A DNA stretch of 64,000 nucleotides from the NCBI RefSeq assembly GCF_900101845.1, contig NZ_FNAM01000002.1, positions 62,001 through 126,000 on the forward strand, written 5' to 3'. Each line of letters opens with the position of its first letter. Position 1 is the first letter of the stretch. Below the pieces are notes generated by a model. It was not told the origin of the DNA and did not search any database. It saw nothing but the letters and a program-made list of their open reading frames with translations. Below, piece by piece: positions 1 through 64,000 of this stretch. Origin of the DNA: Sporomusa acidovorans. Its GTDB lineage: Bacteria; Bacillota; Negativicutes; Sporomusales; Sporomusaceae. A program made the translations under genes and the position numbers.

Positions 1-354
1 GGAAAAATTAAGCAATATGATAAACAACGGTAGGACAAGTACAGTTAACGCGATTAACAATAATCCATTGAATATCGTTTTCCCCCAATATACCGCTTGG
101 GCGCCGGCGTACAGCCGGAGGGTAAACAGGGTTCCCGCTTCCTGCTCCTGTACAAATATCCGGGATAAACCGGCCATCGCACAAAAGAACAGGATAATCC
201 ATAACAGGGCAGCAGCCAGGGCGGAACTAACCGCCGCACCGGCCAAGCTCATGCTGATACTGGCCAGCGTAGTCAGGGCAAACATTGCCAGAGCGCTAAA
301 CGCATACTTGGATCGCAGTTCACACAGCGCATCCTTATGAACCATCGCCCCCAT
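1..354 (-). CDS. ccmB: Heme exporter membrane subunit CcmB, N-terminal part (gene runs off the window)
   Basis: The minus strand codes for about 118 residues before the window ends. The protein starts MGAMVHKD or, one option further in, MVHKDALCELRSKYAF. It shows two hydrophobic segments and the CcmB hallmark stretch SRIFVQEQEAGTL, followed by RLYAGAQAVYWGK. CcmB is the permease of the CcmAB transporter used in cytochrome c maturation, in the cytoplasmic membrane. The start lies 4 bases after the ccmA stop, so the two genes are translationally coupled. An alternative start at 345 is possible. Full CcmB is about 220 residues, so roughly half is missing beyond position 1. Family assignment rests on the motif and on ccmA beside it. 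Confidence 0.85.
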   Translation of the reverse strand, partial: MGAMVHKDALCELRSKYAFSALAMFALTTLASISMSLAGAAVSSALAAALLWIILFFCAMAGLSRIFVQEQEAGTLFTLRLYAGAQAVYWGKTIFNGLLLIALTVLVLPLFIILLNFS

Positions 355-358
355 CACA

Positions 359-988
359 CTATGCCAAGGCAATTTTCTGTCTTGCATCGCGAACCTCCTC
401 AAGGTCGTTGGTGGCTATGACAACTGCCGTCTGCCGCGCCAAAGCCTTATCTACCAGCCGTTTTACCAGTTGTTTACCTTCCTCGTCAAGATTGGAGGAG
501 GGTTCATCCAACAGCCAAACAGGAGGTCTTAGCGCTTCTAGCAGCGCAAACTTTAACCGTTGGCGCATTCCGGTTGAATAGGTGCTGATTCGTTCATGCC
601 GGCGCCCGTTTAAGCCCACTGTTTCAAGACAATTCTGTAATTGTTCGTCAGATAACTCCCAGCCGCGGGCCCGCGCCAGGAACTTAAGATTTTCATAGCC
701 GGTCATCGCATTATAAAATATCAATTCCGGTGATATCAGGCCAAAACAGGACATTCGTTGATCAGCGGCAAGCTCCTTGCCAGCCATCCGTACGTTTACT
801 TCACCTGTGCTTGGTCTAAGCAAACCGGCGATTACCTTAATCAGCGTAGATTTGCCGGAACCGTTGGGCCCTGTTACCCCGATGCACTCTCCCGGGCAAA
901 TGAGCTGATTGATATCAGCAAATAATTGCCGGCGGCCATATTTTTTGGAAACGCGAATAAGTTCTACAACAACTTCCTGCAATGTCAT
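359..988 (-). CDS. ccmA: Heme exporter ATP-binding protein CcmA
   Basis: This 209-residue ABC ATPase has a Walker A motif GPNGSGKST (about residues 40-48), an ABC signature in the CcmA form YSTGMRQRL (about 137-145) and a Walker B followed by the D-loop, WLLDEPSSNLD. The YSTGM variant and the ccmB gene directly after it support CcmA, the ATPase of the c-type cytochrome maturation exporter. The window encodes at least six c-heme proteins that would need this system. The ATG at 988 has GGGGG almost touching it, so the TTG two codons later (982) is an alternative start. A direct-repeat promoter shared with nap genes lies upstream (1124-1178). Confidence 0.88.
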   Translation of the reverse strand: MTLQEVVVELIRVSKKYGRRQLFADINQLICPGECIGVTGPNGSGKSTLIKVIAGLLRPSTGEVNVRMAGKELAADQRMSCFGLISPELIFYNAMTGYENLKFLARARGWELSDEQLQNCLETVGLNGRRHERISTYSTGMRQRLKFALLEALRPPVWLLDEPSSNLDEEGKQLVKRLVDKALARQTAVVIATNDLEEVRDARQKIALA

Positions 989-1123
989 TCCCCCAGCAAG
1001 CCACTGTTACTTTTGTCCTTATGTAAAGAAATGACTTTCACTAAACGAAAGTCTCCTGTTATACCGGTATAATGCCAGCGCTGCTTATCATAAAAAGGCG
1101 CCGATGCTTCATTTCTTTCGACC

Positions 1124-1178
1124 ATTATACCGAAAGGTGATTACAGCGATATTAAGCAAATATTACAAATCTATTACA
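1124..1178 (-). promoter_or_regulatory. ccmA promoter with 6-5-6 direct repeat
   Basis: Read on the minus strand, TGTAAT-N5-TGTAAT (1178-1162) is followed 32 bases later by a -10 element TATAAT (1129-1124). No good -35 box is visible, as expected of an activator-dependent promoter. The same repeat at the same spacing precedes napG and napD. The intervening sequence also matches the napG promoter closely, including the run ACCGAAAG. Confidence 0.7.
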
Positions 1179-1319
1179 TTTTTCTTTTTTGTCCTCTTCA
1201 CCTCCGCCAGTACCGTTCTTCGAAATGAGCGACTGGTGAATAATTTGATACTTTACACAGCCTGACATCCCTTGGCGTCTTCCCTGTGGCTGACTTCAGT
1301 AGTCAACATGACTGTAGGG

Positions 1320-1415
1320 GTTTCACCTCCTTATAGGTATCCTAGCAACAAAGCCGCCAGTTCCAAGCCTGGCGGCTGATTAATTGTTTCAATTCCCTAT
1401 AGGTAGCCTAGCAAC
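1320..1415 (-). CRISPR. Two-repeat CRISPR remnant with one 36-nt spacer
   Basis: Two 30-nt repeats (1386-1415 and 1320-1349) match at 26 of 30 positions and flank a 36-nt spacer (1350-1385). Read on the minus strand they start GTTGCTAGG and end TGAAAC; the first, near-consensus copy ends in ATTGAAAC, typical of type I-B repeats in Firmicutes. The second copy has decayed near its 3' end, as terminal repeats usually do. The AT-rich stretch 1416-1620 lies on the expected leader side. No third repeat and no cas gene is visible. The spacer itself can fold into an 8-bp hairpin. Confidence 0.55.
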
Positions 1416-1627
1416 CCATCTTATTCAACAAAAATTCTCCAAAATATTCAATAATTATAAGGCAAACGGTTCGCCCAAAAGATGCTTTTCTACCAGTTTC
1501 TATAATTCCAATCAATCACTTCTATCATCTTTTTATTCTTCAGTAAAACACTTTTTCCTTTCTCCTGCAAAATTAACTCGCCCTTATCCAGGGACTTAGC
1601 CGCTCTTTAACTCCCACTTTTAGAAGA
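1416..1627. other. AT-rich non-coding stretch, possible CRISPR leader
   Basis: This stretch has no supportable gene. It is markedly AT-rich and abuts the better-conserved CRISPR repeat on the side where a leader would sit. A 71-codon open frame crosses it, but it begins inside the repeat and shows no family features. Confidence 0.3.
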
Positions 1628-2839
1628 TTAGTCCATTCTTTGCAGAGTAAAAAAAGGATCCGCCTGCCGGAGGCTTCTGCCGAGCAGCAAACCGCCTGCT
1701 ACCCCCACCAGGATATAGCCCAGCCAAATGGCAAGAACCACGCCGGCCATCGTTGACCAGGCAGGCCAGGCGAACATGGGCCCGGTCAGGATTGCCAGCC
1801 AGGGTCGGCCGACGGTTGCAAGCAATAGGCCTGTCCCCGCACCAAGCACACTCCCCAATCCCAGCAGTAAAACAACCTCCCACACAAACAGCCCGGTCAG
1901 GGTTTCCCCCGACGCGCCCAAAGCTTGTAACACCCCCAGCTCCCGCCGTCGATGTTTGAGCAAAAAATGGAACAGTATCCCTGCCAGCGCCAGAGTGATT
2001 ATTCCCACTTGTCCGGCTCCCAAATACAAAATTCCGGCAATCCGGTACAAATGCTGAGCCAGATTACGATTGACATCAATGCCTGACATAACCTCCACTC
2101 CCGAAATCTCGGCAAAAATTTGCGCCGCCAGAGCATCCGGATTCACTTCCGGACGGGTTTTAACTGCCACTAGTGAAATCATATTGGTGGGAAATTTCGC
2201 CGGGTACAGAGGGGAATCCCTTACGATTTTGTACGCCGTTTCCATCGGCATAAACACAGCCGCATCCAATCCGGTACCCGATGCTTCCAAGGTGCCGACT
2301 ACTTTAAAAGGCATCCCGTAAAAATTTTGAATGCTTCCTTCCCGGGGCAGATCGGTAATCGATATTTCCTTGGCTAGTTTGGCTCCCATGATCAGACTTG
2401 AGCGGGTCACGGTGATCTCTTTATGGACTGCCAGCCAGGGGGCAACCACAAAGTCGGTTTCGGGCTTGTACCCAATAATAGGCATTGCCGGAATGTTCTG
2501 CCCGGAATCAATATATTCCAGGAGAATCTGAGGCGAAGTGGTCATCACGCCGGGAAGGCGCGCCACTTTCTCCTCAACTTGGGCATCCATATAGAAGGTA
2601 GTCGGCAATCCGAGCCAAAAACATTCTTCTGCCAATTGTTTGGTTCCGGCCGGCAGCACAAACAAGTCGGCTCCGCTTCGCCGCTGAACGATGTTCAACG
2701 TGTCGCCAAGCCCGGTGGTGACAAGCATTGCCAGATAGACGGCATGAGAGGACAAGAAAACCGAAAACAAAATCACCAGACTGATCAGCGGTTTGCCCCT
2801 CAAACCTTTGCAAGCCAGCACCGCTATATTTCTCAGCAT
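1628..2839 (-). CDS. FtsX/MacB-type ABC permease (paralog 4 of 4)
   Basis: This 403-residue protein has the MacB-like layout: an N-terminal membrane segment, an extracytoplasmic domain of about 220 residues, and three C-terminal membrane segments with the FtsX stretch RRRELGVLQALGASGE. Its extracytoplasmic domain carries LGYKPETDFVVAPWL-like residues also found in the three neighbouring permeases, so the four are paralogs. The ATG at 2839 is chosen because GGAGG sits 8 bases upstream. It follows the next permease by 17 bases. Such permeases couple ATP hydrolysis to work on lipoproteins or periplasmic substrates rather than classical import. The substrate is unknown. It is the last gene of the long unit. 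Confidence 0.8.
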   Translation of the reverse strand: MLRNIAVLACKGLRGKPLISLVILFSVFLSSHAVYLAMLVTTGLGDTLNIVQRRSGADLFVLPAGTKQLAEECFWLGLPTTFYMDAQVEEKVARLPGVMTTSPQILLEYIDSGQNIPAMPIIGYKPETDFVVAPWLAVHKEITVTRSSLIMGAKLAKEISITDLPREGSIQNFYGMPFKVVGTLEASGTGLDAAVFMPMETAYKIVRDSPLYPAKFPTNMISLVAVKTRPEVNPDALAAQIFAEISGVEVMSGIDVNRNLAQHLYRIAGILYLGAGQVGIITLALAGILFHFLLKHRRRELGVLQALGASGETLTGLFVWEVVLLLGLGSVLGAGTGLLLATVGRPWLAILTGPMFAWPAWSTMAGVVLAIWLGYILVGVAGGLLLGRSLRQADPFFTLQRMD

Positions 2840-2856
2840 ACGACCAGCCTCCACTC

Positions 2857-4014
2857 CTACTTGTATCCTTTTTGCATCAGTAACGCCGGCTCAAAGCGCA
2901 GGACCAGCCAAGCGGGAATCAGCGCCAGCAAAAGACACAGGATACAAACTAACGCCAATGTCCCTCCCCCAATCCAGGCTGCGCTCGGAAAATTCAATTC
3001 CGGTAATTGCTGGAAACTGGCGAAATGGTTTGCCAGGAGTATGCCGGCAATTAACCCCGGGGTTCCTCCCCCCAAGGCCAAAAGCAGCCCTTCCAGAGCA
3101 GTCAGCTTAATCAGTTCTGCTTTGGTGGCGCCTAATGACAGCATAATACCCCACTCCCGCATCCGCTCCCAGACATTAATAATGAAGAGTGTTCCGGTTA
3201 ACAGCAAAGTGGCGGTCATCACGAAAATAATAACCAGGGTAAAGAGCGTACCTTGGGACAGCTGCCTTAAACTGCCGCCGACGGCTCCGGTAAATTCCCC
3301 TTTGCCAACAGCTTGTAAGGGTTGAAAACGAATGTTCAGATCAGCAGTCAATTCACGGAGGTAGCCGCTATTTTCACCACGCAGCAACAACCAGGAAACT
3401 GCATCTGCCGGTGACAGGGGACGGAATTCCCGGGCTACCCCCAAGTCCAGATAAACGGTATTGTCCATGTCTGTTCCCGTTTTATCCAGGACCCCGCCAT
3501 TGCGAAAAGTCCGTTGCTCAATTGTAACCATCTCGCCCGGTTCTCCCAAGGCCTTATTGGCATTGCACCCCAGAATCACATGATTCCGGTTCCAGAACCG
3601 TTGTGGGTTTCGTCCGGTTCGCAGCCAGGGAGTTACGATAAAGTCACTGGCTGGATCAAAGCCAACCAGCTTCAGCCGCTGATTGCCCGCCTGAAGCTCT
3701 TTGGCAAACAGTTGAGGTGTTATAGCGGCAATGCCATCCAAAATTTTAGGGTCGCCAGTGTAAACTTGAAGCAACGGAAATACCGTTTCCCGGGGAATGG
3801 CATAATCCAGCTGGCCCTCGGGATAAGCGGCACCCTGGGAAACGATGATGACATCAGGGCCCATTCTCTCCCGGTCCCTCACAACACCAGCGCTTATGGT
3901 CTGACTGACAAGCCAGGCAGTCGCAATGGTGGCTGCCGAAAAGAAAACTGCCGCCAGAATAACGCCATAATGGGTTTTTCTGGCTCTCAGCGCAGCCCAA
4001 ATCAGCCGCAACAT
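2857..4014 (-). CDS. FtsX/MacB-type ABC permease (paralog 3 of 4)
   Basis: A 385-residue permease with one N-terminal membrane helix, a large outer domain and three C-terminal helices containing RMREWGIMLSLGATKAEL. The outer domain holds VGFDPASDFIVTPWL, the shared motif of this paralog set. The start at 4014 follows AGGAGG with a 7-base gap. It sits 20 bases after the ATPase gene at 4035 and is the likely partner of that ATPase together with the permease at 1628. The function is not known beyond the family. Confidence 0.8.
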   Translation of the reverse strand: MLRLIWAALRARKTHYGVILAAVFFSAATIATAWLVSQTISAGVVRDRERMGPDVIIVSQGAAYPEGQLDYAIPRETVFPLLQVYTGDPKILDGIAAITPQLFAKELQAGNQRLKLVGFDPASDFIVTPWLRTGRNPQRFWNRNHVILGCNANKALGEPGEMVTIEQRTFRNGGVLDKTGTDMDNTVYLDLGVAREFRPLSPADAVSWLLLRGENSGYLRELTADLNIRFQPLQAVGKGEFTGAVGGSLRQLSQGTLFTLVIIFVMTATLLLTGTLFIINVWERMREWGIMLSLGATKAELIKLTALEGLLLALGGGTPGLIAGILLANHFASFQQLPELNFPSAAWIGGGTLALVCILCLLLALIPAWLVLRFEPALLMQKGYK

Positions 4015-4034
4015 GGGCATTCCTCCTGTAAAGA

Positions 4035-4745
4035 TTAACCTTCTGCAGCGCTGCCTGTCGGCGGAACCCCGGCGGAACCCCGCGGGTGTAACGTTTTACC
4101 CTTGAGTTCTAAGGCCCGGGTTGCCAAGGCAAGCTGTCCGGCAGCATGCGTAACCAGGATGATGGTAGTCCCTGCTTTGTTCAACTCTGACAGCAGGCCA
4201 AGCATGTGTTGTTCGGTTTCTTTATCCAGATCCGCCGTAGGCTCATCAGCAAAAATATAAGGCGGCTCCAACATCAATGCCCTGGCCAGGCCGGCCCGCC
4301 GCTGCTGTCCCCCGGACAACTGAGCCGGGAACAGACTCGCTTTTTCTTTTAAGCCAGTCTGTTGCAACAGCTTCAGCGCCCTTTCGCGGTCCTGACTTCC
4401 CACCCGCCGGCCTGTGAGCGCCACAGGCAGCAATATATTGTCAAGTATGTTAAGCGCCGGCAGCAAACTAGGGTTTTGGAAAATAAACCCGAATTGTTCC
4501 GCCCGTAATTTTGCCCGGCTGCGATCATCCAAAGAGTAGATATCGCGACCCTCCACCCATATTTTTCCCTGGCTGGGTTTGAGCAGGCCGCCGAGAATAT
4601 GGAGCAAGGTGCTTTTTCCTTCTCCCGAACAACCGGCAATCACCAGAAACTCGCCAGGCTGTATCATTCCGTCGACTCCGTCCAAGACTTCAATCGTCCC
4701 TCCGGGCGTCATAAAGCATTGGCTTACTTTTTCGATTATAATCAA
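4035..4745 (-). CDS. ABC transporter ATPase, LolD/MacB type
   Basis: A 236-residue ATPase with Walker A GCSGEGKST, signature LSGGQQRRAGLARAL and Walker B YIFADEPTADLD. The LSGGQQRR form and the size place it in the LolD/MacB group that works with FtsX-type permeases, which surround it on both sides. A TTG start at 4745 is chosen because GAGGAG precedes it at a normal distance; the frame could extend to 4763. Walker A has Cys in GCSGEGKST where Arg or Pro is commoner. The substrate is unknown. Confidence 0.85.
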   Translation of the reverse strand: MIIIEKVSQCFMTPGGTIEVLDGVDGMIQPGEFLVIAGCSGEGKSTLLHILGGLLKPSQGKIWVEGRDIYSLDDRSRAKLRAEQFGFIFQNPSLLPALNILDNILLPVALTGRRVGSQDRERALKLLQQTGLKEKASLFPAQLSGGQQRRAGLARALMLEPPYIFADEPTADLDKETEQHMLGLLSELNKAGTTIILVTHAAGQLALATRALELKGKTLHPRGSAGVPPTGSAAEG

Positions 4746-4813
4746 GCGACTTCTCCTCTCCAAATTGCATCACCGCCTTTGTTTGCCGGCTATTGTGCAA
4801 AACAGCAAAGCTT

Positions 4814-5947
4814 CTATTCACCGCTGCGAATGGCTTCATAAGGTTCCAGCCGAATGGTTGAAAGAGCCGGATACAGGGCGGCCAAAACCCCGATTATTAA
4901 AGCAACGAGAGAAGTTCCCAGAATCCTCGCCAAAATATAGCCGGGTTCCGGAGACAAAGTCAAAGTCAACAAGGGAACCATGCCCGCCAGAGACAACAGG
5001 AGAATGATAACTGCCAAGACCACGCCGGTCAGAATTCCAAGGCAACAAAGAACCAGGGCCTCACCTAAAATCAGACGCAATATAAACGTTCTTTTGGCTC
5101 CCATGGCTTGTAGAAGCCCAAACTCCCGCCTGCGTTCATACATCATCAAGCTAAACACGGCACCCATGGTCAACATAGAGCCGGCAATGACAAACAACGC
5201 CGCCGCACTGAATCCCCTTCCGGCCAGCAGTCCGTGCAATTGATCATTTATCGTTTTTAACATCTCTGTACGGGTAAGAACCTCTGTATTGGGGAGGTTA
5301 GTCTCAAGTTTATTGGCCATGATGTCTAAAGATGTGCCTGGTTTCAACTGAACCAAAATCCAGGATACTTCCTCCAGTTTGTCCATTAATAAAGGCACGA
5401 AAATTGTCTGGTCCATGAAGGAACCGGTTTCGGCCAGCCGGCCGGCAGGCTTATAATTTTTGCCGCCAATATGGATGTCACCGCTCTTTCCCGGTTCCAC
5501 ATTGCTGCCCAGCAACGCTTCATCGGTTGCGGGCGAGTCCTTATGCTTTGTTTTCTGCAGCCAAGGCTGAACCATGAAGTCTGTGCCGGGATCAAAGCCA
5601 ATAACCCGGATATGGGCAGTTCCCAAAGGAATGGCGCCTAAACAGGACTGGACGGAAATTTTTTCAACTTCCGGGAATGATTGAAGCTGTTTGATAATAG
5701 CCATTGGGAGCTTTCCCTGAGCAGGCGGTCCCTTGGCGACATAAATGTGGCCGCTTGCCTTGGTGCCTGGCTGTACCAGGGCCATATCCGGCCCCAGCAA
5801 TTGGCTGTTATGCTGAACGCCTAGCTGGATACTGCGGGATACGAACAGGGTCAGCAACACCGTAGTCACAGCCAGGGTTACGGCGAACACAATAATAAAG
5901 TTATAAGAAACACGCCCTCGTACGTTTTCCAGAAGCAAATGCCACAT
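4814..5947 (-). CDS. FtsX/MacB-type ABC permease (paralog 2 of 4)
   Basis: A 377-residue permease with the family layout and the motif IGFDPGTDFMVQPWL in its outer domain, then YERRREFGLLQAMGAKRTF before the C-terminal helices. The chosen start MWHLLLENVRG (5947) has GGCGGG upstream; a longer frame to 6034 would overlap the gene before it and adds a basic stretch without similarity to its paralogs. It lies between the BNR-repeat protein and the LolD-type ATPase. Confidence 0.8.
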   Translation of the reverse strand: MWHLLLENVRGRVSYNFIIVFAVTLAVTTVLLTLFVSRSIQLGVQHNSQLLGPDMALVQPGTKASGHIYVAKGPPAQGKLPMAIIKQLQSFPEVEKISVQSCLGAIPLGTAHIRVIGFDPGTDFMVQPWLQKTKHKDSPATDEALLGSNVEPGKSGDIHIGGKNYKPAGRLAETGSFMDQTIFVPLLMDKLEEVSWILVQLKPGTSLDIMANKLETNLPNTEVLTRTEMLKTINDQLHGLLAGRGFSAAALFVIAGSMLTMGAVFSLMMYERRREFGLLQAMGAKRTFILRLILGEALVLCCLGILTGVVLAVIILLLSLAGMVPLLTLTLSPEPGYILARILGTSLVALIIGVLAALYPALSTIRLEPYEAIRSGE

Positions 5948-5975
5948 GCTGTTTCCCGCCTTTCGGCTCTTTTTG

Positions 5976-7142
5976 TTACCAAACAGACTGATTGCCGTCG
6001 GCTGACTTTCTTTTTTTCTTACGCCATAACCCAATGCCGATTAAAGTCAATAGACATCCCACCCCAGCCAGGCCGTAAATGAGCCAGGGCGTACTCCTTT
6101 GCCCTTTCAGCAAATCTAATACCTGGGTGTCGGTATAAGACAATATTCCATACGTAGTACCGGCCAGAACAGTAGGCATCCGATCAGGCACGATATGTAC
6201 TTTGTGCACAAAAGCATTGTCTAAACCGGCATTGATATCAGTCCAGTTTTCTCCCCCGTCAACGCTGCGGAAGGCTCCCCCCCAGGCGCCGGCATAGAGT
6301 ACACCGGGGTGTTGCGGGTTGCCGGCCAACGAAAATACGGTCACACCCACCAGGTTGGTCCCATGCCAAGTACGCCCTCCATCCACAGTCTGATAAACCC
6401 CGCCCACCGCTTCGCCTACATACAGATCGGTCGGCGTAGCCGGATGATAGGACCCGGCCAGCACCCGATCCGGATTTTCCGGGTCAATATAAAGGGTTAA
6501 AATACTCAGACTGCTTAACCCCTGGTTAATATCTTTCCAGGAAACGCCCCCGTTGCCGCTTTTAAATACGCCTGAACCGCCTGTACCGGCAAACAGATAC
6601 TGAGGATTTTTCGGGTCAATAACGATGGTGTTAACGTTTGTGGCCCTTCTAAACCCGGATGACATATGCCATGCTTTGCCGCCATTGGTACTCAGAACCA
6701 CGCCCCCTTGAATACCGGCGTAAATCAGATTTGAATCCTTGGGACTGACGGTGATGCAGCGTACATACAAATTGGGCAACCCTTCATTGATGGCCTGCCA
6801 GGTAACGCCACCGTCCATGCTTTGAAAAATGCCCAATCCGTCATATCCCGCATACAGCACCTTGCTGTTGAAAGGATTGACAGCCACACAACTGGGCGGT
6901 TGTTCCCCAGGCAAACCCTGATTAAGCGGCGACCAGCCGGCCCCGTTGTCGGAACTTTTCAGCACGCCCCGGGAAGTGGCGGCATAAAGAGTGGACGGGC
7001 GCACCGGATCACTGACTATAGATATCACATGCGTCTTGTCAAGCGCGAGCTTATGCCAAACATCTTCACCCGCCCACCCGGTGGCGGCATGCATCAGCAA
7101 CAATCCTGCGACCAGAAAAACAGTTACAATTCTTCTTCCCAT
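5976..7142 (-). CDS. Exported BNR/Ycf48-like beta-propeller with C-terminal membrane anchor
   Basis: This 388-residue protein begins with a signal peptide (MGRRIVTVFLVAGLLLMHAA) cleaved near GWA. It then has six or so repeats built on the pattern SxDGGxxW, for example KSSDNGAGW, QSMDGGVTW, LSTNGGKAW and KSGNGGVSW, typical of BNR/Ycf48 propellers. It ends with one membrane helix (about 352-372) and a basic tail. It therefore faces the periplasm and is anchored at its C-terminus. Ycf48 relatives assist assembly of membrane redox complexes; a similar role here is inference, encouraged by its place in a unit with two cytochrome b modules. Confidence 0.75.
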   Translation of the reverse strand: MGRRIVTVFLVAGLLLMHAATGWAGEDVWHKLALDKTHVISIVSDPVRPSTLYAATSRGVLKSSDNGAGWSPLNQGLPGEQPPSCVAVNPFNSKVLYAGYDGLGIFQSMDGGVTWQAINEGLPNLYVRCITVSPKDSNLIYAGIQGGVVLSTNGGKAWHMSSGFRRATNVNTIVIDPKNPQYLFAGTGGSGVFKSGNGGVSWKDINQGLSSLSILTLYIDPENPDRVLAGSYHPATPTDLYVGEAVGGVYQTVDGGRTWHGTNLVGVTVFSLAGNPQHPGVLYAGAWGGAFRSVDGGENWTDINAGLDNAFVHKVHIVPDRMPTVLAGTTYGILSYTDTQVLDLLKGQRSTPWLIYGLAGVGCLLTLIGIGLWRKKKRKSADGNQSVW

Positions 7143-7166
7143 GAGGTTTTCTCTCCTATCCCTTCG

Positions 7167-7565
7167 TTACGGGCAGACAATTTTCCACTCTCGCTTTTCC
7201 CGGATCAAATCCATGCTGGTATTTGAACTGTAAGGACCAAATTCCAACGGAATGAAAATGTGCAGGTTGACTACGGCTTTGTTGTTGTCAATTGTTTCTC
7301 CCTGCACTTGCAGCGTCATCTCCGGCGAGTACATACTGACCCGGTCGATAAATTGATTAAAAGAGTCATGGTAATGCTGGCGGCTCACCATCTGGTAGGC
7401 CTTTTGATAATCGCCCTTTTGTACTGCCGCAAAATACTGTTCAATCACTTGCCCCGGAGTTAAGTCCGGGGGGTTGATGTTTTCGTAATAGTAGAATCCC
7501 CCGCCTGCCGCCAGCCCGAGGAAGACCAGCAGCGCCAATGCGCTCAAAACCGTCTTTTTTACCAT
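7167..7565 (-). CDS. Small exported DUF4878-like protein
   Basis: A 132-residue protein with an N-terminal membrane or signal segment (VLSALALLVFLGLAAGGGF) followed by a compact domain containing PGQVIEQYFAAVQKGDYQKAY, the usual opening of DUF4878 and related NTF2-like lipoprotein domains. There is no lipobox Cys. The start at 7565 has AAGGAAGG upstream; a longer frame reaches 7589 but overlaps the ATPase stop. Function unknown. It sits between the ATPase at 7586 and the BNR protein. Confidence 0.65.
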   Translation of the reverse strand: MVKKTVLSALALLVFLGLAAGGGFYYYENINPPDLTPGQVIEQYFAAVQKGDYQKAYQMVSRQHYHDSFNQFIDRVSMYSPEMTLQVQGETIDNNKAVVNLHIFIPLEFGPYSSNTSMDLIREKREWKIVCP

Positions 7566-7585
7566 ATCGCCGCCTTCCTTCCTTC

Positions 7586-8278
7586 TCACAGGTGGTGCAT
7601 CGCTTTTGTCCGGAATTCTTCCGCTGCGAAAGGAACCAGTTTACAGTTTTTTATCGTATATGCCTGACCGACACCAATGTACTTTAAAGCATGGGTAACC
7701 ATGATAACCGTAACACCCTGGCGATTGATCCTTTGAAACAGTTCCATAACCTCTGCTTCTGTTTTTTCATCAAGGTCGCCGGTCGGCTCATCGGTCAGTA
7801 TGATGGCAGGTCTGTTAATCAGAGCGCGGGCAACCGCCACCCGGCGCTGTTGTCCGCCGGAAAGCTGAAACGGATAATTATTGCTTTTATCGGCCATCCC
7901 GACCATTGTCAATAATTCCATGGCATAATCTCTGTCTTGCGGCAGCGGATTCCTATCGCCAAAGGCAATAGGCAACAAGATATTGTCAAGGATTCGCAAG
8001 GTAGGCACCAGACTGGGAAACTGAAACACAAATCCCAGCCTTTGATTCCGCAACCTGGCCAACTGCGGTTCAGGAAGCTGCCAAATATCTGTTCCGCCGA
8101 TCAGGACCCTGCCGGCATCAGGCTTTGTCAAACCGCCGATAATGCTGAGCAAAGTCGTTTTCCCGCCCCCTGACCGGCCGGTTAAAACCATAAATTCTCC
8201 CTCGTTGATTTGCCAGTCGATCCTGTCAAGTACGGTGAGGTCTTGGTACTGTTTTATAACGGCTTCCACACGGATCAT
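7586..8278 (-). CDS. ABC transporter ATPase, LolD/MacB type (second copy)
   Basis: A 230-residue ATPase with Walker A GRSGGGKTT, signature LSGGQQRRVAVARAL and Walker B IILTDEPTGDLD. It starts 3 bases after the stop of the permease at 8282, its evident partner. With the ATPase at 4035 there are two ATPases for four permeases, suggesting two complexes or heterodimeric permeases. Confidence 0.85.
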   Translation of the reverse strand: MIRVEAVIKQYQDLTVLDRIDWQINEGEFMVLTGRSGGGKTTLLSIIGGLTKPDAGRVLIGGTDIWQLPEPQLARLRNQRLGFVFQFPSLVPTLRILDNILLPIAFGDRNPLPQDRDYAMELLTMVGMADKSNNYPFQLSGGQQRRVAVARALINRPAIILTDEPTGDLDEKTEAEVMELFQRINRQGVTVIMVTHALKYIGVGQAYTIKNCKLVPFAAEEFRTKAMHHL

Positions 8279-8281
8279 CCG

Positions 8282-9493
8282 CTAATTCCCCCTTCGAATG
8301 GCGTCATATGGTTCAAGACGGCTGATTGAGAAGGCAGCGTACAGCCCGCCTATGACCCCGGCCAGCAGGGAACCCGTCAGCGCGACCGCCGCCACTGCCA
8401 AAAAGTACGGATTGCCCGGCCAGGTATATAAATTACCGATGAAGGCAGTAAGGATATCACGGCCAAAATAAACAGCGAGATAACCAATAGTCACGCCCAT
8501 TAAGCCGCCGGTCCCCGCAATAAGAATTGCCTCCAGGAGAATGAGCCGAAAGATCATGTTCCGGCTGGCCCCCATAGCGCCAAAAAGTCCAAATTCCCGC
8601 ATACGTTGGCGTACCGAAAGGGTAAAAAGAATACCTACCAGGATGACAGCCAGTAAGGTCAGGGCCAAGCCGATGACATACACAATATCGGCTAATCCCT
8701 GTAATTGCCGGCTAAGCGAACGGGTTAACTGCCCGGCGGTCAATGGTTCCACACCTGGAATGGACTGCCGGATATCCTGGGCAACAGTTTCCGGGTCAAA
8801 GCCATCCTCCAGTTTTATCATGATCGTGGAGATCTGATCTTTTTGCACCGGAACCGGATAAAGCGGCGAGTCCTGAATCATCTGATACGCAACGTTCATA
8901 TTGATAAAGACGGTGTAATCGGTCCCCAGCCCGGTGGGTTCCAAAATACTCGCCACGGAAAAAGGCTTTCCCATGAATACCAGGCGCATGCCGATGGCCT
9001 GACTGGGGATGCCGACTACAGCCGAGATTACCTTGGCGCCCACGATAATTTGATTATCTTTTAATGGTTCCCCGCTTTTTTGTAAAAGCCAGGGCGTAAC
9101 GGTAAAATCCCTTTGGGAATCAATACCCACCAAAGCCACCTGAGCCACGCAACAGGGAGCATCCAGGCTGCGCAGATACACTTGCGGGCTGGTCAACTTG
9201 ACCCCCCGGATCCTGCCAACCTGGTTTTCCAGCACCCGGGGCATGTAAAAGGCGGTAGGATTTCCGGAGATAATGGCCGATTCGGCCTCTTGCCTGGCCT
9301 CGCTCGGAACCACAACCAGATCGGCGCCGAGGCGTTCCCGGGCAGTCTCAATGGTATATTGAATCCCTTTGGACAGTACCGCTGCCAAAAAAAGTGTGCT
9401 GCATGCCAGGGCAATACTCATGATCATGATCCAGGTGCGGAATTTTTTCCGTTTAAAACCTTGTTTGGCAAGATAAAAGGTTTTCCGTAGCAT
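8282..9493 (-). CDS. FtsX/MacB-type ABC permease (paralog 1 of 4) with vicinal cysteines
   Basis: A 403-residue permease with an N-terminal helix, an outer domain and C-terminal helices containing RQRMREFGLFGAMGASRNM. Its outer domain carries VGIDSQRDFTVTPWL, the paralog signature, preceded by a Cys-Cys pair (about residues 114-115, in DAPCCVAQVALVG). None of the other three permeases has this pair; 1628 has SGQNIPAMPIIG at the same place. Paired outer cysteines could bind a metal or a thiol. The gene follows the second subunit IV gene by 71 bases and is probably in the same transcript. Confidence 0.8.
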   Translation of the reverse strand: MLRKTFYLAKQGFKRKKFRTWIMIMSIALACSTLFLAAVLSKGIQYTIETARERLGADLVVVPSEARQEAESAIISGNPTAFYMPRVLENQVGRIRGVKLTSPQVYLRSLDAPCCVAQVALVGIDSQRDFTVTPWLLQKSGEPLKDNQIIVGAKVISAVVGIPSQAIGMRLVFMGKPFSVASILEPTGLGTDYTVFINMNVAYQMIQDSPLYPVPVQKDQISTIMIKLEDGFDPETVAQDIRQSIPGVEPLTAGQLTRSLSRQLQGLADIVYVIGLALTLLAVILVGILFTLSVRQRMREFGLFGAMGASRNMIFRLILLEAILIAGTGGLMGVTIGYLAVYFGRDILTAFIGNLYTWPGNPYFLAVAAVALTGSLLAGVIGGLYAAFSISRLEPYDAIRRGN

Positions 9494-9564
9494 TGCTCAA
9501 CAACCTTTTCCTTCAATTTATTATTTTTCCCGGTATTAAGGCTTGGCCTGTTGGTTCTTGGAGT

Positions 9565-10137
9565 TTACCAGGCGGGAGGATCGGCATCCATCATCCAAAA
9601 ATATTGAGGATACTGGTAATGAACCGCCAGCCATTTGTTGTCATAAATCAGGTAGAACTCGTTAATTTTTTCCGGGGCACTGGCAAAGGTATTGCCGAAG
9701 CCTTTTTTGTGGCAGGCATTACAACCCCACAGAGGAGTAGTGCTGCATGTGTGAAACGAAAAAACCGTCAATGCCAGAAAGATGCTCAGGCTGACCGCAA
9801 TAATACTTCTCTTTAGCCACAGTTTGCGAGTAGTCCCCCAATCCATAAACGGCAGCAGGATAAGTCCCACCGTGATAGTTACAGGCAGCCAGAATACGCC
9901 GATTATCTCCATACGATCCCGGAAGTAACGGGTGACTTGGAAGAGCATCATGAAAAGCCAATCAGGCTGGGGAACCGGGGAAGTAAAAACCGGATCAGCA
10001 GGATCCTGCTTTTGCAGGCCGAACAGGGACAGACAGAGAAGTACTAAAGCAGTAACGCCAATCGCAATAGCATGGAAGATGGCATGTTTGGGCCAAAAAG
10101 GGCTTGATTTTAGAGGGTCCGGGTTTTGTTTTACCAT
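9565..10137 (-). CDS. Cytochrome bc subunit IV-like protein with C-terminal heme c, altered Qo motif
   Basis: A 190-residue protein with three or four membrane helices resembling subunit IV of b6f/Firmicute bc complexes. The Qo-site motif normally PEWY reads PDWL (residues 58-61). A CxxCH heme c motif, CNACH (139-143), lies after the last helix. The start has AGGAGG 11 bases upstream. It follows the second cytochrome b gene by 15 bases. The changed motif means quinol oxidation at Qo cannot be assumed. It may instead pass electrons directly to the NosZ-like protein encoded just upstream. Confidence 0.8.
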   Translation of the reverse strand: MVKQNPDPLKSSPFWPKHAIFHAIAIGVTALVLLCLSLFGLQKQDPADPVFTSPVPQPDWLFMMLFQVTRYFRDRMEIIGVFWLPVTITVGLILLPFMDWGTTRKLWLKRSIIAVSLSIFLALTVFSFHTCSTTPLWGCNACHKKGFGNTFASAPEKINEFYLIYDNKWLAVHYQYPQYFWMMDADPPAW

Positions 10138-10152
10138 GTTTTTCTGTCCTCC

Positions 10153-10815
10153 TCACATTGGTTTGGCGACACCTTGCCGGCGTACCATAAAAAAATGACC
10201 AGCCAGGAAACAGCCGCTGAGCAGGGGCAGGACAAATACATGAATGGCGAACCAGCGTCCCACCGGCACAATGCCGTTAACAGTTTCCATGAACAAGAGC
10301 CATCTGAGAGCCCCGGCGAATAGAGGTAATTGATCAAGCCAGTTCAAAATGGTAAGCGCGATCCAATAGGCCCGGAAATCCCAAGGCAAGAGATAGCCGG
10401 TGACTACAAAAGCCATGGTTAAGAGCAAGAGAACAATTCCTGTCACCCAGTTCAGCTCCCGCGGGGGCCTATAGGCACCATGACAGATAATGCGCAGCAT
10501 GTGAAAACTCATAAACAATACCATCAGCAGTGCTCCCCAGCGATGGAGGGCCCGGGCGAAATGGCCCATGCGGGCTTCTGCTTCAATGAATTCAATGCTG
10601 TTCCATGCTCCCAGGGGCGAAGGATCGAAAAACATGCTCATGTACGCGCCGGACAATACTTGGAACAAAAATACCGTAAACGTAATCCCGCCGAAACAAT
10701 AAAGCCAATTGACCCAATTGGGCACCGGCTTGAAAAATTGAGTGGCAAAAGATTGCAAACCCAGCCGCTCGTCCAGCCAACCATAAATTTTTTGCCCGAA
10801 TCCCAATACCGTCAC
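10153..10815 (-). CDS. Cytochrome b6-like protein (second copy)
   Basis: A 220-residue diheme cytochrome b N-terminal half. Heme-ligating histidines appear in ALHRWGALL, SFHMLRII, WFAIHVFVLP and LAGHFFMVRR, the usual two pairs. Cys40 in LYCFGGIT matches the cysteine that binds an extra heme in b6 and Firmicute QcrB. A GTG start at 10815 is chosen because AAGGAGG precedes it; the longer frame to 10893 has a basic, unrelated leader. It lies between the NosZ-like gene and its own subunit IV gene. No second Rieske gene accompanies it. Confidence 0.85.
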   Translation of the reverse strand: MTVLGFGQKIYGWLDERLGLQSFATQFFKPVPNWVNWLYCFGGITFTVFLFQVLSGAYMSMFFDPSPLGAWNSIEFIEAEARMGHFARALHRWGALLMVLFMSFHMLRIICHGAYRPPRELNWVTGIVLLLLTMAFVVTGYLLPWDFRAYWIALTILNWLDQLPLFAGALRWLLFMETVNGIVPVGRWFAIHVFVLPLLSGCFLAGHFFMVRRQGVAKPM

Positions 10816-10889
10816 TACAGAATTCCTCCTTCTCGCCCGTTGCAAAAAAGGGGGGAATCCCCCTCTTGCAACCGAACGGGCGATCAACC

Positions 10890-12524
10890 TCATTCCTCTA
10901 CGATGAACCAGCCGCGCATTTCGAGATGCAGCGGTCCACAGAAGTAGGAGCAGAACATAGCAAATTTACCGGCCTTATCGGCTGGAAATTCAAAGACTAC
11001 CGACTTTCCTTGCGGCACCCCCCAGTTGGTTTGCAAGCCGTACTCATTTATGATGAAACCATGGACAGGAGCCGGATCATTAGTCAGACCTGTAGCCTTA
11101 TCAATGTTAGTTAGGATGAAACGCACGCGATCACCCTTTTTGACAGTAACCGTTTCCGGTTTGAAGCCATAACTGAACTCTTGAAGGCGAACCTCGACCA
11201 CTCCTTCGTCTGTTCTGGTAATGCCGGGAACCCCCGTATCTTCAGGAATAAGCTGAGCCTTTACACTCGGGTCGCGGTGAAGCGGCCAGAGTGAGCCATG
11301 GCCTCCTGGCGGCAGCTCGGCATGCAGATACCCTTTTACTGCGTCCGCCGTTATAATTTTGGCGTTATGCGGTTCGGGAACGGTAGGCGCCCGCCCGATC
11401 AGTTGATCGGTAGCCAAATCAATCAATTCCACGTTGGTGGGGTCTTGGTTTGAAATAGCGCCGGCAAACAACCCGGTGGAAAATTTATTGTAAACAGTCA
11501 CGTATTTACTGTCAGGAGTAATTTGCAGATGACCGGGACGGAAATGGACGGGAATCTTTTTGACCATCTCCATCTTTTCCAGGTCGATTTTGGCAAGAGC
11601 GTTATCCACGAATAAGGTGGCGTAGGCCCATTTGCCATCATTGGTAACTACCGTGTGCAGCGGTCCGGGAGCCGGACTCTTGTTGAAACCGGACACAGGC
11701 GCAGTCAGATCAATGTTTTTGATGACTTCCATCTTGGCAATATCAATGACCGGAATGTTACCGGAAAGTTTACCGGCAACCAAAGCGTATTTACCGTCGA
11801 TGGTCAAATCCATCCCGTGTGGGTTTTTTCCGGCGGGAATAAAATTGACCCGTTTAAAGCTGTCCACTTCAATAACATGGACGCCGGAACGATAGTAATC
11901 AGTGGCCAGGCAATACTTGCCGTCATGGGTCACCACAGGATAGTCCGGGGCCGATTCCTGGCCATCGGAGACGTCAATTACCTCCACTTTACCGCTGGCT
12001 ATGTCAATCTTGGCCATTTTACCGGACAATTCGCCTGTGGCGAAAAGAGTTTTTCCGTCAGGAGTAAGGGCGATGTGGTGCGGCCCAAAAGGAGCGGGAA
12101 TATTGATCTTACGGATAAGCTCCTGAGTGGAAATATCCACGATTCCCACCGACGAATCACCTTTGTCGTTTAAATAAACGTATTTACCGTCAGGAGTTCC
12201 GTTGGTACCCGGTTTGTTGGAACCGGAAAAGACAGGTTCGTGGGTATCCACCCCGACAGGAATCAGTTTAAGGGTCTGCAAACTGGGTACGCCGATAACC
12301 TGCATGGCTCCCGAAACCCCGCCGGAAGCAAACGCAATATATTGGTCTTTGGCGGTTAAATTCCCGGAGCTTGGGCCGAAATTACCCGCATCGCCGGTGG
12401 ACCCGCCTGCCTGAGATTTACTGTCCGTTGGTTTTGAGCCTCCACCGGAACATCCTGCTAATGTAGCAAGTACGGCCGCAATGGCCAGTAAACCGGCTGC
12501 GGTTTTCCACATATTTTTTTTCAT
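10890..12524 (-). CDS. NosZ-like CuA lipoprotein with beta-propeller (nitrous oxide reductase homolog)
   Basis: This 544-residue protein has a lipoprotein signal (TLAGC, Cys25), a beta-propeller (about 60-420) and a C-terminal cupredoxin domain. The cupredoxin keeps the CuA ligands: C525, C529, H533 and M536 in CSYFCGPLHLEM, plus H488. The propeller has histidines at positions matching NosZ CuZ ligands: H95, H149/H150, H236 (NPHGMD), H290 (GPLHT), H332 (PGHL) and H386 (EPHN). The usual His-His pair reads His95-Glu96. VYLNDKGDSSV resembles the NosZ stretch around INDKxNxRV. It is shorter than clade II NosZ (about 640 residues). No nosD, nosL or nosR is nearby. N2O reduction is plausible but unproven given the ligand change. 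Confidence 0.75.
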   Translation of the reverse strand: MKKNMWKTAAGLLAIAAVLATLAGCSGGGSKPTDSKSQAGGSTGDAGNFGPSSGNLTAKDQYIAFASGGVSGAMQVIGVPSLQTLKLIPVGVDTHEPVFSGSNKPGTNGTPDGKYVYLNDKGDSSVGIVDISTQELIRKINIPAPFGPHHIALTPDGKTLFATGELSGKMAKIDIASGKVEVIDVSDGQESAPDYPVVTHDGKYCLATDYYRSGVHVIEVDSFKRVNFIPAGKNPHGMDLTIDGKYALVAGKLSGNIPVIDIAKMEVIKNIDLTAPVSGFNKSPAPGPLHTVVTNDGKWAYATLFVDNALAKIDLEKMEMVKKIPVHFRPGHLQITPDSKYVTVYNKFSTGLFAGAISNQDPTNVELIDLATDQLIGRAPTVPEPHNAKIITADAVKGYLHAELPPGGHGSLWPLHRDPSVKAQLIPEDTGVPGITRTDEGVVEVRLQEFSYGFKPETVTVKKGDRVRFILTNIDKATGLTNDPAPVHGFIINEYGLQTNWGVPQGKSVVFEFPADKAGKFAMFCSYFCGPLHLEMRGWFIVEE

Positions 12525-12690
12525 GTGAATTATGTCCTCCTTTTTCTGTTGAGAACAACCGGAACACTTTTGTCTCGTAATCTGTTCCCCCTTTCCCCGC
12601 CCTCCTTTCCTGCAGATTTTGGGAGTCCCTATATTTCCTGCCTGTAATCACCCCCTTTTCAGTAAAAACGTTATGGTAATTGGCGACAAC

Positions 12691-13404
12691 TTATTTTTTC
12701 TTTTGCGACAGGTAGGCGGAAACAGCATGGCGTTCATCGTCGCTGAGAGGAATAACAGACATCATGCTTGTCTGACTTACGGTAGTCGGTTCCAGAATGA
12801 TCTGCTCAATATTGGCACGACTGCGGCGGGCGCCGATTTGACTCAGATCGCCGGCCATAAAACCGCCCTTGCCGTTCATCTGATGACACTGCAGGCAGAA
12901 GGTCTCAAATAACCGCTTGCCTTCCGCCACTTGCATTTCGGTGATGGGCGGCAAATCCATTTTGGCCGGTGCATGCCGGACATCTTCTACCAACGCCAGC
13001 CCGGTTAGCACTACGACGGAAAAGACGCCGAGAATGCCGGCGGCAACCACCTTGGGCCGCTTTCTTAAACCGGTGGCGTCGCCTTTGTCCAGAAAAGGCA
13101 GTGCCACCAAGGCTGCCAAAACAATTGTCGGTACAATGACGATTCCTACCACTGCCAAAGAGCCTTCAAAATACTTGAGTAATTGAAAGAGAAACAAAAA
13201 GTACCACTCCGGCCTGGGCACGTAGCTGGTGTCACTAGGGTCTGCCATATCTTCCAGAGGAACTTGCCAAAGGAAGGAAATGCTCACGACGGCAAGGAGA
13301 ACAAAAAGGGACACGACGGCTTCCACAAATAAATGATGGGGATAAAAGTCGTACCGCAACTCCTCCTGCCTGCCGGAAGGCTGTAGTGTATGTATGGGGT
13401 TCAT
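12691..13404 (-). CDS. Subunit IV fused to cytochrome c (bc complex)
   Basis: A 237-residue fusion. The N-terminal part has three helices and an intact Qo motif PEWY (65-68). The C-terminal part is a c-type cytochrome with CLQCH (170-174) and a likely axial Met in SQTSMMSVIPL. This architecture is the QcrC type of Firmicutes menaquinol:cytochrome c reductases. It completes the first complex with the cytochrome b and Rieske genes upstream. The start follows AAGGAGG by 7 bases. Confidence 0.88.
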   Translation of the reverse strand: MNPIHTLQPSGRQEELRYDFYPHHLFVEAVVSLFVLLAVVSISFLWQVPLEDMADPSDTSYVPRPEWYFLFLFQLLKYFEGSLAVVGIVIVPTIVLAALVALPFLDKGDATGLRKRPKVVAAGILGVFSVVVLTGLALVEDVRHAPAKMDLPPITEMQVAEGKRLFETFCLQCHQMNGKGGFMAGDLSQIGARRSRANIEQIILEPTTVSQTSMMSVIPLSDDERHAVSAYLSQKKK

Positions 13405-13423
13405 TACGCGTCCTCCTTTTTGA

Positions 13424-14092
13424 TTAAAGCGGTCGGGAAATGCCCTGGCGGCGCAGCATGAAGAAATGAACGGCCAGGAAGATAATCAGGAAAGCCGGCA
13501 AGAACATGACATGGATGGCAAAAAAACGGGATAAAGTCAAGGTTCCCACCTCCGAGCCGCCGCGCAGAACGCTTGCCAGGAAATCGCCTACAAGGGGAAC
13601 AGAAGCGGCCACATTCACGCCAACTGCCGTGGCCCAGTACGCTTTTTGATCCCAAGGCAGGAGATAACCGGTAAAGCCAAATCCCATGATAGCGGTAAAG
13701 AGGACAAGCCCGGCTATCCAGTTCAGTTCCCGGGGATTTTTGTATGAACCGGTGAAATAAACCCGCAACATATGCAGGAAAACCATTAATACGGTGGCGC
13801 TGGCACCAACCCGGTGAATTCCCCGGACCAGATTACCGAACAGCACTTCGTTTTGAATGTAATTCACGCTTTGATAAGCATGATCCGGGGACGGAACATA
13901 ATAAAGCATCAGAAACATACCGGTGAGAACCTCAAGAACAATCAGAAGAAAGCTGACTCCGCCGAAGCAGTAGACAAAAGCCGAGGGGCTTTTAAAGACA
14001 TTAACGTGATCAGGTATCGGATGATCCGCTACCGCTCCGATTAACGGACTAAGGTTCAGGCGCTCATCAAGGAATCGGTAAATGCGTCCCAA
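13424..14092 (-). CDS. qcrB: Cytochrome b6-like protein (first copy, QcrB type)
   Basis: A 222-residue diheme cytochrome b with four helices. Heme histidines lie in GIHRVGAS, VFLHMLRVY, FFAIHVMFLP and LAVHFFMLRR. Cys42 in YCFGGVS is the position of the extra covalently bound heme in b6/QcrB proteins. It has a TTG start with GGGAGG upstream. The Rieske gene ends 2 bases before it and the subunit IV/cytochrome c gene follows by 19 bases. Confidence 0.9.
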   Translation of the reverse strand: MGRIYRFLDERLNLSPLIGAVADHPIPDHVNVFKSPSAFVYCFGGVSFLLIVLEVLTGMFLMLYYVPSPDHAYQSVNYIQNEVLFGNLVRGIHRVGASATVLMVFLHMLRVYFTGSYKNPRELNWIAGLVLFTAIMGFGFTGYLLPWDQKAYWATAVGVNVAASVPLVGDFLASVLRGGSEVGTLTLSRFFAIHVMFLPAFLIIFLAVHFFMLRRQGISRPL

Positions 14093-14094
14093 TT

Positions 14095-14583
14095 TTACGC
14101 CTCCCTTACATAGATCTTGTTTTGTTCAACCTTGGCGACCAATTGGGGCAACGGTTTGGGAGGAGGCCCGCCCGTCACCTTGCCTTCCGCATCAAACGCT
14201 CCCCCATGGCAGGGGCAAACAAATTGTTTGGCCGGCGCATCCCATGCGACAGCGCAACCCAAGTGAGTGCAGATGTTGGAAAGCACGATTGGCGTGCCGT
14301 CTGCTTTTCGCAGGATAAAAGCAGTTTTATTTGCCTCCACGGTTCTCCAGCCGTCTTTGCGGGTATAACTGTAGGCTACTTGCAAGGGTTCGCCGTCCTT
14401 GAGCTGATCTACATCGGCGATGGAAATCCAGGTTTCTTCCCCTTTTTTGGTGATGGGAGAAATAGCGAAACCGGCAAGAGGAATCCCCAACCCCGCGGCA
14501 AAAACACCGATAACGGCCATGATCCCGTTGGCGAAAAATTTTCGCCTGGATAATACTTTTCCCATTGCTGGTGATGTCAACAA
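14095..14583 (-). CDS. qcrA: Rieske [2Fe-2S] protein
   Basis: A 162-residue Rieske protein. Cluster ligands are C105 and H107 (CTHLGC) and C123 and H126 (CPCHGG), with the stabilising disulfide cysteines C110 and C125. A SRRKFF twin-arginine-like motif precedes the single N-terminal membrane anchor. It starts at one of two consecutive TTG codons (14583 or 14580), with AAGGAGGG just upstream. It is the first gene after a sigma-54 promoter at 14636-14652 and probably leads the transcript through to 1628. Confidence 0.9.
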   Translation of the reverse strand: MLTSPAMGKVLSRRKFFANGIMAVIGVFAAGLGIPLAGFAISPITKKGEETWISIADVDQLKDGEPLQVAYSYTRKDGWRTVEANKTAFILRKADGTPIVLSNICTHLGCAVAWDAPAKQFVCPCHGGAFDAEGKVTGGPPPKPLPQLVAKVEQNKIYVREA

Positions 14584-14635
14584 AATGCCCTCCTTTCAAA
14601 AATGGAAATAGTTCTGCAGTTCACTTTTAGTTAAA

Positions 14636-14652
14636 TGCAAATATTATGCCAA
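14636..14652 (-). promoter_or_regulatory. Sigma-54 promoter of the Rieske/NosZ-like operon
   Basis: On the minus strand the sequence is TTGGCATAATATTTGCA, with GG at 14650-14649 and GC at 14638-14637, exactly 10 bases apart. It agrees closely with the consensus TGGCAC-N5-TTGCA. Transcription would begin near 14626, about 43 bases before the Rieske start. A sigma-54 activator gene ends 170 bases upstream. Confidence 0.88.
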
Positions 14653-14759
14653 TAGGCACGAAAAAAAAACACCGGCCGCCGCCGGTCGCATTCCTCTGAA
14701 TTTTCAGGCCTTTTCCAGAGCGACTGGGCCTCCTGCAGCAGCTCCTGAAAAAATGTGAA

Positions 14760-14799
14760 ATGGGACACGATTGCCTCAAATGAGGCATTTGTGTCCCAT
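14760..14799 (-). promoter_or_regulatory. 19-bp inverted repeat: terminator and/or enhancer site
   Basis: Two 19-base arms (14760-14778 and 14781-14799) pair at 17 of 19 positions around a 2-base loop, with GGGACAC at the outer ends and TGCCTCA inside. On the minus strand it follows the response regulator stop (14825) and is trailed by a short T run, so it could end that transcript. Its centre is also about 130 bases upstream of the sigma-54 -24 element, where an NtrC-type enhancer site is expected. The sequence cannot separate the two roles. Confidence 0.6.
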
Positions 14800-14824
14800 G
14801 TTTATGAAATCCGAGGTATTGTTT

Positions 14825-16213
14825 CTATTTTACCAGATTATATTTCTTCATCATGCGTTGGATCGTTTTGCGGTCGATGCCAGCCGCCGCGGCTGCTCTG
14901 CTTACATTGGACCGGTACCGTTCCAGCAAGGCTTGCAAATAGCTTCGTTCAAAGGCTTCCACCATCTGGGCCTTGGCGTCAAGAAAGGGAACAGACAACA
15001 ACTCCTCCGCCCCCTGCACCCTGTTCAAACCAGGGTCGCTCGTTCCCTGACTAATAGGACCGGGCAGATCCATAAGCGTAATGTACTCCCCTTCAGCCAG
15101 GACAGCAGCCCGCACGATCATATTTTTTAATTCCCGAACATTGCCGGGCCAAGAATAGCTTTCCAAAGCGTGCATAGCTTCTCGGGAAAAGCCGCTGATT
15201 TTTTTGGAAGATTTTTCATTGAACCGGGCGAGGAAATGATGGGTCAATAAGGGTATGTCGCCGGTACGCTCCCGTAAGGGCGGCAAAGTCATGGTAATCA
15301 CATTCAAGCGATAGTATAAATCCTCCCGGAAACGTTTTTCCTGGATAGCTGTTGGCAGATCCCGGTTCGTGGCTGACAGAATCCGGATATCCACCTGGAT
15401 AAACCGGGTTCCTCCCAGCCTGCGGAAAGAACGTTCCTCCAACACCCGCAAAAGTTTTGCCTGCAGGTGAAGATCCAATTCTCCCAACTCATCCAGAAAG
15501 AGTGTACCGCCATGGGCCATTTCCAAGAGCCCTGGCTTGGCTTGAACCGCGCCGGTAAAGGCCCCTTTTTCATATCCAAACAGTTCACTTTCCAACAGGT
15601 CATGAGGCATAGCCGCGCAGTCTACAGGAATAAAAGGCTGGGAACAGCGGAGACTATTTTCATGCAGACTCCTGGCAAAAACCTCCTTGCCGGTTCCGCT
15701 CTCGCCCAAAATGAGTACATTCAGGTCGGTGGGCGCCACCTTTTTGACCATTTTGAACAGTTTCATCAGGGCCGGACTGTTGCCGATCACCTGTTCCGAG
15801 CGGGTCAAAGCTTCTACCTGGCAGCGAAGCCGCCGGTTTTCCTCAGTTAACCGCTTTTGTGTCAACGCCCGTTTTACCACAACCCGCAATTGTTCCCCGG
15901 AAAAAGGCTTGGCAATAAAATCAAAGGCCCCTCCCTGAATCGCCGCAACGGCGGCAGGAATGGTAGCATAGCCGGTAACGATCAAAACGAGAATGCCGGG
16001 ATCATAATCCTGTACAGCCGTCAATACGTCCATACCGCTGAATTCAGGCATGCTCAAGTCGGTCAACACGACGGCCGGCTTCTTTTCTTTGATGATCTGT
16101 ACACCCTGCTCCCCATCAAAAGCAGTTAAACATTCCAATCCCAGCGGCTTTAGCAGCCGGGCACAACCCCGGGCCATTTCCGGTTCATCGTCAATAATCA
16201 GAATGGAATCCAT
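14825..16213 (-). CDS. NtrC-family sigma-54 response regulator
   Basis: A 462-residue regulator with three domains. The receiver has the acidic pocket IIDDEPE and phospho-acceptor Asp in LTDLSMPEFSG (about residue 52). The AAA+ domain has Walker A GESGTGKE and the sigma-54 contact loop GAFTGA. The Fis-type helix-turn-helix at the end reads SNVSRAAAAAGIDRKTIQRMM. The kinase gene lies 12 bases upstream. Sigma-54 promoters precede both the unit containing this gene and the divergently acting Rieske unit, its most likely targets. Confidence 0.9.
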   Translation of the reverse strand: MDSILIIDDEPEMARGCARLLKPLGLECLTAFDGEQGVQIIKEKKPAVVLTDLSMPEFSGMDVLTAVQDYDPGILVLIVTGYATIPAAVAAIQGGAFDFIAKPFSGEQLRVVVKRALTQKRLTEENRRLRCQVEALTRSEQVIGNSPALMKLFKMVKKVAPTDLNVLILGESGTGKEVFARSLHENSLRCSQPFIPVDCAAMPHDLLESELFGYEKGAFTGAVQAKPGLLEMAHGGTLFLDELGELDLHLQAKLLRVLEERSFRRLGGTRFIQVDIRILSATNRDLPTAIQEKRFREDLYYRLNVITMTLPPLRERTGDIPLLTHHFLARFNEKSSKKISGFSREAMHALESYSWPGNVRELKNMIVRAAVLAEGEYITLMDLPGPISQGTSDPGLNRVQGAEELLSVPFLDAKAQMVEAFERSYLQALLERYRSNVSRAAAAAGIDRKTIQRMMKKYNLVK

Positions 16214-16225
16214 CGCAATTATCCC

Positions 16226-17524
16226 CTAGAGTTTCGATTTGCTCGGTAAAAGAACGGCAAAAGTGCTTCCCTGCCCTTTTTCACTAAATACCTGGATCTG
16301 TCCGCCATGCTGCTGGATGATGCTATAACTGATCGACAGTCCCAACCCCGTCCCCCGGCCCCGTTCCTTTGTCGTAAAAAATGGTTCAAAAATCTGATCC
16401 TGGAGATTTTCGGGAATGCCGCAGCCTGTATCCTGAATCTCAACTTTTAGCCATTGGGCGTTATACCTGCCAGTGCGAATTGTCAAGGTTCCCCCCTCGG
16501 GCATAACGTCTTTGGCATTGTTGATCAAGTTCAGGAATACTTGCTGCAATTGATCCGCATTGGCTGAAATTTTGACGTTGCCGGCAAATTCTGTTTTGAT
16601 CCGGATATTATTTTTACTCAGTTGCTTGGCGACAAAGGATATAACCTCTTCCAACAATTGCCGTAAATCAACCCATGTTTTTCCTTTTAACGCTGGCCGG
16701 GCAAAGGATAGCATGGAACGTACGATTGTCCCTATTTTTTTAGCGTGCTTGATAATAATCTCCAAGTCTTCCTGCTGTTCGGCCGACAATCCTTCTTTTT
16801 CCAATAACATACACTCAGCCCGGGATACAATTACCCCGGCGGGATTATTGATCTCATGGGCCAAATCTGCCGTCAAACGACCCGCCATCGCCAGTTTCTC
16901 CGACTGAATCAACTGGGTCTGGGTGGTTTTCAACTCTTCGAGCATGTTGGCCAAATCCCTGGCCATCTGGTGCATTTCCGTATTGGCGCAGCGTAACTCC
17001 TGCTTTTCCGCTTCAAGGTGGCGTATCAAATAATCCCGCTGAATGGCTACCCCCATCAAGTTCGCCATGACAAGAAGAATTTCCAGAGCTTCCCGGTCAT
17101 AAAAGTCTGCTTCAAAGCTGCTTGAGGATAGGACGCCCAGGATCTTCTTGCCGGCCACGATAGGCAAACAGGTGTAGGAGTGAAACTCCAGAGCTATTCC
17201 ACAATTTGGACAGCCCTCCTCTTTGTCCGTATCCCGCACAACCACAGGCAAAACATCCCGTACCACCTGGCACTTCCGAAATTCCATCGATCGTACCGGA
17301 CAGTTGCACCGGTTCCCCGACTTGCAAGGACAGACCGAAACTTCTTCCCCTATGTTACCGAATTCAGCTATGGAAACGCATAGACGATCAGGGTTTAATA
17401 ACTTTTTGATCTCGCCTTGGATGGCAGATAGGCTGGCCGACAGATCCTGCGGTAAAAACCCCAGCAAATTGTTGAGTTTGATGAGCGATTTAACGATTTG
17501 TTCCTGCGACACTGGTTGTGCCAA
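16226..17524 (-). CDS. Sensor histidine kinase with cysteine-rich GAF domain
   Basis: A 432-residue soluble kinase; no membrane segment is visible. Residues 1-170 form a GAF-like domain holding nine cysteines (49, 65, 67, 73, 75, 85, 105, 108, 119), including CPCKSGNRCNC and GCPNCG. A coiled coil leads to the HisKA box LTADLAHEINNPAG and the ATPase boxes NLINNAKDV, DTGCGIP and GRGTGLGLS. The cysteines could hold an Fe-S cluster or Zn and sense oxygen, NO or redox state; that is inference. A TTG start follows GGGGGGAG. The partner regulator starts 12 bases after the stop. Confidence 0.85.
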   Translation of the reverse strand: MAQPVSQEQIVKSLIKLNNLLGFLPQDLSASLSAIQGEIKKLLNPDRLCVSIAEFGNIGEEVSVCPCKSGNRCNCPVRSMEFRKCQVVRDVLPVVVRDTDKEEGCPNCGIALEFHSYTCLPIVAGKKILGVLSSSSFEADFYDREALEILLVMANLMGVAIQRDYLIRHLEAEKQELRCANTEMHQMARDLANMLEELKTTQTQLIQSEKLAMAGRLTADLAHEINNPAGVIVSRAECMLLEKEGLSAEQQEDLEIIIKHAKKIGTIVRSMLSFARPALKGKTWVDLRQLLEEVISFVAKQLSKNNIRIKTEFAGNVKISANADQLQQVFLNLINNAKDVMPEGGTLTIRTGRYNAQWLKVEIQDTGCGIPENLQDQIFEPFFTTKERGRGTGLGLSISYSIIQQHGGQIQVFSEKGQGSTFAVLLPSKSKL

Positions 17525-17618
17525 ACCGCTCCCCCCTTTTTTTCTTCCAGGATCCTACATTTAATCTCAACCATGAATCGTTCGCATAGATACGGAATAT
17601 GCACTACAAATTCTTGGT

Positions 17619-18656
17619 TTAAATCGGTTTATTCGGTTTCTCTCCCGCTGGTTTCTCCACTAACATCCGAATATTTTCCACCCGTGATTCCGGTGGTATC
17701 TCGCAGCCGGAGCTAAGAATCCAGCCATTTTTTCCTGGATCATGGCCCATCTTTTTACACAGCGCCCCTATTTCTTGAGCGATAAATTCCGGGCCGTCCA
17801 TAACAAAAGAAAGCGGTTTCAAATTTCCTGCCAAAGCGGCAGCGGGAGCCAGCGTCCGAGCCTCCGCCAAATCCACCTGATAATCTACTGTCAGCAAATC
17901 GGCCCCTGCTTGGGCCATGCCCGGCAGGATTCCCCAGGTATATCCCACAATTTGCAGCCAAAGCAAAAACGGCTTCAAACTCCGCAGCTCTTGCAGGATG
18001 GCTTGCTGAAAAGGCAGAACCATTTCGGCATACATATTTTTAGGAATCAGATTGGGCGATGCCGAGGGGTCATTCAGCATAATTATGTGAGCGCCTGCCC
18101 GCAACAAGAGTCGGGCAAACTGCAAAGACGCCTCGGTTGTTCTTTTCAACAGGCGCAAAAAGCCTTCCGGTTCATCGGCAAGGGTAAAAAGCAGTTTTTC
18201 AATGCCCAGGATTTGCCCGGCCAAAGTGACCGGACCGGTCACAATTCCGATAACCGGAATATTATCTTCAGCCCTTTGGCGTAAAATTCCACACGCTTGT
18301 TGCAGGACAGAAAAAATGCCCGCCTGGCAATTCGGTACCGGCTTTAGCTTGCCCCAATCCTGCCAGGACTCCAGAACCGGTTTTACGATGTGGGGATAAT
18401 AATGGGACGGATAAGCCAGAGAGCACCCCAGGGCTTCGGCTTCCACCGCATTCCCGCCATAAACGAAAAGAGCATCATAACCCAGAGTTTGTTGGGCCGC
18501 CCATTGACAATCAGCCATTACTTTACCACAATGAATATACTGATATATGGTCACGCCGGCCATGACGGCGGCCAAACCGTACACTTGCGGCGCCGACGGA
18601 ATCCTGTCTGCCGGCGAAAAGGATGCGGCGGCAAGAAAACGCTCCAGACTATTCAT
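17619..18656 (-). CDS. UroD/MtaA-like protein lacking zinc ligands
   Basis: A 345-residue protein of the uroporphyrinogen decarboxylase/cobamide methyltransferase family, with MLNDPSASPNLIPKNMY and the corrinoid gene overlapping its start by 4 bases, as in methyltransferase operons. MtaA enzymes bind zinc through His-x-Cys-Gly and a later Cys. Here the first motif reads LQIVGYT (Gln235, Val237); the later Cys318 (SSGCEI) remains. It may therefore not activate a thiol in the usual way, and a binding or sensing role with the corrinoid protein is possible. No methyltransferase MtaB/MttB-type gene is adjacent. Confidence 0.75.
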   Translation of the reverse strand: MNSLERFLAAASFSPADRIPSAPQVYGLAAVMAGVTIYQYIHCGKVMADCQWAAQQTLGYDALFVYGGNAVEAEALGCSLAYPSHYYPHIVKPVLESWQDWGKLKPVPNCQAGIFSVLQQACGILRQRAEDNIPVIGIVTGPVTLAGQILGIEKLLFTLADEPEGFLRLLKRTTEASLQFARLLLRAGAHIIMLNDPSASPNLIPKNMYAEMVLPFQQAILQELRSLKPFLLWLQIVGYTWGILPGMAQAGADLLTVDYQVDLAEARTLAPAAALAGNLKPLSFVMDGPEFIAQEIGALCKKMGHDPGKNGWILSSGCEIPPESRVENIRMLVEKPAGEKPNKPI

Positions 18657-19297
18657 ATTTTCCTCCCCGTCTCCCTATTTAAATAACGAAGCCCGTCAAA
18701 GACGTCCATGGCCACATAATCAACCTCTAAATCCTCTGCCCGGGCCTGTTGCAGCGCAGCCCCCCCGGCCATGATTTTAACAGAAATACCAGCCTTTCGA
18801 CATAATTCTCTGATCTGCCGAATGTAAGGAATGGAAACGGTAATCAGACTGGATACCAAAATGAAACTGGCTTTCTCTACCGTTGCCGTATGCACCAAGA
18901 GAGCCGGTTCCACATCCTTGCCAAGATCAACAACCCGATAGCCTGCCGCCTTTAATACAATATTGACAATGTGCTTGCCTAAGTCGTGGATGTCGCCCTT
19001 GATCGTCCCCAGCACCACCGTCGGCCCGGTAAGAGAGGCTTCGCTTGATTCGGGAAGGCGGCGTCCCACCACTTTGTCCATGACATCCACCATGGCCCGG
19101 CCGGCCAAAATAAGTTCCAGCAAGTTGAATTCTTCCGAGGTGCACTTTAAATCCAGTGATGTCAGTGCCGCCGTCAACCCATCCTGAATAATGATTTGAA
19201 CCGGCATTCCCGCCTGAACCAGTTCTTCGGCTGTTTTCACCGCCAGCTTGTTTTTCCCTTCGACTACAGCAGTAATCAATGTATCCAGCGTTGCCAT
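18653..19297 (-). CDS. Corrinoid (cobamide-binding) protein, MtbC/MtaC type
   Basis: A 214-residue two-domain protein. The N-terminal helical cap contains LILAGRAMVDVMDKV. The Rossmann-like B12 domain contains the cobalt-ligand motif GDIHDLGKHIV, with Asp102, His104 and Gly107. Such proteins carry a methyl group between a substrate methyltransferase and a second methyltransferase. It overlaps the UroD/MtaA-like gene by 4 bases. The DUF4418 gene lies 164 bases upstream and probably shares its sigma-54 promoter. Confidence 0.9.
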   Translation of the reverse strand: MATLDTLITAVVEGKNKLAVKTAEELVQAGMPVQIIIQDGLTAALTSLDLKCTSEEFNLLELILAGRAMVDVMDKVVGRRLPESSEASLTGPTVVLGTIKGDIHDLGKHIVNIVLKAAGYRVVDLGKDVEPALLVHTATVEKASFILVSSLITVSIPYIRQIRELCRKAGISVKIMAGGAALQQARAEDLEVDYVAMDVFDGLRYLNRETGRKI

Positions 19298-19461
19298 TCA
19301 TCTCACCTTTTTCCTTGTTGGTCTCAGCTTGTCCCACCCTCTTACCTTTATTCTAAATCGTTGATTTGGTAAATACAAGAAAAATAAAGCCCCGGCGCCT
19401 TCCAGCAAAGGCGGGACAAAGAAGTCTTGATCAGAATGGCTGCGTAAAGTTTGGCAGGAGG

Positions 19462-19962
19462 TCATACCTCCCGCCCAGGCGGCATTCCGCCTCCGGTTTC
19501 CGCTCCCGGCAAACGCTTTTCCGCCTGCGACTGTTGATGCCAATACACGATCATACTGAGTCCGGTAAGAACAAGCAAGCCACCCCAGGTCCACATCCAT
19601 GATGTTGTGGCGCGGCAGGGCATTTTAGCGCTGTTACAAACACCAATGATCAGATTCGTAGGCACGAAAATCACCAGAAGCCCGATAATCAGAAACCCTA
19701 GGCCAAAGTACTTTTTGACTTCGGCGTTTTTCACCCAAAAATACAATCCGGAAAGTCCAATACCTAACATAGCGAGAACAGTCTCTATCCGGTAAGACCA
19801 ATGGCATTTCATGGGAATTGGCATCCCGGCCTTGGTTTCCATTAATCCCTGGCAAATGGGAAACAGAATAGGGGTGGTAAACAAGGCAAGCGAAAAAACG
19901 AGGGCCAACCAGCCCAAACCGTGATTCAAACGTAGATTCCGTTGCTTATACTCTTTAGACAT
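19462..19962 (-). CDS. DUF4418 four-helix membrane protein
   Basis: A 166-residue protein with four predicted membrane helices and conserved-looking cysteine/histidine patches MKCHWSYR and GVCNSAKMPCRATT facing the same side. It fits DUF4418, a family of unknown function. The start at 19962 has AGGAGGAG upstream; an earlier frame to 19983 is less likely. It is the first gene after the sigma-54 promoter at 20028-20044 and leads toward the corrinoid, UroD-like, kinase and regulator genes. The cysteine placement hints at metal or thiol chemistry. Confidence 0.7.
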   Translation of the reverse strand: MSKEYKQRNLRLNHGLGWLALVFSLALFTTPILFPICQGLMETKAGMPIPMKCHWSYRIETVLAMLGIGLSGLYFWVKNAEVKKYFGLGFLIIGLLVIFVPTNLIIGVCNSAKMPCRATTSWMWTWGGLLVLTGLSMIVYWHQQSQAEKRLPGAETGGGMPPGREV

Positions 19963-20027
19963 TATACGCTCCTCCTGTTCCATGATTTTTGAAAGGGTGA
20001 TTCCCGTGAAGGCTCAACTATTCTATA

Positions 20028-20044
20028 TGCAATACTTGTGCCAA
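20028..20044 (-). promoter_or_regulatory. Sigma-54 promoter of the DUF4418-corrinoid-two-component unit
   Basis: The minus strand reads TTGGCACAAGTATTGCA, with GG at 20042-20041 and GC at 20030-20029, a near-perfect match to consensus. The start of DUF4418 lies about 55 bases past the inferred transcription start. If transcription continues to 14825, the NtrC-type regulator would control its own synthesis. A GGGACA/TGTCCC dyad at 20263-20278 lies about 230 bases upstream and resembles the outer part of the 14760 repeat. Confidence 0.88.
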
Positions 20045-20133
20045 GTTCTTCAGGGCGCTAGTCGTTCTTACTTATTATCAGAAAGGTTATAGTCACCGAA
20101 AAACCGCTAGTGCGGTCCTTACAACCGTAAACG

Positions 20134-20244
20134 GTACTGAGGCGCAGGCGGCCGTTATGCATAAGCGGAGGTTAAGCGCCAGCGGCACAGCGTTGTATAA
20201 TGGTCGCCTGCACCGGGCTTTGACCTTGACACGCCTTGTTTTAT
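20134..20244. repeat. 111-bp interspersed repeat, copy A
   Basis: This segment matches 32621-32731 at 102 of 111 positions without gaps. Inside it, GGCGCAGGCGGCC and a complementary block near its right end can form a long imperfect hairpin. It lies in the 632-bp gap between DUF4418 and napD. It has no coding potential worth reporting and no target-site duplication could be recognised. Confidence 0.8.
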
Positions 20245-20450
20245 AGAAAACAGGGACATGCCTGTCCCTAAATGGGTCAATCTTGTCGCAGTCGCCTCAA
20301 CATTCCGTCCACTGGAAAAATCTTCGTTTTTTTCCCAAGCTTCATATTTCCTTCACATTTTTCGGCTATACTTAGAATGTGGCCAATAAAATTAATTGAT
20401 TGTCTTCTTTTTTGAGAACCTGGGACGCTTGTCTCTTTTTTTTACATCAA

Positions 20451-20486
20451 AAAGGGATTCCGTGACAAAGATCACGGAATCCCTTT
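20451..20486 (-). terminator. Perfect 15-bp hairpin, likely napA terminator
   Basis: Two perfect 15-base arms (20451-20465, 20472-20486) flank a 6-base loop. On the minus strand it is followed by TTTTTGATG. The nearest minus-strand transcript is napA, which would have to read through all of napD in antisense to reach it. Its core resembles a CRP/FNR site (GTGACAAAGATCAC) but the full symmetry fits a terminator better. Confidence 0.6.
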
Positions 20487-20496
20487 CGAGCTCATT

Positions 20497-20552
20497 TGTA
20501 ATACTTTCGTAAGATATGGCCCATTGCGTCTCCGGAAAGAGCGTTCTATACT
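20497..20552 (+). promoter_or_regulatory. napD promoter with 6-5-6 direct repeat
   Basis: TGTAAT-N5-CGTAAG (20497-20513) is followed by -35 TTGCGT (20524-20529), a 17-base spacer and -10 TATACT (20547-20552). The repeat ends 33 bases before the -10, the same arrangement as in front of ccmA and napG. Confidence 0.7.
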
Positions 20553-20594
20553 TAACTGAAGAAAGGCTGCAATCTTAAGGAGGTATACAATTCC

Positions 20595-20846
20595 ATGGCT
20601 ATTTCAGGTATGCTTATTCAACCAAGGACAGATGCCGTCAGCGCAGTAGCAAAAGCCTTGTCAGACATAGAAGGAGTTACCGTTCATTCGGTTACGCCAC
20701 AACAAGAAATTATCATTGTTGTGGAAGCGGCCTCGCTGCAACAGATAAGCGAGGTCGCCCGCACCCTGGAAACCATCCCCGGCGTACTCGGTGTTTTCCC
20801 CACATACATAACGACAGCAGACGAACAAGAAGATGAAGTCAACTAG
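20595..20846 (+). CDS. napD: NapD chaperone for periplasmic nitrate reductase
   Basis: An 83-residue protein of the NapD family, with the ferredoxin-like fold pattern AISGMLIQPRTDAVSAVAKAL and GVLGVFPTY. NapD binds the Tat signal of NapA during cofactor loading. It has AAGGAGG 11 bases before the ATG. Unlike the usual nap operon, it is on the opposite strand and converges on napA: the two stop codons share the four bases CTAG (20843-20846). Confidence 0.88.
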   Translation: MAISGMLIQPRTDAVSAVAKALSDIEGVTVHSVTPQQEIIIVVEAASLQQISEVARTLETIPGVLGVFPTYITTADEQEDEVN

Positions 20847-23104
20847 GCCTTTGCCAACTGTACGGCACATATTTTATATTCCGGCTGTTTGGAAACATCG
20901 TCAAAGGCGTCAATTGTTACAAAGTTAATCATTCTGGACATTTCCGTGTCATGGAATGGCACATATACCATCCCCGGCCGTGGTTGACCACGGCCGTTAA
21001 TTTTAGCCTTCAGCCGGCATTGCCCGCGGCGGGATGTTATTGTCACCAGTTCGCCATCTTTTACCCCGATTTTTTCGGCATCAGCCTGATTTATTTCCAC
21101 ATACATTTCCGGCATAGCCCGCTTGAGTTCCGGCACATTCATCGTCATCGTGGCGGTATGCCAGTGTTCGAGAACGCGTCCGGTAGACAAATAGAAAGGA
21201 TAGTCGGCATCTGGCATTTCCTGCGGGTTGGCATGAGGCCTGGCAAAGATAACCGCCCGGCCGTCAGGCTTGCCGTAAAACTGAATGCCTTCCTTAACGT
21301 ACGGATCATAGGGGGCGGCATAGCGGATATAAGTATCCGGGCCGTTTGGATCATGCACCGGCCAGGTCAGGCCCCGTTCTTTTTTCAGCCTGTCATAGGT
21401 CGACAACTCCATTTTCGTGCCGCTAGCACATTTACGGTATTCTTCCCAGATTTCATCATTTGTTTTAAACGGAAACAGATCGCCAAACCCCAGCCGCTTG
21501 GCTACTTCTAAGAGAGCCCAAACGTCCGGTTTGGCCTCACCCGGCGGTTCCACTGCCTTGGCAAGATGCTGCGTACGGCGTTCCCCGTTGCCATACACAC
21601 CTTCCTTCTCCATCCACAGCGCCGCCGGCAGAACAACATCAGCCAGTTCACTGGTTCGCGTCGGATGGTAAGTCTCGGAAACAATCATAAACGTCTTTTC
21701 CATCCCCTCACGGTAAAGCTTAAGATTAGGAATAGATTGTCCGGGATTGGTACAAACAACCCATAACACCTTGAGCGCACCGCTGGCCGCCGCCCGGAAC
21801 ATTTCGATGGTATGATAGCCCGGCTTAGCACTCATTCTAGCGGGATCTATTCCCCATATTTTGGCGATTTCCTCACGGTGTTTGGGATTAGCTACCACCC
21901 GATGGGCCGGCAGCAAATGGGATAATGCCCCGACTTCCCGGATACTGCCACAGGCACTCGGCTGACCGGTCAGCGAAAACGGCGTATTGCCCGGACGGCA
22001 AATCTTGCCGGTAAGAAGATGCAGATTATGAACCAGATTATTGGCCCAGGTGCCCCGAATCCGCTGATTGAGACCCATGGTCCACATTGACATCGTGTTC
22101 CGGTCCTTGGCCGCAAACAAGCGGGCCACTTCGCGGATTTGTTCCGCAGGCAACCCAACAAGCGGGCTTACCTTTTCCGGCGTATAATCGGCGAGAAAGG
22201 CCTTAAATTCATCAAAGGTCAGTTTTTTCTCACCTTGCATAAAGTTTGTGTGTTGACTAACAAAATCCCTGTCAACCAAATTATCTTCAATAATGACATA
22301 CGCCATGCTGTTTAGCAGCGCTAAATCGGTTCCCGGCACAAACTGCAGGAACATATCGGCTATATCGGCCGTGCGCGTACGCCGGGGATCGACGACAATA
22401 ATCTTAACATTCGGGTTACTGTTTTTGCGATCAACCAGCCTGGAAAACAAAACCGGGTGAGCTTCGGCCATATTGGCGCCGATAATGAAAAAAACATCGG
22501 CCTCTTCGATATCGGCATAGGTTCCCATTGGCTCGTCCTCGCCAAAGGTGCTTACATACCCCGCTACCGCACTGGCCATACAGGTACGGGGATTCCCATC
22601 AATATTATTGGTACCAATCGCGCCCTTAAATAGCTTATTGGCGACATAAGCTTCTTCCGCGATATTCTGGCCGGAACCGTAAAACCCAACTGAATCCGGG
22701 CCAAATTGCGCAATGGCGTCCTTAAATTTTGCGACAATAAGATTAAGTGCCTCATCCCACGAAACTTTGACAAACTGACCGTCTTTTTTGACCATGGGAT
22801 GAAGCAACCGGTCTTTGGTATCCATAATTTTGGGCAAAAGTATCCCTTTAACACACAGCCGGCCTTTATTAACAGGATTATCCGGATCACCCTTGACAGC
22901 AACTATTTTTCCTTTGCTGACGCCTGCCAACACCCCGCAGCCTACACCGCAGTAACGGCAAACCCCCTTGACCCATTTTTCCGCGTCGTGCTGCGGGGTT
23001 GTCCCCTGCGCCCCCCGGCTGCCAGAGCCAAACGAACAGCCAGAACCTGCTAAAGCTGTGCTAACGGCTATAGCCTTTAAAAAATCCCGGCGAGAAAACT
23101 TCAT
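20843..23104 (-). CDS. napA: Periplasmic nitrate reductase catalytic subunit NapA
   Basis: A 753-residue molybdopterin enzyme. It has a twin-arginine signal SRRDFLK, a [4Fe-4S] motif with C49, C52, C56 and C84, and the Mo-ligand cysteine C175 in NPRTCMASAVAGY. Its length matches the short monomeric NapA type (about 755) rather than the longer proteobacterial NapAB type, and no napB is nearby. It reduces nitrate to nitrite in the periplasm, with electrons likely arriving through the multiheme protein and NapGH encoded upstream. It is the last gene of napG-napH-cytochrome-napA. Confidence 0.93.
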   Translation of the reverse strand: MKFSRRDFLKAIAVSTALAGSGCSFGSGSRGAQGTTPQHDAEKWVKGVCRYCGVGCGVLAGVSKGKIVAVKGDPDNPVNKGRLCVKGILLPKIMDTKDRLLHPMVKKDGQFVKVSWDEALNLIVAKFKDAIAQFGPDSVGFYGSGQNIAEEAYVANKLFKGAIGTNNIDGNPRTCMASAVAGYVSTFGEDEPMGTYADIEEADVFFIIGANMAEAHPVLFSRLVDRKNSNPNVKIIVVDPRRTRTADIADMFLQFVPGTDLALLNSMAYVIIEDNLVDRDFVSQHTNFMQGEKKLTFDEFKAFLADYTPEKVSPLVGLPAEQIREVARLFAAKDRNTMSMWTMGLNQRIRGTWANNLVHNLHLLTGKICRPGNTPFSLTGQPSACGSIREVGALSHLLPAHRVVANPKHREEIAKIWGIDPARMSAKPGYHTIEMFRAAASGALKVLWVVCTNPGQSIPNLKLYREGMEKTFMIVSETYHPTRTSELADVVLPAALWMEKEGVYGNGERRTQHLAKAVEPPGEAKPDVWALLEVAKRLGFGDLFPFKTNDEIWEEYRKCASGTKMELSTYDRLKKERGLTWPVHDPNGPDTYIRYAAPYDPYVKEGIQFYGKPDGRAVIFARPHANPQEMPDADYPFYLSTGRVLEHWHTATMTMNVPELKRAMPEMYVEINQADAEKIGVKDGELVTITSRRGQCRLKAKINGRGQPRPGMVYVPFHDTEMSRMINFVTIDAFDDVSKQPEYKICAVQLAKA

Positions 23105-23134
23105 GAAAATTGACCTCCCGGTAAAATATTAGTG

Positions 23135-23668
23135 TTATTTCCGCATGGCATCCAAATGGCATCTGGCGCAACTATCGCGGCTGGGTACTGCATTGTTGAG
23201 CTTGGTATCATGGACCAGGCCGCTATGACAGGTAACACAGGTCATGCCATTATCAAAGTGTTTGACGGTATGCGGATCCTTTGCTGCCAGCGCCTTATCG
23301 GCATTGAGTTTTACCTTATCCTGATGGCAGCTGTAGCAATTGATGTCACGCTCATTTGCCTTGGGCTCAATCTTGTCACTGGTAACATGCACATAGACTT
23401 CCCGCATTCCCTTGGCTTTGGTCTTTATGAGCCCGAGTGCTCCCGGTTCGCCATGACAATCCTCGCAGCCAACATTTTTATGGGCAGACATTTGCCAGGA
23501 CTGATACATAGAATCCATTTCGTGACAAGTACCGCAAAACTCGGGACGGGATGTGTAAGCCGCCGACCAGCCGGCAGAGATGAGCAAAAAAACAATGATA
23601 GCGCCAATTACGCCGATATGCCGTCCTGTCAATTTTTCTTTACCTCGTAATACCCTCCATAGATTCAC
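23135..23668 (-). CDS. NapC/NirT-like membrane-anchored cytochrome with five CxxCH motifs
   Basis: A 177-residue protein with one N-terminal membrane helix (GVIGAIIVFLLISAGWSAAY) and five heme c motifs: CGTCH, CEDCH, CYSCH, CVTCH and CARCH. NapC/NrfH proteins usually have four. It probably takes electrons from menaquinol or NapH and delivers them to NapA. A GTG start at 23668 has GGGAGG upstream and overlaps the napH end by 29 bases; longer frames enter napH. Confidence 0.82.
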   Translation of the reverse strand: MNLWRVLRGKEKLTGRHIGVIGAIIVFLLISAGWSAAYTSRPEFCGTCHEMDSMYQSWQMSAHKNVGCEDCHGEPGALGLIKTKAKGMREVYVHVTSDKIEPKANERDINCYSCHQDKVKLNADKALAAKDPHTVKHFDNGMTCVTCHSGLVHDTKLNNAVPSRDSCARCHLDAMRK

Positions 23669-24437
23669 GCTGTACGGCACCTCCCTTCTGTTTGTTTTTC
23701 CATGTAAAAGAGACCGCTTTTGCCGCACAGGCATCCACGCAGTCACCACAATTCGTGCAGGTCAGTTGATCGAGAAGCTTGCCACTGCCGACAGCGACCC
23801 GCATGCTGCAGGCGTTGCTGCATTGCTGGCAACGCAAACACCGGGAATGGTCGATACCAATTGACACCGGCCGCCATTTTCCCAGCAGGCCGTATAACGC
23901 CCCAACCGGGCATAAATTACGGCACCATGCTTTGCGGTCATAAAGCCATTCCAGGGCGACAAGCGCCACTATGAAAAGGAATTCCAGCCCGGCGCCAACG
24001 GCAATTGCTCTGGACAAAATGCCAATGGGCGAGAGGATAGTAAACAGCGGTAAGCTTGTTAGCACAGCGGCCAATAAAAACAGGGCCAATATGCCAAACG
24101 GCAGCCAGCCGTTTCTTGTCCCGCGAACTTTGGGAGCCTTAATGACAGCCGCCCATTCCAAAACCGTGTTTAACGGGCAGATCCAACTGCAAAACACCCT
24201 TCCCAGCAGCAGCGCTGTAATCACGAGCGGTATGACCGACCCGATAAGCGGCCACCAAATCAGCCTGCCGGCCAGTATAACCTCAATCGCTGACAAGGGA
24301 TCAGTAAGGGCAATCCCTGCTGCCTGTGAGGATAAATAAGTTCCGAACCACAGCCGGTTGGCAGGCCAAACAAACGGCAATAACAGCAACAAGAAGGCTA
24401 AAAGTTGAACCGTCCGCCGTGCACTTCTAACCTTCAT
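23640..24437 (-). CDS. napH: Membrane ferredoxin-type quinol oxidase component NapH
   Basis: A 265-residue protein with four helices. It has the cytoplasmic CxxxCP motifs of NapH/NosR-type proteins (VFCSWICPLN and WCRNLCPVG) and a C-terminal two-cluster ferredoxin domain (CLRCQQCSNAC and CTNCGDCVDAC). The start MKVRSARR at 24437 overlaps the napG end by 11 bases; a longer frame reading into napG is rejected. It moves electrons from menaquinol toward NapG/NapA. Confidence 0.88.
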   Translation of the reverse strand: MKVRSARRTVQLLAFLLLLLPFVWPANRLWFGTYLSSQAAGIALTDPLSAIEVILAGRLIWWPLIGSVIPLVITALLLGRVFCSWICPLNTVLEWAAVIKAPKVRGTRNGWLPFGILALFLLAAVLTSLPLFTILSPIGILSRAIAVGAGLEFLFIVALVALEWLYDRKAWCRNLCPVGALYGLLGKWRPVSIGIDHSRCLRCQQCSNACSMRVAVGSGKLLDQLTCTNCGDCVDACAAKAVSFTWKNKQKGGAVQRESMEGITR

Positions 24438-24981
24438 CGGCGTTTCCCGCCTGTACTGTGATTGCCGCCGGTTCGGCAATACATACATGTTCGCAGATGC
24501 CACAGCCGACACAAACCGCCTGGTCAACCAGCGGGCGTTTATGATCTTCCAGTTTGATGGCCTGGTCATAAAACGGGCAACTGGTATAACAGATCTTACA
24601 TTCATCACCCAGCCAGGCCAGACAAGCATCATGGTCGATTTCCGCCAGTCCCATCCGTACATTTGCTTTTTCGACCGGCCGCAGGGCACCGCTGGAGCAG
24701 ACAGTAGTACAAGTTAGGCATAAATCGCAGGCTGCCTCCCGCGGTACGAGATAGGGTGTACCAATGGCCAGTCCGTTAGTGCCCTGCCCGATTCTAATCG
24801 CCCGCTGCGGGCAGACCTGGGCACATTTGCCACAGCGGAGACAAGTTGCCAAAAATTCAGGTTCTTGCAGTGCCCCCGGCGGCCGCAGCAAGGCATTCTT
24901 CTGCTTATTATCCGTAAAGCCGGACAGCAACAACGACAAAACACCACCGACAAACAAAGCTACCTTGACACCCCTTTCCAT
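24427..24981 (-). CDS. napG: Ferredoxin-type protein NapG
   Basis: A 184-residue protein with an N-terminal hydrophobic signal or anchor and four [4Fe-4S] motifs, including CLRCGKCAQVCPQ, CDLCLTCTTVC, CKICYTSCP and CVGCGICEHVC. It partners NapH in menaquinol-linked electron delivery. It is the first gene of the nap operon; its promoter carries the shared direct repeat at 25011-25065. Confidence 0.87.
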   Translation of the reverse strand: MERGVKVALFVGGVLSLLLSGFTDNKQKNALLRPPGALQEPEFLATCLRCGKCAQVCPQRAIRIGQGTNGLAIGTPYLVPREAACDLCLTCTTVCSSGALRPVEKANVRMGLAEIDHDACLAWLGDECKICYTSCPFYDQAIKLEDHKRPLVDQAVCVGCGICEHVCIAEPAAITVQAGNADEG

Positions 24982-25010
24982 AAAACGCCTCCCTGATTCA
25001 TCTCTTTTTC

Positions 25011-25065
25011 ATCATACCGAAAGATGATAACAGAATTATTAAGTAATTCTTACAAAAGTATTACA
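25011..25065 (-). promoter_or_regulatory. napG promoter with 6-5-6 direct repeat
   Basis: On the minus strand TGTAAT-N5-TGTAAG (25065-25049) is followed 32 bases later by a -10 element TATGAT (25016-25011). The repeat, spacing and flanking bases match the ccmA promoter at 1124-1178 closely and the napD promoter at 20497-20552 in the repeat itself. Confidence 0.7.
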
Positions 25066-25210
25066 TTTCTTCAAAGCCTGTCCGGCAAACTTAAATTCGA
25101 CATCAACTTAAATGATTAGAAAACCCTACTAACACCGAGCCTTTGGCGAAAGCGCTAGCCACAGGTTGTACTTATCCAGTCGAAAGTTATACTTTCTGAC
25201 TGGAAAAAAA

Positions 25211-25233
25211 AAAGCCGCCAACCGGCAGCTTTG
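25211..25233 (-). terminator. Intrinsic terminator after the chemoreceptor gene
   Basis: Nine-base arms with one mismatch around AACC are followed on the minus strand by a run of ten T. It lies 12 bases past the chemoreceptor stop codon. Confidence 0.8.
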
Positions 25234-25244
25234 TAAATTCATCC

Positions 25245-26450
25245 TTATATCTTAAAACCGCTCACAACCTGCTGCAGCTGCTGGGCTGTTTTACCGGTCT
25301 CCTTTGTCTTGATAACAATTGTCTCCATTGTGGCATTGGTCTCTTCAGTTGCCGCAGATACCGCTTGGCTCTGTTTGGCCGTATTGGTAATTCCGGTTGC
25401 GATTGATTCCGTAAGCTTGACGATCTTTGCGGACGCCACCACTTCCTCGTCCGTATTTCTGACAATAGCATGTACATTGTCTTGTGTGCGGCGAGCGGCT
25501 GCAACAATATCCGCCAGTGCCTGTCCCACTTGATTAACGGCATTTACTCCCGACTCCACTTCCGCTCTGCTTTGCTGTGCGGCCAAGACAGCGGCCGCCG
25601 TCCCTTGGGCAATTTTGGCAATAATAGCCGTTACTTCGCTTGCGCCTTGATTCGATTGCTCGGCTAACTTTCTCACTTCTTCCGCTACTACGGCAAAACC
25701 ACGGCCATGCACGCCGGCCCGTGCTGCCTCAATTGCCGCGTTTAAGGCCAACAAATTTGTTTGGTGAGCAATATCGGTAATCATTTCGTTAATCAGGCGA
25801 ATCTGCGTTAAATAATCGTTCAGGGAATTCATTAAGCCTTCGGTTTCCAGCATTTTTGCTTTAATGTCCGCCATCCTGGCCATGGCCTCCTCGGATGTTG
25901 TCCTTCCTTTAGCCGCCGCCTGCAGGGTTGCGTCCGCTTCAGCCGCTGTTGCAACAGCTTGTTCCTTCGCCGTTTGCACAAGAGCAGCAAGGCTTGACAA
26001 AACCCGGGACGCCTCGCCAAGCGACTGGCCACCGTTCTCCGCATCCAAAGCCACTTGCTGGATACTTTCGGCAACCGCGCCGATGCTTTCACTTGTCTCC
26101 GCCGTTGCTGCGGCGATCTCCCTGGATGCGCCGGACATCTGATCAACAGTCTGGTACACAGTATTCACAATTTCATGAAGCGACTGTGTCATTTTATTAA
26201 ACGCCTTACCTACCAGGGACAGCTCATCGTGTGTCTGAAGTTCAACCCGTGCGGTCAGATCTCCGTCCGCGACCAAAGTTGCCGTATATGCCAGTTTGGC
26301 TACCGTATCTTTGACCGAAAGATAGAAAGCCCGTAAAAGATAAAGCACCAGCAAAAATACAGCTACAGCAACAGCGATGGCTGCTGAACGGATCTTCTCG
26401 TACCCTTCGATCCGTGTCTTGAGCATCTCATCCAGGGCAACAATTCCCAA
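25245..26450 (-). pseudogene. Methyl-accepting chemotaxis protein lacking its sensor domain
   Basis: The 401-residue frame starts in the last few residues of a sensor domain, then has one membrane helix ([20 protein letters not shown]), a HAMP domain and a complete signalling domain with the conserved tip region LIAIE-like [18 protein letters not shown] and [13 protein letters not shown]. The first membrane helix and the ligand-binding domain are absent. Just upstream, an ATG with a GGGGGG ribosome site opens MNKL, a common chemoreceptor start, and hits TAA at once. This looks like an internal deletion joined out of frame. A TTG at 26450 after AAGG could still give a product by re-initiation. 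Confidence 0.65.
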
Positions 26451-26617
26451 ATCATATACCTTATAACTTATTCATAATAATCCCCCCAAATCGATTTTGC
26501 TCAAACATTGATATATTTGTACGATATTGCCGGAAAACCTTGTCGAAAAATATTACGTTTTTCTTAAATCGCCTGCCTATCCAATTATAGTCAACCGGAC
26601 AAGACGTACTGCATAAA

Positions 26618-26650
26618 CATAGGGCTTGGCATAATCGCCAAGCCCCTATG
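26618..26650 (-). terminator. Hairpin after the sigma-54 activator gene
   Basis: Arms of 13 and 14 bases (26618-26630, 26637-26650) pair with a single bulge. The structure lies 34 bases past the activator stop on the minus strand and is followed by a weak T-containing stretch. Confidence 0.6.
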
Positions 26651-26683
26651 TTCCGCAAAATCAAAACGAATGGCAGTTAATTA

Positions 26684-28756
26684 TTATTTAATATGTTTGT
26701 CTGGTCTGATATCCAAGAGATTATATTTCTTAATTTTTTTATACAAGGTAGATTTCGCCAATCCTAATAACTTAGCTGTTTCACAGACATTATTACCCGT
26801 TTGGTACAGAGACTGAGTAATTGCCAATTTTTCAATTTCTTGAATAGAAAGATTCCTTCTTTTCGCGAGTGGGTTTACTTTTGCACCATGTTCCTCACGA
26901 TTTTGACTTTTTGCGGAAGCATTGATCTCATCAGGAAGGTCTTCCGGCCAAATCACTCCGTCTTTAGACATGTGAACCGCATAAAGTATCACATTCTGTA
27001 ATTGTCTGACATTACCCGGCCAAGCATACTCCAATAACTCCATTTTCGCCGCATCACTCAGGGATGGGGCAGGTATCTGCAATTTTGCAGCAGTAGTACT
27101 AATAAAGTGCTGGGCCAGTTCAATAATATCAGACTCTCTTTCTCTTAAGGGCGGCAGAGAAAGTTTAAAAACAGATAATCGATAATAAAGATCCTGACGG
27201 AATTCATTTTTATTTACTAGTTGCAAAAGATCTTTATTGGTGGCGGCAATTAATCTAAAATCTACCGGGATATGCTGATTACTGCCAAGACGCGTAACCT
27301 GTTTTTCCTCAAGCACCCGCAGAAGCACCGGCTGAACTTCCAACGGCATATCGCCAATTTCGTCCAAGAACAGGGTACCGCCGTGAGCCATTTCAATTTT
27401 TCCCCGTTTGCCATTTCGTTCAGCGCCGGTAAACGCTCCACTTTCGTAACCAAATAATTCGCTTTCAATCAGGCTCCGGGGGATCGCAGCACAGTTTACG
27501 GCAACAAGCTGCCCTGCCGGCCGGCTGCTGTGGTGAATGGCTTGCGCAAATACTTCTTTACCAGTCCCGCTTTCCCCTTGAATCAGAATATTTACATCGG
27601 TTGCGGCAATATGCTTGGCCCGCTCAATGATTCTTTCCACCCGGTCGGAACTCCCAATGATATTATCAAATGCCGCTAGTGATCCTATTTGCTGCACTGG
27701 GTATGGGTGTAATGTTTTCCCAACCCCGTTAATGGCTCTTAACCGAATTACACAGCCATACTTATTGCCGAACTTATCCTGAATTGGCTGCGCCGAACAA
27801 AGGTTTATCCTCTTATTTCCCCTAATCCGCAGTTCCGTATGATATAGCGATTCCCCGTTATCCATAACCGACTTGATCAGAGGCTGGTCACCCACAATAG
27901 TTGCCAACGGCTGACCCGACAATTCTGATTGTGAACAATTAAGCATCTTTTGGGCTTTTTCATTGACCTGTATGATAACACTGTTATTATTAATAATAAT
28001 GACTGCCTCATCATCAGCTTCGCAGATAGCACTTAATACTTCATCTTTTAAAGCACACTGATATTCGTTTTGAATAGCCCATGCCATAGAAACAACCATA
28101 CCAAGCGTATGGATATTTTGATGAAAATTTTCGTCACTGCCAATCGTTAGCGTTCCCGCCAAATTCCCAAACGCGTCAAAGATTGGCGCCGATGACCCCG
28201 TACTTTGATCGAAGCTCCGATTGTAGTGTTCGGGTCCCCAAATTTGAATAGGCATGGTATAGAGAATGCTCAGTCCATGAGAACAAGTACCTATAGACCT
28301 TTCGTTCCAAATAACTCCGGGCTCCAGATTATATGCCCTGGAAATCTTGGTGTTGCGGCCTACTACTTGCAGGATAACACCTTGTTCGTCTGTCAGCATG
28401 ACAAAACACCTGGTTCTTGAAAAAACGCTATCCAACTGATGGAGATAAGGAGCTGCCACTCTCATTAACTGCCGTTTTTTTAAGTTTATTTGACTAAGAG
28501 CATCCGGATCAATCGCTGGACAAAAAATGTGAAATAAATCAAGACCATAGTTATAAGAACGGATCCATGAATCAATGATTTCCGGGCGTACAACATCCAT
28601 TGGATAATGCGTATGCTGGTTAATGACAATATCCATTTTGAACCTGTTAATCTTCTCCGACAAGAGTGTATATTGTTCACTCATATTTTGATCTAAGCCT
28701 TCTTTAGTCATAATTGCCGGACTTAATATTTGCTCCAATGGTTTCATGTTATTCAA
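26684..28756 (-). CDS. AcoR-like sigma-54 activator
   Basis: A 690-residue regulator. The N-terminal half has a GAF-like domain (about 70-230, with RCFVMLTDEQGVILQVVG and ERSIGTCSHG) and a PAS domain (about 245-350). The AAA+ domain has Walker A GESGTGKE and GAFTGA. The C-terminal HTH reads NNVCETAKLLGLAKSTLYKKI. It has no receiver domain, so it is probably switched on by a ligand or redox signal. It follows the molybdoenzyme operon, whose sigma-54 promoter at 32083-32099 is its likely target. Confidence 0.88.
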   Translation of the reverse strand: MNNMKPLEQILSPAIMTKEGLDQNMSEQYTLLSEKINRFKMDIVINQHTHYPMDVVRPEIIDSWIRSYNYGLDLFHIFCPAIDPDALSQINLKKRQLMRVAAPYLHQLDSVFSRTRCFVMLTDEQGVILQVVGRNTKISRAYNLEPGVIWNERSIGTCSHGLSILYTMPIQIWGPEHYNRSFDQSTGSSAPIFDAFGNLAGTLTIGSDENFHQNIHTLGMVVSMAWAIQNEYQCALKDEVLSAICEADDEAVIIINNNSVIIQVNEKAQKMLNCSQSELSGQPLATIVGDQPLIKSVMDNGESLYHTELRIRGNKRINLCSAQPIQDKFGNKYGCVIRLRAINGVGKTLHPYPVQQIGSLAAFDNIIGSSDRVERIIERAKHIAATDVNILIQGESGTGKEVFAQAIHHSSRPAGQLVAVNCAAIPRSLIESELFGYESGAFTGAERNGKRGKIEMAHGGTLFLDEIGDMPLEVQPVLLRVLEEKQVTRLGSNQHIPVDFRLIAATNKDLLQLVNKNEFRQDLYYRLSVFKLSLPPLRERESDIIELAQHFISTTAAKLQIPAPSLSDAAKMELLEYAWPGNVRQLQNVILYAVHMSKDGVIWPEDLPDEINASAKSQNREEHGAKVNPLAKRRNLSIQEIEKLAITQSLYQTGNNVCETAKLLGLAKSTLYKKIKKYNLLDIRPDKHIK

Positions 28757-28928
28757 TCACCCCTTCAAGTACAGAATCCTTTTCTTACCACTTTTATTAT
28801 ACAAAAGAACCTGACCAAAAGCGAAAAAATTTCAAAATAGCACAACTAGCCACATTTTCGTACTTCAACAATTCTTATGATATATAAAAAATAAATCGAA
28901 ACACTCTCCTTAATCTTTAAATGTTAGT

Positions 28929-28966
28929 CCAAGACGGGCCTCTTAGTATAAAGAGGCCCGTCTTGG
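28929..28966 (-). terminator. Perfect 16-bp hairpin after the iron-sulfur subunit gene
   Basis: Two perfect 16-base arms flank a 6-base loop (28945-28950). It lies 41 bases past the iron-sulfur subunit stop. There is no clear T run, so it may be a transcript-end or mRNA-stability structure rather than a strong terminator. Confidence 0.55.
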
Positions 28967-29006
28967 CAATAACTTATTTAGTCGTAAAACAATAAACGTT
29001 CGTTTA

Positions 29007-29342
29007 CTAGAAAGCAAACAATATTTGTCGCTTACTCCGACTATTCATTTTTGCTGTCAATTCTTCCACTTCGCCATACTCGATAACCGACGCCTGGCAA
29101 TGCTGGACGCAGGACGGTTTTTTCCCGGTGGCGACTCTATCAGCGCACAAGTCACAAAGTTGCGTAGGAATCGGTACATACGTATTTTCCCATTGGTCAG
29201 GATTGACTTTCCAAGGTCCGTTATGTGCTAACTGGATACCGTGTTGGCCATGAGGAAGCTGTTTTTCCATTTTGCAGGCTACCTCACAGCTGTGACAGCC
29301 AGTACAGTATTCATAATCAATTAGTAAACCCTTACGCGACAT
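29007..29342 (-). CDS. Small [4Fe-4S] subunit of molybdopterin oxidoreductase
   Basis: A 111-residue ferredoxin-like protein with two cysteine sets: YCTGCHSCEVAC and CDLCADRVATGKKPSCVQHC. DmsB-type partners usually have about 200 residues and four clusters, so this is a reduced form, perhaps with two clusters. It starts 18 bases after the catalytic subunit stop and lacks a signal peptide, so it works in the cytoplasm with that subunit. Confidence 0.82.
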   Translation of the reverse strand: MSRKGLLIDYEYCTGCHSCEVACKMEKQLPHGQHGIQLAHNGPWKVNPDQWENTYVPIPTQLCDLCADRVATGKKPSCVQHCQASVIEYGEVEELTAKMNSRSKRQILFAF

Positions 29343-29360
29343 TTTTCTACACCTCCGAAA

Positions 29361-31580
29361 TTAAGCTTTATAGACCTTGCAAATTGTGTTTTTCAATGGT
29401 GCGCCGTAGCCTGTCGGACCGGTTGTACATTGCGTTGTCAGGACATTAATATTGGATTCAAACACACCATAAAGTGTCGGTTCGGCGGCTTCTTTTTCCG
29501 GGAACCACCAGGCGTGTTCACCATGAACAACTCTAGGGTCAATCCCGGGATCAAGTGTAGCAACCTGTTTTACTCTACCGTTCTTGTTCTCGATCCATAC
29601 CCAGTCGCCATCTTTAATTCCAAGCTTAGCAGCGGTCTCCGGATTAATAGTTAATAAAGGATCAGGGTGGAACTCACGTAAAGTTCCGCTCTGACGATGT
29701 TCAGAATGGAAGAATTCCCATGGCCTTCTACCAGTGGTTAGAATTAAAGGATACTCCTTCATCAATTCCGGCGTAGAAATCGGACCATAGGGCGGTTCTT
29801 CATGGTAAGGAAGCGGATCCAAGCCCCACTCAACAAAAATATCCTGATAAAGATTAACCATACCGGTATCGGTGTTAAATCCCGGTTCCCCGTCTTCACG
29901 CAAAAGACCTTTCTCATATTTCTTGTAATGAACTTCGGGCCAGATTTGAACTTTGGATTCTAGTTCTTTAAAGGTAATACCGGCGGGTTCAAGTGCATGG
30001 TTAATCATTGCCTCAACATTTTCCCAAGGCCACTTTTCCGGATTAAGGCGCTTGCCAAGTGCTAAGGCGATTTCTTCGTCAGTTTTACATTCTTCATATT
30101 GGGTAACCTTCGAAATGGAACGCAGCGGCGTCCACCAGTTTCTCAATGAATCGCGTTCCACGTTCATGGCAGCAGGCAGTACCAAATCAGCAAAGGCAAC
30201 CGCACTTGGAGTCAAAACAGGATCAACCACGACATTGAATGGTACTTTCTTTAAAGCAGCATAAACGCGTTTTGCTTCCCCGCCACAACAAGCAAAAGTG
30301 TTGGTAGATTCCATCCAGTACATTTGGATTGGGTATGGCCTACCTGTTTCAATTGTCTCCAGGACGGAATCGCCACGTGCCGTAGCAGCAAGGCCATACT
30401 TGAATAATGGGTATTCCTGAACACCAAGACGTTTTTGCCGCATTTCTTCCGGCATTTCCGCCCAACCCCAGTCAGAGGATACATGGGCAAGCTTAGATAC
30501 GCCAAAAGCTGGACGGATAATATGCTGACCACCGGGAACATCGAGGTTGCCGGTAATGGCGACCATGGCGCAAATGGAATTAGCGACGGATACGCCCGCA
30601 ACCTGCGTATCAACTGCCAAACCCCACTGAATCGAGGCAGGCTTTGCGTTAGCGAACAAACGGGCCGCAGCGGCGATCTTTTCTTTAGGAACCCAAGTAA
30701 TATTTTCTACTTTTTGCAGGTCATATTCCGCAGCCCGCGCAGCTAATTTATCAAAACCGTAGGTCCATTTATCTACAAATTCTTTATCATAAAGGCCTTC
30801 GCTAATCATGACATTGAGCATTGCCAAACCAAGAGCGGCATCCGAACCGGGGCGTAGCTGCAGCCAAACATCAGCCTTGGATGCCAGCCAGGTAAGATAT
30901 GGATCGACAACAATCAACTTGGTGCCACGTTTCATCATATCCACAATCCAGTGGCCCAGGAAGCCATCACCATTACTAATGAGCGGGTTGTTGCCCCAGA
31001 TCATAACGACCTCGGGAAGTTTCCACTCAGGATTGTCATAGCGACGTTCGTCCAACTGCGAAGCATCAATGATAAAGAAATCGCCGATCATTGTTCCCAT
31101 GGCTGCTGCCCGGGGAAGATAGCAGGAGTCGCCCGGTAAAAAGCCCATAGAAAAGTTTGGACTTTTAAATCCATCATAGGTTAGCTTGGGTACGATTGAC
31201 CAAGTGTTGCGCCCCGTTCCGATGGCAGTGACAATCGACTCCGGTCCATAATCTTTCCAGATGGTACGTACTTTATCTTCAATCATATCGAAAGCTTCAT
31301 CCCAGGTAATCCGCGTCCATTTATTTTCGCCGCGCTCCCCGGCCCGCTTCATCGGCCATTTTACTCGATTCGGTTCATTGACTAACTCTGGTAAAGATAA
31401 GCATCGCATACAAAGTCTGCCGAAATTATATTTACTTTCGGGATCACCTTCGACCTTAACCAATTTATTTCCCTTGGTGTAATAAAGCACTTGACAGCCG
31501 TCATGGCATCCGGGGGCTGTCCACTGGCAAGTACGTGTTACTGTGTACTCGCCCTCTTTCCATTGAACCTTTCCAGACAT
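29361..31580 (-). CDS. Molybdopterin oxidoreductase catalytic subunit, DMSO reductase superfamily
   Basis: A 739-residue enzyme. The [4Fe-4S] motif has unusual spacing, C18-x6-C25-x3-C29 then C57. A candidate Mo or W ligand is Cys153 in GDSCYLPRAAAMG. Conserved family stretches include ITWDEAFDMI, WGNNPL and LPAAMNVERDSLRNW. No Tat or Sec signal is visible, so it should be cytoplasmic. I do not recognise the substrate; candidates in this superfamily range from hydroxylated aromatics to chalcogen oxides. Control by an AcoR-like sigma-54 activator suggests a specific growth substrate. It is followed by its iron-sulfur subunit. Confidence 0.82.
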   Translation of the reverse strand: MSGKVQWKEGEYTVTRTCQWTAPGCHDGCQVLYYTKGNKLVKVEGDPESKYNFGRLCMRCLSLPELVNEPNRVKWPMKRAGERGENKWTRITWDEAFDMIEDKVRTIWKDYGPESIVTAIGTGRNTWSIVPKLTYDGFKSPNFSMGFLPGDSCYLPRAAAMGTMIGDFFIIDASQLDERRYDNPEWKLPEVVMIWGNNPLISNGDGFLGHWIVDMMKRGTKLIVVDPYLTWLASKADVWLQLRPGSDAALGLAMLNVMISEGLYDKEFVDKWTYGFDKLAARAAEYDLQKVENITWVPKEKIAAAARLFANAKPASIQWGLAVDTQVAGVSVANSICAMVAITGNLDVPGGQHIIRPAFGVSKLAHVSSDWGWAEMPEEMRQKRLGVQEYPLFKYGLAATARGDSVLETIETGRPYPIQMYWMESTNTFACCGGEAKRVYAALKKVPFNVVVDPVLTPSAVAFADLVLPAAMNVERDSLRNWWTPLRSISKVTQYEECKTDEEIALALGKRLNPEKWPWENVEAMINHALEPAGITFKELESKVQIWPEVHYKKYEKGLLREDGEPGFNTDTGMVNLYQDIFVEWGLDPLPYHEEPPYGPISTPELMKEYPLILTTGRRPWEFFHSEHRQSGTLREFHPDPLLTINPETAAKLGIKDGDWVWIENKNGRVKQVATLDPGIDPRVVHGEHAWWFPEKEAAEPTLYGVFESNINVLTTQCTTGPTGYGAPLKNTICKVYKA

Positions 31581-31819
31581 ACTTAATACCTCCTTAATAA
31601 CTCATATTTTCTTACCACTACCATGAGCTTAAATAAGCCATACCCTTACCCTTCTCTACTTCTGTCACCTGCCTTTATATCGATGTTTCTACAGACTTCC
31701 AGTGATTTGATGGTCCCCAGTTTTACAACAAGCCGCCTTACCTAACCGGAAGTCTACAGTTCAATCACCAATTAATGCGAGAAATACCGGCAAATGTGAT
31801 ATGTTAGTCAAAGAAGTTA
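31581..31819. other. Leader region between zinc-ribbon and molybdoenzyme genes
   Basis: No gene is visible in these 239 bases. Two 8-base inverted segments, AGACTTCC and GGAAGTCT, lie about 50 bases apart near the middle. A weak GG-N10-GC match at 31637-31650 departs from the sigma-54 consensus at most other positions and is not called as a promoter. A long structured leader in the operon transcript is the simplest reading. Confidence 0.35.
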
Positions 31820-31957
31820 TCAAGTGCTCTTTCTTGCTGCATCCGGTGATGGCATATCCCCTCCACATTTCTTGCATTTCTTTAAAGTCGGAGGATTAAA
31901 ACATCCGCATGCGGGGCATTTTACGGCCTTTGCTGCTCCTGGTGGTCTAAAGCACAT
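31820..31957 (-). CDS. 45-residue zinc-ribbon protein
   Basis: A small protein starting MCFRPPGAAKAVKC, with one zinc ribbon CPACGCFNPPTLKKCKKCGG. The ATG at 31957 follows AAGGAGG by 9 bases. A frame extending to 32014 has no better start. It is the first gene after the sigma-54 promoter at 32083-32099 and precedes the molybdoenzyme gene by 239 bases. Its role is unknown; a cofactor-insertion or assembly helper, or a regulator, is possible. Confidence 0.7.
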   Translation of the reverse strand: MCFRPPGAAKAVKCPACGCFNPPTLKKCKKCGGDMPSPDAARKST

Positions 31958-32082
31958 CCATACATCCCTCCTTTTTGGCTTATTGACGAAGGATAAAGAC
32001 CCTATACCTGACATTAATCGTCACTTTTCTCTCGTCACCCCATGTAAATTTTTTATCCTCCATTATGTCCAACTATTATCTT

Positions 32083-32099
32083 TGCAAAATCTATGCCAA
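32083..32099 (-). promoter_or_regulatory. Sigma-54 promoter of the zinc-ribbon/molybdoenzyme operon
   Basis: The minus strand reads TTGGCATAGATTTTGCA, with GG at 32097-32096 and GC at 32085-32084. Transcription would begin near 32072, about 115 bases before the zinc-ribbon start. The AcoR-like activator gene at the end of this gene group is the natural regulator. Confidence 0.85.
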
Positions 32100-32378
32100 T
32101 TAGTGATACCTGCGATCCCCAGCAAAATAGGGGGGCTACCAAAAACGATTTCTATATTTTTCACTGAAAAGTATCGTCTGTGGAAATATTCGTTTAATTT
32201 GTAGACTCAATAGGCAATCACCGTGATTAACAGCCTGGAACCTTGGCGCTTACCGGCAGGAAACTTTAACCCATAAATATTGTTTGGCTTCGCCGCATGC
32301 ACACCATAAGAAAAATCGTTGGCGCGGTCCTTTTGGCTTTGCGCACGTCAAATAATCCCGTAATACAAGGGGAGGGGG

Positions 32379-32407
32379 GTTACTTTTGGCATTGCCCCAA
32401 AAGTAAC
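32379..32407. repeat. 11-bp inverted repeat
   Basis: Perfect arms GTTACTTTTGG and its complement (32379-32389, 32397-32407) flank a 7-base loop. It is the first of a series of palindromic blocks in the 929-bp gap between the zinc-ribbon gene and the OmpR-type regulator. Confidence 0.6.
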
Positions 32408-32440
32408 AAAAAGTCTAGGCCCGAAGCCTCAAAAAGCTGA

Positions 32441-32523
32441 AAAGCCGGGCGGTATTCCTAAAATCCGTAAACTCGCTACGCTCAAACAGTACGGATTTTT
32501 TTACGGAATACCGCCCGGCTTTT
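32441..32523. repeat. 83-bp long palindrome
   Basis: Outer arms 32443-32458 and 32505-32520 pair perfectly over 16 bases, and inner arms 32460-32469 and 32490-32499 pair over 10, leaving a 20-base loop that includes CGCTACGCTC. This is the form of a REP-like or miniature mobile element. No coding function is supported; a 138-codon frame that spans it encodes only repeat sequence. Confidence 0.75.
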
Positions 32524-32620
32524 CTCCTGCGGAACGCTTTTTCCGGCAAAGGCCAGAGGGGTACGGGAGTTACCAGGGTTGCTGGGGTCACCCTCTCCTT
32601 GCTCAAGCCGGACGTACACC

Positions 32621-32731
32621 GTACTGAGGCGCGGGCGGCCGTTTTGCATAAGCGGAGGTTAAGCGCCAGCGGCGGAGCGTTGTATGACGGCCGCCTGCGC
32701 CGGGCTTTGACCTTGACACCCCTTGTTTTAT
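32621..32731. repeat. 111-bp interspersed repeat, copy B
   Basis: It matches 20134-20244 at 102 of 111 positions in the same orientation relative to the window. Its ends can pair: GGCGCGGGCGGCC near the left and a complementary block near the right. It lies about 100 bases from the 83-bp palindrome, so several repeat types cluster here. Confidence 0.8.
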
Positions 32732-32819
32732 AAGGACCTGTCATAATTGCACCTAATTTATAATTTCTAGTGTATGATATGGTGAATATACAGACAAAAC
32801 CCATTAACTGATACATTAA

Positions 32820-32847
32820 AAAAGCCGCCAACTAAAATTGGCGGCTT
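32820..32847 (-). terminator. Intrinsic terminator of the two-component operon
   Basis: Perfect 10-base arms AAGCCGCCAA/TTGGCGGCTT (32822-32831, 32838-32847) are followed on the minus strand by TTTTTT. It lies 40 bases past the response regulator stop. Confidence 0.85.
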
Positions 32848-32886
32848 AGGGCCTGTCTGCAAAATCCCTATGAAGTTCCCTAAAAA

Positions 32887-33579
32887 CTACTCCCCTACGA
32901 ACTTATAGCCCACTCCCCATACGGTCTTAATATATGTGGGAGCTGATGGCGTGGGCTCAATTTTCTCCCGCAATCGCCGGACATGAACGGTCACCGTGTT
33001 TTCATCGCCTTCGTAATCGCTGTGCCATATTTTATTCAAAAGCTGCATTCTGGTGAAAACCTGCTGAGGATTACTAGCCAGCAGCCAAAGCAATTCGAAT
33101 TCCTTACTGGTGAGATTAACGGCTGTGCCGTTAACTGTAACCTCCCTGGTCCCGGGGTCAATAGAAAGCGATCCATACGTAAGCGCCTGGCTGGCCTGAT
33201 TCATCCGCCAGCCTTGTACCCGGCGGATGACGGCCTGTACCCTGAGTACCAGTTCAATCGGACTAAACGGTTTTGTTAAATAATCATCTACTCCTAGTCT
33301 AAAGCCTACGATCCGGTCCAACTCATCGCCCTTGGCCGATAAAATAATAATTGGAACACCATATTCCGCAGTCAATATTTTACAAACATCCAGGCCATTG
33401 AGTTTGGGCAGCATTAAATCAAGAATTACTAAATCAGGCTGCTCTTTTTTGGCGACAGTCAGCGCATTCTCGCCATCCACAGCCGAGACCACTAAAAAAT
33501 TCTCCCTTTCCAGGCAATGCTTCACAATCTTAACGATTTTCGCATCATCATCGACAACCAAAATTTTCTCGCCCGACAT
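32887..33579 (-). CDS. OmpR-family response regulator
   Basis: A 230-residue regulator with a receiver (ILVVDDDAK, phospho-Asp in LVILDLMLPKLNG, Lys in LTKPF) and a winged-helix DNA-binding domain ending HVRRLREKIE and IKTVWGVGYKF. The ATG at 33579 follows AAGGGG. The kinase stop lies 1 base upstream. OmpR-type regulators bind 6-5-6 direct repeats; such repeats precede ccmA, napG and napD, which makes those promoters candidate targets. That link is inference. Confidence 0.92.
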   Translation of the reverse strand: MSGEKILVVDDDAKIVKIVKHCLERENFLVVSAVDGENALTVAKKEQPDLVILDLMLPKLNGLDVCKILTAEYGVPIIILSAKGDELDRIVGFRLGVDDYLTKPFSPIELVLRVQAVIRRVQGWRMNQASQALTYGSLSIDPGTREVTVNGTAVNLTSKEFELLWLLASNPQQVFTRMQLLNKIWHSDYEGDENTVTVHVRRLREKIEPTPSAPTYIKTVWGVGYKFVGE

Positions 33580-33580
33580 C

Positions 33581-35251
33581 CTAACACCCCTTCGCAATGA
33601 CCGGTAAAACAAAGGTAAACGTACTGCCCCGGCCGACTTCACTTTCCACCCAGATCCGACCTCCGTGCATCTCCACCAGATTGCGGGCCAGGGCCAGCCC
33701 TAGACCACTGCCCGGATACTCCCTGGATTCGGCACTATCAACCTGACGGAACTTATCAAAAATATGTTTTTGATCCTCCCGGCTGATGCCAATACCGGTA
33801 TCTTGTATTTTGACGACAACCGCCGGCAGGTTTTGCTGATCATCCGCCAGAGTGGCCGTAATACGAATGGCCCCGCCGGCAGGCGTAAATTTAATTGCAT
33901 TACCAATTAAATTGCGGAAAATATGCGTGACTTTTTCGCGATCAGCGACAATACCGGGAATATCTGCCGGAATATCAACAGCAAATGCCAGTCCCTTCTT
34001 GCTTAGGAGCGGCGAAATACTATGCCTCAGATGATCCAGCACTTCGCTGATATTAACCTGATTATAGTTCAGTTTTACAAGTCCTGCTTCAATTTTGGAC
34101 ATGTTAAGAATATCATTGATCTGACTGAGTAATTGGTGTCCGCTTTCAAAGATGTCCTGCAAATACTCCCGTTGCAGGCTGCTAAGCGTATCTCCCTCAG
34201 CCAAAAGAATTTCGGCAAATGCAATAATGGCGGTCAGCGGCGTCCGAAGCTCGTGACTCATAACGGCCAGAAATTCAGATTTGAGGCGGTCGGCTTCCGT
34301 CAGTTTGGCATTCATGGCCTGAAGCTTATTGCCTTGCTCTAAGAGCCGCCGATTGGCTTTAGATAAAAGCGCTGTCCGCTCTGCTACTTTTCCCTCAAGA
34401 TTATTGTAAAGCTCATGAAGTTTACTGGCCATCGTATTAAACTCCTCCGCCAAACTGCGCATTTCGTCATAGGTTTGAATCTCTGTGACCTGAGCCGATA
34501 AATTTCCCCGTCCTAATTCCACCACTTTGCTTGTCAACTCACGGATTGGCATAATAATGATATGCTCCATCATTAGATAAGTCAGGCCGATACTCACAAA
34601 GACCATAAACAGGATAAAAACAACCTGGCTGCTGACATTGGTGCGCTGGGCGGCTTCAAAACGCGCCATAGGAAATACAACACTAATACTGCCGGCAAAT
34701 TCGCCTGCGGAGAAACCTTCCTTGTCATAGCCCGAAATATCCTTGACGCCGGCAGGTTTGCCATGGCAGGACAAACAGGATTCGTCATAATATAGCGGCA
34801 CCAAATAGCGGAATACCCGCTTGCCGTCAATCTCATCATAACCCCAGAGTTCTTTGAGGTTTTTATCGGCAGCCAATTGTTTCATGGCTTCGAGTTCAAA
34901 ATTATCGGGAGCATTATAAGGATCGCGCACCTGCGGCCTGATTTGCTTAAATTTATAGCCCGAATAACCATTAAATATTTCACCGATTCCCTTGCCAACG
35001 GCAGCGGGATTCAAATGTTTGAATTCATAACCGCCATTGGCGTTCATGTTAATCGTATCCTGTTTAAGAGCAATAAACGCCCTGGTAGCCACCAACTGCT
35101 GGGCAATAACGGCGGCCTTTTCTTTCATTTCGGACTCGGCCTGGGAGTTATACTGCCGGATATTCCAAAGGAGGTTAATTGACATGAGCACAATGGTAAT
35201 AACGGCAATACCCACCATAAACTTGACAGTAAGACTGTTTTTAAAAACCAT
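33581..35251 (-). CDS. Sensor histidine kinase with DUF3365 heme c domain
   Basis: A 556-residue membrane kinase. An N-terminal helix (about 9-29) precedes an outer DUF3365 domain (about 35-205) with a c-type heme motif CLSCH (159-163). A second helix, HAMP domain and coiled coil lead to the HisKA box VMSHELRTPLTAI and ATPase motifs NLIGNAIKFT, DTGIGIS and GSGLGLAL. A covalently bound outer heme suits sensing of redox state or a gas such as NO or O2. The partner regulator follows directly. Confidence 0.9.
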   Translation of the reverse strand: MVFKNSLTVKFMVGIAVITIVLMSINLLWNIRQYNSQAESEMKEKAAVIAQQLVATRAFIALKQDTINMNANGGYEFKHLNPAAVGKGIGEIFNGYSGYKFKQIRPQVRDPYNAPDNFELEAMKQLAADKNLKELWGYDEIDGKRVFRYLVPLYYDESCLSCHGKPAGVKDISGYDKEGFSAGEFAGSISVVFPMARFEAAQRTNVSSQVVFILFMVFVSIGLTYLMMEHIIIMPIRELTSKVVELGRGNLSAQVTEIQTYDEMRSLAEEFNTMASKLHELYNNLEGKVAERTALLSKANRRLLEQGNKLQAMNAKLTEADRLKSEFLAVMSHELRTPLTAIIAFAEILLAEGDTLSSLQREYLQDIFESGHQLLSQINDILNMSKIEAGLVKLNYNQVNISEVLDHLRHSISPLLSKKGLAFAVDIPADIPGIVADREKVTHIFRNLIGNAIKFTPAGGAIRITATLADDQQNLPAVVVKIQDTGIGISREDQKHIFDKFRQVDSAESREYPGSGLGLALARNLVEMHGGRIWVESEVGRGSTFTFVLPVIAKGC

Positions 35252-35334
35252 AATTCTACTCCCAATTCAAATACCACTTTCCGAGAATATTCTGTTAAAA
35301 GTGATAAATTCCTCTATCAGCAGTACAAAACAAC

Positions 35335-35368
35335 AGGCAAGAGCCAATCCGTTTATGGGCTCTTGCCT
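35335..35368 (-). terminator. Hairpin terminator after the asr-HD genes
   Basis: Eleven-base arms AGGCAAGAGCC and its complement (35335-35345, 35358-35368) flank a 12-base loop. On the minus strand a T-rich stretch follows. It separates the asr-HD unit from the kinase gene. Confidence 0.7.
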
Positions 35369-35435
35369 ATGATTTCGCTTAAGATGATCCTCAATCCATA
35401 GCCATTGCTATAGTATCCAATAAAGATTTTCTCTG

Positions 35436-35939
35436 CTATGCAAGGTACGTCCTGTTGGCAATATCAATGCCGGCAGCAGTTTTAAAGTGTTTGGCTATGA
35501 TTCTTTTTACTCTGTCTTTATCCTTGGCCCATCCTTCCTCAGCGATATTCACCAATAAATCGGCTTCCCAGATAATTTGAAAATCCAGTCCGTCATTTTT
35601 CTCCGCGGTATGATGTCCGCCAATGATGTAACAAACCCGCTCCCTAATCTCAGCCGGTTCCTGGTATTTTTTCATCATTTGCGCGGCGACCCCCGGACCC
35701 TCCAGCTCCTGGTAGCGCGGCTGGGCCGAGCCATATTTGATTTCCGCATTTTTGATGCCAATGTCATGCAAGATGGCGGCAATTGTCACGATCTTCCGGT
35801 CACAGTCGGTTAACGGCTGTTCGCTCATTATTTTTTCCGCATAGGCCAATACCTTCAAAGCATGCGCTATTCTTCTGGCGTCTTGGCCAAAATACCCTTT
35901 AAGTTCATGAATATAGTCTTGCTGATAACCTGCCGGCAT
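35436..35939 (-). CDS. HD-domain phosphohydrolase-like protein
   Basis: A 167-residue HD-domain protein. Metal-ligand motifs are HALKVLAYAE, ILHDIG and GGHHTAEK, with a late Asp in WEADLLVNI. The ATG at 35939 follows AAGGAG; longer frames run into asrC. The gene lies 37 bases after asrC and probably in its transcript. The substrate is not known; HD proteins of this size hydrolyse small phosphomonoesters or nucleotides. Confidence 0.8.
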   Translation of the reverse strand: MPAGYQQDYIHELKGYFGQDARRIAHALKVLAYAEKIMSEQPLTDCDRKIVTIAAILHDIGIKNAEIKYGSAQPRYQELEGPGVAAQMMKKYQEPAEIRERVCYIIGGHHTAEKNDGLDFQIIWEADLLVNIAEEGWAKDKDRVKRIIAKHFKTAAGIDIANRTYLA

Positions 35940-35976
35940 TTTTTCACGCTCCTTATCTTCTAAAATTTTTGTAAGG

Positions 35977-36939
35977 CTAGTAGGTGACACCTTGCCAGTA
36001 AAGCGGTGTATACACTTCAGCCTGTACAGGCAGTTCAACATCCTGCAATGCCCATTTCTTAAATTCCTCAAAGCCGGTCCGGTCCACAATATAACCAATA
36101 TGCTCTTTGCCGCCGGGAGCAGACCGATCAATATATTTTTCCACATAGGCATACGTATTGCCAATAATTTTTATGATACTGGCCTCATCCGCCCATTTGA
36201 TAAAATCTTCGCCTAAACGGGGATTTTTCTTTCCTGTTCTGCCGAACAGGGTTAACCGGTAATATTTTTCATGACTGCGCGTCCAGGCGCCTGTCGGGCA
36301 ATGCAAAACGCATTCTCCGCAGCCGATGCATTTCCCGGCATCCTTGACAACCTTATAATTGACCGTGCCTAGCGCGCCAACCGATTTTTTGCTGCACGCT
36401 TTCACACAGGCGCCGCAACTGACACAACGCTCTTTGTCATACTGTGGCATGGTCATCCCCATAATGCCGAAATCATGCATTCTGACTTTGGCACAGTCAT
36501 TCGGACAACCGGTAAGGGCCACCTTAACATGCAAGTCATTAGGGAAAATCGCTTTTTCAATCCTTTGGGCAAAACCGGACGTATCATAGCAGGCATACGG
36601 GCAAACCTGATTTCCCACACAGGCCGTAATGTTTCTAGTACCGGCAGCGGGATAACCCTGACCGGAAACCTTTTGGTTGATACCCAGGCCGTCAATAATT
36701 GGCTGCAACATTTCATTCACTTTGGGAATATCCGCAAACCGGATGCCCGGAATCTCAAAGCCCTGCCTGGTTGTCATGTGAACAAGGCCATTGCCGTAAA
36801 TTTCAGCAATATCCTGAATCATTCCCAGATATTTTGCCTCAAGGTGCCCGCCGGGAACACGGACTCTGGAAGCGGTCAAGCCTCTGTGCTTTGTCACCCG
36901 AAACGCGTTTTTCTTCAGCTTTTTCGTGTTGATATCCAT
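35977..36939 (-). CDS. asrC: Anaerobic sulfite reductase subunit C
   Basis: A 320-residue siroheme sulfite reductase subunit. It has the nitrite/sulfite reductase cysteines in ACVGNQVCPYAC and TGCPNDCAKVRMHD, and two inserted [4Fe-4S] ferredoxin motifs, CVSCGACVKAC and CIGCGECVLHC. It catalyses reduction of sulfite to sulfide using electrons from AsrAB. asrB ends 17 bases upstream. Confidence 0.93.
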   Translation of the reverse strand: MDINTKKLKKNAFRVTKHRGLTASRVRVPGGHLEAKYLGMIQDIAEIYGNGLVHMTTRQGFEIPGIRFADIPKVNEMLQPIIDGLGINQKVSGQGYPAAGTRNITACVGNQVCPYACYDTSGFAQRIEKAIFPNDLHVKVALTGCPNDCAKVRMHDFGIMGMTMPQYDKERCVSCGACVKACSKKSVGALGTVNYKVVKDAGKCIGCGECVLHCPTGAWTRSHEKYYRLTLFGRTGKKNPRLGEDFIKWADEASIIKIIGNTYAYVEKYIDRSAPGGKEHIGYIVDRTGFEEFKKWALQDVELPVQAEVYTPLYWQGVTY

Positions 36940-36956
36940 GTAAATCCCCCCCTGCT

Positions 36957-37751
36957 CTAGTCAATCAACTGACAACCTTTTTTATAGTTGAATACAGGCC
37001 CGTCCAGGCAAACATACGTATCGTCAATTTTACAATGACCGCATTTGCCGATACCACAGCACATTTTCCGTTCCAGCGAGATCCACATGTTTTCCTCCTG
37101 AAACCCTCGTTTAAGCAGTTCCTGGGTAGCAAACTTCATCATCAGGGGAGGCCCGACCACAATAGCGGCCGCCTCTTCAATCTTGTTCAGCTTTAGCTGC
37201 GGAATATACTGGGTAACCAAACCTGTGCGGCAGGCACTCCCCTCCGCCGCACAATCAACCGTCAAAATGACATTCAGCCGCTGTTGCCACCGGTCAAAAT
37301 CCTCAAGAAACAAAATATCCCGCGGTGTCTTAAAACCCGCAACCAGAGTCATTCCTTTGGTTTCATCCCTATGGCCGGCAAAATAGTCTATTACCCCCTT
37401 TACCGGGGAAAGGCCTGTGCCACCGGCAACCACGACGAGCTCTTTTCCCTGGTAGTTGCCGATATCAAAGCCATTGCCGTACGGACCGCGCATAAACAGT
37501 TTATCCCCGACAAAGTGCTCGAAAATTTCGTTGGTCACCTTACCCACCCGGCGGATGGTCAAATCAACCGTCCCGTTGCCGATTCCGCTGACCGAAATCG
37601 GTGCTTCACCATATTTGGGAAGCGAAACCTCAAAAAACTGTCCGGGTTTTACGTCTCCCGCAAAAGTAAGCCGAAAGGTATATTCAATATCTGTATGCTT
37701 AATAACTTCCTTAATTTCAGTCAGAAACGGCAAATACTCATTTGCCAGCAT
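36957..37751 (-). CDS. asrB: Anaerobic sulfite reductase subunit B
   Basis: A 264-residue FAD/NAD-binding reductase of the ferredoxin-NADP reductase fold, with RLTFAGDVKPGQFFEVSLP, a nucleotide-binding VVAGGTGLSP and a C-terminal [2Fe-2S] motif CCGIGKCGHC. It oxidises NADH and feeds AsrA/AsrC. The ATG at 37751 overlaps the asrA end by 14 bases; a 106-residue extension read from the asrA region in another frame is rejected. Confidence 0.93.
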   Translation of the reverse strand: MLANEYLPFLTEIKEVIKHTDIEYTFRLTFAGDVKPGQFFEVSLPKYGEAPISVSGIGNGTVDLTIRRVGKVTNEIFEHFVGDKLFMRGPYGNGFDIGNYQGKELVVVAGGTGLSPVKGVIDYFAGHRDETKGMTLVAGFKTPRDILFLEDFDRWQQRLNVILTVDCAAEGSACRTGLVTQYIPQLKLNKIEEAAAIVVGPPLMMKFATQELLKRGFQEENMWISLERKMCCGIGKCGHCKIDDTYVCLDGPVFNYKKGCQLID

Positions 37752-38760
37752 TGCCGGACACCTCCTTACAGGCAGCAGTAAGCTTGTTGACGGCGGCAGT
37801 AAAGGATATATATTCCGGACAGATATCATCACAGCGTCCGCAGCCGACACACATAGGATAGCCATTGCGTTTTTTGTAGTCATACACCTTATGCAGCACC
37901 TTGAAACGCATTCGCTGGCCGTTTTTTTGCCGGTAACTGCCGCCGCCCGCGACATCCGTAAAACCGTCCACCATGCAGGATGCCCATACCCGGCGCCGTT
38001 CGCCGACTTTGCCGTTATCGGTATAGAATATATCCTGCATGGTAAAGCAGGTGCAGGTAGGACAAACAAAATTGCAGCGGCCGCAGTTGATGCAGCGGCT
38101 ATCGTATTCGTCCCAGATGGTCGAGTAAAGAATAGCCGGCGTCAGCTGATCAGGCAGCTGGACATGCTTGGTATTTTCCGTTACATAAGCGGGAGTTACC
38201 GCCGCTGCCTCCAGGCTGCGGGCGGCAAAGGTCGCTTCCCACGCAGCAGTGCGATTGTCCACATAGACCCTGCCGTCTTTAAGTTCCAGGTAGGCATCAT
38301 ACGTATCGCTCCGGTTTGTCCCCATATCGACGCAGAAACAATTATCAAAGGAATGCCGGCAGCCTATCAGCAAAAATTTTACTCTGTCCCGCAGCTGTTG
38401 ATAATAGTAATCCCTGCCGCCGTTTTCCAGGTAAATGGCATCCAGCCGTTTCACCGCCTGCAAGTCACAGCTGCGCAGCAAAATAACGGCTCCTTTTTTC
38501 GGCAGATCGGCTTCTTTTATATGATCTTCCGTAAAGAAAAACAATGTTTGCGATAAGGGCAGCAGTACTTCTTTCCAGGAAAACTCCGCTTTGCGGTCAA
38601 AAACGACCTCATCAATTGTCTGAATTTCTCCGTAGCGGATACGGTCCGTATCGGAAAAACTGCCCCCATCTTTGAATACTTTCGGAGCATAAACCGTATA
38701 TTCGCGGGACAACTCCTGCAATACCTGGTCAAACCCTGCCTTATCCAAGCAATACCCCAT
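37738..38760 (-). CDS. asrA: Anaerobic sulfite reductase subunit A
   Basis: A 340-residue iron-sulfur protein with two [4Fe-4S] motifs, CINCGRCNFVCPTC and CVGCGRCDDICPEY, typical of AsrA. It carries electrons between AsrB and AsrC. The ATG at 38760 follows AGGAGAGG. A Crp/Fnr regulator gene ends in a terminator 138 bases upstream, so asr has its own promoter in 38761-38897. Confidence 0.93.
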   Translation of the reverse strand: MGYCLDKAGFDQVLQELSREYTVYAPKVFKDGGSFSDTDRIRYGEIQTIDEVVFDRKAEFSWKEVLLPLSQTLFFFTEDHIKEADLPKKGAVILLRSCDLQAVKRLDAIYLENGGRDYYYQQLRDRVKFLLIGCRHSFDNCFCVDMGTNRSDTYDAYLELKDGRVYVDNRTAAWEATFAARSLEAAAVTPAYVTENTKHVQLPDQLTPAILYSTIWDEYDSRCINCGRCNFVCPTCTCFTMQDIFYTDNGKVGERRRVWASCMVDGFTDVAGGGSYRQKNGQRMRFKVLHKVYDYKKRNGYPMCVGCGRCDDICPEYISFTAAVNKLTAACKEVSGNAGK

Positions 38761-38897
38761 GCTTACACCTCTCCTTTTTACTTGATATATAGAGGTTACT
38801 AACCCCATGCCTGAAAGAAAATCTTTATTGGAATTCCTATAGTACAAAACGGTTGCCAGATTTGTGTATTTTTTAACCATTGTATTACAAAAGCAAA

Positions 38898-38926
38898 AAA
38901 GCCGCTGTGATGGAAATCACGGCAGC
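38898..38926 (-). terminator. Intrinsic terminator overlapping the Crp/Fnr stop codon
   Basis: Eleven-base arms (38901-38911, 38916-38926) with two G-T pairs flank GGAA, followed by TTTTTT on the minus strand. The TGA stop (38919-38917) lies within the right arm. Confidence 0.8.
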
Positions 38927-39624
38927 TTAAAATAGGCTGAAAGTTTATCACGGTCAGGAATCAGGATATGGCCGTCATCGATTTGAATGAGACTTTTCCC
39001 GGCCAGAGCTTTTAACTGGCGCGAAACGGTTTCACGCCTGGAACCCAGCATCTCCGCCAGGTAGGTAATACTTACATCCACATTGATCTTAGTGCCTTGT
39101 TCGCAGGCAGTCCCGTAATCCCTGGACAGCTTCCACAGTTTGGCGGCAACGCGCTTGTCGCCGCGTACGGAATTGGGCGTGTTTTTTAATTGACGGTAAA
39201 GGCGCCTCACTTTCATGGCCAGCGAATCCAAAACGCCCTTAGTCAGGGCAAAATCCTGTTCCATGACCTGCAGAAAATCCGCCCGGTCAAAACAAAGAAT
39301 TTCCGCATCCTCAAATACTTCGCAATTCATGGAGTCGGTATTGCCTTGCAAAATCACTTCATTAATCATTTTCCCCTTGTCCAACATGAAGATAACCTTT
39401 TTCTCGCCCTGCGAGTCAATAGTATAGAGGGTGACAAGCCCGCTAATCACAATATACAGCATCGTAACCGGTTCCCTGGCCAAAAATAAATGCTCTCCTT
39501 TGGTCAAATGGCGCAGCGAGCCAACAGAGGCCAATGTCTTGCGTGAATCAGGGCTTGCCTGTTGAAATACCGCAACAAGTGAACACGCTTCCCTGTTATT
39601 TACTTTCATTTGAATCACCATCAA
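38917..39624 (-). CDS. Crp/Fnr-family transcription regulator
   Basis: A 235-residue regulator. A cyclic-nucleotide-binding-like beta-barrel (about 20-130) is followed by the dimer helix and a winged HTH (ITYLAEMLGSRRETVSRQLKAL). The N-terminal cysteine cluster of true FNR is missing (cysteines only at about 14, 100, 110 and 174), so oxygen sensing by an FNR-type [4Fe-4S] cluster is unlikely. The start is unsure: 39624 is TTG, with ATG codons at 39621 and 39609 and no strong ribosome site. It lies upstream of asrABC and may control it. Confidence 0.85.
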   Translation of the reverse strand: MMVIQMKVNNREACSLVAVFQQASPDSRKTLASVGSLRHLTKGEHLFLAREPVTMLYIVISGLVTLYTIDSQGEKKVIFMLDKGKMINEVILQGNTDSMNCEVFEDAEILCFDRADFLQVMEQDFALTKGVLDSLAMKVRRLYRQLKNTPNSVRGDKRVAAKLWKLSRDYGTACEQGTKINVDVSITYLAEMLGSRRETVSRQLKALAGKSLIQIDDGHILIPDRDKLSAYFKLP

Positions 39625-39629
39625 TCAGT

Positions 39630-39665
39630 TTGCAGGCGCAGGCGGGTGGTGTATTGTGCCTGCAA
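39630..39665 (-). terminator. Hairpin between namZ and the Crp/Fnr gene
   Basis: Eleven-base arms TTGCAGGCGCA and TGTGCCTGCAA (39630-39640, 39655-39665) flank a 14-base loop. It lies 5 bases past the namZ stop. No T run follows, so termination is uncertain. Confidence 0.45.
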
Positions 39666-39670
39666 AATCT

Positions 39671-40915
39671 TCAGTGCGTTGGATATAGATAATACGCCTT
39701 GGACATCTCTTTAAACTGTTTGGCCTCCTGGTCCCAATCGGCCAGTAGCTCAGCCAGCGTTTGCCGGCCAAGCCGCAAGCCGTCATCGCCGGTAATCAAA
39801 TCAATCATGGGTGCGCCTTTCCCGTTAAAGTTGTAGGCGAACTGCCCGTCGCTCAGTTCCTGTACGGTAAATAGCAAGCTTAAGCCTGTGCGCACAGGCC
39901 GAAAGGCCTTGCGGTCAGTGATATGCAGTTGCACGCCATTACACGTCTCACCGGCAAAATTGCCGAAACGGGGAAGATAGTGCGCCGGACGAAATACTAC
40001 GCCCGGAAGCTTCATGGCATTCATGCGATTAGCCAGATTTTCCGCATCAAGCCAGGGAGCGCCGACAAAATCAAAGGGCCTGGTCGTCCCCACACCTTCA
40101 GAAATATTTGTCCCGCCAAAAATGCCGGTTCCAGGATAGACCAGGGCCGTATCCGGTGTGGGAATATTGGGCGAAGTCATCACCCAGGGCAGTCCTGTTT
40201 CATCAAAATACAGGTCACGGTGCCAGCCCTTCATCTTGATAACCACCAAATCACAGCCGATGCCGAATTCCTTGTTAAATAAGCCGGCCAGTTCGCCAAC
40301 CGTCATGCCGTGCCGGATGGGAATGGGGTACAGCCCGATAAACGATTCAAAGCCGGGTTTAATCAGGCCGCCTTCCACTTCCATGCCTCCCACCGGATTG
40401 GGGCGGTCAAAAACCACGAAGGTCTTGCCATTTTCTTTGGCGGCTTGCATCGCATAAGCCATGGTATAGATATAGGTATACGCCCGGGCGCCGACATCCT
40501 GGATGTCAAAAGCCAGGATATCCAGGTTTTCCAGCATATCCGACGTCGGTTTTTTCGTAGCACCATACAGGCTGTAGACCGGCAGCCCGGTCTTGCCGTC
40601 GGTTTGACCGCTCACTTTATCACCGGCGGGGACTGCCCCGCGAATACCGTGTTCCGGGGAAAACAGGACGACAAGCTGGGTTTTAGCCTGCAAGACATCA
40701 ATCGAACTTTGAAACTGACTGTTCATGCCGGTGGCATTGGTGATAAGCCCCACACGTTTACCGGCAAAAATGTTTAGGTGCTCATCAATCTGATCAATAC
40801 CCAATTTTACCTTTTGCTTGTCGCGATCGGTAGAATTGGCACAGCCGGTGGCAACCCCGCCAAGCAATACTGCCATCACGAACATGATTACAAAGCCAAA
40901 ATATTTGGTCTTCAA
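39671..40915 (-). CDS. namZ: NamZ-type exo-beta-N-acetylmuramidase (DUF1343) lipoprotein
   Basis: A 414-residue protein with a lipoprotein signal (VATGCAN). The DUF1343/NamZ hallmarks are visible: GLITNATG, LFSPEHGIRG, FDIQDVGARAYTYIYTM, FDRPNPVGG, and EGVGTTRPFDFVGAPW. NamZ releases terminal MurNAc from peptidoglycan glycans. It is the last gene of a cluster with AnmK, MurQ and a PTS, so it can supply MurNAc outside the cytoplasmic membrane. Confidence 0.9.
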   Translation of the reverse strand: MKTKYFGFVIMFVMAVLLGGVATGCANSTDRDKQKVKLGIDQIDEHLNIFAGKRVGLITNATGMNSQFQSSIDVLQAKTQLVVLFSPEHGIRGAVPAGDKVSGQTDGKTGLPVYSLYGATKKPTSDMLENLDILAFDIQDVGARAYTYIYTMAYAMQAAKENGKTFVVFDRPNPVGGMEVEGGLIKPGFESFIGLYPIPIRHGMTVGELAGLFNKEFGIGCDLVVIKMKGWHRDLYFDETGLPWVMTSPNIPTPDTALVYPGTGIFGGTNISEGVGTTRPFDFVGAPWLDAENLANRMNAMKLPGVVFRPAHYLPRFGNFAGETCNGVQLHITDRKAFRPVRTGLSLLFTVQELSDGQFAYNFNGKGAPMIDLITGDDGLRLGRQTLAELLADWDQEAKQFKEMSKAYYLYPTH

Positions 40916-40947
40916 CTGCTTTCCTCCCTGTCGCGTCTGTTTGTTGA

Positions 40948-41214
40948 CTATTTTTCCCCCAGCCCAGAATGGATCAGGGCCACCATCGCGTCCAATGCCT
41001 GATCCTCGCCGTCGCCATTTACCCTGACGACAATTTGATCACCCTGCTTGATGGCCGCACTCATAATGGCCAGAATGCTCTTGGCATTAAAGGTCTTATT
41101 ATCTTTGACCAATGCCACTTCACAGGCAAACTCGCCGGCGGTTTTGACCAGCAGGGCGGCAGGCCGTGCGTGTAAGCCCACTTTATTTACTACAGTTACA
41201 GTTTGTTCCAGCAT
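40948..41214 (-). CDS. HPr family phosphocarrier
   Basis: An 88-residue HPr with the phosphorylatable His15 (KVGLHARPAA) and the regulatory Ser46 (NAKSILAIMS), both at canonical positions. It lies between anmK and namZ, 10 bases past the anmK stop region, so it is produced with the PTS components of the same cluster. It could serve as a dedicated or general HPr; another ptsH elsewhere in the genome cannot be excluded. Confidence 0.92.
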   Translation of the reverse strand: MLEQTVTVVNKVGLHARPAALLVKTAGEFACEVALVKDNKTFNAKSILAIMSAAIKQGDQIVVRVNGDGEDQALDAMVALIHSGLGEK

Positions 41215-41224
41215 GCTTGTCTCC

Positions 41225-42394
41225 TTACAATGAAATTTTTCCCATAATGACCGGCGCCCGGGCGCCGGTCACAGCCGGCAGATTATTGGCGTGGCCGCTG
41301 ATGGCCTCGTTGGCCAGCATGGCAAAGGCAACCGCCTCCTTGGCGTCACTGGAAAAGCCCAGTTCCTCTTGTGACAAAAGCGGGATGTCCGGCAGTTCAC
41401 GGCGCAGCAGGGTCAGCAGCGTCCGGTTGTGAACACCGCCACCGCTGACGATCACTTCATCAACATGGACCTGCGGCAGAATAAAGCGCCGGTAAGCATC
41501 AGCCATACTGCGGGCGGTAAAACAGGTAAGTGTCGCCAGGATATCGGCGGCCGCTACGCCCTGGGCAATATAGCGATTAACTAGTTCTGCCGTATAGGCG
41601 TCGCCGAATACTTCCCGTCCGGTCGTCTTGGGCGGGATGCAACTCAGATAGGGGTGTGCCATTAATTCGGCTAACATCGGCTTGTTTACGCCGCCCCGGC
41701 CGGCCCACTCCCCGCCCTTGTCATATTGTTGTTCGCCGTTCGTCAGCCGGTTTACGGCATAATCGATCATCATATTGCCGGGGCCGGTGTCAAAGGCAGT
41801 TACTGTCGCCGCCCCGCCGCCTGCCGGCAGCACCGTTACATTGGCAATGCCGCCAATATTTTGCAACAGGCGGGTTTTCAGCGGATGGCGGTACAACAGA
41901 TATTCCGTATACGGCACCAGCGGCGCGCCCTGGCCGCCGGCGGCAACATCCCGCACCCTGAAATCAGCCACCGTGACAACGCCGGTACGCTCGGCAATAA
42001 CGGCCGCCTCACCGATCTGGAACGTACTTTTCCCCGGCTGATGCCAAATCGTCTGTCCGTGCGAGCCGATCAGATCAAGCTCAGCCGGGGTTATACCGGA
42101 ATCTTTACATATTTCGGCCACAGCTTCGGCAAATAGTTCTCCCAAAACAAAGTTCAGCGAACAAATTATTGCCGCATTGGAGGCGGCCGGCCGGCAGGCT
42201 TCCCGTATAGAGCGGCGGACTGCCGGTTCATAGCCCACTGTCTTAAACGCGATCTGTTTGATTTGCGAATGTACCCCGCTGCCTGTAATCCTGACTAAGG
42301 CCACATCAATCCCGTTAAGGGAAGTTCCTGACATGAGCCCGGCTACCAGCCGCTCCCGTTTTTCGGCCACTTGCAACAAGCGCTGCATCTTCAC
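41225..42394 (-). CDS. anmK: Anhydro-N-acetylmuramic acid kinase
   Basis: A 389-residue kinase with the AnmK signatures GLMSGTSLNGIDVAL (Asn where Asp is common), GSHGQTIWHQP, GGQGAPLVPYTEYLL, NIGGIANVTVL and DTGPGNMMID, the last holding the catalytic Asp. It opens the 1,6-anhydro ring and phosphorylates to MurNAc-6-phosphate, the substrate of MurQ encoded upstream. Its start overlaps the deacetylase stop by 4 bases. Confidence 0.92.
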   Translation of the reverse strand: MKMQRLLQVAEKRERLVAGLMSGTSLNGIDVALVRITGSGVHSQIKQIAFKTVGYEPAVRRSIREACRPAASNAAIICSLNFVLGELFAEAVAEICKDSGITPAELDLIGSHGQTIWHQPGKSTFQIGEAAVIAERTGVVTVADFRVRDVAAGGQGAPLVPYTEYLLYRHPLKTRLLQNIGGIANVTVLPAGGGAATVTAFDTGPGNMMIDYAVNRLTNGEQQYDKGGEWAGRGGVNKPMLAELMAHPYLSCIPPKTTGREVFGDAYTAELVNRYIAQGVAAADILATLTCFTARSMADAYRRFILPQVHVDEVIVSGGGVHNRTLLTLLRRELPDIPLLSQEELGFSSDAKEAVAFAMLANEAISGHANNLPAVTGARAPVIMGKISL

Positions 42395-43146
42395 GCCTGC
42401 AAAGCGTCAAACCCCACCAGCCGGACGCCGCTGTTCGTTAGAAAAGCCCGAATTTCACGTGAGGTTAAAACCGTCAGTTCCTGTTCACGCCAATGGTTGT
42501 AGGAGCTAATCTCATAAAGCAGTTGATCCGGTTTAGCCGGGTGGCACATAATTTCCAGCGTTCCCGTCGGGTGGCTGTGGATAATGTGTTGCAGGTTATC
42601 GAGCGTTGTCCCCTGTTCATAAAAGTTCAGAGCAATCGCATCCGTGGTTGCCAGGCCGGCCTGGGTTATCTTTTGCCTCACGGCGTCATTGCCCTGGCGC
42701 AGCGGCACCTGCAATTGCTGCGCCAACTCGATTGCGATCTCGAGAATGCCTGGATATGTATGCGCATGATGATGGCTGTCAAGGTGAGTCAGTCCCAGTC
42801 CTGTTGCTAAAAATTTATCCACCTGGGCGCTCAGTTCGCGTTTCGCATCAGCCATGTTCATCAGCGGCACAGCTTCGGCAACCCGGCGCCGAAAACGTCC
42901 CTGCGCGTCAACCAGGCTGGGAACCTGATCAGCGGCGAGAAGCGGCCGGCCCATGGTAAGATTGAGATGAAGCCCCACCCGGGTGATGCCCTGCTGTTTG
43001 AGCTGCGCCAAGGCGTCTTCCGTAAAATCAGTATTCACCATCAAAGTCGTATCTGTAACGATGCCTGCGGTTAACGCCTGCATAATCCCCTTGCTGCAAC
43101 CGGGTGTCAGCCCCAGGTCGTCGGCATTGATAATCAAATTCAACAT
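42391..43146 (-). CDS. chbG: ChbG/YdjC-type carbohydrate deacetylase
   Basis: A 251-residue deacetylase with metal-ligand motifs NADDLGLTPG and HLDSHHHAH. ChbG removes an acetyl group from chitobiose-6-phosphate so that the GH4 enzyme can cleave it. The ATG at 43146 follows GAGGGG. It comes 20 bases after the GH4 gene, the same relative order as chbF-chbG in Escherichia coli. Confidence 0.82.
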   Translation of the reverse strand: MLNLIINADDLGLTPGCSKGIMQALTAGIVTDTTLMVNTDFTEDALAQLKQQGITRVGLHLNLTMGRPLLAADQVPSLVDAQGRFRRRVAEAVPLMNMADAKRELSAQVDKFLATGLGLTHLDSHHHAHTYPGILEIAIELAQQLQVPLRQGNDAVRQKITQAGLATTDAIALNFYEQGTTLDNLQHIIHSHPTGTLEIMCHPAKPDQLLYEISSYNHWREQELTVLTSREIRAFLTNSGVRLVGFDALQA

Positions 43147-43165
43147 AGCTATCCCCTCACTTAGG

Positions 43166-44479
43166 CTAATCCCTGAATTGCGGCAGATACACCGCATTGA
43201 TCTTCAGCAGGTCAGCCAACAGTTGTTTGGCAACCCCGACCGACGGTACCAGCGGGTGGTTGGCCAGCGCCTGCAGCGCCTTACCGCGGTCCCCCCGCAC
43301 GCCGGCCTCAACGGCCAAAATTTCATAGGCTTTAACATGCTGTACCAGTCCGGCAAGTTCCGGCGGCAGTTTCCCTACCGTTAACGGCAGAGCACCGTTT
43401 TTGCCAATCACACAATTAGTTTCAATCACACAGTCGTCCGGCAAATCGCTAATGGCTCCCCGGTTGGAGGTGTTTACCGTATGGATTTCCCGCTTATCAT
43501 TAAAAATAGCGCTGATTAAGGATACTGCCGCGTCCGAATAGTAGGCGCCGCCGCGTTTTTCGAGTTCGGCCGGTTTCTCCGCCAATTGAGGATCTTGATA
43601 CAATTGAAACAGCCTTTCCTCAACCTTCTTGACCACCTCAGCCCGCGTGCCGCCGCCGCCCGGCGCCGCGGCCGCCTGCTCTTCGGCAAGCATGTCATCG
43701 GTCATATAGTAATACCGGTGGTACGGACAGGGCAGCATGCCCAGTGATTTTAGAAAATCGCCGTCCCACTTAAGATTCGGGATATTTTTCATCGTAAGCG
43801 CCGCCCCGTCCAGCATTTTATCCAAAACCCCGGCGGTTACATCAATGCCTTTATGCCATACGGTGCGGCCCCATACCAGGTGGTTGAGCCCGGCAAAATC
43901 AATAAAAATATCGTGGGGATCGGCCTCCAGCAATTTGGCAATATTCATTTTCATATGGATCGGCACATTACATAAACCGATACATTTTATCCGGCTGTGC
44001 TTCAACACAGTTTCGGTAATCAGCCCTGCCGGATTGGTAAAGTTGATTAGCCAGGCATCAGGGCAGCACGCGGCCATGTCCCGGCAAATAGCCAAGATAA
44101 CCGGCATGGTGCGCAGCGCTTTGGCAAACCCGCCCGGCCCGGTAGTTTCCTGGCCAAGAACTCCGTATGGCAAAGGGAACCGTTCATCGCGGGCCCGGGC
44201 ATCCAGTCCGCCGACGCGGAATTGGGTCACCACAAAGTCGGCGCCGCTCAATGCTGCTTGGCGGTCAAAGGATATCGTGATCTCAGTCGCCAGCCCTGCT
44301 TTGTCCACCATTCGCCGGGCTAAGTCGGCGACAATTCTCACCTTTTTCTGCCCGTCGGGAATGTCAACAAGACAGATTTCCGCCGTCGGCAGTTCTGCCG
44401 CGCGCCGGATAAAACCGTCGATTAATTCCGGGGTATAACTGCTGCCGCCGCCGATAACTACTACTTTTAATCCTGGCAT
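43166..44479 (-). CDS. GH4 6-phospho-beta-glucosidase (ChbF/CelF type)
   Basis: A 437-residue family 4 glycosidase. It has an NAD-binding N-terminus VVVIGGGSSYTPELI and the Mn ligands Cys170 (GLCNVPIHM) and His200 (AGLNHLVW). GH4 enzymes use NAD and Mn and cleave 6-phosphorylated disaccharides. Its start overlaps the IIA stop by 13 bases. The likely substrate here is a phosphorylated, deacetylated amino-sugar disaccharide. Confidence 0.88.
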   Translation of the reverse strand: MPGLKVVVIGGGSSYTPELIDGFIRRAAELPTAEICLVDIPDGQKKVRIVADLARRMVDKAGLATEITISFDRQAALSGADFVVTQFRVGGLDARARDERFPLPYGVLGQETTGPGGFAKALRTMPVILAICRDMAACCPDAWLINFTNPAGLITETVLKHSRIKCIGLCNVPIHMKMNIAKLLEADPHDIFIDFAGLNHLVWGRTVWHKGIDVTAGVLDKMLDGAALTMKNIPNLKWDGDFLKSLGMLPCPYHRYYYMTDDMLAEEQAAAAPGGGGTRAEVVKKVEERLFQLYQDPQLAEKPAELEKRGGAYYSDAAVSLISAIFNDKREIHTVNTSNRGAISDLPDDCVIETNCVIGKNGALPLTVGKLPPELAGLVQHVKAYEILAVEAGVRGDRGKALQALANHPLVPSVGVAKQLLADLLKINAVYLPQFRD

Positions 44480-44808
44480 TGCGCCGCCTCCAATTTATTT
44501 GCAAGCTGTTTAATCGTCTTATGCATTTCAACCATATTCTCAATCAGATTCTTTTCTGATAATGCGGTCATCAGGTGGTCCTGAGCGTGAACAAACAGCA
44601 AGGTTATATCCACCTTATTGCCCTGGGCCTCCTGCTGAATCATATCGGCCTGCGCCCGGTGGGCGGCACCGACTTCTGCCTCCGCCTGCTGTAAATGCTC
44701 GGCCGCCTTGGCAAAATCCCCCGCCTGTGCGGCCCGCAGCGCATCATACGCTTCCGCCCGCGCGTTGCCGGCGTGTAAAATAATCGTAAAAATTACTTCT
44801 TCGGTCAT
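44467..44808 (-). CDS. PTS lactose/cellobiose-family IIA
   Basis: A 113-residue IIA of the Lac family, with the active-site region in VDITLLFVHAQDHLMTAL (phospho-His) and the N-terminal helix HAGNARAEAYDALRAA. It passes phosphate from HPr to IIB. Its start overlaps the IIC stop by 4 bases. Confidence 0.92.
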   Translation of the reverse strand: MTEEVIFTIILHAGNARAEAYDALRAAQAGDFAKAAEHLQQAEAEVGAAHRAQADMIQQEAQGNKVDITLLFVHAQDHLMTALSEKNLIENMVEMHKTIKQLANKLEAAQCQD

Positions 44809-46073
44809 TGCATCTCCTCCTCCAGGTCCCCGGCGGCTCCTTCGCGTATCAATTTGCGCTCATAGGCCTTAAGGAACGGATAATATATGATGGCGGTAAT
44901 GGCGATATTGACAAGTACCAGCACGATTGCCCGCCAGTCGCCGCCTGTTGCCAAATAGGCGCCGATCGGCGCCGGCAGTGTCCAGGGCACAAGGATATAA
45001 GGCTTACCTACCAACCCGATATCCATGGCAAAATAAGTAAGCAGCGCGATCAACACCGGACTCACGACAAACGGTACAAATAACAGCGGGTTCAACATCA
45101 CCGGCACGCCAAAGATGACTGGTTCATTAATATTACAGATTCCCGGCAGCAAGGTTGCCCGGCTCATACTTTTCAGATACGGCGCCTTCGAAAATAACAT
45201 GATCAGCACCAGGCCAAGAGTGGCTCCCGATCCGCCGATCCAGACAAACCATTGGAAAAAAGGCTCCGGCGCCATATTGGGTATCGGCTGACCGGCGGCC
45301 GCCGCCGCAATATTCTGGTCAAGCAGCACCAGCCAGACCGGCCGCGCGACACTGCCAACCACGGAATCACCGTGAATACCGGTAGCCCATAGCAAGGTTA
45401 TGATTAAAATGGGAACTAATATACCGGCCAGCGTATTGCCTGCCAGCACCAGCGGTTGGAATAACTGCAGCACAAAATGGTGAATATCAAAGCCCAGAAA
45501 ATCGCGGATTATCCAGACTGCCGGAATGATGATAGCCGCCGGGATAAGCGCCTCAAAGGATTTGGCGACAGAATCGGGCACTCCCTCCGGCATCCTGATG
45601 GTGATTTTTTTTGATTTGGCAAATCGCAGCACTTCGACGGCGAAAACCGCCATAATGATCGCGACAAACATGCTGCCGCCCCCCAGGTTCTCCAGCAAAA
45701 GCGCTTGTCCCTTATCCGGATAGTCCACAGGGACACTTGTCAGCACAAAGGCGGCCATCGCCAGCACACCGCCCGACACACCGTCCAATTTATACGATCT
45801 TGCCAAATAATAGCCGATGCTGTGGCAGGCATACAGCGCCATCAGCCCCATCGTCAGCCGGAACGGTATAAGAATCTGGCCGGCATAGGGTTTAACGGCA
45901 GCCGCCAGGGAAGGGACCGGGGGAAAAGCCAGGATCAAAAAGAAACTGCCGACAATAATTAATGGTATGGTTGAGATAATACCATCGCGCACGGCCCGCA
46001 GGTGCCGTTGCTCGGAGAGCGTTGTCATGAAGGGGATCAGGTATTTATCCAGCAGTCCAAACAATTTTTCCAT
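44805..46073 (-). CDS. PTS lactose/cellobiose-family IIC permease
   Basis: A 422-residue permease with about ten helices and typical Lac-family stretches such as GIISTIPLIIVGSFFLIL, GDSVVGSV, GGSGATLGLVL and CNINEPVIFGVPVMLNP. It imports and helps phosphorylate a disaccharide. By gene order and neighbours the substrate is probably chitobiose or a GlcNAc-MurNAc disaccharide; the sequence alone does not decide. Confidence 0.92.
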   Translation of the reverse strand: MEKLFGLLDKYLIPFMTTLSEQRHLRAVRDGIISTIPLIIVGSFFLILAFPPVPSLAAAVKPYAGQILIPFRLTMGLMALYACHSIGYYLARSYKLDGVSGGVLAMAAFVLTSVPVDYPDKGQALLLENLGGGSMFVAIIMAVFAVEVLRFAKSKKITIRMPEGVPDSVAKSFEALIPAAIIIPAVWIIRDFLGFDIHHFVLQLFQPLVLAGNTLAGILVPILIITLLWATGIHGDSVVGSVARPVWLVLLDQNIAAAAAGQPIPNMAPEPFFQWFVWIGGSGATLGLVLIMLFSKAPYLKSMSRATLLPGICNINEPVIFGVPVMLNPLLFVPFVVSPVLIALLTYFAMDIGLVGKPYILVPWTLPAPIGAYLATGGDWRAIVLVLVNIAITAIIYYPFLKAYERKLIREGAAGDLEEEMQ

Positions 46074-46086
46074 TTATTTCTCCTGT

Positions 46087-46392
46087 CTAACCCAATACCT
46101 TCTTGATATCAGCAAGAATAATCGCACCACCCAGCGGATTGTAACCCTGGGGTGTAACCGTTGTTACCGGGACATGGTAATCGGCGGCTGCCTCCTGGAA
46201 AAAGGCCAGCCGGTGACGTACCTGGGGCGCGACCAGCGCGATATCCCAGCCATTTTTTATTTCTTCGCCAAACTCACCGCTGCCTACCGACTTAACCGTA
46301 ACAGTAAGACCGACTTTAACGGCCTCCTTTTCGATGGCCTTAACAACAATCGCACTGGACATGCCGCCTGAACATACCAATAATATTTTCAT
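46087..46392 (-). CDS. PTS lactose/cellobiose-family IIB
   Basis: A 101-residue IIB with the phosphocysteine loop LLVCSGGMSSAIVV. The ATG at 46392 overlaps the murQ stop in ATGA. It precedes IIC by 13 bases. The B-C-A order matches chbBCA. Confidence 0.92.
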   Translation of the reverse strand: MKILLVCSGGMSSAIVVKAIEKEAVKVGLTVTVKSVGSGEFGEEIKNGWDIALVAPQVRHRLAFFQEAAADYHVPVTTVTPQGYNPLGGAIILADIKKVLG

Positions 46393-47309
46393 TCTGTTAT
46401 CTCCCTTTCCTGAATTGTGACCGCCTTGCGGATAAAGCCGCCGGCTGCCGTAAGATAGCGTGAAGCCTGCTCGGCAGTACACTGCCGCTTGATCATGACA
46501 ATGGCTGTTTTTGGGTTTTGCCCGGCCTGCACCAGCACCTCTCCCGCCTGCTCGCGGCTTACCCCTGTCACCTGGGCGACAATGCGTTTCGCCCTTTCAA
46601 TAAGTTTTGCATTTGTTGGCTGAACATCGACCATTAAATTGCCGTACACTTTGCCGAGACGAATCATGGTGGCCGTAGTCAGCATATTGAGTATTAACTT
46701 CTGAGCGGTTCCGGCCTTCATCCGGGTAGAACCGGTAATGACCTCCGGCCCTACCAGCGGGGTAATCGCCAGTTTAGCCGCTTTGGCCACTGCCGACCCC
46801 GGTGTACAACTGATGGCGACGGTAAAGGCACCAACTGTATTGGCATACTCCAAGCCGCCAATCACATAGGGCGTCCGGCCGCTGGCAGCAAGCCCCACAA
46901 CGACATCCCCGGCCGTCAGGCAGACTGTCCGTAATTGCTCAACAGCACCGTCATATTGATCTTCGGCCCCTTCTACCGCCGTTACCAAAGCCTGTTCACC
47001 CCCGGCAATCAAGCCGACTACCAGACCGGGTCGAACACCGAAAGTAGGCGGACACTCGGCGGCGTCCAGCACTCCCAGCCGCCCGCTGGTGCCTGCTCCC
47101 AGATAAATGAGCCGTCCGCCGGAGCGGATGGCTGTCGTTATGGTATCAACCGCCGCGGCAATATGAGGTATCTCTTGCTCCACCGCACCGGCAACCGTTT
47201 TGTCTTCTTGATTAATAACGGCAAGCAATTGGCTTGTGTCCAGTTGGTCAATATTCGTTGTTTGCGCGTTTACTGCTTCCGTCAACAGTCCGTCTATTTC
47301 CACCTGCAA
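46389..47309 (-). CDS. murQ: N-acetylmuramic acid 6-phosphate etherase
   Basis: A 306-residue SIS-domain lyase with the MurQ signatures LIYLGAGTSGRLGVLDAAECPPTF and GSTRMKAGTAQKLILN. It cleaves the lactyl ether of MurNAc-6-phosphate to give GlcNAc-6-phosphate. A TTG start at 47309 follows GGGAG and gives the normal family length; the frame extends to 47339 and overlaps the kinase stop. Confidence 0.93.
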   Translation of the reverse strand: MQVEIDGLLTEAVNAQTTNIDQLDTSQLLAVINQEDKTVAGAVEQEIPHIAAAVDTITTAIRSGGRLIYLGAGTSGRLGVLDAAECPPTFGVRPGLVVGLIAGGEQALVTAVEGAEDQYDGAVEQLRTVCLTAGDVVVGLAASGRTPYVIGGLEYANTVGAFTVAISCTPGSAVAKAAKLAITPLVGPEVITGSTRMKAGTAQKLILNMLTTATMIRLGKVYGNLMVDVQPTNAKLIERAKRIVAQVTGVSREQAGEVLVQAGQNPKTAIVMIKRQCTAEQASRYLTAAGGFIRKAVTIQEREITE

Positions 47310-47332
47310 TGTTATCGCTCCCAGCAAAAAAA

Positions 47333-48262
47333 TTAGCAACTGCCTGAAATTGAGTTAAGAGCAAACCGCACTGCCCCTGCCACCGGTTTAGTCTGGGGAA
47401 CGACAATGACTGCCTTCCCCGCTAATGCTGCTTCTACTTGGCGGCGAACCAGCGGTATGTTGCTGATAATCCCCCCATAAATACACACCGGAATGCTTCC
47501 TTGTTGATGAAACCCCCGCTTGATGACTGACTCCACCAAACAAGCAAGCTCATCTCCCGCCTGCCATAATATTTCCTGGGCCACTTCATCCTGTCTTTCG
47601 GCAGCCACGGCTACCAGTGGCGCCAGCGCTGCAATAGCCGCTTTGGTGATGGCAGGGGCATTGATATAGCCAATCATTTCATTCCAGCTAGCCAGGCCCC
47701 AATATTCCATAATCATTGGTAGTAATCCGGTAGTTTTATCACGGCCCTCGGCGGCACGAATCCCCCGCACCAATGCCTGCCGGCCAATGGCATAACCGCT
47801 GCCCTCGTCACTGGCAAGCTGCCCCCAGCCACCGGCCCGAAACACTTCGCCCTGGCGGTTAAGCCCATAGGCAATGGAACCGGTCCCGGCAATCAAAACA
47901 ATGCCTTCCGCCTTTCCTAAGCCTGCTACCATGGCAATTTTGGCGTCACTGTTGACTAAATAACGGCAGGATAGCCCGAGTTCAGAGAGCGCCTGGGTAA
48001 TGATTTGCTTGTCTTTTAGCCGGTCAGCGCCGGCCAAGCCCAGGCTGATGACTTGCAAATCATCTTTCCTTAACCGGCAGCTACCGGCAAGTTCATCGAC
48101 AATACCGGCAATAACTGCCTTAAAATTAGGCAGCCCGGTTGTATGGTAATTGCCTGATCCTTTTTCCGCCTGCCCTAAAATCCTGCCGGTGAGATCTGCC
48201 GCCCAGCCCACAGTCTTGGTGCCTCCACCATCTATACCAATCACCCATTGCATCAACATCAC
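47333..48262 (-). CDS. BadF/BadG-type N-acetylhexosamine kinase (MurK-like)
   Basis: A 309-residue ASKHA-fold kinase with IGIDGGGTKTVGWAADL, LGLAGADRLKD, LIAGTGSIAYGL and GGWGQLASDEGSGYAIG, matching the GlcNAc/MurNAc kinase group. Phosphorylated MurNAc is the MurQ substrate, so a MurNAc/GlcNAc kinase fits the cluster. Start choice is between 48262 and codons up to 9 bases inside. It is the first gene of the cluster. Confidence 0.82.
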   Translation of the reverse strand: MMLMQWVIGIDGGGTKTVGWAADLTGRILGQAEKGSGNYHTTGLPNFKAVIAGIVDELAGSCRLRKDDLQVISLGLAGADRLKDKQIITQALSELGLSCRYLVNSDAKIAMVAGLGKAEGIVLIAGTGSIAYGLNRQGEVFRAGGWGQLASDEGSGYAIGRQALVRGIRAAEGRDKTTGLLPMIMEYWGLASWNEMIGYINAPAITKAAIAALAPLVAVAAERQDEVAQEILWQAGDELACLVESVIKRGFHQQGSIPVCIYGGIISNIPLVRRQVEAALAGKAVIVVPQTKPVAGAVRFALNSISGSC

Positions 48263-48657
48263 CCAATATAACCGTTTACTTATTCAGCAATATTTGACAC
48301 AGGCAACCCCCTTTCCTTTTATTTTGTCCGGAAAAGTCCAGCCGGCCAGGTTGAAAATTTCTCCAGCACAGAATTTTACCGTCCAGACTTTCTCCCGCCC
48401 GGTTTATACATCAGACAGTAACCATTTACATAACAACTAACCCAGGTATCAGAATTCAAAATGCCTGACTGCTACCCCACCCGGGCCGCAGGTTGAAGAA
48501 TAAAAATCAATAAAGTTCCCAGCTCATTTGACAGTAGCTGGAAACTTTATTAGTTCAGCAAAAACCGTTTTTTCCCTAATAGGTACTCATTTATTTGGAC
48601 AGCGTATTGTTTTCCACATATAATAAATAATAGTATAACCATTTGGAAGGAGATCAT
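48263..48657. other. Divergent intergenic region with hairpin
   Basis: The 395 bases between the kinase gene (minus) and the RNase HI gene (plus) hold a hairpin with 15-base arms and one mismatch (48510-48524, 48536-48550). It has no obvious T run on either side. The rest shows no gene. The amino-sugar operon promoter must lie here, but no clear -10/-35 pair or regulator gene was recognised. Confidence 0.4.
48595..48624 (+). promoter_or_regulatory. Sigma-70 promoter of the RNase HI gene
   Basis: -35 TTGGAC (48595-48600) and -10 TATAAT (48619-48624) are separated by 18 bases. The coding start lies 34 bases past the -10. Confidence 0.65.
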
Positions 48658-49380
48658 ATGGCTAAACGTTTCTATGTTGTAAAAAACGGCCGGATTCCCG
48701 GAATTTACCGTTCATGGGATGAATGCAAACAACAGGTTGATGGCTACCCCGGCGCTGTTTATAAGGGCTTTGCCATCGAGAGTGAGGCTAAAGAATACCT
48801 GGCCGGCTCTGCGTTGCAAACCAAACCTTGCCTAGCCTCTAAATCAGGAAACTCAAAACCGTTGAAAACCGCCTTATTTCCGGATACGCCCCCGGAACCA
48901 ACCAATTATCCTGTTGACAGTATTATTGTTTATACAGACGGTTCCTGCCTGAAAAATCCCGGCGGGCCCGGCGGCTATGCCGCAATTATTCAGCAAGGTA
49001 AGTCGGTTAAGGAGCTTACCGGCTCGGAACCGTCAACAACCAACAACCGGATGGAAATGAAGGCCGCCATTACGGCGCTCTCTTATTTTGACCAGCCGGC
49101 CACGATCATTCTCCATACCGACAGCCAATATTTGCGCAGGGGCCTTGCCGACGGCTGGGTGGAAAAATGGAAGCGCAACGGCTGGATAACAAAAGCCGGC
49201 ACACCTGTCCTTAACAAAGAGCTATGGCAAGAGCTTGACCGGCTGAATTGTTTTCATAAAGTTATGTGGAAATGGGTGAAAGGGCACCATGGCAACCCGC
49301 TGAATGAGCGCTGTGATGAATTAGCGGTTGGCGCGGCAACGAACGAAGCCAAAAAAATTGGCTGGAAAGCGGGCAAATGA
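48658..49380 (+). CDS. rnhA: RNase HI with N-terminal hybrid-binding domain
   Basis: A 240-residue protein. The N-terminal RNase H1/viroplasmin domain reads FYVVKNGRIPGIYRSWDEC and AVYKGFA. The RNase H domain holds the catalytic residues in YTDGSCLKNPG, NNRMEMKA, LHTDSQYL and RCDELAV. It cleaves RNA in RNA-DNA hybrids. The ATG at 48658 follows GGAAGGAG. Confidence 0.93.
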   Translation: MAKRFYVVKNGRIPGIYRSWDECKQQVDGYPGAVYKGFAIESEAKEYLAGSALQTKPCLASKSGNSKPLKTALFPDTPPEPTNYPVDSIIVYTDGSCLKNPGGPGGYAAIIQQGKSVKELTGSEPSTTNNRMEMKAAITALSYFDQPATIILHTDSQYLRRGLADGWVEKWKRNGWITKAGTPVLNKELWQELDRLNCFHKVMWKWVKGHHGNPLNERCDELAVGAATNEAKKIGWKAGK

Positions 49381-49387
49381 GTATGAA

Positions 49388-49415
49388 AAAAGACTTGGTT
49401 TATGCCAAGTCTTTT
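49388..49415. terminator. Bidirectional terminator between rnhA and exbD
   Basis: Perfect 11-base arms AAAAGACTTGG/CCAAGTCTTTT (49388-49398, 49405-49415) lie between two convergent genes, with A and T runs in the flanks that serve both directions. Confidence 0.85.
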
Positions 49416-49450
49416 GGCTGCGCTGGCAAAAGCCGTCGGTGCCTTAGCCA

Positions 49451-49885
49451 TTATTTTGCCGTAGTTGCCTGTGCTGCAGGGCTGACGGCTACAGCAATCC
49501 TGGTAATTCCGCTTTGCCGGATGGCATCCATCAGTTCCACCACCTGTCCATGTTCCACACTGCGGTCAGCGTTGATAATTACCGCGGTTTGTTTGTCGCC
49601 CTTATGCTGCTTGACAAGCCGCAGGACTGCGTCCGCCGGACTGCCGACCAGCTCTTGGTCATAGAAAAGACTGCCGTCTTTCGTCAAAGTCAGGGTAATC
49701 ACCTGCTGCTGTTTGTCCTGGGTCCCGGTCGCGTGCGGCAGGTTTACCGGCAGATTGTACTGGTTGGTCATCGTTAAAGTCGCCATCATAAAGAATACCA
49801 GCAAAAAAAACATGGTATCAATCATGGGAATGATCTCAATGCGTGCTCTTTTCAGCGGCTTTCGCGGAAACTTCATGGCAGTCAC
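49451..49885 (-). CDS. exbD: ExbD/TolR family proton-channel subunit
   Basis: A 144-residue protein with one N-terminal helix carrying the proton-pathway Asp (IPMIDTMFFLLVFFM) and a periplasmic domain. With ExbB it powers TonB. The start overlaps the exbB stop by 4 bases. Confidence 0.9.
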   Translation of the reverse strand: MTAMKFPRKPLKRARIEIIPMIDTMFFLLVFFMMATLTMTNQYNLPVNLPHATGTQDKQQQVITLTLTKDGSLFYDQELVGSPADAVLRLVKQHKGDKQTAVIINADRSVEHGQVVELMDAIRQSGITRIAVAVSPAAQATTAK

Positions 49886-50475
49886 TCCTTCACCGGCGGC
49901 GTGGTAAGCGCAATTTCCAGCCGGGTGGCATAGTGTTCGATCTTTTCCGTTTCCCGCTCAATCCGGGCGAGAAAGTAATTATAGGGAATCAAGGCAATGA
50001 CCGCTACGGTAATGCCGGTGGCGGTAGCAATCAATGCTTCCGCCACCCCGCCGGTAACGGCGTGTGGCTGCCCTATCCCGGATACGGCCATGATTTGGAA
50101 GGAATTAATCATGCCGATAATGGTTCCCAGCAGCCCGAGCAGTGGTGATAAGGTAACAATGGTGTCCAACACCGGCAGACCACGCCGCATAGCAGACATC
50201 TCGGTGATTCCCGCCGCCTCCATCGCTTTTGCCGGATGGAGGCGGTTATTTATTCCAGCTGCTAACACTTTAATAAGCGGCAAAGAAGATTGTCCGGCAA
50301 TCGCTTGCGCTTCGTCCATGTGTTGCCCTTCAACCATCTTCAAGACTTTCTCAGCTAATGCCGTCGCCTGGATACGCCGAAAGAAAAAGAATCGTTCAAT
50401 AATAACAGTTATCGCTACTATCGAACAAATACCCAGGGGAAACATAATCCAGCCGCCTTTTAACAGTTCGTACAA
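49882..50475 (-). CDS. exbB: ExbB/TolQ/MotA family proton-channel protein
   Basis: A 197-residue protein with three helices and the family stretch LLGLLGTIIGMINSFQ and GVAEALIATATGITVAVIAL. It forms the proton channel that energises TonB. The tonB stop lies 21 bases upstream. Confidence 0.9.
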   Translation of the reverse strand: MYELLKGGWIMFPLGICSIVAITVIIERFFFFRRIQATALAEKVLKMVEGQHMDEAQAIAGQSSLPLIKVLAAGINNRLHPAKAMEAAGITEMSAMRRGLPVLDTIVTLSPLLGLLGTIIGMINSFQIMAVSGIGQPHAVTGGVAEALIATATGITVAVIALIPYNYFLARIERETEKIEHYATRLEIALTTPPVKE

Positions 50476-50496
50476 ACTCTATCAACTCTCTTTCCA

Positions 50497-51219
50497 TTAC
50501 GCATCAACAAGACGAAACCGGACTCTTATGTCATAAAAGCTGGTTACCGCAACCCCGCCTTTTTGGGCGGGCGTAAACCGCCATTTTTTCGCCGAAACCA
50601 TGGCTGCTTCATCCAGAATGTCGCAGCCGCTGCCCTCCCGTACCGCGGCCGCAGCTACCAAACCGTCGGTGTCGATAAGGACACGTACCAAAACGGTTCC
50701 TTCCCAGCCGGCCTTTTTGGCCGCCTTAGGATAAATAGGTTTAGGACTGTATTGACAACTTGCGTCTGTCTGTGTGCCCGTTCCGCCATTCGCCCCACTG
50801 ACCTCGCCGACTGCTGCCGCCGTGGCTTCCACTTCACCCGCCATCCCGGCAGCCGGAACCGTATCGGCTGCCGGAATAGCAACCCCTCTGGCAACTTCCT
50901 TAGCCACCGAGGTTTCATTCACTTCCCCCGGCATGGCTGGCGGCAGCAATTGCTGGGTAACAGTTTGCGCCGAGCTGACGTGCGGCCTGCCAACATGAAC
51001 CTGCGTCACCGGACTGTCCGGACCTGCCGGCATAGGCGCCGCATCCCCCCTGTCCACTATACCGGCAGGAACGATATCCACTTCCACAGCAGCGATTTCC
51101 GTTGGTTTGTCAACCGGTGCAAAGGGTCTCCAAATAAGCAGACAGATCATCAATGTACCATGAAGAAGCAAGGATATGCCGGTTGCCTTGGTATAGGTTA
51201 TTTTGTTAGCAAACTTCAT
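50497..51219 (-). CDS. tonB: TonB energy-transducing protein
   Basis: A 240-residue protein with an N-terminal anchor (ATGISLLLHGTLMICLLIW), a Pro/Ala-rich linker and a C-terminal TonB domain (YSPKPIYPKAAKKAGWEGTV and VREGSGCDILDEAA). It links the ExbBD motor to the outer-membrane receptor encoded at 54903. The ATG at 51219 follows GGAGG. Its presence is direct evidence for an outer membrane. Confidence 0.9.
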   Translation of the reverse strand: MKFANKITYTKATGISLLLHGTLMICLLIWRPFAPVDKPTEIAAVEVDIVPAGIVDRGDAAPMPAGPDSPVTQVHVGRPHVSSAQTVTQQLLPPAMPGEVNETSVAKEVARGVAIPAADTVPAAGMAGEVEATAAAVGEVSGANGGTGTQTDASCQYSPKPIYPKAAKKAGWEGTVLVRVLIDTDGLVAAAAVREGSGCDILDEAAMVSAKKWRFTPAQKGGVAVTSFYDIRVRFRLVDA

Positions 51220-51343
51220 TGCAGCCTCCGCGAAAATAAATATTGTCGGCAATTCTCTTTATACCAGCCTGCTAATCGGTATTGCAACGCTTAAGCGCCC
51301 ACAAAACCAAATCCCGGTAGATTGAACATCTGGCCCAATTCGG

Positions 51344-52195
51344 CTAACACCTGCTCATTTTTGCACCAATATCAAGCGGCTTGCCGTGAAAAAGGCTCGA
51401 AGTGGCAATCACATCTACCCCTGTTCCTGCATACTGCTCGATATTATTAATAGTAATTCCGCCGGCGGCAATTAGCGTTATATTACTATTGATTTGTTTG
51501 ATTATCTTTACGTATTTAGCAAGATCACTACAGGGGGTTTTGTCAAACTGAATCCCGTCGACGCCTGCTTCAGCCATTTTCCTGGCTTCCTCAATACTGT
51601 CAACCTCAACGATAATTTTTTTCTCGTGACACTTTCTTTTCAGATCAGGCAGCCTGTTTACAAGCGAATCTATCCCGCCCAAAAAACACATATGCTGCTT
51701 GAAAACCAGGATCGTTTCTGATAAGCCTAATCTATGCGGCAACACACCACCGGCTAAAGCAGCCTTACTAATTAATTCTTTCGTTCCGGGAAAAGATTTG
51801 CGTGTTGCCACTACGGCCACATTAGCATCTATCTTATTCGCACTATCAACCAGTTTCTTGGCATGAGTAGCAATGCCACAGCAGTATTCAAGTATATTCA
51901 GACAAACTTTCCAGGCCATATGCAAAGCCTGCGACATGCCTTCCCCTGATAAAATTACCGTGCCTTCACTGACAGACGTGCCCGAAGGAATGCATTGCCG
52001 GACACTAATATCTAATTTTTGTAATATCTTTGCTGCTTCTTCCGTACAGGCAACCACGCCCGCCTCTCTTACCCGGAATTCAATGATTCCCTTTTTCCCG
52101 TCGATCCCCATTACTGTACTCGTTAAATCGATATAGGGTACATCTTCTTTGATTAAGCGGTCCAACATTTCATCTGTTATATAAATCATTCGCAC
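51344..52195 (-). CDS. modD: ModD-like protein (nicotinate-nucleotide pyrophosphorylase fold)
   Basis: A 283-residue protein of the NadC fold. It matches ModD, found with molybdate-transport genes: YITDEMLDRLIKEDVPYIDLT, ATRKSFPGTKELISKAALAGG, HRLGLSETILVF and GVDGIQFDK. Its biochemical role is unsettled. Here it lies between tonB and a TrmO/FmdE fusion gene; no modABC genes are in the window. Confidence 0.85.
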   Translation of the reverse strand: MRMIYITDEMLDRLIKEDVPYIDLTSTVMGIDGKKGIIEFRVREAGVVACTEEAAKILQKLDISVRQCIPSGTSVSEGTVILSGEGMSQALHMAWKVCLNILEYCCGIATHAKKLVDSANKIDANVAVVATRKSFPGTKELISKAALAGGVLPHRLGLSETILVFKQHMCFLGGIDSLVNRLPDLKRKCHEKKIIVEVDSIEEARKMAEAGVDGIQFDKTPCSDLAKYVKIIKQINSNITLIAAGGITINNIEQYAGTGVDVIATSSLFHGKPLDIGAKMSRC

Positions 52196-52284
52196 ACCAT
52201 CCTATTTAAATTTTATGGTAATTCGTCGCTAATGCTGATGATTCCCTGGCATTCCGCTGTTTCTTTCTATATTTTTTGTAAGTA

Positions 52285-53052
52285 TCATGCAGAGAATGTT
52301 GTTATGATAAATAATTTTTCCGCGTTCTTCTCCTTTATGTCCGCTGGGGTTAAGCCTGGGCGTACAGTAAATTGCATAATACTGCCGTTTTTTGTCCAGG
52401 TGACTTCCGTTTGTTCCGCCTTGCCGTTGTAAGTAAACCGGGTGGGGTTAGCCAACCGCGCTCGGGTCAATCCTTGCAAAACATCGGCCAGACAGGCATC
52501 TCCTTGTAGCATGAGGGTTACGTCAGGAGCCTGAAGCTGTCCCAGGCGTTCCTCTGCCAATACAGCCATCTTCACTCCCAGTTCCAGACCGGGGCACGCC
52601 TCGCCATGATGACGCAATGCCTGTTTGTAGAATACTTCCTGCCGCGAATGAAGCCGCATATGCGGTGTTTTCGGTGAAAAAACGATATCGGCTTCGAAAT
52701 ACGGTTTTATATCCAGCACCGGTGTACCTTGTGCCGCATCCAGGCCAGAAACATGAATTTCATCCCCAGCGATTTTTTCTAATTTAACTAGTGTCAACGC
52801 AATCGGATTAGGTCTTGCCGGCGTCCGCACACCGAAAACACCGTAGGTTTTATTAAGAGCCGTGTAACCCATTTGCAGCAACGATCTATTAGCATTATGA
52901 AACCAGCATAAAATCCAGAAATGACTGTGTTCGTTCATGTTTTGCATTGCAGGCAGATATTCCGGGTTGATTTTAATAATCCGAATGGCATCTTCCCATT
53001 CACTAATTACTTCTCCGACAGGATGAAGTAGTCCAACTTTATTGTTTTCCAT
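52285..53052 (-). CDS. TrmO-like (TsaA) domain fused to an FmdE-like domain
   Basis: A 255-residue two-domain protein. Residues 1-140 match the TrmO/TsaA (UPF0066) family, with GVFGVRTPARPNPIALT (71-87), the conserved SAM-methyltransferase motif. Residues 145-255 match FmdE, with HHGEACPGLELGVKMAV (Cys153) and GDACLADVLQGLT (Cys187). FmdE domains accompany molybdenum enzymes in archaea and anaerobes. Next to modD, the fusion may concern Mo or another metal rather than tRNA. Function is inference. Confidence 0.75.
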   Translation of the reverse strand: MENNKVGLLHPVGEVISEWEDAIRIIKINPEYLPAMQNMNEHSHFWILCWFHNANRSLLQMGYTALNKTYGVFGVRTPARPNPIALTLVKLEKIAGDEIHVSGLDAAQGTPVLDIKPYFEADIVFSPKTPHMRLHSRQEVFYKQALRHHGEACPGLELGVKMAVLAEERLGQLQAPDVTLMLQGDACLADVLQGLTRARLANPTRFTYNGKAEQTEVTWTKNGSIMQFTVRPGLTPADIKEKNAEKLFIITTFSA

Positions 53053-53102
53053 GAAATCAGATCCTCCAATTTTTGGGCTCAGTCCAACCGCTATCGATCA
53101 AG

Positions 53103-54812
53103 CTAGCCAATCGTCGCCATCCACTTGATCAGTTCCAGTTGCTGGTCGTGAAAGCGTAATAAAGACGGTCTATGAGCGATACTTATTATGGCTGTCCCCG
53201 GCAGCCTGTCCAATAGCAACTGATAAAGCTGCGTTTCCGCGGCTTCGTCCAATGCCGCAGTGGCTTCGTCCAGGAAAAGCCATTGCGGTTTGATCAGTAA
53301 GGCCCGAGCAAATGCCAGCCGCTGCTGTTCGCCTGGCGAAAGCTGTTGCTGCCAGTGCTGCTCTGTGTCCAATTGACCAGTTAAATGGGGTAACCCTACA
53401 GCGGCCAGTGTCTGCTTCATAGAATCCGGGCAATAGTCCCCGGACGCATCAGGATAGACAAGCGCCTGTCGCAGAGTGGCAATTGGCACAAACAGTTTCT
53501 GGGGAATAAACAACAACCGGCCTTTTGCCGGCACTGTTATACTCCCACAGCCAAACGGCCACATTCCATTCAAAGCGTGAAATAATGTTGTTTTTCCGCA
53601 GCCTGAGGGACCGGTAATGAGCATGCGGCTTGCCGGAGGGATAGCAAAGGTAATGTTCTGCAATAAAGGTTGACCGTCAGGCAGCCAAAGGTCGAGCCGG
53701 GCAATCCGTATTCCTTCTGAAAGCGGCCCCTGCTGGCGAGTTATCTCGCCAGACTGTAACGCTGCCGTTTGGGCCATCGCTTTTTTAAAACCAATCAGCC
53801 GATCAATTGTCGCTTTCCATTTAGCCAGCTTTTCGTAATTCATCATAAACCACCAAAATGACATGCGTACTCTGACGAATGCCATTGCGGTCTGCTGCAT
53901 ATCTCCCAGGCGAATGCTATCGGCAATAAACAGAGGCGCCAGTATTAAATAAGGCAGCAGTTCAGCCAGTAAAAAATAGGCCCGGAAAAACCAATCCATT
54001 ATTTTTTTACGGTTAATAATTCCTAACTGTGCCTCCATGATTTTGGCAAATCGTTCGGCCAAACCGCATTCTTCCCGTTGTTCGCCATAGTACGCAGAGA
54101 TGGTTTCCGCATTTTCGCGCACCCTCATTAAGGAAAAGCGGTAATCGGCCTCAAACCTCTGTTGCCGACGATTTAAGGCGGCCAGTATCTTCCCCAGGAG
54201 ATGGTTAATCCATGATCCGGCCAGGGCATAAATTGCCGCTAGCCACAACATGGCTCCCGGGATCGTTATGCCGCCAATTTTCAGCGTCCCCGGCGAATTC
54301 CACAAGATGGAGGAGAACACCAATAAAGACGCGCTTGTGTGCACAAAACTGACAATCAGCGCAATGGTATCCTCCGTAACTAAGCGCAAATCCTCCGCAA
54401 TGCGTTGATCAGGGTTGTCCACATCGCCGGCAATCTGCTGCACATTATAATAATTTTTACCAAACATCCACTGGCCAATATAATCCTCGGTCAGCCACCG
54501 GCGCCAGCGCAGTTGGAGAATCCCCTGGAAGTAATTCTGGCAACCTTCCAGGGGAAATGTGAGCAGCGCTAACAGGGCGTAAGTCATCAATTGGTGAATA
54601 TAATCAGCATAGTTCATTGCTTGAATGGCGTTAAAAAAATCTTTCCACCAGTTGTTAAATAAAACGCTCATATAGACTTGTCCACCAATCAGAGCCAATA
54701 TCCCGGCCACTATCGCCCCCGACCGCCAGCGTTCTGCCGACTGCCAGTAAGGCCGCAATATGTCTTCTGCTTCATGAAAGAAAGATTTGGTTTTCGCAAA
54801 CAGCAGCCTCAC
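53103..54812 (-). CDS. SbmA/BacA/YddA-type ABC transporter (fused permease-ATPase)
   Basis: A 569-residue protein. The N-terminal half has about six helices of the ABC_membrane_2/SbmA type (WWKDFFNAIQAMNY, GNPDQRIAED-like DNPDQRIAEDLR). The ATPase half has Walker A GPSGCGKTT, signature LSPGEQQRLAFARALL and Walker B WLFLDEATAALD. Relatives move peptides, cobalamin or siderophores. It lies 90 bases after the TonB-dependent receptor gene, so it may take the same ligand across the inner membrane. Confidence 0.87.
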   Translation of the reverse strand: MRLLFAKTKSFFHEAEDILRPYWQSAERWRSGAIVAGILALIGGQVYMSVLFNNWWKDFFNAIQAMNYADYIHQLMTYALLALLTFPLEGCQNYFQGILQLRWRRWLTEDYIGQWMFGKNYYNVQQIAGDVDNPDQRIAEDLRLVTEDTIALIVSFVHTSASLLVFSSILWNSPGTLKIGGITIPGAMLWLAAIYALAGSWINHLLGKILAALNRRQQRFEADYRFSLMRVRENAETISAYYGEQREECGLAERFAKIMEAQLGIINRKKIMDWFFRAYFLLAELLPYLILAPLFIADSIRLGDMQQTAMAFVRVRMSFWWFMMNYEKLAKWKATIDRLIGFKKAMAQTAALQSGEITRQQGPLSEGIRIARLDLWLPDGQPLLQNITFAIPPASRMLITGPSGCGKTTLFHALNGMWPFGCGSITVPAKGRLLFIPQKLFVPIATLRQALVYPDASGDYCPDSMKQTLAAVGLPHLTGQLDTEQHWQQQLSPGEQQRLAFARALLIKPQWLFLDEATAALDEAAETQLYQLLLDRLPGTAIISIAHRPSLLRFHDQQLELIKWMATIG

Positions 54813-54902
54813 TTAGCGCAGCTCCTTTTGATATCTTTTAACAATTAAAAAAGCATCCCAATTACGGTGTTCAGCTAATTTTAGCATCCTTTCACTATAA
54901 AC

Positions 54903-57221
54903 TTACATAAAGGTTCGTTCGTAGCTAAGGACGAAGCTACGCGGCGTCCCCGCGTAAATGCCGGACGAATTGCCATTGCTTGTATTGTAATTGCTTGCGG
55001 CCCAATAATGCCTGTTGGTCAAATTATATGCATTGAGCGCCCAGCGATAATTCTTGGTTTTATAGTACACGAGCGCATCCAGCGTTGTGTAGCCGTCCAT
55101 CCAGCCAATGCTGTTATAATAAGAAACGGCGCGTTTACTTACATAAGTCAGGCCGCCACCAAACCCCCAGCCCTGTCTGGGGCCGTCCTGGAATTCGTAA
55201 GTACTCCACAACCGGAATGAATTTTCAGGCACATTCGGCATGACGCTGCCTGGATCATAGCTGTCGTCCTTTAAAACCTTGGCGTTGCAATGCGAGAAGG
55301 CGGCCAGCAAATTCCAGCCCGGCTTGATAACATAGCTGGCGTCAAGTTCAACGCCTTTGCTGCATTGCCTGGCGATGGTGTCATATACCCCGTAACCCGC
55401 GGCATCATAAGTATAATAAGCCATGTTGTTCCGGTTGATCCGGTATACCGATAATGTCACACTGGCGCGATTGCTTATATCGACTTTTACGCCACCTTCA
55501 ACCTGATCACCGGTTTCCGCAGGCAGGCTCTGGTATTCATTATAGTCGTTTATATACGGTCCCTGCGGATTATAATATTTCGACCAACCGACAAAGCCAT
55601 TTATCCCCGGCGAGATTTCATACGTAGCCCCCACCCTGGGGGTGGTGGCGTGGGTACGAACACCCGAGTAATTTCCGGCATAACTGGTTGAACTCCTAGT
55701 CATGCTTGTACCAGCGCTAACCTTCCATTTAGGCGACAGGGTAATCACATCATTTACATACGCGCCAAAGCGGTCTTCCTTGGTATGGCGCCAGCCGGAC
55801 GTAAGCGAAACGTTTACGAAATCAGAATACACCGGATTAAAAATATCTACGTAAGACGAGGTCTTGAATCCTCTATTTTTTAGGTACTGATTGAAGTGGC
55901 CATAGGTAATACCGGTGGTCAAATCATTGGTCAGCCCGCCTGTTTTAAATTTTGCGTTGGCCGTGGTATCCCAGGTAAAAGTTCTGTTCAACCGCTCCAT
56001 AGCGGATGCATACATTCTTACCGTGTTGCTGTCTGTATAAAGCTGGTACCCGTAGTTAGCGCGCGAATCATAGTTATAAGTACCATACCGCAAGGCCGAA
56101 GTGACTGTCCAAATATCATTGAATTTATGGTCCACCTTGGCCGAAACCGTACGGCTGATGGCATGGGTATAAGAACGCGGATCAACATAGGATGCCTCGT
56201 ACGGCAGCAGACCGACCGGGTCGCCGATGGTTCCCGCCAGTGTCAAATAACTGGAACCGGTCGCCGGATTATAATTATCATTAAACTGGGTTTCAAAGGT
56301 ATAAGTGGTATTTTCATGCGGCTGACCCTGGACGATAAAGCTGATATTATCACGTTTGTCCAGGGAAGTATTACGTTTGAAGGATGCATAATTCGTTTTA
56401 TCGATAATGAGCCGCGACAGCCATTTTTTGTCCGCAGTCAAAGGAATAGACATGTCGGCGCTGGCCGATTGCGTTCCCCAGGAGCCGTACTTCACGCCAT
56501 AGGTAAACGCTGCATATGGCAGCGGTTTTTTGGTGACATAGTTGATGAGACCGCCAGCCGTCACGTTGCCGTAAAGCACCGAAGCCGGTCCTTTTAGTAC
56601 CTCAATCCGGTCAATGTTGCCGAGCCAGCCGGCATAGGAAGAACTGCGATCCCATAATCCGTTAACATAGACATAGTCAGTAGCGCTAAAACCACGGACA
56701 TTATAACCGAGCAATACATCCGCATAAGCAGGATAAATCTGGGAAGATACCCCGGCGATGTTAGTCAGGGCATCAGTCGATGTAAGGCTGCTCTGCTCTT
56801 CAATGATCTTTTGCCCGACTGAGGTAATCGATTGCGGTAAATCCTTATTTGCCACATCAGATTTGCTGCCGGTGGAGCTTTGGGTAATAACATAATTTTT
56901 TACCCCTTCGGCATCAGGCTGTTGCCCAATTGTCAGCTTGTTTTTCGTTTTTTCCGCGTTCTTCTCCTTCTCCGCAGTAACCTCCACCTCAGCGACCGGA
57001 ACTTTGGCTTCAGAGGAGGCCGCTGCCGCGGAGCTTGCGGTGTTTTCATGTTTGGCCTGTTGATTGGCGGCTTGCTCCTGCTGCTGCTTATCACTATCAG
57101 TCTTTTGAGTACTTTCCGATTGTGTTGCGGCGTTTTCCGCCCCGGCAATACCTGGTCCGTATAAAAGCATGGCAACGGCAAGTGTAGCACTGCAAAATGG
57201 CTTCCATGTTGAATTTTTCAT
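54903..57221 (-). CDS. TonB-dependent siderophore-type receptor
   Basis: A 772-residue outer-membrane receptor. It has a signal peptide, a Gln/Ala/Lys-rich linker (about 30-95), a TonB-box-like VAEVEVTAEK, a plug domain (NKDLPQSITSVGQKIIEEQ, GYNVRGFSATDYVYVNGL, RIEVLKGPASVLYGN) and a beta-barrel ending LSYERTFM with a terminal hydrophobic/aromatic pair. This fits the FhuA/FhuE group of ferric-siderophore receptors, though metal complexes of other kinds are possible. An HxlR regulator and a metal chaperone gene lie upstream. Confidence 0.9.
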   Translation of the reverse strand: MKNSTWKPFCSATLAVAMLLYGPGIAGAENAATQSESTQKTDSDKQQQEQAANQQAKHENTASSAAAASSEAKVPVAEVEVTAEKEKNAEKTKNKLTIGQQPDAEGVKNYVITQSSTGSKSDVANKDLPQSITSVGQKIIEEQSSLTSTDALTNIAGVSSQIYPAYADVLLGYNVRGFSATDYVYVNGLWDRSSSYAGWLGNIDRIEVLKGPASVLYGNVTAGGLINYVTKKPLPYAAFTYGVKYGSWGTQSASADMSIPLTADKKWLSRLIIDKTNYASFKRNTSLDKRDNISFIVQGQPHENTTYTFETQFNDNYNPATGSSYLTLAGTIGDPVGLLPYEASYVDPRSYTHAISRTVSAKVDHKFNDIWTVTSALRYGTYNYDSRANYGYQLYTDSNTVRMYASAMERLNRTFTWDTTANAKFKTGGLTNDLTTGITYGHFNQYLKNRGFKTSSYVDIFNPVYSDFVNVSLTSGWRHTKEDRFGAYVNDVITLSPKWKVSAGTSMTRSSTSYAGNYSGVRTHATTPRVGATYEISPGINGFVGWSKYYNPQGPYINDYNEYQSLPAETGDQVEGGVKVDISNRASVTLSVYRINRNNMAYYTYDAAGYGVYDTIARQCSKGVELDASYVIKPGWNLLAAFSHCNAKVLKDDSYDPGSVMPNVPENSFRLWSTYEFQDGPRQGWGFGGGLTYVSKRAVSYYNSIGWMDGYTTLDALVYYKTKNYRWALNAYNLTNRHYWAASNYNTSNGNSSGIYAGTPRSFVLSYERTFM

Positions 57222-57248
57222 CCTTTTCTCCCCTACCCCTACGGTTAA

Positions 57249-57455
57249 TCAGATTACTCTAAATCCCAGATCTTCAACAGTTTTGGCAAGCAGGCCGTAT
57301 TCCGCGGAACCGATGATAATTGCCTCCTTTTTTCCCAGGTCAACAGAAACACTTGTTACGCCTGCAATATGTTTAAGTGCTTTTTCCACTTTACCTGTGC
57401 ACATATGGCATGACATTCCCTCAATCTTCAAGATAATTTGATTTGATGGCTCCAT
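57249..57455 (-). CDS. Heavy-metal-associated (CopZ-like) small protein
   Basis: A 68-residue HMA-fold protein with the metal motif GMSCHMCTGKV. Such proteins carry Cu(I) or similar soft metals. The ATG at 57455 follows GGGGGC. It lies 27 bases before the TonB-dependent receptor gene and is the first gene after a large inverted repeat, so it is probably co-transcribed with the receptor. Confidence 0.87.
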   Translation of the reverse strand: MEPSNQIILKIEGMSCHMCTGKVEKALKHIAGVTSVSVDLGKKEAIIIGSAEYGLLAKTVEDLGFRVI

Positions 57456-57490
57456 TCTTTCGCCCCCTTTCTGCAAATGTTCCAATAATA

Positions 57491-57552
57491 TTACAAACAT
57501 AAACAAACATAAACAAATTTTTATCATCGCTTATGTTTGTTTATGTTTGTAA
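57491..57552. promoter_or_regulatory. Perfect 22-bp inverted repeat, probable HxlR operator
   Basis: Arms 57491-57512 and 57531-57552 are perfectly complementary, with an 18-base loop. Each arm is itself a tandem pair of TTATGTTTGT. It lies between the divergent chaperone/receptor operon and the hxlR-like gene, and overlaps the -35 region of the latter. Confidence 0.75.
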
Positions 57553-57564
57553 AAATGATATAAT
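57537..57564 (+). promoter_or_regulatory. Sigma-70 promoter of the HxlR regulator
   Basis: -35 TTGTTT (57537-57542) and -10 TATAAT (57559-57564) with a 16-base spacer. The right arm of the inverted repeat covers the -35, which suggests autorepression. Confidence 0.65.
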
Positions 57565-57644
57565 AAAACAAATGGAAATACAAGTACGCACTTTTGTATG
57601 ACATACTCATAAATATAGTACTATTGGGAAAGGAGGCGTGTTAA

Positions 57645-58109
57645 ATGGCAAAGGCACAGACCTTGCGAGGTCTTTGCCCGGTAACTAACGCAACACTGAC
57701 AGTTGCCCAGAGATTAGTCACCGGCAAATGGAAGTTTATCATTCTCTGGCGTCTAAGTGAGGGGACAAGAAGATTTAATGAACTCCAAAAGCAAATACCC
57801 CATATTTCACAGGGAATACTTACTCAACAGCTCAGAGAACTTGAGCGGGACGGAATTGTGTTTAGAGAGGTATATAAAGAAATACCGCCAAAAGTTGAAT
57901 ATTCGCTGACTGAGATCGGACAAAGCTTTATCCCAATATTGAACGATATATTCGGATGGATAAACAGCTACAACAGAAAAAAAGAAAAACAGGAGAAACC
58001 TCCTACCACGGTGTCGAAGATTTCTCCAAGGGATAATGCCGGTTCGGCTGAGGGCTGCTCATGCGGCGATAATTGCACTTGTGGCGAAAATTGTACCTGT
58101 GGCTCGTAG
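57645..58109 (+). CDS. HxlR-family regulator with cysteine-rich C-terminal tail
   Basis: A 154-residue regulator. The winged-helix domain (about 10-105) has the family pattern Cys11-Pro, [41 protein letters not shown] and VEYSLTEIG. The last 17 residues hold six cysteines as C-x-C three times (138, 140, 144, 146, 150, 152), like a short metallothionein. HxlR proteins often sense electrophiles or redox state through Cys; this tail suggests metal binding. It faces a metal-chaperone and receptor operon across a shared operator. Confidence 0.88.
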
Positions 58110-58137
58110 CCGTGAAATGCTAATATTGTCATTATAT

Positions 58138-58180
58138 ACAAACAGGCACTTTACATAAATTGCAAAGTGCCTGTTTGTAT
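58138..58180. terminator. Bidirectional terminator between hxlR and eda
   Basis: Perfect 16-base arms (58138-58153, 58165-58180) flank an 11-base loop between two convergent genes, with T-rich flanks. Confidence 0.8.
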
Positions 58181-58205
58181 TATAATTTCTTAATCATTGG
58201 TTGCT

Positions 58206-58853
58206 TTACTTGCTATTTTTAGCATTACGGACTGCTTCGCCAAACTGCCGCGCCGCGGCGGCAACTTGTTCATAATCGCCTTTGGCCGCCCCGCGGGTTA
58301 AATTGCCGCCGACACCCACTGCGACACAACCGGCACCAATCCAGTCACCCACATTATTAAGATCAACCCCGCCGGTCGGCATTAAACGCGCCTGCGGCAA
58401 TGGCCCCTGCAACGCTTTGACAAACTTTGGCCCCATAATTTCACCTGGAAAAACTTTCAGAATATCGGCCCCAGCCTGCATCGCCATTACGGCTTCCCGC
58501 ACTGTCATAATGCCGGGCATAGCCGCAATGCGGTAGCGATTGCACAACTTAACTGTTTCAACATCCAGGCATGGCGAGACTATAAACTGGGCCCCGCTCA
58601 AAATTGCGATTCGCGCCGTTGCTGCGTCCAAAACTGTTCCTGCGCCAATCACGACATCACTACCGGCATATTTCTCCGTCAAAGCGGTCATTAAAACCGG
58701 CGCTCCGGGGATTGTAAAGGTAACCTCGATAAACTTTATGCCACCTTTTATACAGGCTTCAATTGTCCGGCCGGCTTCATCCCTGTTGGCCCCCCGGATT
58801 ACGGCTACCAAGCTCTCTTCACAAAGTTGTTGTATTACCGTTTCTTTATCCAT
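58206..58853 (-). CDS. eda: 2-keto-3-deoxy-6-phosphogluconate aldolase
   Basis: A 215-residue class I aldolase. The Schiff-base lysine lies in DILKVFPGE, the catalytic Glu in FIEVTFTIPGA, and the phosphate loop in MPTGGVDL. It splits KDPG into pyruvate and glyceraldehyde-3-phosphate, ending the pathway encoded upstream. The ATG at 58853 follows AAGGAGG; the kinase stop lies 1 base upstream. Confidence 0.92.
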   Translation of the reverse strand: MDKETVIQQLCEESLVAVIRGANRDEAGRTIEACIKGGIKFIEVTFTIPGAPVLMTALTEKYAGSDVVIGAGTVLDAATARIAILSGAQFIVSPCLDVETVKLCNRYRIAAMPGIMTVREAVMAMQAGADILKVFPGEIMGPKFVKALQGPLPQARLMPTGGVDLNNVGDWIGAGCVAVGVGGNLTRGAAKGDYEQVAAAARQFGEAVRNAKNSK

Positions 58854-58854
58854 G

Positions 58855-59796
58855 TTAAACCTCCTTGGCCATGAACGCGGCCAAACCTTTCCTATCCGGC
58901 AAGCCGTCATTATCGCCCGGTGACATTACGGCCAAAGCCCCGATCGCAGTACCGCGCGTTACAGCGTCCTGTAACGACAAGCCTTCCAAAATGCCGCTGA
59001 TCACACCAACGGCAAAACCGTCACCCGCGCCCACGGTATCGACGACGTGTTCTACTTTAAAACCGTCCGTATAAAACTGCCGGCCGGCCGTACTGGTGTA
59101 CGCGCCTTTAGCGCCGAGCTTGATGATTACGGTTTTTACACCTTTAGCGTGATAAAAGTCAGCTATTTCCTGGACATCATCTTTGCCGGTTAACAGCTGT
59201 CCCTCTTGAATACCGGGGAAAACAATATCCGCGCGGCTTGCCAAATCGTTAATGACTGCAACCATCTCCCGCTTATCGGGCCAAAGACCCGGCCGCAAAT
59301 TGGGATCATAAGATATCTGAATACCCCGGGCCCGCGCCTGGTCCATTATTTCATACATCATTTTCCGGCAGCCGCCTGATAAGGCCGGCGGTATGCCTGT
59401 CAGATGGGCAACAGCAAAGCCGTCCCAGCATAATTTTTTTATTGTGTCGACATCCATATGCGAAGCCGCTGAATTCCGGCGCAACGAGAATACTTCCGGA
59501 TCACCCGTCTTGACTTTCTGTTTCCATTGCATACCGGTGAAATACTGAGAATTATAGTGGACATAGGTGGTGTCAATCCCGTTTTCTTCGAAGAACTGTC
59601 CAATCTGCCGGCCGAAAGGATCATCGCCAAGCTGGGTTACATAGGTCACCTCATGCCCCAGCCGCACCATCCCAATGGAAAAATTGACTTCAGCCCCTGC
59701 TACAAACCGGGAAAACCGATTTACTTCTTCCAGTGAACCTTCATGTTCAGCTACCCATAATGTCATTGGTTCACCAACTGTTAGTATCTTACTCAT
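58855..59796 (-). CDS. kdgK: 2-keto-3-deoxygluconate kinase
   Basis: A 313-residue pfkB-family kinase, with FVAGAEVNFSIGMVRLGH near the N-terminus and the C-terminal signature VDTVGAGDGFAVGVISG holding the catalytic Asp. It phosphorylates KDG to KDPG, the substrate of the aldolase encoded next. The ATG at 59796 follows GAGGAG. Confidence 0.9.
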   Translation of the reverse strand: MSKILTVGEPMTLWVAEHEGSLEEVNRFSRFVAGAEVNFSIGMVRLGHEVTYVTQLGDDPFGRQIGQFFEENGIDTTYVHYNSQYFTGMQWKQKVKTGDPEVFSLRRNSAASHMDVDTIKKLCWDGFAVAHLTGIPPALSGGCRKMMYEIMDQARARGIQISYDPNLRPGLWPDKREMVAVINDLASRADIVFPGIQEGQLLTGKDDVQEIADFYHAKGVKTVIIKLGAKGAYTSTAGRQFYTDGFKVEHVVDTVGAGDGFAVGVISGILEGLSLQDAVTRGTAIGALAVMSPGDNDGLPDRKGLAAFMAKEV

Positions 59797-59896
59797 TAGT
59801 TTCTCCTCTTCTCCTGCTATATACAACATGCTAAAGACTCTTCAAGAATACACCACTCGCGTGCGCCTGCAATATTCTTTAATGTGGAATTATAGG

Positions 59897-60646
59897 CTAA
59901 ACTTCCCGGATCTGGTGTATTGTCCGTTCCAGGAGCTTTAGGGGATTTTCGCCGCAGGGAAATTCAATACCCACCGGAACATCTTGCGGCAACAGAGCCA
60001 GCACTGCCCGCCAGTTAATATGACTATCTTCCAAATTACAAACCCGTGGTCCCTGCGTTGTCATTTTAACACCCTTAACATGAATATATTTAACGTACAG
60101 TGCCAATTTAACCGCATTGTACAGCGGTTCCTGACCTACCCAGACAAAGTTGCCTACATCAAAAGTGCTAAATACAGGGACATCCGCTGCCCGGCATGCT
60201 TCCAGCAAGGAGATGATCGGTTCAACCCGGCCATTCGCTAGCGATTGGTCACCCTCAACAGTTACCATTACATGGTTTTCATTAATGATGCTTTTAAGTA
60301 CGGCTAGCTCTTTTGGGGCCGAGCTGTCAAATTCCCCGACGGCGAACTTTACCCGGACCGCTCCCAGTATGTTAGCCTCTGCAAAAATTTGGTTCAAAAA
60401 ATCGGCATTAGCCCGGCCTGCCTGAAAAAGGCCTGCCGGAACAGAATAATACAATTCCAAACCCTGTTCCTCAGCCTTAGACCGCATCGCCGGTAATTCT
60501 ACAGCAAAATTCTTAATCCACTCCCGGCGAACTTCTATTTTGTTTACTCCCAGAGAGACGGCTTCGGCAAAAAACTCGCTCTGGCTGCTTCCTTTTTCAA
60601 CAGCACTCGCAAAGGCCAGCAAATTTATCACAATATCTCTTGCCAT
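59897..60646 (-). CDS. TIM-barrel sugar phosphate isomerase/epimerase-like protein
   Basis: A 249-residue protein of the xylose-isomerase-like TIM-barrel/AP endonuclease 2 family, with metal-binding-type positions in VTVEGDQS, STFDVGNF and YIHVKGVK. Its substrate is not clear. Its place between kdgK and kdgT suggests work on a hexuronate or ketodeoxy-sugar intermediate. The ATG at 60646 follows AAGGAGG. Confidence 0.78.
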   Translation of the reverse strand: MARDIVINLLAFASAVEKGSSQSEFFAEAVSLGVNKIEVRREWIKNFAVELPAMRSKAEEQGLELYYSVPAGLFQAGRANADFLNQIFAEANILGAVRVKFAVGEFDSSAPKELAVLKSIINENHVMVTVEGDQSLANGRVEPIISLLEACRAADVPVFSTFDVGNFVWVGQEPLYNAVKLALYVKYIHVKGVKMTTQGPRVCNLEDSHINWRAVLALLPQDVPVGIEFPCGENPLKLLERTIHQIREV

Positions 60647-60725
60647 CGGTGGTTCCTCCTTAGAATAGAGTAAGCGGCAAAAGCCTGTCAATGCCGCTTA
60701 CTGTTGCACTTATGTCAACAAAGAA

Positions 60726-61703
60726 CTACGCCACAGCGTCCTGTGTATCGTTTTCTTTACTTTTCATATGCCCGGCCCACCATGCCGTCAGCATCGGTAC
60801 TAAGATCGACGTAACAATTACGGATGTTGCAACCAGAGCAGTACCTGCCTGCGCAACAGGTTTAAATTCAGGAAGCATTTCAGCGATAATGAGCGGATTG
60901 GTTACTGCCGCACCGGCAGTGCTTGATGCGGCAAGACCGGCAGTACCGTTACCGCCGCCAATGAATTTATCCGCAAGCATCAAAGGAATACCGGTTATGA
61001 AGATAACGGACACTCCAAGCGTGATACCCAGCAAGCCTGTCTTTGTAATAACCATAAGGTCAATCGTATTTCCTAACGCGAATGCGAAAAACGGAATCAT
61101 AGTATGAGTGGCTCTACCAAACAAGTCACGCAACTCGTGGTCAAGATTGCCAAGAGCAAAACCGACTAAAAACGGTAATACGGCGCCAACAAAAAGCCGT
61201 GGTTCAAAACTTGCGATTCCGGCTCCGCCCATAATCAGCATGGTAACCAACGGACCGGATTCGATTGACATCAGAACAAAGGCCCCGGCTTCTTCTTTTG
61301 AGCCATACTGCTGCATGATGGATGCATAAAGTCCGCCATTTGTCATATCCATAGCGGCAATCAGGGCCAGCGTCGACAGGCCGGCAAAGAAACCGGTTTG
61401 TATACTGCCGCCAGGCAGTAAGTTAGAGGCAATTATGGCAACAACCCAGGCTACGGCTACTTTTGTCACGACTAACGTTCCGGATTTTTTAAGCACCGTA
61501 CCGGTTGCCCTGATATCGATGGCCGCCCCCATACAGAAAAACCAAACCGCTAAAATAGGTACCGTACCAGTAATAAGTCCGTTGGTAAATGACCCAAAAT
61601 ATTTACCAGCCCCCGGGGATAACGTATGACATAGTGCACCCAAAAATAATGGTACGAGCATCAGACCTCCAGGAATCCTATCAATCGCTTGCTTTATTTT
61701 CAT
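60726..61703 (-). CDS. kdgT: 2-keto-3-deoxygluconate permease
   Basis: A 325-residue carrier with about ten helices. It matches KdgT in opening ([22 protein letters not shown]) and in GMTNGGLY-like [17 protein letters not shown] and GNTIDL motifs. It imports KDG by proton symport. It lies between the isomerase-like gene and kduD. Confidence 0.9.
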
Positions 61704-61800
61704 AACGCTAACATCCTTTCCCTCTGTTTAGCCAAAATTTGGAGTTGGGTTACTTATCAAAATCTTTCGTGCCTTTATAATATTGAAATATTTTACAGCA

Positions 61801-61824
61801 TAAGCCCGGCTAGGCCCGGGCTTT
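61801..61824 (-). terminator. GC-rich hairpin between kduD and kdgT
   Basis: AGCCCGG and CCGGGCT-type arms surround a short loop directly after the kduD stop. T runs are weak on the minus strand, so partial termination between kduD and kdgT is more likely than a full stop. Confidence 0.45.
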
Positions 61825-61826
61825 TC

Positions 61827-62582
61827 TTACCGGGCCAGCCAGCCGCCATCAACGGCAATGGTATAGCCACTTACATAATCGGAGGCTGCCGATGCCAGGA
61901 ATACAACCGGGCCGGCCAAATCGGCAGGCAGTCCCCATCTTCCGGCCGGTATACGGCTTAATATGTCGGCGCTGCGTACCGGATCAGCTTTTAACGGCGC
62001 TGTATTAGCGGTATCCATATAGCCGGGAGCAATCGCATTAACGTTAATATTGTATTTGGCCCATTCGTTTGCCATTAACCGGGTCACGCCCATCACGCCA
62101 CTTTTGCTGGCTGTATAGGAAGGCACCCGTATGCCGCCCTGGAAGGAAAGCATGGAGGCAACACTGATAATCTTACCGCCACGCCCCTGTTTGATAAACT
62201 GCTTAGCAACCGCCTGGGAGAAAAAGAACACGGTTTTGATGTTGATATTCATAACATCATCCCAGTCCTTCTCAGTAAAGTCGACAGCATCGGCCCGGCG
62301 GATAATTCCGGCGTTATTCACTAAAATATCCACACCGCCAAATTCAGCTATCACCTTTTCCATAACCCCCGGAATAACATCAATACTCATTAAATTTGCA
62401 TCAATGGCTAAAAAACGCCGGCCTAAGGCCCGTACTTTTTCGCCTGTTTCACTATGGTCGCCAATCCCGACACTTACAATATTAGCCCCGGCCTGCGCCA
62501 GTCCGAGTGCCATGCCTTGGCCGAGGCCGGTAACCGCCCCGGTAACGATAGCAACTTTTCCTTGTAAATTAAATAAGTCCAA
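61827..62582 (-). CDS. kduD: 2-dehydro-3-deoxy-D-gluconate 5-dehydrogenase
   Basis: A 251-residue short-chain dehydrogenase. The cofactor motif is TGAVTGLGQGMA, the catalytic residues lie in VASMLSF and SYTASKSG, and it ends AVDGGWLAR. KduD reduces the diketo compound made by KduI to KDG. It starts 15 bases after the kduI stop. Confidence 0.92.
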   Translation of the reverse strand: MDLFNLQGKVAIVTGAVTGLGQGMALGLAQAGANIVSVGIGDHSETGEKVRALGRRFLAIDANLMSIDVIPGVMEKVIAEFGGVDILVNNAGIIRRADAVDFTEKDWDDVMNINIKTVFFFSQAVAKQFIKQGRGGKIISVASMLSFQGGIRVPSYTASKSGVMGVTRLMANEWAKYNINVNAIAPGYMDTANTAPLKADPVRSADILSRIPAGRWGLPADLAGPVVFLASAASDYVSGYTIAVDGGWLAR

Positions 62583-62597
62583 TTTTCTTCCCCCTTA

Positions 62598-63425
62598 TTA
62601 TCGAATATCTTTCATGGCCACTGCATCCATATCATCAAAGACCTGGTTTTCACCAGCCATACCCCAAATAAATGTGTAATTATGAGTCCCTACGCCGGAG
62701 TGAATCGACCAGCTTGGCGAAATTACAGCCTCTTCGTTGCGCATAACGATATGGCGGGTTTCCTGCGGCTGGCCCATTAAATGGAATACAACGTCTTCTT
62801 CAGGTAAATCGAAATAGAAATACACTTCCATACGTCTTTCGTGAGTGTGGCTCGGCATACTATTCCACATGTTGCCGTTTTCCAGCGCAGTCATTCCCAT
62901 CACCAACTGACAGCTCTGAACACCTTGCGGATGAATATATTTGTAAATGGTGCGATCGTTCGAGTGAGTAATAGCGCCTAAATGGTTGCCGGCAATCGAA
63001 CTCCGCTCAATCTTAGTTGTCGGATAGGTGGCATGGGCCGGTGCGCTATTGAAATAAAACTTAGCCGGTTTATGGCTGTCTTGGCTGTAAAACACGACGT
63101 CTTTTACACCTTTGCCGATATAAAGGCCGTCTGTACGGTTAAGTGTATACCGCTGGCCATTAACATCAATATAGCCTGTTCCGCCTACATTGATAATTCC
63201 GATCTCCCGGCGCTCCAGAAAATAATCCACTCCCATACCGGCCTCAACTTGTAAAGGCTGCGGCTCTACCGGACAAACACCCCCGGCAATCATACGGTCA
63301 ACATGGCTGTAAACCATTTTTATTTTGTTAGGTTGGAATAAGTCCTGAATTAAAAAGTTTTCCCGCAGCTCATCTGTTGTATAACGCTTTACATCGGTCG
63401 GATGCACATTGTGCCTGATTTCCAT
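62598..63425 (-). CDS. kduI: 5-dehydro-4-deoxy-D-glucuronate isomerase
   Basis: A 275-residue cupin-type isomerase, with YTTDELRENFLIQDLF at the start, zinc ligands in MPSHTHERRMEVYFYF and a later His in HSGVGTHNYTFIWGMAGEN. It converts the product of pectin or uronan lyases toward KDG. It is the first structural gene after a repeat-rich regulatory region. The ATG at 63425 is one codon inside the longest frame. Confidence 0.93.
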   Translation of the reverse strand: MEIRHNVHPTDVKRYTTDELRENFLIQDLFQPNKIKMVYSHVDRMIAGGVCPVEPQPLQVEAGMGVDYFLERREIGIINVGGTGYIDVNGQRYTLNRTDGLYIGKGVKDVVFYSQDSHKPAKFYFNSAPAHATYPTTKIERSSIAGNHLGAITHSNDRTIYKYIHPQGVQSCQLVMGMTALENGNMWNSMPSHTHERRMEVYFYFDLPEEDVVFHLMGQPQETRHIVMRNEEAVISPSWSIHSGVGTHNYTFIWGMAGENQVFDDMDAVAMKDIR

Positions 63426-63708
63426 CATCCATCATTCCTTTCTGTTTCAGACCTGTCAGGTCTCTAACTTACTTAAAAATCAAGTTTCGTTTATCGATTT
63501 CGTTTACCGGTTTCTATAGCAAAAAAATTTTTTTAGTTACCGCCTCCTTATATAACTTAGTACCCATTAAGCAAAAATAGCCGAATTTTCACTCATCGGG
63601 TTCTATAGGTAGTTACCGCCTCCTTCTACTTCTTTTTTATCCACATGAACCATAACAGCAAATTTATGTCTATCGGTTTCTATATGTTAACGAAACCGTG
63701 TAAACTGA
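63426..63708. promoter_or_regulatory. Repeat-rich regulatory region between lacI-type gene and kduI
   Basis: Three copies of a 14-base element close to ATCGGTTTCTATAG occur at 63506-63519, 63595-63608 and 63672-63685. Two perfect copies of TAGTTACCGCCTCCTT lie at 63534-63549 and 63610-63625. GTTTACCGGTTTC (63502-63514) and the complement of GTTTACACGGTTTCG near 63690-63705 form a further related pair. These are probable operators for the LacI-type regulator encoded next to them, controlling the kdu/kdg genes. Confidence 0.6.
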
Positions 63709-64000
63709 TTATTCGGTAGATCCTCTGATATTTAATTTGGTCGGCAGCTTAATCGTCACCGGTTTTATTTTGGTGGTTGCTTCCAAACGCAGCATGATAC
63801 GGTTCACACATTCAACCCCGATTTCATAGGAAGGCAACGATATTGCCGTAATACCGGATGAACCAACAAACTCCATCCATGGCCAATTTTCAAAACCACA
63901 GATCGCTACGTCTTCCGGCATGCGCAGGCCAAGTGCATGAATTGCTTCCAGCATAGTTAACATTGTCAGGCCATTCGCGGTAAATATAACCTTCTTATAG
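63709..64000 (-). CDS. LacI-family regulator, C-terminal part (gene runs off the window)
   Basis: The last 96 residues of a LacI-type regulator are present: KKVIFTANGLTMLTMLEAI, ALGLRMPEDVAICGFENW and a C-terminal KLPTKLNIRGSTE, the usual end of the ligand-binding domain. The DNA-binding part lies beyond position 64000. Its place beside kduI suggests a KdgR-type repressor responding to KDG or a related sugar. Confidence 0.85.
   Translation of the reverse strand, partial: YKKVIFTANGLTMLTMLEAIHALGLRMPEDVAICGFENWPWMEFVGSSGITAISLPSYEIGVECVNRIMLRLEATTKIKPVTIKLPTKLNIRGSTE

Follow-up and report, generated by a model that had tools for sequence, protein, structure and literature searches.

Members of the genus Sporomusa are acetogens, and one gene in the stretch of S. 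acidovorans DNA analysed here (64,000 nucleotides, hereafter the window) raises the question of whether it encodes an N2O reductase and, if so, of which kind and with which partners. A preliminary description of this gene proposed either a divergent N2O reductase or a copper enzyme for another substrate. NosZ has been described as the only known enzyme that converts N2O to N2 (PMC13122619). A paper of 2024 (PMC11033732) described a clade of distant NosZ-like proteins whose propeller is of the lactonase type, listed Sporomusa acidovorans DSM 3132 as a member and called for experiments, and the clade III family has been published by He et al. (Nature 2025, 646:152-160). Clade III is taken as established in PMC13122619, PMC13274427, PMC12569097 and PMC13033781, in the last of which primers for clades I and II were used in PCR and clade III was checked separately in silico. 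What we add to the published family is the operon context of the gene and its recurrence in Desulfovibrio-type metagenome-assembled genomes (MAGs), and no claim to priority is made.

The open reading frame is intact, begins with ATG and encodes 544 aa (Table 1). A hydrophobic N-terminal stretch is followed by a lipobox-like LAGC, recognised by eye, and then by a propeller (approximately residues 60-395) and a C-terminal CuA cupredoxin domain (approximately residues 440-544). The NCBIfam profile NF052460.1, a curated equivalog model named "L-NosZ, clade III lactonase-type nitrous-oxide reductase", matches residues 60-544 over its full length (positions 1-480 of 480) with 914.5 bits (E 1.1e-275, cut-off 700). 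It is the sole NCBIfam model matched over the whole profile and above its cut-off, apart from the short propeller-repeat model TIGR02276, which also exceeds its cut-off and is uninformative on function. The models for clade II (TIGR04246, 228.1 bits) and clade I (TIGR04244, 179.8 bits) both stay below their cut-off of 625. Pfam assigns YNCE-like and Lactonase (PF10282) domains to the propeller, where a nos_propeller repeat also passes its cut-off, and Cupredoxin_1 (PF13473) to the C-terminus, and a sequence search of the PDB gives nitrous-oxide reductases as the best matches (E 4.9e-40). The lactonase-type propeller with C-terminal cupredoxin that PMC11033732 gives for clade III is thus present in the window protein. 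Judged by these matches, the window gene belongs to clade III (L-NosZ), an already published family, and is possibly a carrier already listed there. Two proposals of the preliminary description hold at this level: the lipid anchor agrees with the lipobox-like motif, and a length of about 100 residues less than clade II NosZ fits the 480 positions of the L-NosZ model as against 578 for clade II.

The predicted structure points in the same direction. AlphaFold2, run with an 18-row alignment, returned a propeller and a cupredoxin at moderate confidence (pLDDT 73.1, pTM 0.66), and the best 50 of the 1826 PDB chains retrieved by Foldseek at E <= 0.001 all belong to NosZ, with a best E of 2.0e-30, TM near 0.52 and rmsd near 17 A. 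Histidines 149, 236, 290, 332 and 386 lie in or beside predicted strands 150-153, 235-240, 288-293, 330-335 and 387-392, one for each propeller repeat when blades are assigned by eye, and by the same assignment the corresponding strand 193-198 is without a histidine. Confidence in the model is low around H95-E96 (pLDDT 60 for residues 91-100).

Copper ligands were compared in two alignments. One holds the window protein and 17 of 18 relatives found by a pattern-based scan of named genomes, locus L026 being left out; the other has eight rows, namely the window protein, four of those 17 relatives and three plasmid-borne clade I NosZ proteins, to which the window protein is 31-32% identical. Clade II sequences stand outside both and were compared through the TIGR04246 profile only, with which the window protein aligns in the C-terminal half at a score far under the cut-off. 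In the eight-row alignment every row, including the three clade I proteins, has histidine at the positions of H95, H149, H236, H290, H332 and H386, and H95 and E96 align with the first and second histidines of the clade I His-His pair. Six of the seven CuZ histidines are therefore aligned and E96 occupies the seventh position. Pairwise alignment with P. stutzeri NosZ from the PDB search places H236 on residue 326 and H290 on residue 382. The ligands of that enzyme, which we take to be residues 129, 130, 178, 326, 382, 433 and 494, with 583 for CuA, agree with the mutant names in PDB titles.

All of H95, E96, H149, H150, H236, H290, H327, H332 and H386 are identical in the 18 rows of the larger alignment. 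The preliminary description had correctly read His95-Glu96 at the first pair, but had treated it as an oddity; because the pair is invariant in 18 of 18 aligned clade III proteins, it is no individual departure, and on this alignment the His-Glu pair is the normal state of the family. The propeller histidines reported at six CuZ places and the joint presence of H149 and H150 were confirmed. H150 is invariant among the clade III rows, whereas the clade I rows read Arg, Arg and Ala there, and either E96 or H150 may be the seventh CuZ ligand. The CuA ligand set of clade I and clade II NosZ, also reported earlier as kept, is complete in the window protein (H488, C525, C529, H533 and M536). Four of these residues, C525, C529, H533 and M536, are identical in every row of both alignments. 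Position 488 is His in the window protein, in the 11 Desulfovibrio-type rows and in clade I, and Met in the six groundwater-type rows (L022, L023, L024, L025, L027 and L028), in which the CuA site may be altered. The CuZ pair is also His-Glu in the Nitrospinota protein left out of the larger alignment (L026:1198-4614). In that protein H149-H150 are replaced by Asn-Asn, the CuA cysteines are missing and the C-terminus carries a long fused extension; it is probably not an N2O reductase. A second candidate in the same genome has a slightly better clade II score.

Comparison with known N2O reductases thus places the window protein as follows. With clade III it has in common the full-length profile match, the His-Glu pair, a propeller scored as Lactonase, and clade I and II scores below cut-off. 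The lipobox sets the window protein apart from its Desulfovibrio-type relatives, 10 of the 11 Desulfovibrio-type proteins having no Cys at that place and the remaining one (L019) having a Cys without a typical lipobox, all judged by eye. With clade I NosZ (P. stutzeri, PDB 3sbp and relatives) it shares the propeller and cupredoxin, six of the seven CuZ histidines and the CuA His/Cys/Cys/His/Met set, but clade I has a His-His pair where the window protein has His-Glu, and is annotated as TAT-dependent. In two of three fetched clade I records the gene is flanked by nosR and nosD.

The gene lies fourth in an operon that runs downwards from position 14583 on the minus strand, beginning with a Rieske gene, and all genes of the operon are open reading frames. 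The second cytochrome b6 gene overlaps L-NosZ by 4 bases. An operon with a MacB-type transporter and a BNR propeller distinguishes the window gene from clade III at large.

Table 1. Features of the L-NosZ operon and its surroundings in the window, with the number of Desulfovibrio-type loci (of 11) in which each operon gene was matched
Feature	Position	Strand	Evidence or remark	Loci
L-NosZ, clade III (lactonase-type) N2O reductase, lipoprotein	10890..12524	-	NF052460.1, Pfam, PDB, AlphaFold2, Foldseek	11/11
Codons of H95-E96 (CuZ His-His position reads His-Glu)	12237..12242	-		
Rieske iron-sulfur protein, first operon gene	14095..14583	-	PF00355 E 2.9e-15	9/11
Cytochrome b6-type subunit	13424..14092	-	PF00033 E 6.8e-54	11/11
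Cytochrome b C-terminal module fused to c-type cytochrome (CLQCH)	12691..13404	-	PF00032 + PF00034	11/11
Second cytochrome b6-type subunit	10153..10893	-	PF00033 E 2e-38	11/11
Second cytochrome b C-terminal part (subunit IV-like), one CNACH heme motif	9565..10137	-	PF00032 E 7.5e-5	10/11
MacB/FtsX-type ABC permease	8282..9493	-	PF02687, PF12704	10/11
ABC ATPase	7586..8278	-	PF00005 E 1.2e-32	9/11
Small exported/membrane-anchored protein	7167..7589	-	DUF4829-like, below Pfam cut-off	9/11
BNR/sortilin-type propeller	5976..7142	-	PF15902 E 1.5e-13; C-terminal hydrophobic segment (by eye)	8/11
Second MacB/FtsX-type permease	4814..6034	-		8/11
LolD-like ATPase	4035-4763	-	outside conserved order	0/11
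Further MacB-type permease	2857-4020	-	outside conserved order	0/11
Further MacB-type permease	1628-2854	-	outside conserved order	0/11
Sigma-54-like -24/-12 sequence TGGCATAATATTTGCA	14636..14651	-	upstream of Rieske gene; suggestive only	
19-nt inverted repeat	14760-14799		17/19 pairs	
NtrC-type response regulator	14825-16213	-	candidate regulator	
GAF-domain histidine kinase	16226-17524	-	candidate regulator	
URO-D-type and B12-binding corrinoid proteins	17619-19297			
NapA-like reductase with NapG-, NapH- and NrfH-like proteins	20843-24981		below NCBIfam cut-offs	
NapH-like protein (polyferredoxin type)	23640-24689			
asrC, asrB, asrA (anaerobic sulfite reductase)	35977-38880		over NCBIfam cut-offs	
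Crp-like regulator	38917-39624		by eye	
CcmA-like ATPase	359-988		128.2 vs ccmA cut-off 131.6	

Gene order around L-NosZ was compared by tblastn in loci L011-L028, and it recurs in the Desulfovibrio-type MAG loci L011-L021 (n=11), to which the counts in Table 1 refer. Most gaps in that order fall where a stretch of sequence ends. The Rieske gene is missed in L012 and L015, whose stretches start inside cytochrome b; the second cytochrome b C-terminal part and the first MacB permease are missed in L017, which ends earlier, as it does for the ATPase and small protein; and L012 and L017 both end before the BNR propeller and the next permease. From the ATPase onwards L011 gives no match, though its stretch goes on. 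The LolD-like ATPase and the last two permeases were matched in none of the 11 loci, though several stretches extend 1-2 kb further, and the NtrC-type and GAF-kinase regulators of the window likewise have no match in any of them. The order is not kept in the seven other loci (L022-L028), where scattered matches to the cytochrome b-type, b-c fusion and small proteins occur in L022, L025, L027 and L028. The window L-NosZ shares 79-86% identity with its closest relatives, and the partner proteins approximately 40-79%. As for the source of these relatives, the sample codes of ten of the Desulfovibrio-type loci presumably denote termite origin. That of the eleventh, L016 (Nt197, P3), refers to the humus-feeding termite Neocapritermes taracua (PMC7024585).

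L-NosZ over the cut-off was found in 1 of 60 genomes, the window genome, and in none of the eight other genomes of the same genus searched, one of which has a completeness of 58%; at E <= 0.001 a match of some kind exists in six of the 60. Among 350 genomes of the class the only one over the cut-off was again the window genome. Neither the first cytochrome b of the operon nor the BNR propeller protein was matched at E 1e-20 in 30 other genomes. In a tree the window protein is grouped with the 11 Desulfovibrio-type rows (100/100); it is given no place among them, hence no direction, and long branches meet at the root. The G+C content of the operon (51.4%), of window positions 14800-64000 (49.0%) and of L011-L021 (54-64%) is of no help on the direction of transfer. 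Viral contigs gave 45 pattern matches with no relative of L-NosZ among them, and matches in 488 plasmid records were every one below 60% identity. This distribution, taken with the gene order conserved in Desulfovibrio-type genomes, supports movement of the operon as a unit between distant bacteria by horizontal transfer.

Maturation genes were sought in 19 genomes, the window genome and 18 MAGs with L-NosZ or a close relative, MAGs that may be incomplete. Not all 19 are strict carriers, because the proteins of L025 and L028, two of the three groundwater-type proteins scanned, fall just under the L-NosZ cut-off (663.2 and 694.7). NosL was matched in 0 of 19, in a search whose controls passed the cut-off in two genomes. 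NosD over the cut-off was likewise found in 0 of 19, a weaker negative because no control genome passes that cut-off; the window genome has no NosD match at all, and 4 of the 18 MAGs have weak partial ones. Clade II NosZ exceeded its cut-off in none of the 19, the controls also remaining below it. The NosD and NosL maturation genes of clade I and II NosZ are accordingly not found in the window genome, which further sets the window protein apart from clade II; the preliminary description had noted that nosL and nosD are not nearby, and these searches extend the statement from the neighbourhood to the genome, for NosD without a passing control. Given 0 of 19 for both, assembly of the copper site may follow another course here. 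Such an absence is not general to clade III, because in one Nitrospirota MAG a clade III gene is accompanied by nosDFLYX according to PMC11033732.

Upstream of the operon, both the inverted repeat and the sigma-54-like site lie between the NtrC-type regulator gene and the Rieske gene. The window holds seven sigma-54-like sites, a number reached in 48 of 100 shuffles and so no excess over chance. The inverted repeat occurs at one place in the genome and beats 300 shuffles of its region; lying just behind the regulator gene, it may be that gene's terminator. The URO-D-type and corrinoid proteins adjoin the regulator genes, and a Crp-like regulator gene is found beside the asr genes. Beyond the edge of the window are a CcmF/NrfE-like protein and an NrfHA-like pair (L029:5526-7311), below cut-offs. 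With Nap-like and NrfHA-like genes in or just outside the window, the N2O reductase has neighbours that resemble genes for nitrate and nitrite reduction, two processes of which the organism may also be capable.

Taking the evidence together, we consider it highly probable that the window gene encodes a clade III N2O reductase, exported and lipid-anchored, that acts as a respiratory sink, with an electron path and maturation proteins of its own operon. Respiration would use N2O as an electron sink, with L-NosZ reducing it to N2. Quinol would be oxidised by the Rieske/cytochrome b module, and we infer that the operon's c-type hemes would carry the electrons to CuA of the cupredoxin domain, from where they would reach the propeller copper cluster. 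That cluster would be held by H95, H149, H236, H290, H332 and H386, with E96 or H150 for the missing ligand. In copper-site assembly the MacB-type ABC transporter, the small exported protein and the BNR propeller would probably replace NosDFY/NosL. A more specific version, in which the E96 carboxylate is the seventh ligand, the MacB, small and BNR proteins carry out assembly instead of NosDFYL, and the whole is an interphylum respiratory cassette passed from or to Desulfovibrio-type gut bacteria, is a tentative proposal that we regard as rather doubtful.

A CuA propeller protein that merely resembles N2O reductases could instead act on a different substrate such as NO or hydroxylamine, or in copper handling, and hydrazine synthase beta, nitrosocyanin and lactonase-type propellers do resemble the window protein, though more weakly. 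The first two of these score 60.5 and 30.1 bits, respectively, against 914.5 for L-NosZ, however, and all six aligned CuZ histidines are kept. Such a function is improbable, and an enzyme for another substrate was set aside on the far higher L-NosZ score. The corresponding alternative in the preliminary description thus found no support, non-NosZ models scoring far below L-NosZ, whereas its divergent N2O reductase is backed by the profile match and by the NosZ chains among the Foldseek matches shown. A clade III N2O reductase might also survive in this organism as a non-functional relic of transfer, as its presence over the cut-off in only one of nine genomes of the genus searched could suggest, but the operon genes are open and the ligands kept. 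L-NosZ is moreover conserved above its partner proteins, which suggests purifying selection, and a relic appears very unlikely.

For a clade III N2O reductase in this setting, the points of interest that remain are which residue serves as seventh ligand and how a cassette that apparently moves between phyla builds its copper site without NosD and NosL. The lack of NosL matches, and of NosD matches over the cut-off, in the 19 genomes makes copper-site assembly directly testable with a few named genes. If the reading given here is true, a cassette common to Sporomusa and Desulfovibrio-type gut bacteria would mean N2O respiration in hosts that are seldom counted as sinks.
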